From a virus, in the IMG/VR virus record IMGVR_UViG_3300042691_044533, positions 1-21,987 of that record: a stretch of DNA of 21,987 bases. One strand, 5' to 3'. Positions 1 to 21,987 of the stretch are shown here, one piece after another. Below the pieces are notes generated by a model. The model did no database searches, was not told where the DNA came from, and saw nothing but the letters and a program-made list of their open reading frames with translations. The translations under genes were made by a program, and so were the position numbers. Every line of letters starts with the position of its first letter. Positions within the stretch are counted from its first letter, which is position 1.

Positions 1-17
1 TGTGCATCATCCTGAAA

Positions 18-45
18 ACCATTTTGGTGACGTCAACAAAATGGT
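18..45. repeat. 28-bp near-perfect palindrome
   Basis: Arms ACCATTTTG (18-26) and CAAAATGGT (37-45) are exact reverse complements, and the core TGACGTCA (28-35) is itself a perfect 8-bp palindrome. Only the pair 27/36 (G/A) breaks the 28-bp symmetry. It could be a dyad operator for a dimeric DNA-binding protein. Alternatively, read on the minus strand, it is an AT-rich hairpin followed by a short T run that ends transcription of the minus block. The sequence alone does not decide. Confidence 0.7.
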
Positions 46-163
46 CTACGTATAGGAGCTAAGCATAGGAGGTGTTGTTAATAGATGGATGCAGTGTAAC
101 TGGCGTACCGACAATCGGGCTGTGAGTTAACCAGGCGTATCCAGACAGTGACTGCACCTCTAT

Positions 164-207
164 CTTGGGCTCTCCTTCTAGGCTATCTGCCTAGCGAGTC
201 ACCCAAG
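164..207. other. Interrupted hairpin in the 3' region of the minus block
   Basis: CTTGGG (164-169) pairs with CCCAAG (202-207). An inner perfect stem CTAGGC (178-183) / GCCTAG (189-194) closes a 5-nt loop, and CTC/GAG can pair between them. No T tract follows on either strand, so it is not a standard intrinsic terminator. It lies 44 bp past the stop codon at 251, where a 3' stabilising structure or a separate small RNA is possible. Confidence 0.45.
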
Positions 208-250
208 CCCCATCGAAAAGAGAGGGGGAACTCAATTATTATACCTAACT

Positions 251-916
251 TTAGTAATTAAAACGTGGATCTCTGACGCCATATTTTTCGGCTAAACGCT
301 TGGCTGCTAGTGGGCCAGCACGATTAATTGTCAAAGCAATCCGGCGAATGTCATCGGCACTCGTGCCAGTATTCTCCAGGTGCTCAAGATCTTTCATGCC
401 AAACACATTGGGGTTATCACCCTTAGATGCAAAACTCTTGGTGTAGAAATCGCGAATAGCTTCAGGTGTTTTGAATCCTTGCGATGCACTTTGGGCTTGT
501 TTGAGGCTTTCTTGAACAGCTGCAGAACGATCGGTGGGTATACCAATCTGGAAACGCTCTTGTGCTGCTTGTAAAGCACTTTGGTTTAAGTTGCGTGCTC
601 GTGCAATATCTGCTGCGTCACTGCCATATTTCTGAACATCTGCAGGAGTTGCACCTGCTTGGTTATAAATATTCTGAACGGCTGAGCTTGTAGCTCTTTG
701 GATAAGCTGCTCTCTTCGCCACATATCGCCTGCATTAGAACCATACTTTTCCAAGTACTCTGCAGGAATACCAGCAGTAGCACGATTGTATTCACGCTCA
801 GCTCTGCGTTCTTCTCGGCCAGGGCGACGCTGCTCACGATACGCACGAAGTTTTTCCTTGCTACCTTTTAAACGTTCTAGAACATTTCGGTAAGAACCTA
901 AAAACTGTTTAGACAT
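251..916 (-). CDS. Phage protein of unknown function, 221 aa
   Basis: I do not recognise this family. It is a 221-aa hydrophilic protein with a very basic N-terminal third (Arg/Lys/Glu-rich, about residues 15-45, probably helical). A repeated motif follows: EKYGSNAGDMWRR near residue 57 and QKYGSDAADIARAR near residue 94. The C terminus is Ala/Arg-rich. There is no signal peptide or membrane segment. It is the last gene of the minus block, 27 bp after the 944-1612 gene. ATG at 916 follows an AT-rich stretch with no clear Shine-Dalgarno sequence. The composition would fit an internal virion or DNA-associated protein, but that is inference from composition only. Confidence 0.75.
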   Translation of the reverse strand: MSKQFLGSYRNVLERLKGSKEKLRAYREQRRPGREERRAEREYNRATAGIPAEYLEKYGSNAGDMWRREQLIQRATSSAVQNIYNQAGATPADVQKYGSDAADIARARNLNQSALQAAQERFQIGIPTDRSAAVQESLKQAQSASQGFKTPEAIRDFYTKSFASKGDNPNVFGMKDLEHLENTGTSADDIRRIALTINRAGPLAAKRLAEKYGVRDPRFNY

Positions 917-943
917 GTTTACTTATATTTTTATACATTCTAC

Positions 944-1612
944 CTAACCTTCATTTGGAGTCTTCCAAAAGTAATCGTCACACTCACCAAGGCGACCCCA
1001 TTTGGGGGCATGTTCAACATCGAAGTATCTAGTTGATACCTTAAAGTCTGGTGTCTTTAAGTCATGGTTGGTGAGTGATGGATCAACCATTCGACAACGA
1101 TTGTTGGGATAAGCGCCAATTTGACCGTTGTCCAAAGCCACAATGTTGTGGGACTTATGCTCGTCAGGAAATTCCGCAAAGTAAAAATCCGGTTCATTTC
1201 TATGTGGATGATAGTTGTCAACCGTAAATAAATATGTGCCCTTTATTACACCTGCACTACGCGTCATTACTTGAAACTCCATGTTGAAGATCAAGTTTTT
1301 TTCAACGACTGTAAGCCCGTGGTCAAACCCATTCCAAAACTGAAGGTCAGTTAGTCCCAGGTCGGGAGTGGGGGCTTGAGGTTTGTCAGGGTAATCTGGA
1401 TCCCATGCAAGGAATGCACTGATGGGAAGCTTGTCATAAAGAGCGCCGTACTCAGTAAGGTACGTTTCAAAATATAAAGCTCGTCCTGTTAAAGATTTAC
1501 ATGTAACCCAGTAGCCAGGTGTATATTCACCATGGCCATCTTTTAAGTCACGTAAGTATTCACGCCGCACCCAAACCTTGACGGGTGGAACATTAGCTAC
1601 AAGAGTAGTCAC
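944..1612 (-). CDS. Conserved cyanophage-type protein of unknown function, 222 aa
   Basis: A 222-aa soluble protein rich in aromatic residues, with the stretches GYWVTCKSLTGRALYFETYL and EYGALYDKLPISAF. From memory these resemble a conserved hypothetical family of cyanophages that also carries the 'PDEHKSHN..LDNGQ' and 'NNR..MVDPSLT' blocks seen here; no function is known to me. GTG at 1612 is the only plausible start, because the frame is closed by a TGA shortly upstream and contains no ATG before GTG. That GTG directly follows a hairpin and T6 tract (1613-1640). The only strong Shine-Dalgarno sequence is upstream of the hairpin, so initiation is unusual here. Confidence 0.8.
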   Translation of the reverse strand: MTTLVANVPPVKVWVRREYLRDLKDGHGEYTPGYWVTCKSLTGRALYFETYLTEYGALYDKLPISAFLAWDPDYPDKPQAPTPDLGLTDLQFWNGFDHGLTVVEKNLIFNMEFQVMTRSAGVIKGTYLFTVDNYHPHRNEPDFYFAEFPDEHKSHNIVALDNGQIGAYPNNRCRMVDPSLTNHDLKTPDFKVSTRYFDVEHAPKWGRLGECDDYFWKTPNEG

Positions 1613-1640
1613 AAAAAATCCCGGCGTATCATACCGGGAT
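1613..1640 (-). terminator. Terminator-like hairpin abutting a start codon
   Basis: On the minus strand ATCCCGG (1640-1634) pairs perfectly with CCGGGAT (1624-1618) across a 9-nt loop and runs into six T residues (1618-1613). This has the shape of an intrinsic terminator. Its T tract touches the GTG start of the 944-1612 gene. It may terminate the upstream small-gene operon, act as an attenuator, or be a structural spacer that brings the Shine-Dalgarno sequence at 1646-1655 close to GTG. Confidence 0.75.
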
Positions 1641-1655
1641 CATAGCTTCCTTCCT
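1629..1655 (-). promoter_or_regulatory. Strong Shine-Dalgarno sequence with a four-codon leader ORF
   Basis: On the minus strand AGGAAGGAAG (1655-1646) is one of the best ribosome-binding sequences in the window. It precedes ATG (1643-1641), which opens the tiny frame Met-Ile-Pro-Val-stop (1643-1629). This frame covers the 5' arm and part of the loop of the terminator-like hairpin. If translated, a ribosome would block the hairpin. If the hairpin folds instead, the Shine-Dalgarno sequence is only about 12 unpaired bases from the GTG at 1612. Both readings are inference. Confidence 0.5.
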
Positions 1656-1656
1656 C

Positions 1657-1729
1657 GCTCTTTCGAGCCCTACGTTCGTAACGTGGAAAGGGTTTTCGAC
1701 TATTACCCTTAGAGCGGAATTGCTCCGCT
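1657..1729 (-). ncRNA. Candidate structured RNA or 5' leader: four consecutive hairpins
   Basis: Reading the minus strand 5' to 3' there are four local hairpins in about 75 nt: AGCGGA/TCCGCT with a 5-nt loop (1729-1713), AAGGGT/ACCCTT with an 11-nt loop (1710-1688), ACGTT/AACGT with a 3-nt loop (1684-1672), and GCTC/GAGC with a GAAA tetraloop (1668-1657). They are followed by the Shine-Dalgarno sequence and the terminator-like hairpin. No protein frame explains the segment. It does not fit a tRNA cloverleaf or the hammerhead core. It may be the leader of the 944-1612 gene or a separate small RNA. Confidence 0.4.
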
Positions 1730-1752
1730 GTCAGGATATCACAACACGAGCG

Positions 1753-1902
1753 TTACTTTTTCTTTTTGGCTGCTGCTTCTTTTTTCTTGGCAATCATTTC
1801 TTTAAACTTATCACGCGCTTCGGTCTGCTTAGCAGATGCACCACCTTTCCCCTTAGGGGGCACAGCACCTTTCTTGGGAGGTACGGGTTTCTTTTTTTCC
1901 AT
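1753..1902 (-). CDS. 49-aa lysine-rich protein
   Basis: A short frame starting at ATG 1902 (MEKKKPVPPKKGAVPPKGKG...) and ending ...EAAAKKKK-stop. About 20 of the 49 residues are lysine. The N-terminal half is Pro/Gly/Lys-rich and probably disordered; the C-terminal half (from about residue 25) could form a basic helix. It follows the 1936-2145 gene by 33 bp, in a run of small basic proteins on the same strand. The charge suggests nucleic-acid binding or packaging with DNA, as inference. No clear Shine-Dalgarno sequence is visible. The hairpin-rich segment 1613-1735 begins just after its stop. Confidence 0.6.
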   Translation of the reverse strand: MEKKKPVPPKKGAVPPKGKGGASAKQTEARDKFKEMIAKKKEAAAKKKK

Positions 1903-1935
1903 GGCAAAAAGGAATCTTTGTTAAGTATAAAGGGA

Positions 1936-2145
1936 CTACTTATCCCTGTAGCGTTTTGCTACACGGGCAGCACGCCCTGCTTTCTTTGCGGTCTCCGTGT
2001 TAGGTACAAACTGTTTGCCTTTGCGACTACCAGCCCTTTTCTTTTGGTCAGTCTCTTGACGTTCTTCTTTGGACAGCGATGCCCATGCAGACTCTGGCAG
2101 GTAACGCTTGGTATATCCCTTTTGTATAGCCTTGTCACTTGACAT
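1936..2145 (-). CDS. Small basic protein resembling the C-terminal part of DUF5872-like proteins, 69 aa
   Basis: The 69-aa product contains KRYLPESAWASLSKEERQET and KKRAGSRKGKQFVPNTETAK. From memory this matches the C-terminal section ('RYLP..AW..LS..E...TD.KKR..S..GKQFVPNT') of DUF5872-like proteins of bacteria and large viruses. The matching N-terminal section is encoded separately at 2377-2658. The protein is very basic and has no membrane segment. It starts 4 bp after the stop of the 2150-2377 gene, so translation is probably coupled. Function unknown; DNA binding is a guess from charge. Confidence 0.75.
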   Translation of the reverse strand: MSSDKAIQKGYTKRYLPESAWASLSKEERQETDQKKRAGSRKGKQFVPNTETAKKAGRAARVAKRYRDK

Positions 2146-2149
2146 TGCT

Positions 2150-2377
2150 TTAACCCAATGTTCCTATGGTTGCATTCATAATTGATTGTTTTACACTGGG
2201 TGAGTATTTGCTGTTCTGTAAATCAGATAGTTTAAAGGGATACTGAAAATCTAATGCTGCATTTTTAAGCTCAGGATCACGAGCTTGTGCGGCCAACGCT
2301 TGCATCACACGCTGATCGGGAAATACATCTGGGGTATATCCCGTTTTTGCATTTGCGTATTTACCTGCTAGTTGCAT
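2150..2377 (-). CDS. Unknown 75-aa phage protein
   Basis: No family recognised. The product (MQLAGKYANAKTGYTPDVFP...) is a small soluble protein with an Ala-rich middle and a polar C terminus ending NATIGTLG. I chose ATG at 2377 because it shares one base with the TGA stop of the upstream 2377-2658 gene (TGATG), a typical coupled start; a GTG three bases earlier would add one residue. It is inserted between the two genes that look like the halves of a DUF5872-like protein. Confidence 0.65.
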   Translation of the reverse strand: MQLAGKYANAKTGYTPDVFPDQRVMQALAAQARDPELKNAALDFQYPFKLSDLQNSKYSPSVKQSIMNATIGTLG

Positions 2378-2658
2378 CACTTACTGTCCTGATATTTCTT
2401 GGCAGCAGCTTTGGCTTTATTACGTTTTTCATATTCGTCTTTTGTCATCCACTTTTCTTTGCCCCATTTCTCTAGAGACTTCTGTTTCTCACCCTTGCCG
2501 CCACGATAACCGCCGCCTGCTTTCTCGTATTCTTGTGTGACAAGCTGAGCCTTACGTGCAGACCACTGCCCAGGCTTACCTCCTTTGGAGCCTGCCATTA
2601 CACGATCTTTGATGCGTTCACGCATCTCAGGTTTTGTATATTTATTTTCCTGAGACAT
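2377..2658 (-). CDS. Small basic protein resembling the N-terminal part of DUF5872-like proteins, 93 aa
   Basis: The 93-aa product has the order KYTKPEMRERIKDRVMAGSK, then GGKPGQWSARKAQLV, then YEKAGGGYRGGKGEKQKSLE and KWGKEKW. I recall this as the signature of the DUF5872-like family (KYT.PELRERIK..I.AGSKGGKPGQWSARKAQL...YE..GGGY.G....QKSL..W..E.W). It is strongly basic with a Lys/Ala-rich tail. The ATG at 2658 lies inside the end of the 2642-2812 frame (17-bp overlap). The C-terminal section of the family is encoded at 1936-2145. Family call moderate; function unknown. Confidence 0.75.
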   Translation of the reverse strand: MSQENKYTKPEMRERIKDRVMAGSKGGKPGQWSARKAQLVTQEYEKAGGGYRGGKGEKQKSLEKWGKEKWMTKDEYEKRNKAKAAAKKYQDSK

Positions 2659-2812
2659 CAGGATTATTTTTTCTTTCTTCTATTATTTTAGCCCACTTAC
2701 ATGGTTTGGCATTCAGCTCCCAGTCCTTTGGTGGATTGGGAAACATAACACGTAATTGATAAAAGTATTTTGCGAGGCGTTCAGCCTCGGTAGGGATTCT
2801 GCTTCTCTTCAT
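2642..2812 (-). CDS. Unknown 56-aa protein overlapping both neighbours
   Basis: This short frame starts at ATG 2812 inside the end of the 2781-2993 gene and ends inside the start of the 2377-2658 gene. The product reads MKRSRIPTEAERLAKYFYQL..., then MFPNPPKDWELNAKPCKWAK and a basic/acidic tail. Trp, Pro and Tyr content and an amphipathic first helix make it look like a real protein, and without it about 120 bp would be empty in a tightly packed operon. No family recognised. A short DNA-binding or adaptor role is possible but unsupported. Confidence 0.55.
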   Translation of the reverse strand: MKRSRIPTEAERLAKYFYQLRVMFPNPPKDWELNAKPCKWAKIIEERKNNPDVSGK

Positions 2813-2993
2813 CCTTGCTTATAAACTGCGACATGAGATCGTCTACCTGTTCCAGGGACTCAAGGCGGCAGAGAATATCCGAGATTGTTGAGATAGTAAT
2901 CGGATGTTCTGCACGTGCCGCAAAGGCTAATGCATCGCGCATATTGTTGGCAGCATCGTTAATTGCAGCCTTAACTTGAGCAGAGAGAGCCAT
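2781..2993 (-). CDS. Unknown helical protein, 70 aa
   Basis: The product MALSAQVKAAINDAANNMRD... is probably almost all helical (ALAFAARAEHPITISTISDI, then LCRLESLEQVDDLMSQF), with a charged C-terminal tail. The frame extends upstream to a TTG at 3035, but ATG 2993 is the better start because the protein pattern begins there. An AAGGA sequence lies 17 bases upstream, which is long for a ribosome site. From memory such small helical proteins occur in cyanophages; function unknown. Its end overlaps the 2642-2812 frame by 32 bp. Confidence 0.65.
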   Translation of the reverse strand: MALSAQVKAAINDAANNMRDALAFAARAEHPITISTISDILCRLESLEQVDDLMSQFISKDEEKQNPYRG

Positions 2994-3090
2994 TTCGGAC
3001 GGGCGCGGTTTCCTTACTATAGTAAACATGTGCAATTAAACGTCTATATCTATTGTGTTATACAGGTACTAGTAATGCAAGTACGGATAA

Positions 3091-3678
3091 CTACAACCAG
3101 ATCCAGCCAATTTGGTATTGATCAAACCAAGGTTCAATGCCAATTGATTCCATCAGCTCATAGATAAGGCGTCCCTTGCCGTAGCGTTGACCATTTGGAG
3201 TCTTGATGTTGTCGTCTACTACAATCAGAGTGTTGTTGCGCAGGAATTCTTTGGCGCAAAACAACTCTTTAAGGTGATGGGCGGCAGGAGCCCAGTCGTT
3301 TCGCCAGTCAGTAATGTTGTACGAATCTAGGTACAGCACAGCAAGATCTTCAAATGCACCGAATGTCTCAAGAAATTCGACGGAGTCTGCTTCGTAGACC
3401 TCCGCATGTTTTGTACTGGAAAGAGCAAGTTCGCAGGCTGCGGGATCAATGTCTACCGATACCAAGCGTCCGGTCTTCTTGATGTCAATGTAGTTATCGA
3501 ATAAAAGAGTCGAGCAACCATCACCTGTGTAGTTGTTTTCTTCTCGATATGTCCCTGTTTCAATGATCAACGGATCTTCAAACTCATCTAGGTGCTCAAA
3601 GATCTTTTCAAATGTTGCTGCACGGGCGCCAAGAGAAGGCTTGACAGTTGCAAAGTAATCTTCCCAGGTGCGTGCCAT
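3091..3678 (-). CDS. Class I SAM-dependent methyltransferase-like protein (Methyltransf_24 type), 195 aa
   Basis: Probable Rossmann-fold enzyme. Residues 38-45 (IIETGTYR) form the first strand and the glycine-containing SAM loop. SVDIDP (74-79) is the acidic end of strand 2 that would bind the SAM ribose. YLDSYN (116-121) and LIVVDDN (151-157) are strands 4 and 5, with acidic residues that in related enzymes can bind metal or substrate. The size suits small phage or sugar/peptide O-methyltransferases; the substrate is unknown. ATG 3678 is chosen because it lies one base after the TAG stop of the upstream gene and has AAGGA 12 bases upstream. A TTG start at 3705 is the alternative. Confidence 0.7.
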   Translation of the reverse strand: MARTWEDYFATVKPSLGARAATFEKIFEHLDEFEDPLIIETGTYREENNYTGDGCSTLLFDNYIDIKKTGRLVSVDIDPAACELALSSTKHAEVYEADSVEFLETFGAFEDLAVLYLDSYNITDWRNDWAPAAHHLKELFCAKEFLRNNTLIVVDDNIKTPNGQRYGKGRLIYELMESIGIEPWFDQYQIGWIWL

Positions 3679-3679
3679 G

Positions 3680-3841
3680 CTAGAAATCAATCCTTGTGTA
3701 TGCAATCTCTTGAGATTTTAAATCATTTTCATACTGTTCTGCTTCAATTGTTTCTACATCAATGAAAGAAAGTCCTTCGAGGCAGCCTGTGCGGCAGTCT
3801 TCGTCGAACTCAAAATAAAATCTCGTTAAGTTTGATGTCAT
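3680..3841 (-). CDS. Unknown acidic 53-aa protein
   Basis: The product MTSNLTRFYFEFDEDCRTGC... is small, acidic and soluble, with two nearby cysteines (16 and 20) and a Glu/Gln-rich helix around residues 29-45. The frame is open further upstream, but that part is antisense-like and overlaps the HLIP gene, so ATG 3841 (32-bp overlap with the HLIP end) is preferred. Its stop is one base from the start of the methyltransferase-like gene, so the two are probably translated together. No family recognised. Confidence 0.6.
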   Translation of the reverse strand: MTSNLTRFYFEFDEDCRTGCLEGLSFIDVETIEAEQYENDLKSQEIAYTRIDF

Positions 3842-4052
3842 GAGTTGCGCACCAAATAAAGATGAAGGTAAGGGTAAGCATGGCAATGCGACCGTTGACG
3901 CGCTCGGCATACCAAATGTGATCGTCAAGGTTTGTGTGTCGTTTCCAAAACTTAAGGTCGGGTGCTTCTTCCCAGATGAATTTTAGGAGGGCTGCTGGAA
4001 CCCAGGAAACACACGACCAATAACCTTGGATGCCAAGCCAGAACTTGTTCAT
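3810..4052 (-). CDS. hli: High-light-inducible protein (HLIP), chlorophyll-binding
   Basis: The C-terminal half carries the HLIP/LHC motif: AERVNGRIAM at residues 49-58 (E50, N53, G54, R55, A57, M58), leading into one transmembrane helix to about residue 68. In this family the Glu/Asn/Arg cluster binds chlorophyll and the helix sits in the thylakoid, protecting photosystem assembly and repair under stress. Cyanophage hli genes are thought to maintain photosynthesis during infection. The N-terminal 27 residues (WLGIQGYWSCVSWVPAALLK) are also hydrophobic, which is unusual for a single-helix HLIP. The gene is coupled by an ATGA overlap to the 40-aa membrane protein upstream. Confidence 0.8.
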   Translation of the reverse strand: MNKFWLGIQGYWSCVSWVPAALLKFIWEEAPDLKFWKRHTNLDDHIWYAERVNGRIAMLTLTFIFIWCATHDIKLNEILF

Positions 4053-4171
4053 TGCCGTGAAAGGACTTCTGTAAAGAAGAGGTAGGCATCCATGCTAATC
4101 ACGACAAGCATTGCGCCAAGGATCGAGGCAATTGCGTAGTTGAATCCTTCCATACCAATTTGTTGATTCAT
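4049..4171 (-). CDS. 40-aa single-helix membrane protein coupled to hli
   Basis: The frame reads MNQQIGMEGFNYAIASILGA and continues through a hydrophobic segment (about residues 10-33, containing AMLVVISMDAYLFF) to a short charged end, TEVLSRQ. It is the first gene of the minus-strand block. Its TGA overlaps the HLIP start (ATGA), so the two are probably translated as a pair. One short helix next to an HLIP recalls the small single-helix subunits of photosystems and cytochrome b6f, but I cannot match it to a named subunit. The role is open; an HLIP partner is the natural guess. Confidence 0.6.
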   Translation of the reverse strand: MNQQIGMEGFNYAIASILGAMLVVISMDAYLFFTEVLSRQ

Positions 4172-4204
4172 CTGTTAAGCTAGCAGCAATATACAAAACC
4201 GTCG
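4172..4204. promoter_or_regulatory. Divergent intergenic region
   Basis: Only 33 bp separate the start of the minus-strand hli pair (4171) from the plus-strand nuclease (4205). On the minus strand TATATT within TTTTGTATATTG is a possible -10 element for the hli block. On the plus strand TATACA is a weak candidate. No good -35 or Shine-Dalgarno sequence is seen for either start, so the promoters may lie partly inside the coding regions. Confidence 0.35.
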
Positions 4205-5059
4205 ATGGTTGCTAAAATAAATACATCTGATCCTTGGATTAAGGCCAAGGACGAGCAACCAGAAGTTATGCGGTCACTCAATAAGACCGCAGCCAGAATT
4301 ACGCTTAACGGTAAAAGGCACTATACAACACCGTTACCCACTGGACCTGCGCCGTCTGTAACTACTATCATTGGTGAGACAGCTTCCGAAGCAAACAAAC
4401 GGAAGCTCGAAATGTGGTCTAAAAACAACCCAGGTGTTAAAGAGGCCGCTGCTGAAAGAGGTACCGCCATCCACTATGGAATGGAATGCTACCTCAAGGG
4501 GAACAAAAATCCAGACATACCAGAGGATTACCAAGATTTTTGGGCTGGTATGCCGGCAATTCTTGATCAGTTTCAGGAAGTTCTCTGGGCTGAATCTCCC
4601 GTGCTGGACAAATTTAATTTTACTATTGGTGCTGATGACGTGGCTCGCGTCTGGGGTTGCGATCCCGAGGGCCGTGCTTGGGCTGGCGCTCCTGACATTA
4701 TTGCTGTTGCCAATAACAAATTAACGCTTGCTGACCTAAAGACCAGCGTCAAACCCTATAGTCGCAAGTGGCCTAAAGACTTGGAAAAGGGCTCCCAGGA
4801 GTGGAGGGATCTGCTCGGCGGTCACATGAAATTCAAAAAGACCTGCAAGCAGTTGGCAGCCTATGACATCGCCATCGAGCAAACCCTGGGTATGAGAGTT
4901 CAGCAGGCAGCAATCTTGGTATCGACTCCCATTCGCACTCAGGTATTCAAAATCTCACGCAGGTTTTTGGATTCTTTGCGCGATGACTGGTACAAGATTG
5001 TAGAGGAGTACTACACCCAGATTGAGAACTGTAACGTCTATGATCCCGACCTTATTTAA
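4205..5059 (+). CDS. PD-(D/E)XK nuclease, phage exonuclease type, 284 aa
   Basis: A nuclease of the PD-(D/E)XK superfamily (RecB/Cas4/lambda-exonuclease-like). Visible motifs in order: ERGTAIH (84-90), the helix that contributes an acidic or His residue; AGAPDII (160-166) with catalytic Asp163; LADLKTS (175-181) with the D-x-K pair Asp177/Lys179; and QLAAYDIA (216-223), the conserved Gln-x3-Tyr motif. Likely role: metal-dependent degradation or processing of DNA ends in phage recombination or host DNA turnover. No helicase domain is fused. ATG 4205 has no clear Shine-Dalgarno sequence. The next gene starts within its last codons. Confidence 0.85.
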   Translation: MVAKINTSDPWIKAKDEQPEVMRSLNKTAARITLNGKRHYTTPLPTGPAPSVTTIIGETASEANKRKLEMWSKNNPGVKEAAAERGTAIHYGMECYLKGNKNPDIPEDYQDFWAGMPAILDQFQEVLWAESPVLDKFNFTIGADDVARVWGCDPEGRAWAGAPDIIAVANNKLTLADLKTSVKPYSRKWPKDLEKGSQEWRDLLGGHMKFKKTCKQLAAYDIAIEQTLGMRVQQAAILVSTPIRTQVFKISRRFLDSLRDDWYKIVEEYYTQIENCNVYDPDLI

Positions 5060-5351
5060 CGACATTATTAAAGCCATCGTTAAGTGGTGGAAGCAGGTTT
5101 GGTTTGAAGCCAGGCTTAAGGCGCGGCTCACCATGATCGAATGGGAGAATCAAATTGAGGCTGAGCTTGAACGTGAGAAACAAAATAAACCAATCTATAT
5201 TGAACATGAAATAGATACTCAACTCCAGACTGGTGAGTCCAGGGAACTGGGCGGAGCCATGGAGCTACGTGCACCTTGGTACAATGACCCCATACAACCC
5301 CAACGGCAAGATGGAGTGCAGGAAGCGCCTAGCGTGGACGATCGCCTGTGA
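5040..5351 (+). CDS. Unknown protein with amphipathic N-terminal helix, 103 aa
   Basis: The product begins MIPTLFNDIIKAIVKWWKQV, followed by a charged, probably coiled helix (to about residue 50) and a Pro/Gln-rich, likely disordered C-terminal half. The first 20 residues are hydrophobic and Trp-rich and could attach to a membrane. ATG 5040 lies inside the end of the nuclease gene (20-bp overlap), the most natural coupled start; a frame-internal ATG at 5022 is the alternative. No family recognised. It sits between the nuclease and the primase-helicase. Confidence 0.55.
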   Translation: MIPTLFNDIIKAIVKWWKQVWFEARLKARLTMIEWENQIEAELEREKQNKPIYIEHEIDTQLQTGESRELGGAMELRAPWYNDPIQPQRQDGVQEAPSVDDRL

Positions 5352-5469
5352 GCAAGCTGTCGTAACAAAAGAAGACGCAATTACGTTGTACAACAAAATC
5401 ATGAAAGATTTTGAAGCAACGGATAAGCGAAACAAATATAGAGAACGCGAGTCCAATAAGACTCAATGA
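5284..5469 (+). CDS. Unknown small protein, 61 aa
   Basis: The product MTPYNPNGKMECRKRLAWTI... continues into a helix (about residues 20-45, containing VVTKEDAITLYNKIMKDF) and a very charged C terminus. The pattern of a short loop followed by helices suits a small nucleic-acid-binding or adaptor protein, but I know no family. The frame can be extended to GTG 5233; ATG 5284 is chosen because the upstream part looks like the shifted reading of the previous gene. It overlaps the 5040-5351 gene by 68 bp. Confidence 0.55.
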   Translation: MTPYNPNGKMECRKRLAWTIACEQAVVTKEDAITLYNKIMKDFEATDKRNKYRERESNKTQ

Positions 5470-5483
5470 TTTTAATTTTGTCT

Positions 5484-5542
5484 TGAGGAGTGCAACAGGT
5501 TGGGCACCGTAGGATAAGAAGACAACTCAGCCTCCCTCCTCA
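5484..5542 (+). promoter_or_regulatory. Possible RNA stem at the 5542 start codon
   Basis: TGAGGAG (5484-5490) is the exact reverse complement of CTCCTCA (5536-5542), whose last base is the A of the ATG at 5542. In RNA a 7-bp stem would pair a Shine-Dalgarno-like sequence with bases adjoining the start codon. The pyrimidine run just before the ATG (CCTCCCTCCTC) resembles the anti-Shine-Dalgarno sequence of 16S rRNA. No ordinary ribosome site precedes this start. Confidence 0.35.
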
Positions 5543-5730
5543 TGGACATTACTGTCGGCATGGGTGAGTGGATGAATAGTCTCATGAGTCGCATGACAAA
5601 TGCGGCGGATGGGGACTGTTTTTATCTACCCACGCTAATGCACCTCCATGCTTACAACTTGCTAAAGGAGAGCTGTTTCCCTGATAAAAACTTTAAAGTA
5701 ACCGTAGAAACCCCCGTTGCAAACAAATGA
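5542..5730 (+). CDS. Unknown small protein coupled to primase-helicase, 62 aa
   Basis: The product MDITVGMGEWMNSLMSRMTN... then GDCFYLPTLMHLHAYNLLKE and a basic tail. It is compact, with a Cys at residue 26 and two close His residues, and has no membrane segment. Its TGA overlaps the ATG of the primase-helicase (ATGA), so it is translated just ahead of that enzyme and may act with it. The start could instead be ATG 5560. Function unknown. Confidence 0.6.
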   Translation: MDITVGMGEWMNSLMSRMTNAADGDCFYLPTLMHLHAYNLLKESCFPDKNFKVTVETPVANK

Positions 5731-8369
5731 CGCAGAAGCAATACGCTGTTAAACCAGGGGAAATTCGACTGGATCTCCTCCCTATTGATTGGCCCTTTAC
5801 TCCGCTCGGTGCACAGAAAGATCCTTATGTACTTGGTTGGCAAAAGCGGCCTTTCAGCGCTGATGAAATTGAAAAAGAACTTCTGTCAGGTAAGTGCAAA
5901 GCGGTTGGTCTCCATGGGGGTCCTGTCTTTAATCATCCCTACGGTTTGGTTTGGGTTGATGTGGATGGAGCAAGCATCTACAAGCTTGTGGAAGAAATCT
6001 CCGGTCTTCCGTTCAACGATGCACTTCCTCCAACGCTCACCATTCTGAGCGGTAAGCCTGGACGCGAACGCAAGCTATACCGCGTAGAAAAAAGAAAGCA
6101 CGACTCTTTTCTCCGTAATAAGTACGTCTGGCACAGCAAAGAAGTAGCCGACGAAAAACTTGAGATTCTTTGGACCCGGCACCAAGGGGTGTTAATGGGC
6201 TTGCATCCAGAGACCGATGGTTACTTCACCGCAGAAGAGCAGGGTTTTGAATGGATTGATCGTTTGCCGGAAATGCCGGCCTGGTTACTGCACGGTATCG
6301 TTAATAAAAACGTACAGCAGGGTAAACCTCCGCAGGAAATTACGCGGCGAGTAACAGCTGGCAGTGTTGTTCAATCAACAATTGGACAAGAACGGGAAAT
6401 TCAAAACGCAAAGGAAGCGGCTTGGGCATTACCTCCTGAAGTTGCAGACGACTACGATCTCTGGATCATTGTTGGTCAGACGCTTCATTCCGTTGATGAA
6501 TCCTTGCTAGACGAATGGGATGCCTGGTCTAGGCAATCGGAGAAGTATCAAGAAGGCGAATGCCATAGACGCTGGCTCTCCTTCACAAAGGGTGGTGGCC
6601 GCACGGCTGGGACTCTTTTCCACATGGCAAAGGAGAATGGTTGGTCTCCTTCTCAGGACTATCGTGCGTTTGGTGTTGATGATGAGACACTGGAGCATGT
6701 TTCACAACTGGTTGAACAAATTGACGAGGATTTAAAACAAATGGCATCTGTTCCAGCGGTGGTTGAGAAAGATAAAGCTGAGGCTTGGAGTAATACGCAC
6801 CAAATGCTGGCGCAGAAAACAAGCAAGAAAAAAGAAGAGAAGGAAGATAAGCGGCTTTCATCGGATGTCATTGCGGATCGTGTGTTCGACATGTATACAG
6901 GCAATCTCCGGTACAGTCAACCTCATGGTCAGTTCTTCTTATATGACCAGCGGAAGGGATTATGGGAACCTTTAACCAAGGTTGAGATGCTCGGGAGCTT
7001 GCGCGAAAAGCTCAAAACCCTTGTCACCGTAGAAAACGAAAAGTTCAAAGGGTTCAGCACGAACCTTATGAATGACATCTATTCGCAACTGCAATCGATT
7101 ATTCCTTTTGATGAATGGTACGACGGCTCCAGGTATCTGCTATTCACTAATGGAGTCTTGGATGTTGAGACTAAAGATCTGATGGAGTTCCAGCGGGATC
7201 TTTACCTCACGCAGCAGATGCCCTACGACTACGATCCTGCCGCCACATGTGAAGAAATTATTAAATGGCTGAAGCATACGCAGCATGACAGCTACCAGCG
7301 GGCACAAGTTCTGCGTGCCTGGCTCAGGGCAACACTGCTGGGGCGCCATGAAATTCAGAAGTTTGTTGAAATCGTGGGACCTGGTAAGTCCGGTAAGTCC
7401 ACCTACGCAAACCTTGCTGTTGCATTGGTTGGTAAGCAAAACACCTACTCAACAGACTTTGAAAACCTGGAGAAGAACCGGTTTGAGGCCGCAAGTTACA
7501 TGGGTAAAAAGCTGTTGCTGTTCCAGGATGTTGATCGATGGGGTGGTTCTGTCTCCAAGCTAAAAGCAATCACGGGTGGTGACTGGATTCGCTCGGAACG
7601 TAAGTATCAAACGGAAAGTCAAGATCCATTCCAGTACCACGGGATGGTCATGATTACAGCTAACGAAGCCATTCAATCCACTGATTACACATCTGGTCTT
7701 GCTCGTCGCCGCTTGACCATTCCTTTCGACCGTCCGTTTGCCGGTGGCCAAGCAGAACAAAAAGAACTAATCAAATTTGACAACAAAGGTAATCCGCAAG
7801 GTGTTTTTGCTCCGCTCCTCGCTGGTCTTGTCAACTGGTTGCTGGATATGACAGAGGAGGACATGCGTTCCTATCTCATGGAAACTGGTAAGAATGTCTC
7901 GTTCTTCCAGCGGTATGAGAAGACGCAAAGCCTGCGCTCTAATCCGCTACTGGACTGGATGGACCATAAGGTCGTCTTTGATCCAAACGTTAGTTCTCCT
8001 GTTGGGTTCTGCAAAGTGCAGCCTGGTGGTAGCTCCGGTTACTACGACAACTGGGACAAATGGCTCTATGCAAGCTATGCAGAATTCTGCCGTAGCTGCA
8101 ACGTTGGCATCATGTCGCGTGGTCGTTTTGAGCCCTTGTTCCTAGACATCTGCCGTCACCAGTTGAAGATCAATGTCTACGGCGTCAAGAACAGCAAAGG
8201 ACTACGCATCGTAAATGCTGTTGTCCGCGATTCAAATAAAACGCAGTACGAAAGCTATCCTTCCATTGTTGAGGTTGCGGCTAACCCCGAAAAGTACAGC
8301 GAATTCTATGGGGCCTCCTTATCAACAACTACCGATGAGATAATGGATGAAAATGCAATAGACATGTGA
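5727..8369 (+). CDS. Bifunctional Prim-Pol primase / SF3 helicase, 880 aa
   Basis: Replication enzyme with three parts. Residues about 15-190 are an archaeo-eukaryotic primase (Prim-Pol) domain: VWVDVDG with the metal-binding DVD (78-80), and SGKPGRERKLYRV (108-120). About 225-300 is a PriCT-2-like linker (WALPPEVADDYDLWIIVGQT). About 375-690 is a D5/VirE-type SF3 helicase: Walker A GPGKSGKST (551-559), Walker B LLLFQDVD (596-603), motif C VMITANE (641-647), and an arginine-finger region GLARRRLTIPF (657-667). A C-terminal domain follows. It should unwind DNA and make primers at the fork. The length is usual for phage and plasmid fusions of this kind. Coupled to its neighbours at both ends by 4-bp overlaps. 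Confidence 0.92.
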   Translation: MTQKQYAVKPGEIRLDLLPIDWPFTPLGAQKDPYVLGWQKRPFSADEIEKELLSGKCKAVGLHGGPVFNHPYGLVWVDVDGASIYKLVEEISGLPFNDALPPTLTILSGKPGRERKLYRVEKRKHDSFLRNKYVWHSKEVADEKLEILWTRHQGVLMGLHPETDGYFTAEEQGFEWIDRLPEMPAWLLHGIVNKNVQQGKPPQEITRRVTAGSVVQSTIGQEREIQNAKEAAWALPPEVADDYDLWIIVGQTLHSVDESLLDEWDAWSRQSEKYQEGECHRRWLSFTKGGGRTAGTLFHMAKENGWSPSQDYRAFGVDDETLEHVSQLVEQIDEDLKQMASVPAVVEKDKAEAWSNTHQMLAQKTSKKKEEKEDKRLSSDVIADRVFDMYTGNLRYSQPHGQFFLYDQRKGLWEPLTKVEMLGSLREKLKTLVTVENEKFKGFSTNLMNDIYSQLQSIIPFDEWYDGSRYLLFTNGVLDVETKDLMEFQRDLYLTQQMPYDYDPAATCEEIIKWLKHTQHDSYQRAQVLRAWLRATLLGRHEIQKFVEIVGPGKSGKSTYANLAVALVGKQNTYSTDFENLEKNRFEAASYMGKKLLLFQDVDRWGGSVSKLKAITGGDWIRSERKYQTESQDPFQYHGMVMITANEAIQSTDYTSGLARRRLTIPFDRPFAGGQAEQKELIKFDNKGNPQGVFAPLLAGLVNWLLDMTEEDMRSYLMETGKNVSFFQRYEKTQSLRSNPLLDWMDHKVVFDPNVSSPVGFCKVQPGGSSGYYDNWDKWLYASYAEFCRSCNVGIMSRGRFEPLFLDICRHQLKINVYGVKNSKGLRIVNAVVRDSNKTQYESYPSIVEVAANPEKYSEFYGASLSTTTDEIMDENAIDM

Positions 8370-8725
8370 GCAACGGACGCCATCTCATCTTGGATCTCTA
8401 TGACTGTGATCCAGGGATCCTTGATGATTACGAGGAGCTTCAACGATTGTTAGAGGCTTCTCTTGTGATGGCGAAAGCTACGATCTTGCGCATCATCGGT
8501 GAAAAATTCAAGCCGCAAGGCGTGACATTGCTGGCACTACTCGCTGAATCGCATGCGTCGATTCATACCTGGCCTGAGATTGGGTATTGTGCAATCGATC
8601 TCTATACATGTGGGGATACAACACAAACACACAGAGCTGCAGAATTTCTTAAAAAGAAATTGAAAGCTAAAACGGCGGAGGAAAGAGAGCTGACACGTTC
8701 AATAACTCCTTTAGTTTCGGTATAG
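8366..8725 (+). CDS. speD: S-adenosylmethionine decarboxylase proenzyme, SpeD class 1b, 119 aa
   Basis: A pyruvoyl enzyme that decarboxylates S-adenosylmethionine to give the aminopropyl donor for spermidine synthesis. The hallmark LAESHASIHTWPE (59-71) holds the self-cleavage site Glu61-Ser62, with Ser62 becoming the pyruvoyl group and His67 assisting. Cys82 in YTCGDT is the expected proton donor. The length matches bacterial class 1b enzymes (about 120 aa). It starts with GTG at 8366, overlapping the helicase stop by 4 bp, so it is probably co-translated. Auxiliary metabolic gene known in cyanophages. Some SpeD homologues act on ornithine or arginine instead, so the substrate is not certain. 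Confidence 0.92.
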   Translation: MSNGRHLILDLYDCDPGILDDYEELQRLLEASLVMAKATILRIIGEKFKPQGVTLLALLAESHASIHTWPEIGYCAIDLYTCGDTTQTHRAAEFLKKKLKAKTAEERELTRSITPLVSV

Positions 8726-8729
8726 TTAA
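8711..8729 (+). promoter_or_regulatory. Candidate promoter motif, copy 1
   Basis: TTAGTTTCGGTATAGTTAA overlaps the speD stop codon and ends 21 bp before the glycosyltransferase ATG. It matches 16 of 19 positions with the sequence at 20529-20547, which lies in the same place relative to the dCTP deaminase gene. The TATAGT/TATACT part suits a -10 element, with a conserved TTTCGG in front in place of a standard -35. A shared translation element is less likely, because a separate Shine-Dalgarno-like sequence follows each copy. Confidence 0.5.
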
Positions 8730-8750
8730 TCGGAAGGTACCCAATTATCC

Positions 8751-10043
8751 ATGAGTAAAAAGACAAAGATTTTGTGGTGTGGTGACATTGTCGCCATGAC
8801 TGGCTTCGCACGCGTCACTGAAAACGTCATCTATCGCCTGAAGGATGATTTTGAGATTGTTGTCCTCGGCCACAACTGGTGGGGTGATCCGTGCGATCAA
8901 CAGAAAGATTTCAAGATGTATCCGTCGTCCAACCGGTTCCAGACGGCGCCTTTTGGTGAGCAGCGCATTCGAGAGATCGTAGAGAAAGAAGAGCCGGATA
9001 TCGTTTTCTCAATTAACGATATGTGGATTATTAATGAGCAATACCGGCAAATTGAAGACCTGCACAAAGCAGGTAAGTTCAAGTTCGTTGGTTATGCGCC
9101 AATGGATTCGTATGGGTGGATTGGTTGCCTAGCCGATACCGCCAACAATTGGGACTCCATCATTTCCTATACGGAATTTGGTGCACGCGAATTTGTGAAA
9201 GGTGGCATCAATAAGCCGATTGCCGTCATCCCCCACGGTGTTACACCTGGTCAGTTCTATCCCAAGGACAAAGCGGAATGTCGTCGCAAGCTGGGTCTTG
9301 ATGAAGACCTTTTCATCGTGTTCAACGGAAACAGGAATCAGTTCCGTAAACGGATTGACATCACCATCAAGGCATTTGCTGAGTTTGCTATCGGACGCCC
9401 TGATACCCGCCTGTACCTCCACATGGGCATGAAGGACCAGGGCTGGGATGTGATGAGCCTCTTCGGTAGGGAAATGTCAAGAGTGGGCCTGGATCCCAAC
9501 GGGCGCATCATCATGACGGCACAGACGGAAGGGCCACCAAACGTATCTGTGGACATGCTCAACACCATCTATAACGCCTGTGATGTGGGCATCAATACCT
9601 GCAAAGGTGAGGGCTGGGGTCTTGTCAACTTTGAACACGCTGCATGTGGTGTGCCCCAGGTGGTGCCTGACCATACATCATGTAAGGAGATCTTCGAGGG
9701 CTATGGGGAGCTGATCCGTTACGACCACGTTGATGTGGATACCAATTACGGACGTGAGATGCCTTGCCCCTCCTCCGAACACCTGGTAGAGATCCTAGAC
9801 CAACTGTACGAGGTTCCTGAGATCTGCGACGAGATTGGTGAGAAGTGCTACCAGCGGGCTACTGATCCTCAATTCTCATGGGATACAGTTGCGTCTCAGT
9901 TTGGTGGCATCTTTGAGGATGTGATGAACCAGGTGGATCACTCAGTCCAACCTGAGATCAATGTTGGGATTGGCGAGAAACCAAAAGCACGTAAGAAGAA
10001 AGGTAAACCGATGCGTCGTGAGCTGGCAAGTGCCGTAAAGTAA
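8751..10043 (+). CDS. GT-B family 4 glycosyltransferase, 430 aa
   Basis: Transfers a sugar from a nucleotide-sugar donor to an unknown acceptor. The N-terminal Rossmann half starts KILWCGDIVAMTGFARV (residues 6-22). The C-terminal half holds NGNRNQFRKRID (192-203), typical of the donor phosphate-binding strand, and GEGWGLVNFEHAACGVP (286-302) with the E-x7-E motif Glu287/Glu295 of GT4 enzymes. The last 20 residues are Lys/Arg-rich. It could modify phage DNA, virion or host surface; nothing here decides. GGAAGG lies 14 bases before the ATG and a candidate promoter lies at 8711-8729. The gene ends at a strong terminator. Confidence 0.88.
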   Translation: MSKKTKILWCGDIVAMTGFARVTENVIYRLKDDFEIVVLGHNWWGDPCDQQKDFKMYPSSNRFQTAPFGEQRIREIVEKEEPDIVFSINDMWIINEQYRQIEDLHKAGKFKFVGYAPMDSYGWIGCLADTANNWDSIISYTEFGAREFVKGGINKPIAVIPHGVTPGQFYPKDKAECRRKLGLDEDLFIVFNGNRNQFRKRIDITIKAFAEFAIGRPDTRLYLHMGMKDQGWDVMSLFGREMSRVGLDPNGRIIMTAQTEGPPNVSVDMLNTIYNACDVGINTCKGEGWGLVNFEHAACGVPQVVPDHTSCKEIFEGYGELIRYDHVDVDTNYGREMPCPSSEHLVEILDQLYEVPEICDEIGEKCYQRATDPQFSWDTVASQFGGIFEDVMNQVDHSVQPEINVGIGEKPKARKKKGKPMRRELASAVK

Positions 10044-10066
10044 GCGGGCGACAAATGGGTGACCGG

Positions 10067-10094
10067 GCCTCTGCTGAAAAGCAGGGGCTTTTTT
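10067..10094 (+). terminator. Intrinsic terminator
   Basis: GCCTCTGCT (10067-10075) pairs along all nine positions (one G-T wobble) with AGCAGGGGC (10080-10088), closing a GAAA tetraloop, and six T residues follow (10089-10094). This is a textbook Rho-independent terminator, 23 bp after the glycosyltransferase stop. It ends the plus-strand replication/metabolism block. Confidence 0.92.
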
Positions 10095-10186
10095 GTTGCG
10101 TACTGATACAGAACTAGGGGGCAACGGTCGGACTTTGGGCGGACTTTCCGACTTTGGGGGTATTTCTATCTTTAATCACACGAGAG

Positions 10187-10218
10187 CCCATACACTTTGG
10201 GGGGTTAAAGTGTATGGG
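10187..10218. repeat. Palindromic unit 1 (12-bp stem, G6TT loop)
   Basis: CCCATACACTTT (10187-10198) pairs perfectly with AAAGTGTATGGG (10207-10218) around the loop GGGGGGTT (10199-10206). There is no T tract after it, so it is not a standard terminator. It is near-identical to the reverse complement of unit 2 at 10259-10290. Confidence 0.85.
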
Positions 10219-10258
10219 TAGTAGGATCACGTTCTCAGCTTGGTCTCACGGTAAGAAA

Positions 10259-10290
10259 CCCTTACACTTTGACCCCCCGAAATGTAAGGG
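10259..10290. repeat. Palindromic unit 2 (8+3-bp stem, C6 loop)
   Basis: CCCTTACA (10259-10266) pairs with TGTAAGGG (10283-10290). After an unpaired C, TTT (10268-10270) pairs with AAA (10280-10282), leaving the loop GACCCCCCG (10271-10279). The six C residues are complementary to the six G residues in the loop of unit 1, and neighbouring bases extend the match to eight (one wobble). Confidence 0.82.
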
Positions 10291-10364
10291 AAGTTTTTAG
10301 AATAAAGGTGAAACCGGGGGTAAAGTCGGAAAGTCCACCCATCCACTCCAGCTCATTTCAATTC

Positions 10365-11081
10365 ATGGCAAACATCCCCAAAAAGATCGCCTCCCTGGTA
10401 AAGGAGCACGACTCTTTCCGCTACGTACCAAATGCCGAGCGGCTTAGTACTGATGAACTAACGGCAAACGGGCTTTACAAGGGCTATCCCTGCCCCCATG
10501 GACACGACATTCGCCTGCTTGACAATCACTCCTGTTATCTGTGCGCCGGCAAAATTCGTGACAACATCTGTGGTTTTGACTTGAACTACATGCAGGAGGA
10601 GTACAAACGCAAGTACGCGGATCTGTGGAGCCAGATTGCCGTTGGTGATCCCAGTGAGTGCTGGGAGGCGCCGGGGTTGACGCAAAAACGCATCTGCCTA
10701 CCCTCCTACCGGTCGCTGTACGCCAGGGACAAGTCGACCAACGTCACCGCCCACAAGGCGATCTACCAATGCGCTTGGGGGGATGTGGGTGCGTTGTTCG
10801 TGACGAGAGTATGTGGGAACAAAACGTGTCTCAACCCTCTCCACCTTGTCTCAAACTGGAACCGCTTATTTCCTCCCAGTGTGATCAGCCCTTTTGATTA
10901 TGCTTTCCAACCCGAGAAGTTGATGCAGTATCAACAAGTACAAGATGCAAACCAGCTCAAAGTATTACGCGAGCGTTATTACAAGTGCACCATCCAGAAC
11001 CCTTTAGTTAACCAAAACAACTCCGATTATGATAGTGAATATATACAGTATTACCAATCCGAATGGCAAGAAACCAGTTGA
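10365..11081 (+). CDS. HNH-like zinc-finger protein with substituted catalytic His, 238 aa
   Basis: The N-terminal finger is CPHGH (43-47) paired with Cys57 and Cys60 (SCYLC), likely one zinc site. The C-terminal region matches HNH_3-like endonucleases: CW at 99-100, AHKAIY (129-134), then CGNKTCLNPLHLV (150-162) with Cys150/Cys155 and the N-P-x-H end of the HNH motif. The position where the family has its first catalytic His (V-x-H-x-C) is Arg148 here, so nuclease activity may be lost or altered. ATG 10365 is chosen; the open frame further up runs into the palindromic element. It may be a homing-type or packaging-associated nuclease, or a DNA-binding protein derived from one. Confidence 0.7.
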   Translation: MANIPKKIASLVKEHDSFRYVPNAERLSTDELTANGLYKGYPCPHGHDIRLLDNHSCYLCAGKIRDNICGFDLNYMQEEYKRKYADLWSQIAVGDPSECWEAPGLTQKRICLPSYRSLYARDKSTNVTAHKAIYQCAWGDVGALFVTRVCGNKTCLNPLHLVSNWNRLFPPSVISPFDYAFQPEKLMQYQQVQDANQLKVLRERYYKCTIQNPLVNQNNSDYDSEYIQYYQSEWQETS

Positions 11082-11971
11082 GTCAACCTCAACGGACCCA
11101 GGCAAACCCCCTGGTTCTTGGTACCTTTTCGGAAACAGCTATTCGCAACCTGCGTGGTTCTTTGGGACCCAAGAATCGTGTTATTGGCTATGCAGACACT
11201 TTCCAAAACTCCAATGGTGGTTTTGGTGGCGGTACTTACAACCACTGGTTCCAAATTAATATCGAAGCTCCGGCATGGATCATCCTTGTAAAAGGTCCTC
11301 CAAGGCCCAATTATATCCAGGTGTCTGCTTATAGTCTTGACCAAACACCAATCGAAGGCAAAGGAATATTTGACGCCGATTCTGTAACAACGACAACAAA
11401 TGGACAGGTGTACGTACCGTATTTAGATACGGTAATGAGTGCACAATCTAATTTATACAACCAGTTCTCCTCTCTTCGCCTTGACAGGGGAGATGAGCGT
11501 TATTACCCCCTGGAAAAAGGCAGCTATCTTATTTGCGTTTCGTTGACGCGCAACGAACCAATTAATTACAACGTCTCTGTTGTCATTGAATTCCAGGAGA
11601 CAATTGCGTTCTTTGAATTAGAAGACGAAGACGGAAGTGTTGCTCTACAAGAGTCAACTCCGTTTACTGAAAACATTGTCTCTCCAATTACATCTAACAC
11701 AACAATTGTTGACGAATCGTATGCTTTTACAGATGAAAACTGTACCATCAATAATGGTGTTGTCGTAACAATTGAAGAGCTTGGTATTTGGTATATCGGC
11801 ACTGCTCCACAAAATGAACAAAACAAAATTATATTGGAGCCAGGGGATGATGCTTATTTCGACACAATACATGATCATTCGCTTTCCGCTTGGAAGCAAG
11901 CATGGGAGAATGAACACCATGAGGATGATTCATTCCCCAGCATCCTTGTTCCGCTGACAAACAGACCATGA
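11063..11971 (+). CDS. Probable virion structural protein, unknown family, 302 aa
   Basis: A 302-aa acidic protein rich in beta-type residues, Asn, Thr and Gly (for example NSNGGFGGGTYNHWFQINIE), with no signal peptide or membrane helix. The middle section (GSYLICVSLTRNEPINYNVS) and an Asn/Thr-rich region resemble beta-sandwich tail or decoration proteins. That is inference from composition; no family was recognised. It starts 19 bp inside the end of the HNH-like gene and ends with an ATGA overlap into the 38-aa gene. The C terminus is His/Asp/Glu-rich. Confidence 0.65.
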   Translation: MARNQLSQPQRTQANPLVLGTFSETAIRNLRGSLGPKNRVIGYADTFQNSNGGFGGGTYNHWFQINIEAPAWIILVKGPPRPNYIQVSAYSLDQTPIEGKGIFDADSVTTTTNGQVYVPYLDTVMSAQSNLYNQFSSLRLDRGDERYYPLEKGSYLICVSLTRNEPINYNVSVVIEFQETIAFFELEDEDGSVALQESTPFTENIVSPITSNTTIVDESYAFTDENCTINNGVVVTIEELGIWYIGTAPQNEQNKIILEPGDDAYFDTIHDHSLSAWKQAWENEHHEDDSFPSILVPLTNRP

Positions 11972-12084
11972 TCAAACGTTTACTGGCCTGGTTTAAAGGG
12001 AAAAGCAAAACAATAGAACATCCTTGGCATCTCTATTGCAAAGAGAATCCACACTCGTTGGGCTGTCGTGTTTATGACATCTAA
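11968..12084 (+). CDS. Unknown 38-aa protein
   Basis: The frame MIKRLLAWFKGKSKTIEHPW... ends with HLYCKENPHSLGCRVYDI. It has a basic amphipathic N-terminal helix and two Cys residues spaced ten apart in a C-terminal loop. The start overlaps the upstream stop (ATGA), so translation is coupled. No family recognised; the amphipathic start could touch a membrane, which would suit its place next to lysis genes. Confidence 0.5.
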   Translation: MIKRLLAWFKGKSKTIEHPWHLYCKENPHSLGCRVYDI

Positions 12085-12114
12085 AAGATAGAATGAGGGA
12101 AATGGAATATAACC

Positions 12115-12279
12115 ATGGACAAACTTAACCAGTACCTGGAAATAGCTTTAGCTATTCACGCCGCTTGCTCAGCCATTACGGCGTTAACTCCTACGCCAAA
12201 AGACGACAAACTTGTCGGCAAACTCTACAAACTGATCGAGATCGGTGGTCTTGTTATTGGCCGCGCCAAACAACGTTGA
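12115..12279 (+). CDS. Small protein, candidate lysis accessory (holin-like neighbour), 54 aa
   Basis: The product MDKLNQYLEIALAIHAACSA continues ITALTPTPKDDKLVGKLYKL and ends GRAKQR. From memory this pattern (a helix ending in 'ALTPTPKDD..VGKLYKLIE') is widespread among tailed phages as a small protein next to endolysins. It is sometimes listed as a putative holin or as a conserved protein of unknown role. The first helix (about residues 8-24) is only moderately hydrophobic, so a true membrane pore is not certain. The gene ends base to base with the minus-strand gene at 12280 and no terminator is seen between them. Confidence 0.6.
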   Translation: MDKLNQYLEIALAIHAACSAITALTPTPKDDKLVGKLYKLIEIGGLVIGRAKQR

Positions 12280-12441
12280 TTAATCGGGAAGAGCTTGAAA
12301 CCAAAAGCAAACTCCTCCTTGTTTTTCAACCCACTCTCTTGTTGCGTACGCTTCTGCTTTCGGAAGTGTTACGCACTTTTTTTCTCTGCCAACTTCCCAG
12401 CAGATATTTACGCGTATATAGGGCTCTTTGTATTTTTTCAC
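12280..12441 (-). CDS. Unknown 53-aa protein, last gene of the lysis/tail block
   Basis: The product begins (GTG) MKKYKEPYIRVNICWEVGRE, then KKCVTLPKAEAYATREWVEK and ends GGVCFWFQALPD. It is basic and compact, with three Cys residues, and looks like a single small alpha/beta domain. GTG 12441 is chosen because it lies one base after the endolysin stop. An upstream ATG at 12510 would overlap the endolysin by 68 bp. No family recognised. It meets the plus-strand 12115-12279 gene with stops abutting. Confidence 0.6.
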   Translation of the reverse strand: MKKYKEPYIRVNICWEVGREKKCVTLPKAEAYATREWVEKQGGVCFWFQALPD

Positions 12442-12442
12442 G

Positions 12443-13456
12443 TCAGTAGTCCCAACGCACGCGTGGTTTTCCTTCCCTGATGCCAAGGTGAACAAATCCT
12501 TTGGGGGCACCGTATCCTAGCGAATAGGGCCATTTGGCATCGCACCAGCTCTGCACCGTGTACGTGTCAATTCCTTCTACGTAAAAATCAATAGCCCCCT
12601 TGGAAGGAGCGTCATAGGTATGTTCGCTATTCTTGGCACCACCCACTTGTGTGTTGATGGGCTCTGGCCTGGAAGCACTAGTGATAATGAGTGGTTTGTT
12701 ACCAAAGTTGGTCCGCACCTTTTCCAAGAAAAGACATAGTTCTTTTGCTGTGTCGCACTGGTATTGTTTGGTAAAACGACGCTTCTCTTGATTAAGCGTC
12801 AGCTCACCATACGTAATATGTGGCGTAATTTTGTAGCTGAATGGGCTCCAGGGATTGAAATTATTGTTGTGTGGATCTTTACTATCTTGCTTGCCGCCGC
12901 TATTTTGTAACTGGCGGTCCATAATCTGAATCAATTTTGTACTGTAATCAGGGTCAGTGGCATAACCCTCTTTAACTAACAGCTGTGCACACTCGTTACG
13001 TGACGCGGCCCTATTAACGCCTTTAAAACGCCCAAAGTCTTTGTACCAACGGTCAACAAGATAGTGGACGCATGTTGTTAAATCTGGGAAATCAATAAAG
13101 CCGGCCTGAATAGTAATCCATTTGCCATTGATGAATTCCTGTGTGTTAACTGTAGAGCCAGATCCCTTTAGTCCAAACGCATTCCAAGTACCAGAGAAGT
13201 GTTTTCCCCAGCCTGATTCAAGTGCCCACTGTGCACAAACGCATTCGGGAAATTTTGCTCCCGCCTCTTTTGCGGCTGCGTATACACCTTCCCACGTATT
13301 GGAATGAGTGGGTAAAGGAGTTGGCTTGGCTCGATATTTAAACGCAAAAGTCTCCAGGGTAGAAGGATGGATCTGCCCCTGGAGCCAATTCAAGGCATCA
13401 ATCTGATGCTGTTCTTTGTTAAAAAATTCTGCAGCGTCTGTGAGTTTAATTGACAT
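12443..13456 (-). CDS. Two-domain endolysin: glucosaminidase + M15 peptidase, 337 aa
   Basis: A lysin with two catalytic domains for host peptidoglycan. Residues about 50-185 are a FlgJ/LYZ2-type glucosaminidase: AQWALESGWGKHFSG (75-89) holds the probable catalytic Glu80. Residues about 212-337 are a D-Ala-D-Ala/L-Ala-D-Glu-type M15 carboxypeptidase, with a zinc site formed by His279 (NSEHTYD), Asp290 (GAIDF) and His323 (FVHLGIR), and Arg263 in ITSASRPEP. A linker rich in Asn, Asp and Lys (185-205) joins them. No signal peptide, so it depends on a holin. It lies downstream of the tail fibre genes on the same strand. Confidence 0.85.
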   Translation of the reverse strand: MSIKLTDAAEFFNKEQHQIDALNWLQGQIHPSTLETFAFKYRAKPTPLPTHSNTWEGVYAAAKEAGAKFPECVCAQWALESGWGKHFSGTWNAFGLKGSGSTVNTQEFINGKWITIQAGFIDFPDLTTCVHYLVDRWYKDFGRFKGVNRAASRNECAQLLVKEGYATDPDYSTKLIQIMDRQLQNSGGKQDSKDPHNNNFNPWSPFSYKITPHITYGELTLNQEKRRFTKQYQCDTAKELCLFLEKVRTNFGNKPLIITSASRPEPINTQVGGAKNSEHTYDAPSKGAIDFYVEGIDTYTVQSWCDAKWPYSLGYGAPKGFVHLGIREGKPRVRWDY

Positions 13457-13497
13457 ATCGACCCGAGTCTTTTGTCAACTCTAGGTCAGGTCAATAA

Positions 13498-13668
13498 TCA
13501 CACAGGTTCGGACTCCTGTACTTCATCTTCTTCTGGTGCGTACTCCAGGGTATCCATTAATTGTTTCACCAGATCAATAGACATGGCAATTAAATTACCA
13601 TCATTTGTAGTACGCGCAGATCCGTAAGAAGTAATGGCGGAAGCCAGTTCACTCTTTTTGCACGGCAT
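13498..13668 (-). CDS. Unknown acidic 56-aa protein
   Basis: A frame with ATG 13668 giving MPCKKSELASAITSYGSART..., a helix containing LIAMSIDLVKQLMDTLEYAP and a very acidic tail (EEDEVQESEPV). It fills the space between the tail assembly chaperone and the endolysin, on the same strand. No ribosome site is clear. Small helical proteins with acidic tails are common in phages; no family recognised. Confidence 0.55.
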   Translation of the reverse strand: MPCKKSELASAITSYGSARTTNDGNLIAMSIDLVKQLMDTLEYAPEEDEVQESEPV

Positions 13669-13690
13669 AATACAAAGACAAAAATCTATT

Positions 13691-14146
13691 CTAAGGTTTT
13701 TCCGGCCAGCTAATGTCCCAGGGGAAGCCTTCTTGTTGTGGGATATTTCGTAAAAGCTGGCGATAATTTGCCCAGGCTTCCTGATTTACTGGGGAATCAA
13801 TACACTGGGTCCAATCTGACTCAAGAAGTAATTGATTTCTTTTTACTCTGATTTCGTTTACTTTAGTGTTTGTTCGTTCTTTAATTTGTCCTGGTGTAGC
13901 GTTTTCAATTGTCCATGTCTCGAACCATTGCCCCTTTTTATCAGGAGCTGCAGAACGAATTAAATTTTGGGTGTGATTAATTTCTGGTGGTTCAGTTAAT
14001 GTAACTGGACGCACGTTAAACATATCAACAACAGATTCATCAATGACATCTGGAAAACTAATGTGTTTATTTTCGTATTTTAAATCCGTAAGCGTATATG
14101 GATAGCGATCTACTTCGCCATCTTTGTTTAATCGGGCGTAAAACAT
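13691..14146 (-). CDS. Phage tail assembly chaperone (Phage_tail_APC-like), 151 aa
   Basis: The C-terminal part carries the pattern of the Phage_tail_APC family: VKRNQLLLESDWTQC (about 102-116), then NYRQLLRNIPQQEGFPWDIS and a final WPEKP. Such proteins assist folding or assembly of tail fibres and are usually encoded right after them. The N-terminal half (MFYARLNKDGEVDRYPYTLT) is the variable part that may recognise the partner fibre. An excellent AGGAGA site lies 4-5 bases before the ATG. The start overlaps the end of the 14128-14409 gene by 19 bp. Confidence 0.8.
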   Translation of the reverse strand: MFYARLNKDGEVDRYPYTLTDLKYENKHISFPDVIDESVVDMFNVRPVTLTEPPEINHTQNLIRSAAPDKKGQWFETWTIENATPGQIKERTNTKVNEIRVKRNQLLLESDWTQCIDSPVNQEAWANYRQLLRNIPQQEGFPWDISWPEKP

Positions 14147-14409
14147 AACTCTCCTGTCAGTTCAAAAAGCTGTTCTTTAATAACAGCATGGATAATGATT
14201 GACTTTGCTTGCTGTGCTTTATTTTCTTTTAAAAGATTGCACAAGTTGGCTTTAAAATCTTGCATATTAACATCTTCTTTGTATTCTATTTCAATTTTTT
14301 TAATTGCTCTTTCAAAATTATCAATATCAATTTGATAAGAAAAAATTTCTTCTTCTCGTGCTTCCAGGGCTTGCTTAAGAATGCTGACTTTTTTTGTTTG
14401 TGTCGTCAT
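14128..14409 (-). CDS. Small coiled-coil protein of the tail fibre operon, 93 aa
   Basis: The product MTTQTKKVSILKQALEAREE... is charged and almost entirely helical, with a likely coiled coil at about residues 10-50 (KIEIEYKEDVNMQDFKAN at its end) and a Cys in NLCNLLKENK. It begins 7 bp after the propeller adhesin stop and overlaps the tail chaperone start. Its place between an adhesin and a chaperone suggests a fibre assembly or capping role; that is context only. Confidence 0.65.
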   Translation of the reverse strand: MTTQTKKVSILKQALEAREEEIFSYQIDIDNFERAIKKIEIEYKEDVNMQDFKANLCNLLKENKAQQAKSIIIHAVIKEQLFELTGELCFTPD

Positions 14410-14416
14410 TGTGTAA

Positions 14417-15502
14417 TCACATAAAAGCTAGAGAGCGACTTCCGTTCGAAGGCAGAGATCCTGGATCGGAATATTTTACACCAAAGCCAGTAGAGTCGTT
14501 CCAGGGATAAACCGCAACATAAGGACTTGTTGTGGAAGATACACCTACAAGGTCATTTGTTTTTGATACTGCTACAGTATAACTTGGTCCTGGCGGCAAT
14601 GTGGATGGATTTGAAAATTTACTACCAAAACCGGTTGTTTGATCAAAAGCGTGTGCTTCAAGATACGGTGAATTTGTGCTAGATGTAAAAACAGTTTTAC
14701 CACTGGCCGAAAACCGCAAGCCTGTTAAGCTTGCCATGAAACTTGTCGCATTATTGATTACTGTTCCCCAACCCCCAGCGAAATTAAGCGCTCGCAACCC
14801 ACTTAGTGAACTAGAGGTTGAACCAATTGCAACAACCGTATCAGATGGGTGCCAATCATTCATATTCCACGAACCCGAGCCTTGAGAGCTTTCTGAGGCA
14901 GTGCCTAAGTTAACATTAGTTGCATTCCAACCATCGGTCCATGGGTAAAAACGTGGGTTACCAATGCCACCTAAAACGTAATTACCAGCGTTACTAAATC
15001 TAAGATTGAGAGTAAGGCCGCCAACACCTGTGTTTTTTGTATTTACTTGAGTTATGCTGGCCCCACTTGCTACGTGATAACGCCAAATACTTCCATCGCT
15101 TCCTGCAAATAATATGTAGTGATATCCCCCGCCAAATTCAGAAGGTTTTGTCGTAACTGAACCATATATGGTATCACTTGTAGGCCCCGTACCCTGCGTT
15201 ATTCTTGCTCCAAAACCTGTAGCTTTTGACCAGGAGTAGAAAAACAGATTAGCACCAATTGAGGCGGTATTAGAAGGCCAAGCAATTACTGTTCCATCTG
15301 TTGTAAAAATTACAGAATTGTGCTGGACTGTTCCGCTGCCTGGTAGCGTACTTGGGTTGCTATATTTTGTTCCAAACCCACTTGCACGCGTAAAAGGATA
15401 AACGGTTATATATGGAGAGGAAGAATGGGTGACGGCAAGACAGCCATCATATTGTTGTTCTTTTTGAGAAGCTGCTAATAACTGCGTAGAAATTGGATCC
15501 AT
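14417..15502 (-). CDS. Tail adhesin with beta-propeller repeats, 361 aa
   Basis: The protein is built from about seven repeats of a WD40-like blade. Clear copies are SPYITVYPFTRASGFGTKYS, FFYSWSKATGFGARI, EAHAFDQTTGFGSKFSNPST and SPYVAVYPWNDSTGFGVKYS, with weaker ones between (WRYHVASGASITQV, PRFYPWTDGWNATNV, LRALNFAGGWGTV). The last blade resembles the first, as expected for a closed ring. There is no signal peptide. It directly follows the long fibre gene (TAAATG junction) and precedes the assembly proteins, so it is probably the receptor-binding tip or a fibre-attached domain. Propeller is inferred from the repeat pattern. Confidence 0.75.
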   Translation of the reverse strand: MDPISTQLLAASQKEQQYDGCLAVTHSSSPYITVYPFTRASGFGTKYSNPSTLPGSGTVQHNSVIFTTDGTVIAWPSNTASIGANLFFYSWSKATGFGARITQGTGPTSDTIYGSVTTKPSEFGGGYHYILFAGSDGSIWRYHVASGASITQVNTKNTGVGGLTLNLRFSNAGNYVLGGIGNPRFYPWTDGWNATNVNLGTASESSQGSGSWNMNDWHPSDTVVAIGSTSSSLSGLRALNFAGGWGTVINNATSFMASLTGLRFSASGKTVFTSSTNSPYLEAHAFDQTTGFGSKFSNPSTLPPGPSYTVAVSKTNDLVGVSSTTSPYVAVYPWNDSTGFGVKYSDPGSLPSNGSRSLAFM

Positions 15503-17977
15503 TTAGTTAGTGTAATTAGCTAAAAATGCACCGCGCCAACGTGTTCCGCCATTGTCAGTAACAAAAATAAACAAGCTAGTTTTACCAGCTGTCAATGTCG
15601 GCGCAATCCCTCCAGGCCACTCTACACCAGAAAACCATGTCACTGCTCCACTGTCATGCTGCAATTCAAGCGTAAAACAATAAGCGCGACTCGTAGGTAC
15701 GTTGCTTGTCGTAAAAGTAGTGTTTGATGAAATGGTTTTTGTAAAATAATTCCCTGCACTACAGTCAACGTTGCTGGCAGCAATTGCCGTAATTCCGCTC
15801 CTATAAGATCCGGTAACATCAACAGTACTTGTATAAATACCGCCTGAAATCGTTTTGTTTGTAAGTGTTTGAGTGCCGGTGGCAAATACGTCTCCGCATC
15901 CAATATCATTTAATGTCCATGTTACGCTTGCGGAGCCATTAAAAGTTCTTGCAGTATTTCCAATGGTAAATGTGCGTGCTGTTGTTAATGTTGCAGCAGA
16001 ACCGGTAATGTTGATCCCCCAGTTACCGGTGGCGTTAGCGCCAATTGTGCTTGGTGCACCAATGGTGTTGTAGGAAATCGTAACGGCACCACTGCCATTA
16101 AACGTACTTCCTGAAACAACACCTGCTCCACCGTTGTTGAATGTTAATGCGTTTGTAGTATTTGCTGTAATTGTAATATCTTGTGAACCGTTAAAAGAAG
16201 TGCCATTAATATTACGTGCCGTTTGAAATGTTGAGGCAGTGCTTGCATTTCCGGTAAGGTTTGCTGTAATTGTACCTGCGGCAAAATTACCAGAAGTATC
16301 TCTGACTACGACCTTATTTCCGGTGTTTGTAGATGTTGCATCAACAGCCCAAGTAACAGCACCAGATCCGTCATATGCACTGCCAGTTAAATAAGATCCG
16401 TTTGTAAGAGAAAAAGGATTTGCCGCTGTAATTGTAATATTTTGTGAACCATTAAAAAGAGTGCTGTTGATTGTACGTGCGGTTTGTAATATTGTTGCAG
16501 TAGATGCGTTGCCACTCAAAGACGCTGTGATTGTACCCGCTGCAAAATTACCAGACGCGTCTCTCGCAACAACTTTACTTGCCGTGTTGGTAGTTGTTGC
16601 ATCTACTGCCCATGTAGTTGCAAGTGATCCGTTAAAGTTGTCTCCTGTTAAGTAAGAACCGCGCGTAAGAGTATTTGTGGTATTGGCTGTAATTGTGATA
16701 TCTCCAGTACCATTAAAACTAGTTCCATTAATATTGCGTGCCGTCTGCAAAGCCGTTGCAGATGCTGCATTACCTAGGATTGCAATATTCCATGTACCAG
16801 ATGCATTTGTACCTGTGGTACTAGGAGCACCCAGTGTGTTGTAGGAAACGGTAATTGCGGCGCTACCATCATAGGTAATGCCTGTAGCGCTTCCCGTGCC
16901 GCTATTGTTAAAAGTAACTGCATTAGAAGCCGTTGCGGGAATCGTAATATCGGTCGTGCCATCAAATGCAACACCGTTAATGTTGCGTGCAGTTGCAAGT
17001 TTTGTTGCGGTTCCAGAATTTCCGGTTACGCTAATGCCCCAGGTACCAGTTGCATTGGCGCCAGAGATACTTGGAGCGCCAATTGTGTTGTAGGAAATTG
17101 TTCGAGCAACGCTTCCGTCAAACGTGGTTCCAGCGGCGGCACCTGCTCCGCCTGCGTTAAACGTGGCTGCGTTGGTGGTGCTTCCACTGATTGTTATATT
17201 TGTAGAACCATTGAAACTAACGCCGTTAATAGTACGTGCCGTTTGTAATGTGGTGGCAGTAGATGCGTTACCGGTTAATGGTCCCGTAAAGCCTGATGCA
17301 GTAACTGTTCCAGAAACATCAAATGCTGTTGCTGGATTTGTTTTATTGATACCGACTCTGTTGTTTGCAGCATCAATATATAAAACACCGCTGTCAATGT
17401 TTACGTTACCGGAGCCATCTACGAGAACACGTCCAACACCACTTGTTGCAATGCCAACTTGATTTGCCCCTGGAAAATATAAACCTGTATCAACGTCCCC
17501 GATCGGGATAAGTCCAGGACTTGCGGCACTGCCGCTGCCAACAATTCCTGTGGTTACAGTAAGTGAGGCTAATGGGGATACTGCTGTAAAAGTACCTGTC
17601 GTAAATACTGCCGTTACACCGCTTACGTTTGTTCCTGTAAGGGTTGTAAAACGACCTGTATTACCAGTAATAACGGCGCCTGATACTTGTGTCGTGAAGA
17701 CACCACTTACAAAATTAGCAGTGGTGCCAGTAAAAGTTACACCGCTTTGTGTTGTAAAACGAGAGGTTGTTCCCGTAACTGTTGTAAATAAACCGCTAAC
17801 GCCCGTGACGGTAAGACCATAAACCCTGGTACCACCAATAACAACATCACCGGATACAGTCCCGGTAACTGTTAGGTTTCGTCCCAGATTTTCTGCAATA
17901 CCTGAGACTGTTATATTGGCTTCCCCAATACCGTCCGTATAGGTAAGCGTATCAACCTTTAGAGTACCAAATGCCAT
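15503..17977 (-). CDS. Long repeat-containing tail fibre protein, 824 aa
   Basis: An elongated fibre rich in Thr, Gly, Asn, Ala and Ser. The N-terminal fifth (to about residue 150) has short TVTG/TTVTG/FTT repeats like those of trimeric beta-helical shafts. From about residue 230, at least six copies of a unit such as LQTARTINGVSFNGSTNITI alternate with ISYNTIGAPSISGANATGTW or GSYLTGDNFNGSLATTWAVD units, ending in a distinct C-terminal domain (about 720-824) that would hold the tip. This is the phage tail fibre repeat pattern and should mediate host contact. AAAAGGAG lies 10 bases before the ATG, one of the best ribosome sites in the window. Confidence 0.88.
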   Translation of the reverse strand: MAFGTLKVDTLTYTDGIGEANITVSGIAENLGRNLTVTGTVSGDVVIGGTRVYGLTVTGVSGLFTTVTGTTSRFTTQSGVTFTGTTANFVSGVFTTQVSGAVITGNTGRFTTLTGTNVSGVTAVFTTGTFTAVSPLASLTVTTGIVGSGSAASPGLIPIGDVDTGLYFPGANQVGIATSGVGRVLVDGSGNVNIDSGVLYIDAANNRVGINKTNPATAFDVSGTVTASGFTGPLTGNASTATTLQTARTINGVSFNGSTNITISGSTTNAATFNAGGAGAAAGTTFDGSVARTISYNTIGAPSISGANATGTWGISVTGNSGTATKLATARNINGVAFDGTTDITIPATASNAVTFNNSGTGSATGITYDGSAAITVSYNTLGAPSTTGTNASGTWNIAILGNAASATALQTARNINGTSFNGTGDITITANTTNTLTRGSYLTGDNFNGSLATTWAVDATTTNTASKVVARDASGNFAAGTITASLSGNASTATILQTARTINSTLFNGSQNITITAANPFSLTNGSYLTGSAYDGSGAVTWAVDATSTNTGNKVVVRDTSGNFAAGTITANLTGNASTASTFQTARNINGTSFNGSQDITITANTTNALTFNNGGAGVVSGSTFNGSGAVTISYNTIGAPSTIGANATGNWGINITGSAATLTTARTFTIGNTARTFNGSASVTWTLNDIGCGDVFATGTQTLTNKTISGGIYTSTVDVTGSYRSGITAIAASNVDCSAGNYFTKTISSNTTFTTSNVPTSRAYCFTLELQHDSGAVTWFSGVEWPGGIAPTLTAGKTSLFIFVTDNGGTRWRGAFLANYTN
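15930..17290 (-). repeat. DNA-level repeat array inside the tail fibre gene
   Basis: Coding repeats of about 60-75 codons recur here, with the DNA conserved around the TART/TARN-INGxxFNG units (for example near 16190-16230, 16450-16490, 16710-16750 and 17200-17240). Two larger modules, each built on a YNT(I/L)GAPS or LTG..(Y/F)(D/N)GS(G/L) core, alternate between them. The array could change length or swap modules by homologous recombination. Confidence 0.7.
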
Positions 17978-17997
17978 TGTTTATTTTCTCCTTTTGA

Positions 17998-18300
17998 TTA
18001 CCAAGTTGATAATGCGGCCCGTTTCCAGGTATTTGTGTCGGTACAGACGTAGATATAATCACTGTCCCAGGTGATTTCACCTTTGGTGCCTGTAGCCGAT
18101 GCACTAGCTGGCGTTTTTTCTTGGCCGATTTTTACATTTGCGTAGTATTGATCCAGGTAGGCGCGAAACTGCGTAAAGGTAATTTTACGATTACGCAGTG
18201 TTGGGTCCACTTCAAATACGTGAACAAGCGTCAGAATATCTTGGGTGTCAATATCCGCCCCATTAATGGATGGAAATTCACTAATCTTTCGGTTGCTCAC
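17998..18300 (-). CDS. Tail fibre-associated protein (fibre N-terminal module type), 100 aa
   Basis: The product opens (GTG) with MSNRKISEFPSINGADIDTQ, then DILTLVHVFEVDPTLRNRKI and TFTQFRAYLDQYY. I know this 'KISEFP...D.LTLV......N.KITF..FRAYL' pattern from the first domain of phage tail fibre or baseplate-linked proteins. The C-terminal third (GEITWDSDYIYVCTDTNTWK) is another block common in such proteins. It is encoded just upstream of the long fibre and on the same strand, so it may be a fibre-baseplate adaptor. No ATG is available; GTG 18300 is used. Confidence 0.7.
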   Translation of the reverse strand: MSNRKISEFPSINGADIDTQDILTLVHVFEVDPTLRNRKITFTQFRAYLDQYYANVKIGQEKTPASASATGTKGEITWDSDYIYVCTDTNTWKRAALSTW

Positions 18301-18343
18301 GTACTTTTTACGCGCTCTTTTTATTCATTATAAAGGCAATTAC

Positions 18344-18640
18344 TCAGCGCACTTTTACTTCAATCCGTGGCAAAAGGCTTGAAATGGCTGACCAACTCCA
18401 TTGAATTCCTGTTACAATTCCACAAGAAAGTAGAATTACAAGGAGGAGTTCTGCAACGGTCAAGTTGCGACGCACATAAATGACTTGCGGTTGCGCAGGT
18501 GTCGCTGCTTGTTGTGCCAGTGTTTGCTGAATGGCTAGCTGACGAGCGCGGGCCTTAAGCTGTTCTAGCTGCTCAGGCGTAATGTCTGGTTGAATAGGGA
18601 CACGAGCTGGTTGTTGGCTGGGGGGAATCTGGTCTTCCAT
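18344..18640 (-). CDS. Membrane-anchored protein with Pro/Gln-rich N terminus, 98 aa
   Basis: The product MEDQIPPSQQPARVPIQPDI is Pro/Gln-rich at first, then has an Ala/Gln/Arg-rich probable coiled coil (about 25-50). One transmembrane helix of about residues 62-85 (AELLLVILLSCGIVTGIQWS) follows and the end is charged. It is the first gene of the minus-strand tail/lysis block. ATG 18640 is used; the frame extends only to a TTG. No family recognised; a holin-like or superinfection-exclusion role is possible but unsupported. Confidence 0.6.
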   Translation of the reverse strand: MEDQIPPSQQPARVPIQPDITPEQLEQLKARARQLAIQQTLAQQAATPAQPQVIYVRRNLTVAELLLVILLSCGIVTGIQWSWSAISSLLPRIEVKVR

Positions 18641-18690
18641 AAGACGCAAAAGATTTTCCCATACCTTAGCATTTAAAAAACAGTTTTGTT
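18641..18690. promoter_or_regulatory. Divergent intergenic region
   Basis: Fifty base pairs separate the start of the minus-strand tail/lysis block from the plus-strand HTH gene, so promoters for both directions are expected here. A short dyad AAAAC-A-GTTTT (about 18674-18684) is just ahead of the plus-strand start and could be an operator for the neighbouring HTH protein. No convincing -35/-10 pair is visible. Confidence 0.35.
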
Positions 18691-19104
18691 ATGCGATACG
18701 GAATGCGCAAGGGTCTTGAAGACATTGCTTATGAATTAAAGGGAATCAAAAACGTTCTTTCTTCTTTATGGCATAGTCGGTATGCAGACGGCGAAACAAC
18801 AACGTTGACTCCAGAGGCTTTTGCCGATGAATACATCTCAACCGAAGAATGCGGAAAACGATTGGGCGTTTCAGATCAGACGATTCGAAACTGGATCTCA
18901 ATCGGACGCAAAACCCCTGACAAGGGCTGGGTAGAAGGCATTCATTATGTCAATGTATCCCCAGACCACAAGCGAAAAGCGTTGATTCGTATTCCATGGA
19001 ATCGGCTGATCCAATCATTTGCAAAAAATAAAGAGTGCTCTTTTGCCGACCTTCGACAAGGCAATACTCTTTATGCGCCACGTCCGTTTGGGCGGCTGGA
19101 ATAA
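18691..19104 (+). CDS. HTH (MerR/excisionase-like) DNA-binding protein, 137 aa
   Basis: Residues 48-72, YISTEECGKRLGVSDQTIRN followed by WISIG, form a helix-turn-helix of the kind found in excisionases and HTH_17 regulators. A wing-like segment (WVEGIHYVNVSPDHKRKALI) comes next. The N-terminal 45 residues are helical and charged. It is the first gene of a plus-strand run (HTH, two unknown proteins, Dam-like protein, dCTP deaminase), so it may regulate that run or the divergent tail block. ATG 18691 is used; ATG 18703 is possible. Its TAA shares bases with the next ATG. Confidence 0.75.
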   Translation: MRYGMRKGLEDIAYELKGIKNVLSSLWHSRYADGETTTLTPEAFADEYISTEECGKRLGVSDQTIRNWISIGRKTPDKGWVEGIHYVNVSPDHKRKALIRIPWNRLIQSFAKNKECSFADLRQGNTLYAPRPFGRLE

Positions 19105-19562
19105 TGGCCCATCGTTTCCAGGGGGTTGATATTTCCTTAGTTTCAACCGAAAACTACAAAGCAACGCTTCCTTCTTCCCTGGCCTTACAAGTCGAAATGT
19201 TCCTTCCCCCTGAAGGATCATTTGATGACGGTTGCCTCCAGCGCTATTTGGAAAATCTGCGGAACTATGAACAGGAAGATTTAAATTCCAACATGACCTT
19301 GGCAAATCGCTTGCGTTTGGCCTTTAAGGATATGCAAGTTGACACTATATGTGGCAAATTTCCCCAGGCGGAACTGCCTTTGAAAAGACGGTTACGTTGC
19401 GTTGCCGAATATCTTATCCGTTCAGGCGAATTCAACAAAGTTCGTGATGAAAACGGAAAGCTAGTTAAGAAAAGAGGAATTCTGGGCAAGCTTGTCGTCA
19501 TGTACCAGCCAACGGAAAAACTTGTAGAATCGCTTCAAAGACAAGGATTACTAGAAAAATGA
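19104..19562 (+). CDS. Unknown protein, 152 aa
   Basis: The product MAHRFQGVDISLVSTENYKA... has a central acidic helical region (LQRYLENLRNYEQEDLNSNM) and a basic region (PLKRRLRCVAEYLIRSGEFN, then KVRDENGKLVKKRG) that looks like a small winged-helix or hairpin fold. ATG 19104 is chosen from the TAATG junction with the HTH gene; an earlier in-frame start at 19035 would overlap that gene by 70 bp. Its own stop overlaps the next start (ATGA). The family is not known to me; a replication or transcription accessory role is only a guess. Confidence 0.65.
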   Translation: MAHRFQGVDISLVSTENYKATLPSSLALQVEMFLPPEGSFDDGCLQRYLENLRNYEQEDLNSNMTLANRLRLAFKDMQVDTICGKFPQAELPLKRRLRCVAEYLIRSGEFNKVRDENGKLVKKRGILGKLVVMYQPTEKLVESLQRQGLLEK

Positions 19563-19942
19563 ACCGCCGCGAAAAATTAATCACTTCTGTGATTGGCCCA
19601 GAGCTGGATGAGACGCGCAGCAAAATGCTCGACGCCACCATGAAGCTTATTCTTGGTGACATGGGAGGACTCTATGTAAAGTTCTGGGAAGCAGAGGGCC
19701 CAGGTGTCATGTGTTTTCAGCCCAACTCAGATCGCACCATGTTTTACCTGACGTTAAAAGAAATTCATTCTGCACAAGAACAAGAAGAACAGGCAAACAA
19801 CGGAGATCTGGCCGAAACGTTTCGTCGTATCCTGTCTGCTGCTCAAAAGATTGATCCACAGGAAAAAGCTGGCTACCTCATCAATGATGGCGCAGGCATT
19901 CGCTATTTAGAAATAGACTATAACGAACAGTCGGAAAAATAA
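19559..19942 (+). CDS. Unknown protein, 127 aa
   Basis: The product begins MNRREKLITSVIGPELDETR, with a helical N terminus, a beta-rich middle (GLYVKFWEAEGPGVMCFQPN), then an acidic Gln/Glu-rich helix and a C-terminal strand (RYLEIDYNE). It is soluble and acidic. It is coupled to the genes on both sides (ATGA overlap upstream, 2-bp gap downstream), so it belongs to the same operon as the Dam-like protein and dCTP deaminase. No family recognised. Confidence 0.65.
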   Translation: MNRREKLITSVIGPELDETRSKMLDATMKLILGDMGGLYVKFWEAEGPGVMCFQPNSDRTMFYLTLKEIHSAQEQEEQANNGDLAETFRRILSAAQKIDPQEKAGYLINDGAGIRYLEIDYNEQSEK

Positions 19943-19944
19943 AA

Positions 19945-20532
19945 ATGACAGGATTTGCAACTGCAGTTAGACGTGAGGATGCTGAGTTAATTACAAATCG
20001 TGATCTTGTCAATGCTGCCAATGCTGTGATGGGCGGTATTGATTTAGACGTGGCCAGCTCTGCAATTGCAAATGAATACGTTGGTGCGCAAGAGTACTAC
20101 AGTCCATCACAAGACGGCTTGAATGCACAACCTTGGTTTGGAAAAGTTTACCTCTTCCCTCCAAGTGGCTGTTACTTTTGGGATCAAAAGAACCAGCGGT
20201 GGAAAATGACACGGGCGTCATCCATGACACTTACCTCGTCTCATGCCGTTTGGTTTCGACGTTTATATCGCGAGTGGATTGCTGGTGAAGTAGAGCAAGG
20301 AATTTATTTCACCAACTGTCCTGACATGATTCGTTATGAACAAAAGATCTTTGATTTTCCGGTGTGCATTTTAAGAACTGCCCCAATCTTAATGCGGAAC
20401 ATCAAGGGGGAGGTAAAGCCACATAAAACTTGCACTTCTTTTATCGTCTACCTTCCCCCTATAAACGACAGCACAGCAGCTATCGAACGTTTTGTAGAAA
20501 TTTATTCGGAAAAGGGAAGAGTCATCTGTTAA
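19945..20532 (+). CDS. Phage DNA N6-adenine methyltransferase-like protein with degenerate motif IV, 195 aa
   Basis: The protein follows the Dam-like phage family (PF05869): DLDVASSAIANEYVGAQEYY (33-52) is the characteristic segment, followed by DGLNAQPWFGKVYLFPPSG (57-75). In active members the end of that segment is the catalytic [N/D]-P-P-[Y/F]; here it is Phe71-Pro-Pro-Ser74, lacking both the acidic/amide residue and the aromatic. The C-terminal half (GIYFTNCPDMIRYEQKIFDF) is conserved-looking. It may be an inactive or altered methyltransferase. From memory the same FPPS version exists in other cyanophage homologues, so it is unlikely to be a random mutation. ATG follows the previous stop by 2 bp. 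Confidence 0.7.
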   Translation: MTGFATAVRREDAELITNRDLVNAANAVMGGIDLDVASSAIANEYVGAQEYYSPSQDGLNAQPWFGKVYLFPPSGCYFWDQKNQRWKMTRASSMTLTSSHAVWFRRLYREWIAGEVEQGIYFTNCPDMIRYEQKIFDFPVCILRTAPILMRNIKGEVKPHKTCTSFIVYLPPINDSTAAIERFVEIYSEKGRVIC

Positions 20533-20547
20533 TTTCGGTATACTAAA
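20529..20547 (+). promoter_or_regulatory. Candidate promoter motif, copy 2
   Basis: TTAATTTCGGTATACTAAA overlaps the stop of the Dam-like gene and lies 18 bp before the dCTP deaminase ATG. It matches the 8711-8729 sequence at 16 of 19 positions. TATACT is a good -10 element. A Shine-Dalgarno sequence, AAGGA, lies 4 bp before the ATG. Confidence 0.5.
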
Positions 20548-20565
20548 GGACGATTCCAAGGATTT

Positions 20566-21153
20566 ATGAGCGTCCTGGCCGACTGGGAAATCAAAAAACT
20601 TGCTGAAGAAGAGGAGATGATTGCTCCCTTTGTTGATCGTCTGATTAACAAAGAAGGAGAACGCAAACTTTTGAGCTATGGCCTTAGCTCATACGGCTAT
20701 GACATCCGTCTTTCTCCCAAGCAATGCCTAATCTTTGGCAAAGTGCAAGCAGGGGATTGTGATCCAAAGAACTTTGATCCTGACATTCTTAAGCCAGCTG
20801 AACTTTTCGAAGACGAACGAGGCGAATATTTCTTGCTTCCTCCATATGGATACTGTCTTGGTGTTGCTCAAGAACGTCTAAAGCTTCCCAGAGATGTCAC
20901 TGTTGTTGCCGTAGGTAAATCAACCTATGCACGGTCGGGAATCCTAGTCAACATTACGCCTGCTGAAAGCGGATGGGAAGGTTACCTGACGCTGGAAATC
21001 AGTAATTGCACTGGACTCTTCAATCGCATCTATGCCAATGAAGGGATTACACAACTACTGTTCTATCGTGGCAACCCTTGCCGTACCACGTATCAAGACC
21101 GGAAAGGTAAGTATCAAGACCAACCTAACAATGTGGTCTTTTCCCAGGTTTAG
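20566..21153 (+). CDS. dcd: dCTP deaminase, 195 aa
   Basis: Converts dCTP to dUTP (or dUMP in bifunctional forms), feeding dTMP synthesis. Family blocks in order: SSYGYDIRL (41-49), GKSTYARSGILVN (117-129) with the substrate-binding Ser and Arg, TPAESGWEGYLTLEISN (131-147) where Glu144 is the expected catalytic base, and a C-terminal RKGKYQDQ (179-186) that closes over the triphosphate. Length 195 aa is normal for the trimeric enzyme. AAGGA 4 bp before the ATG is a good ribosome site. Fits phage thymidylate supply; a thymidylate synthase is not in the window. It ends tail to tail with a minus-strand gene. Confidence 0.93.
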   Translation: MSVLADWEIKKLAEEEEMIAPFVDRLINKEGERKLLSYGLSSYGYDIRLSPKQCLIFGKVQAGDCDPKNFDPDILKPAELFEDERGEYFLLPPYGYCLGVAQERLKLPRDVTVVAVGKSTYARSGILVNITPAESGWEGYLTLEISNCTGLFNRIYANEGITQLLFYRGNPCRTTYQDRKGKYQDQPNNVVFSQV

Positions 21154-21500
21154 ACAAAAGGTTTCCCAAAGTTAGGCTTAGGTTTTCGGGCGTAGCCAAT
21201 TGCTCCGCTGCGCCCCCCTGAGTCTCCAGTGGTAGGAAGCTCTGTCCCCTCAATAGAAGCTCTGGACCTGGGAGTCTTCCCTCGAATGGAGGGCTCTGAA
21301 ATACCGGTGCGTTGTTGATATGCTCCAGCGGTACGTGCTGCTTTCATGTAACGGGCAACACGTTCTTGATTGTCATTAATGCTCTCTGTAGCAAACCGCT
21401 CTTCTGGATCCAGACGACGTAGATCCGTGTCATAAGCCTGTTCTGGACGCAAGTCAGAAACTTCGGCTCCTGATGTACCAGAGTTTTGACTTGCTTTCAA
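21150..21500 (-). CDS. Unknown low-complexity protein, 116 aa
   Basis: The product is polar, Arg/Ser/Gly/Glu-rich and probably disordered, apart from a possible helix (about residues 30-60, RFATESINDNQERVARYMKA). No cysteine, no membrane segment, no family recognised. The only start in the frame is TTG at 21500, without a Shine-Dalgarno sequence. The frame stays open a little upstream with no ATG or GTG, so the start is uncertain. Its stop overlaps the dCTP deaminase stop on the other strand by 4 bp. Composition recalls the 251-916 product. Confidence 0.55.
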   Translation of the reverse strand: MKASQNSGTSGAEVSDLRPEQAYDTDLRRLDPEERFATESINDNQERVARYMKAARTAGAYQQRTGISEPSIRGKTPRSRASIEGTELPTTGDSGGRSGAIGYARKPKPNFGKPFV

Positions 21501-21523
21501 AGTCTTAAATGTTTGCCATCTTA

Positions 21524-21673
21524 TTATTGTAAAAGACCTGAATCAATGTTTAGCCGTGATGCATTCTGCCGCTGGGTTTCTTGACTCTTTTGTGCAAGAC
21601 GAAGTGAAATGCCGTTGTCTTGATGAAGAAGATTTTGGCGCCCCTCTCGATAACGAAGAAAATGACGTACCAT
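21524..21673 (-). CDS. Possible small Gln/Arg-rich protein, 49 aa
   Basis: The frame from ATG 21673 reads MVRHFLRYREGRQNLLHQDN, then GISLRLAQKSQETQRQNASR and LNIDSGLLQ-stop. It is rich in Gln, Arg and Leu, probably helical, and lies just upstream of the minus-strand 21150-21500 gene. No ribosome site is visible. A plus-strand frame (21556-21900) covers the same bases, so this call is weak; it is preferred because it fits the strand layout and leaves room for the plus-strand gene at 21705. Confidence 0.35.
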   Translation of the reverse strand: MVRHFLRYREGRQNLLHQDNGISLRLAQKSQETQRQNASRLNIDSGLLQ

Positions 21674-21704
21674 TGTATGACATGTACAACAGAGGATTAG
21701 TTGC

Positions 21705-21987
21705 ATGCCAACAGGGACTCGAAAGGAACCCATTGAATCTCGAGGGTCAACGGCCAGGAATGACGGGTTACATCCCATCGATGGAGGAGGGCCTATCACT
21801 TGGAGCTTCGCCACGCCCGAAAGCACTGGTGCTGGAGCTACCGGAACCGGAGGAAAGGGAACAGATGCTTTCGGCAAAACGTCGTGGTTTGATCCGGTAG
21901 ACCAAATCACAGTATTTAGCGATAAACCTGCTATGGAATGCAAGGATGGCGTTTGCCCGGTACCTTGGGCTGTCAAGGAAAAAGCGC
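21705..21987 (+). CDS. Unknown protein, 5' part only, runs off the window
   Basis: The frame starts at ATG 21705, with AGAGGA (21691-21696) at good spacing, and stays open to the window end (at least 94 aa). The visible part is Gly/Thr-rich and probably disordered (GAGATGTGGKGTDAFGKTSW), then FDPVDQITVFSDKPAMECKD and GVCPVPWAVKEKA. The final section, with two cysteines, looks like the start of a folded domain. The long Gly/Thr-rich leader suggests a virion or baseplate protein, but no family was recognised. The frame is closed upstream by TGA at 21678, so 21705 is the only good start. Confidence 0.65.
   Translation, partial: MPTGTRKEPIESRGSTARNDGLHPIDGGGPITWSFATPESTGAGATGTGGKGTDAFGKTSWFDPVDQITVFSDKPAMECKDGVCPVPWAVKEKA

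Follow-up and report, generated by a model that had tools for sequence, protein, structure and literature searches.

R1, a conserved candidate non-coding RNA of freshwater cyanophages whose probable terminator abuts the start of a downstream gene

Introduction

The tRNA cluster of phage T4 contains stable RNAs of unknown function among its tRNAs. Short structured RNAs occur in cyanophage genomes as well, and include CfrI, PhotoRC-II, wcaG, manA, glnA and abiF (available text of PMC9964418 and, in part, PMC2864571). In T4, stem-loops also shorten the distance between a Shine-Dalgarno (SD) sequence and the start codon, from 27 to 11 bases for gene 25 and from 22 to 5 bases for gene 38 (as given in the available portion of PMC3014915).

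The stretch of DNA analysed here, which we call the window, is an IMG/VR virus record of 21,987 bases; among named phages, its closest relative is S-EIV1, a Synechococcus phage from fresh water. A first-pass annotation of its minus strand had proposed that a hairpin placed between an SD sequence and the GTG start of a gene, here gene A, delivers the ribosome site to that start, and that the same hairpin can act as a terminator or attenuator. Here we compare this junction across related loci, and find that the hairpin belongs to a larger conserved unit, R1, for which it probably serves as the terminator.

Results

The hairpin in front of gene A

The junction lies where the first-pass annotation had placed it (1655-1646 for the SD-like sequence, then the hairpin, T6 and the GTG at 1612), and its minus-strand order is AGGAAGGAAG, CTAT, GATCCCGGTATGATACGCCGGGATT, TTTT and GTGACTACT (Table 1). 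The T6 was described correctly, but the stem, which had been counted as 7 bp, has 9 pairs, 7 of them core and 5 of them G-C, around a loop of 7 and ahead of the T tail, with a stem folding energy of -13.5 kcal/mol. Folding does bring the SD-like run near the start, to 10 bases (counted from AAGGA, 1652-1648) instead of 35 in the linear sequence, and not to the ~12 bases estimated earlier.

Table 1. Features of the RNA region and its neighbours in the window
Feature	Position	Strand	Description
Start of R2 RNA block, cut by window end	1..231	minus	hairpin GTTCCCCCTCTCTTTTCGATGGGGC after TATAAT, modules M1, M2
Gene A	944..1612	minus	222 aa, GTG directly after T run; phrog_3704 ('ferredoxin', moron)
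Intrinsic terminator	1613..1641	minus	9-bp stem 1641-1617 + T run 1618-1613
R1 structured non-coding RNA	1613..1733	minus	predicted transcript ~1726-1613, ~114 nt
TATGAT, -10-like hexamer abutting terminator stem	1639..1644	minus	candidate nested gene A promoter
SD-like purine run AGGAAGGAAG	1646..1655	minus	AGGA core in 77/80 elements, window included
Helix P2 + loop	1688..1710	minus	AAGGG/CCCTT around AATAGTCG; coordinates counted from alignment
Extended -10-like promoter TGATATCCT of R1	1733..1741	minus	TGnTAnnnT
Small lysine-rich ORF upstream of R1	1753..1902	minus	49 aa

A single terminator-like site is weak evidence taken alone, since bases 1-20000 hold 31 of them, of which this hairpin is the second listed, compared with 20.0 (sd 4.6) in shuffled sequences. 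What lifts the hairpin above chance is its conservation, together with covariation at one pair. Indeed, in an alignment of 49 distinct R1 sequences (A1, the basis of our covariation tests), its 8 aligned pairs are paired in 98.5% of cells, and the two bases of pair 115/135 are found as U-A in 44 rows, as C-G in 3 and unpaired in 2, a compensatory support that is modest. The earlier suggestion of a terminator is thus well supported by the G-C-rich stem and T6, the conservation of the stem and the one compensatory change. Furthermore, among 547 other distinct starts of ORFs of at least 120 aa across the 80 gene-A loci, 8 have an equally strong stem ending within 8 nt, and in 4 of these cases the stem is the R1 terminator hairpin itself. 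In equilibrium folding, which is not a kinetic test, the stem is paired with a probability of at least 0.993 in 41 of the 41 elements that are followed by a gene, with no competitor of the terminator and no antiterminator pairing.

The GTG at 1612 is borne out as the start of gene A, the protein alignment beginning at this codon in 80 of 80 gene-A loci. The protein is 86.4% identical to its S-EIV1 homologue (the DNA of the window matches that of S-EIV1 at 76.3% over 662 bases) and gives a full-length profile match to phrog_3704 (residues 1-221, E 1.3e-96), with no match in Pfam. Records label the family variously as PurM, phosphoribosylaminoimidazole synthetase, ferredoxin or transcriptional regulator; since these labels differ between records and Pfam has no match, the names look unreliable. 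The R1-type hairpin is absent from 47 of the 80 gene-A loci, where the start codon is ATG in 43, GTG in 3 and TTG in 1, whereas GTG is used in 28 of the 33 loci with the hairpin, and the junction therefore affects the gene.

A different conserved leader, CTTCTAATTTGNTCCTAATTTGAAGTAAATTAGGAGTTCATTAGGA, precedes gene A in L002, L012, L016, L018, L024, L025 and L033 (diverged in L033), and contains repeats able to pair two ways and an SD-like AGGAG. The small ORF on the other side of R1 (Table 1) has no PHROG match. Elsewhere on the minus strand, an 824-aa ORF at 15503-17977 contains many near-repeats of type TARTINGVSFNGSTNITI and looks like a repetitive tail/fibre protein.

The hairpin ends a conserved structured unit

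Alignment of the upstream regions shows that the hairpin is the last part of the larger conserved unit R1 (~1741-1613), which consists of an extended -10-like promoter, predicted hairpins, the SD-like purine run and the intrinsic terminator. All 51 distinct elements, the window copy (L081) among them, have the motif TGnTAnnnT, compared with 1090 of 20000 random 52-nt stretches, and its middle bases vary among elements. Transcription from this motif would start at ~1726. A covariance model of R1, which the window row helped to build, matches the window at 1733-1613 with 123.3 bits (E 5.5e-27).

Covariation is clearest in helix P2, where all five pairs show changes on both sides across the 49 sequences and 97.9% of cells are paired, and the AATAGTCG loop that it carries is identical in 49 of 49 rows. 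P3 is mixed and weaker, with 83.6% of cells paired and no pair changed on both sides. For the whole tested structure, defined without the variable P4 hairpin, 74 cells are changed on both sides compared with 24.4 in shuffles (0 of 500 as high), and 94.6% of cells are paired compared with 28.7-51.0% when the partners are slid. An opposing measure is the number of further pair types, 16 in the alignment and thus below the 18.9 of the shuffles, all 500 of which were as high.

R1 occurs with and without a following gene

In order to follow R1 across IMG/VR, we used a pattern consisting of the AATAGTCG loop and the terminator only, which ignores the sequence of P2 and P3 and the downstream gene. 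It matched 80 contigs, 79 of which are real by eye (L284 is a chance match). Earlier pattern scans, yielding 69 and 84 stretches, contained many chance matches, dropped by eye or for lack of a terminator, and the model search took 90 of the 113 loci L082-L194, the other 23 being pattern matches that visual inspection had put down to chance.

Of the 79 contigs, 57 have an ORF that opens 0-4 bases past the T run. This ORF is gene A in 32 (always at 0 bases), gene B, a homologue of gene A likewise assigned to phrog_3704, in 22 (7 at 0 and 15 at 4 bases) and gene C, which is endonuclease VII-like (PF02945), in 3 (at 0 bases). In the other 22 contigs R1 is followed by R2-type RNA (11), tRNA-Thr (2) or other sequence (9), with no gene A, B or C. 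Because R1 occurs in these 22 copies without such an ORF, and gene A occurs in 47 of 80 loci without the hairpin, R1 is independent of the gene. In L031 (5601-6035), L032 and L034, gene C sits exactly between the T run of R1 and gene A; in L031, the one in which it was translated, its end overlaps the gene A start at 6001.

Of the 22 contigs without a following gene A, B or C, 19 retain the AGGA core of the SD-like run, and the 3 copies without it (L286, L293 and L294) are near-copies of one another. A tree of 80 elements (the 79 contigs and the window), computed from 98 columns of their 5' part, is weak, with 30 of 56 inner branches open; on it the ORF label changes 8 times, 3 of which the supported branches require, and the AGGA label once. 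Together, these observations indicate that the run is part of R1 and that its conservation needs no ribosome-site role; the comparison does not trace this conservation to a downstream start.

Searches elsewhere were negative. At the gathering threshold, Rfam has 0 matches in the whole window, and at relaxed settings the matches in 1560-1960 are far below the cut-off (anti-hemB 15.6 of 49.5, PsrR1 15 of 42). R1 was not found in S-EIV1 with the pattern over the whole record or with the model over an 8.7-kb piece, and gene A there directly follows the previous stop. The 149-base window stretch, used as a query in distant mode, has no match in the phage collection, and the 7 pattern matches in bacterial genome contigs are all chance by eye. 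We found no description of R1 in the available text of the open-licence literature.

The R2 block and its modules

A second RNA block, R2, lies on the same strand as gene A, after the gene at 251-916. Its first hairpin, GTTCCCCC...GGGGC, stands behind TATAAT and is followed by modules M1 (TAGGCAGATAGCCTAGAAGGAG) and M2 (GATAGAGG...CCATCTATT). Many related loci have gene A or B and then R2, with the first hairpin conserved and the modules shuffled together with tRNAs; further loci contain M3, M4 and M5 along with tRNAs (Pro, Thr, Leu), in differing combinations. The M2 stem covaries by eye, in four versions (gcaag/cttgc, tcagg/cctga, ccagg/cctgg and tgcag/ctgca) around quite different inner sequences. 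R2 matches no Rfam family at gathering or relaxed thresholds, the gathering-level matches being tRNAs in other loci only, and no tRNA was found in the window.

Discussion

We consider R1 likely to be a free-standing non-coding RNA of the phage, ~114 nt long, with the hairpin as its intrinsic terminator and gene A packed against that terminator. R1 would have its own extended -10-like promoter, helices P1-P3 and the variable P4, and the AGGA purine run, and would end at the T run. Comparison of sequences establishes the conservation and covariation of R1, its promoter-like motif, its terminator and its independence from the downstream gene; that R1 is transcribed alone and with these exact ends is what this arrangement would predict. 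R1 presumably acts in trans, the invariant AATAGTCG loop and the AGGA run being the likely contact sites. The hairpin would thus be mainly the stop signal of R1 and not a special ribosome-site device for gene A. Points against a free-standing RNA are the closeness of an ORF to the T run (0-4 bases) in 57 of 79 contigs, which a cis-acting leader would show as well, the mixed support for P3 and the low number of further pair types, the prevalence of GTG starts in gene A behind the hairpin, and four loci, described below, in which the 3' end of R1 is kept without its 5' part. Gene A itself may be expressed by read-through, from a weak promoter with TATGAT (1644-1639) beside the terminator stem, or both, and an mRNA from TATGAT would begin in the hairpin loop and hence lack both the hairpin and an SD.

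Such a promoter, nested in the terminator and able to coexist with the terminator role, is the alternative that survives best, and we regard it as tentative but with a real chance of being correct. It takes TATRAT before the stem as the -10 element of genes A, B and C, their mRNA starting in the hairpin loop (at ~1632 in the window, as predicted from the hexamer) with a U-rich leader of ~20 nt without an SD. Among the elements with an ORF, 54 of 57 have TATRAT, the remaining 3 having TAGGAT or TAAGAT, compared with 1 of the 22 without an ORF; the looser TAnnAT is present in 58 of 58 with an ORF, window included, compared with 5 of 22 without. This tracking of the ORF by the hexamer suggests a promoter at this site, although the ORF-group region is near-identical and shared descent may explain the hexamer, which also overlaps the stem and is thereby constrained for another reason. 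On supported branches, pairs that differ in the ORF agree with the hexamer in 2.9 of 3 cases on average, but three independent pairs are too few for a sign test to reach 0.05. In L019 (TATAAT) and L160 (TAGGAT), the ATG of a tiny ORF discussed below is lost and the -10 bases are kept. Where R2 follows the element, the T run often leads straight into a further TATAAT or TATGAT, and in the window TATGAT is also the -10 of a weak promoter-like match with TCGAAA. By eye, however, TATRAT has no TG extension and no conserved -35. If real, a nested promoter would explain how genes placed directly behind a terminator are expressed, and would bear on the acquisition of moron genes.

The split ribosome site of the first-pass annotation, which could likewise coexist with the terminator, would operate on read-through RNA, where the folded hairpin sets the purine run ~10 bases from the GTG and drives translation of gene A. 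The geometry of this proposal stands, and the change from 35 to 10 bases fits those of T4 genes 25 and 38. There is no other SD between the hairpin and the gene A start, the hairpin is predicted to form in all 41 elements followed by a gene, and no more than 4 bases separate the T run from the start of gene A, B or C. Furthermore, L076, which lacks the rest of R1, places an unrelated hairpin of -11.5 kcal/mol between its GGTAGGA and GTG (5951-6001), and this keeps the idea alive. The comparison across contigs speaks against it, as AGGA is retained in 19 of 22 contigs that lack such an ORF. In addition, the gene B start lies 4 bases further on in 15 of 22 contigs, giving a folded spacing of ~14 bases; the SD-like run and the start are moderately unpaired (median probabilities of 0.35 and 0.38 in the 41 elements followed by a gene); a terminator at this position would remove most read-through transcripts; and many relatives of gene A without R1 (for example in L031, L039 and L048) have no SD by eye. 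On these grounds we find a split site somewhat unlikely. A stem between the SD-like run and gene A codons, present in the fold of the window, was discarded, its paired codons not being kept in relatives by eye.

In L041, L043, L057 and L058, the last ~45 bases before gene A are kept, together with the purine run, the hexamer, the terminator and the start codon (ATG in L041 and GTG in the remaining three), despite a different 5' part of R1, and the 3' end of R1 is therefore tied to the gene in these phages. This pattern fits both a split ribosome site and a nested promoter.

R1 could instead be a cis-acting leader or attenuator, similar to a riboswitch, that senses something and accordingly ends transcription or lets it read through into the gene behind. 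In favour of such a leader are the ORF that adjoins the T run in 57 of 79 contigs, with differing genes in that position, and the order of aptamer and terminator. On the other hand, 22 of 79 copies have no such ORF, the genes behind R1 differ (phrog_3704 and endonuclease VII), equilibrium folding, which is not a kinetic test, gives no antiterminator pairing, and R1 has no riboswitch match in Rfam, making this reading unlikely. Finally, a tiny leader peptide MIPV (ATG ATC CCG GTA TGA) served by the purine run is rejected as very improbable: an ATG does lie a few bases past the run in most elements, but the ATG or the early stop is lost in L019 (ATA), L160 and L162, and L007 and L046 have no early stop.

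Returning to R1 as an RNA with its own terminator, it might stand at the head of a movable RNA region, followed by morons and the shuffled RNA/tRNA array, with the terminator doubling as a gene-acceptor site, a speculation that we would not favour at present. If it were true, the -10 beside the stem would let any gene placed after the U run start inside the hairpin, so that one short sequence would end one RNA and start the next.

With R1, a widespread family of freshwater (lake) cyanophages gains a structured RNA that is supported by covariation and unmatched in Rfam, and what began as a guess about translation becomes a testable question about an RNA gene. With its tRNAs mixed with other small RNAs, the R1/R2 region resembles the T4 tRNA cluster, and its R2 modules belong to no assigned family. 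R1 is comparable to CfrI, PhotoRC-II, wcaG, manA, glnA and abiF in being a short structured RNA in cyanophage genomes, and differs from them in having no Rfam family, in occurring in S-EIV1-like freshwater phages and in not being tied to one gene. The junction resembles those of T4 genes 25 and 38 in placing a stem-loop between an SD-like run and a start, at a folded spacing of ~10 bases; unlike in T4, the stem here is the probable terminator of an RNA that exists without the gene, and the SD-like run is independent of the gene.

Follow-up and report, generated by a model that had tools for sequence, protein, structure and literature searches.

The window, by which we mean the whole stretch of 21,987 bp that makes up virus record IMGVR_UViG_3300042691_044533, contains a large inverted duplication, a cis-acting DNA site which S-EIV1-like phages carry in one copy and inherit vertically. 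The two halves of this dyad change together between lineages. We consider it fairly secure that the element is a site on which proteins assemble on DNA; a replication origin is the leading candidate for its function, still unproven and proposed here with caution.

The record comes from an S-EIV1-like Synechococcus phage and covers part of its genome. Its primase-helicase, which carries PriCT_2, D5_N and Prim-Pol domains, shares 56% identity over 98% with the homologue in Synechococcus phage S-EIV1, a cultured phage with a circular genome of 79,178 bp (KJ410740). The S-EIV1-like phages correspond to the genus-level group G238; a marine survey put the share of this group in the cyanophage content at 3.3% (PMC5332604). 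Window and S-EIV1 share the order exonuclease, primase-helicase, speD, glycosyltransferase, element, HNH-like gene and next gene, with the primase-helicase gene two or three genes upstream of the element. The original prediction had described an unusual symmetric element of a cyanophage between a terminator and an HNH-like gene, and all parts of this setting were confirmed (Table 1). A terminator is found at the equivalent position in most relatives whose loci were inspected. Two relatives, L106 and L147, have the order speD, element, HNH gene, glycosyltransferase, with the glycosyltransferase gene downstream and the element still beside the HNH gene; what moved is the glycosyltransferase gene or, alternatively, the cassette of element and HNH gene.

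Table 1. Features of the dyad element and its borders in the window.
Feature	Position	Strand	Remarks
Intrinsic terminator of glycosyltransferase gene	10065..10096	+	11-pair stem and T-run; upstream boundary of the element
Left outer arm	10126..10155		iteron-like copies CGGACTTT (10129), CGGACTTT (10140), CCGACTTT (10148)
Left spacer	10156..10186		GGGGG tract, then TATTTCTATCTTTAATCACACGAGAG; pairs partially with right spacer
Inner palindromic unit 1	10187..10218		CCCATACACTTT..AAAGTGTATGGG
Centre	10219..10258		GTCTCA box at 10243
Inner palindromic unit 2	10259..10290		CCCTTACACTTT..AAATGTAAGGG
Right AT-rich spacer	10291..10321		TTTTTAGAATAAAGGTGAAAC, then GGGGG; -10-like TAGAAT inside
Right outer arm	10322..10341		AAAGTCGGAAAGTCCACCCA
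HNH-like gene HNH2	10365..11081	+	238 aa; I-PpoI-type zinc-binding loop, Arg148 at the catalytic-His position

The inverted duplication predicted at 10137-10340 is real, its coordinates were right and the claim was even understated. Its inverted-repeat score of 74.7 was reached by none of 60 shuffles of the gap (maximum 32.7), and the dyad ranks first among the inverted repeats of the window (75 versus 45 for the runner-up). Moreover, the folding of the 216-nt stretch lies far from that of dinucleotide shuffles (z -7.2 as DNA and -8.6 as RNA), none of 200 being as good; sliding-window folding with 200-nt windows was uninformative, with GC-rich coding regions dominating the result. Since an additional copy of the arm motif CGGACTTT lies at 10129, outside the left arm, we put the start of the element at about 10126, and it is better bounded at about 10126-10341. 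The repeat search returned outer arms of 20 nt (10136-10155 and 10322-10341) with 95% complementarity; both window arms are flanked by GGGGG in identical orientation, and these tracts are unpaired. The two 32-nt units are indeed inverted copies of each other, and arms, spacers and units share one symmetric register. The local hairpin of unit 1 (10187-10198/10207-10218) is perfect, and that of unit 2 carries a C-A mismatch. By eye, the AT-richness of the right spacer is conserved, its clade-wide form being roughly TATATAAAGATAAAA.

An exact scan for the arm motif recovered both arms in six contigs and one arm in others; further loci were collected via the HNH-like gene and a second arm variant. 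A pattern scan with GCAGACTTTGGGGG gave mostly unrelated contigs, and hits were retained only if a second, matching arm was present. Among the 121 HNH-gene loci, 97 scored above 45, a value that no other site in the scanned genomes exceeded, and 115 scored above 33; the other six are mostly truncated contigs, plus L072, in which a short dyad is visible by eye and was missed by the automatic search. When 30 lineage representatives and the window were each compared with 60 shuffles of their own gap, the dyad beat all shuffles in 29 of the 31 and failed to do so in L040 and L071. It is the top inverted repeat in the window and in all seven long relatives (S-EIV1 and G001-G006), where it scores 60-80 and the next repeat at most 45. 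Every record searched holds one copy of the element, at a single syntenic locus. The original prediction had set beforehand that an absent or unstructured element in close relatives would speak against it; we found a homologous dyad at the equivalent place in S-EIV1 and in almost all other relatives whose sequence covers the locus. The element measures 120-300 bp, and a single inner hairpin occurs in L106, L109, L126 and L134, the first two of which are short forms.

The sequence of the arms varies by lineage and is matched in both arms of a genome. The window group has CGGACTTTCCGACTTT, four lineages (L048, L077, L091, L106) have GCAGACTTT, two (L062, L094) have CCGACTATACC or CCGATTATACG, two (L037, L055) have AAAACTAAGAATGA and one (L067) has GGAAAACAGGGAATA; CCGAYTATAC is another variant that replaces the window-type arm motif in other lineages. 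Left halves matched their own right halves with a mean score of 69, compared with 25 for the right halves of other lineages and 19 for shuffled halves, and the own right half ranked as the best partner in 27 of 30 lineages. Within the close group, nine pairs of the long-range structure are changed on both sides, a number reached in 7 of 500 shuffles, whereas the two local hairpins have only two such pairs, which 188 of 500 shuffles matched; the conserved property is therefore the long dyad. The predicted two-state symmetry, in which the halves fold alone or together, thus holds clade-wide for the long-range dyad and fails as regards two local hairpins as a conserved property. It is limited to the window group and some others; in L004 and L077, for instance, a single long dyad occurs and the two local palindromic units are lacking. 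Arms which are lineage-specific yet matched within each genome provide a natural experiment in co-evolving DNA sites.

A further short sequence is concentrated at the locus. The 30 elements contain 35 copies of GTCTCA/TGAGAC, compared with 3.1 in shuffles. Expectations from the rest of the record are exceeded about tenfold within 400 bp of the dyad (27 boxes versus 2.6), the numbers within 1 kb being 45 versus 5.8, and TGAGAC is the most enriched of 180 permuted hexamers of the same letters; these counts come from ten genome records, several of them incomplete, and the records are related, so that P values are inflated. The window boxes are at 9893, 10243, 10828 and 10848. Boxes are also seen within the coding sequence of neighbouring genes. 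Clustered short repeats, a criterion for iteron-type origins, are present as TGAGAC boxes and as arm boxes (10129/10140/10148 and 10322-10341); a general count of 8-mer iterons gave mostly a modest excess.

We propose that phage or host proteins would bind the arm boxes, the inner palindromes and the TGAGAC boxes and thereby build a symmetric nucleoprotein complex. Its likeliest use may be the start of phage DNA replication, at an iteron-type origin with inverted iteron sets, a reading to which the AT-rich flank and the nearby primase-helicase gene would fit. The HNH-like protein, a probable non-cutting DNA binder, might bind the element and control its own promoter. The interpretation which we tentatively prefer is an assembly site that serves as a replication origin and may or may not double as operator of the HNH operon. 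In plasmids, initiator genes adjoin their iterons and are repressed from them, and iteron plasmids thus combine origin and operator. Symmetric viral origins such as oriL and oriS of herpesviruses combine a large palindrome, initiator boxes and an AT-rich part. Our element would resemble them in all three, its boxes being candidate initiator sites, although the viruses are unrelated and its AT-rich part is not at the centre. It also resembles iteron-type origins of phages, satellites and plasmids such as that of PLE, which are likewise non-coding and have short direct and inverted boxes near replication genes; the iteron of the PLE origin, which works with RepA, contains inverted sub-repeats of 13 bp (PMC7145576). 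In contrast to these, the present element is one large dyad, its initiator is only putative and strand asymmetry does not mark it.

In the window, G001 and G003, cumulative GC skew peaks locally at the element. As proof of an origin, this signal was rejected because a fit corrected for gene orientation puts the switch elsewhere. With the element as origin, third-codon-position strand asymmetry was fitted with an R2 of 0.10 in G004 (best 0.44) and 0.38 in G002 (best 0.45), and for S-EIV1 none of the fits had the right sign. The best switch in these three genomes lies 10-27 kb upstream of the dyad. The places concerned, at ~34.5 kb in S-EIV1 KJ410740, ~76.5 kb in G002 and ~63 kb in G004, possibly represent another origin. 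This asymmetry genuinely speaks against the simplest reading, that of a bidirectional origin, and because the switch does not lie at the element we hold the origin assignment no more firmly than stated above. A strand-composition switch is typical of bidirectional replication and not strictly required of an origin, and phage replication can leave no such signature.

The candidate binding protein is the product of HNH2. It matches a PHROGs endonuclease family (2e-11), stayed below the cut-off of Pfam PF05551 in all sequences tested and, as a profile against PDB sequences, found I-PpoI alone (E 0.7). Its AlphaFold model (pLDDT 73.7) has I-PpoI chains as the first four PDB fold matches (E 0.2-0.3), followed by Smad MH1 domains. 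Sequence and model evidence thus agree in pointing, weakly, to a relationship with I-PpoI. The zinc loop C-x4-C-x-N-P-L-H-L of I-PpoI and other His-Me finger proteins recurs in HNH2; the likeness is weak outside this core, and the catalytic His is replaced by Arg or Lys. In the alignment, Arg148 stands opposite a position occupied by His in 1evw and by Gln in 2o6m, the PDB entry titled 'H98Q mutant'; at this position, His98 of I-PpoI, 40 of 41 representatives have Arg or Lys, and L004 alone has His. C150, C155 and H160 of the zinc loop are invariant in 36 aligned sequences, as is a second Cys/His set (C43, H45, H47, C57, C60). The kept zinc ligands and the replaced catalytic His suggest that HNH2 binds DNA and that its nuclease activity is absent or altered. 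The gene belongs to the core of the lineage and is not a scattered homing gene; we found no HNH-like gene of this kind in plasmids and only two MAG contigs with it in genomes. Most relatives have a small HNH_3-type gene, HNH1, first downstream of the element and then HNH2, with HNH1 lying between element and HNH2 in, for example, L024, L027, L030, L062, L067 and L094. In the window lineage HNH1 is absent and HNH2 directly follows the element.

A purely regulatory site, an operator or promoter whose palindromes are bound by the HNH-like proteins or another regulator and which has no role in replication, is unlikely on balance and yet the most serious of the alternatives. The element always lies just upstream of HNH-like genes and stays with them when the gene order changes, and HNH2 looks catalytically dead yet zinc-binding, with Smad MH1 next after I-PpoI among its fold matches. 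As judged by eye, L106, L109 and L147 have a unit-like palindrome across TAGAAT/TACAAT directly ahead of the HNH gene, and a TATAAT at this place in S-EIV1 has a copy of the inner unit beside it; a palindrome over or beside such -10-like hexamers is as expected for self-regulation. A precedent is I-TevI of phage T4, which represses itself through an operator at its own promoter (PMC2988022). Here, too, a gene of an endonuclease family has a candidate binding site at its own promoter, but the I-TevI operator is a single site of about 20 bp and the protein is a GIY-YIG enzyme and active. A symmetric array of 120-300 bp with three kinds of boxes, and with clusters that reach to 1 kb and into coding sequence, exceeds what an operator would require. 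Support for promoters is also weak: matches after the element are mildly above shuffles overall, and the window has none there.

That the HNH proteins instead cut or nick the element, as a DNA-processing site for packaging start, nicking or fork stalling, is very unlikely. HNH genes do adjoin it, and in many relatives HNH1 often keeps an H..DN..DNR motif. Against this, HNH2 lacks the catalytic His in all but one of its representatives, HNH1 is missing from the window lineage, and in L072, L096 and L097 HNH1 is degenerate and has lost H..DN. The original suggestion of a cos- or packaging-like site fails on the S-EIV1 map, where the terminase at 54-57 kb is 33 kb away from the element at 7.9 kb; the element is, furthermore, internal in contigs with matching ends (G002, G004).

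A structured RNA, either a 5' leader or an antisense RNA forming one long hairpin or two, is less probable still. The predicted fold is very stable, and the nine pairs altered on both sides in the close group would also be expected of an RNA. However, the terminator separates the element from the upstream gene, and Rfam gave no gathering-level match, only weak ones at E>1. In an RNA helix under selection, imperfect positions are expected to be G-U more often than A-C. We therefore counted isolated imperfect pairs on the gene strand of 30 elements with an aligner that scores G-U and A-C alike, and found 52 G-U versus 67 A-C, whereas control hairpins before T-runs in the same genomes had 36 versus 17 (Fisher p 0.005 against the elements). 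Beside the arms, the orientation of the G/C tract varies with the lineage, and in the window group the tract is unpaired, which also argues against RNA pairing there. As the excess of G-U seen in the terminators of the same phages is lacking, selection seems to act on DNA symmetry and not on an RNA helix, an argument that is statistical and not direct; the RNA switch considered originally is thus not supported. A mobile MITE-like element, which the terminal inverted repeats and the size of about 200 bp in the window had suggested, is practically ruled out by one copy per genome at the same syntenic locus across the clade and by arms that diverge with the lineage. We saw no evidence for the recombination site that had also been proposed, with no recombinase recognised at the locus, where some genes remain unnamed.

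As far as our literature search went, the replication start of the S-EIV1-like lineage has not been described. The search returned no link between S-EIV1 and an inverted repeat; the original S-EIV1 genome paper was outside its scope, and a prior mention is possible. The sole text found to name S-EIV1 together with an origin of replication concerns Nostoc phages. A conserved, sequence-defined site beside a candidate binding protein would provide a direct handle on the start of replication in a cultured phage. It is conceivable, though doubtful at present, that the element represents a new class of phage site for replication initiation, in which a large inverted iteron dyad is bound by a nuclease-dead I-PpoI-like protein of the adjacent gene; if true, a widespread cyanophage lineage would have turned a homing-endonuclease fold into a regulator that binds its origin. 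Smad MH1 is regarded as a degraded homing endonuclease (Grishin 2001, cited in PMC4999995), and HNH2 may be a further fold of this type turned DNA-binding regulator.

Two observations concern annotation. In S-EIV1 (L198, KJ410740), the HNH-like gene is shortened to 7027-7467, while its frame is open to an ATG at 7704, and two small opposite-strand CDS are annotated over the 5' part of the gene (locus 7027-7704). The protein encoded at 944-1612 of the window matches PHROG 3704, labelled 'ferredoxin' (1e-96), whereas its S-EIV1 homologue (86% identical) sits in a gene annotated PurM, so that the names conflict.
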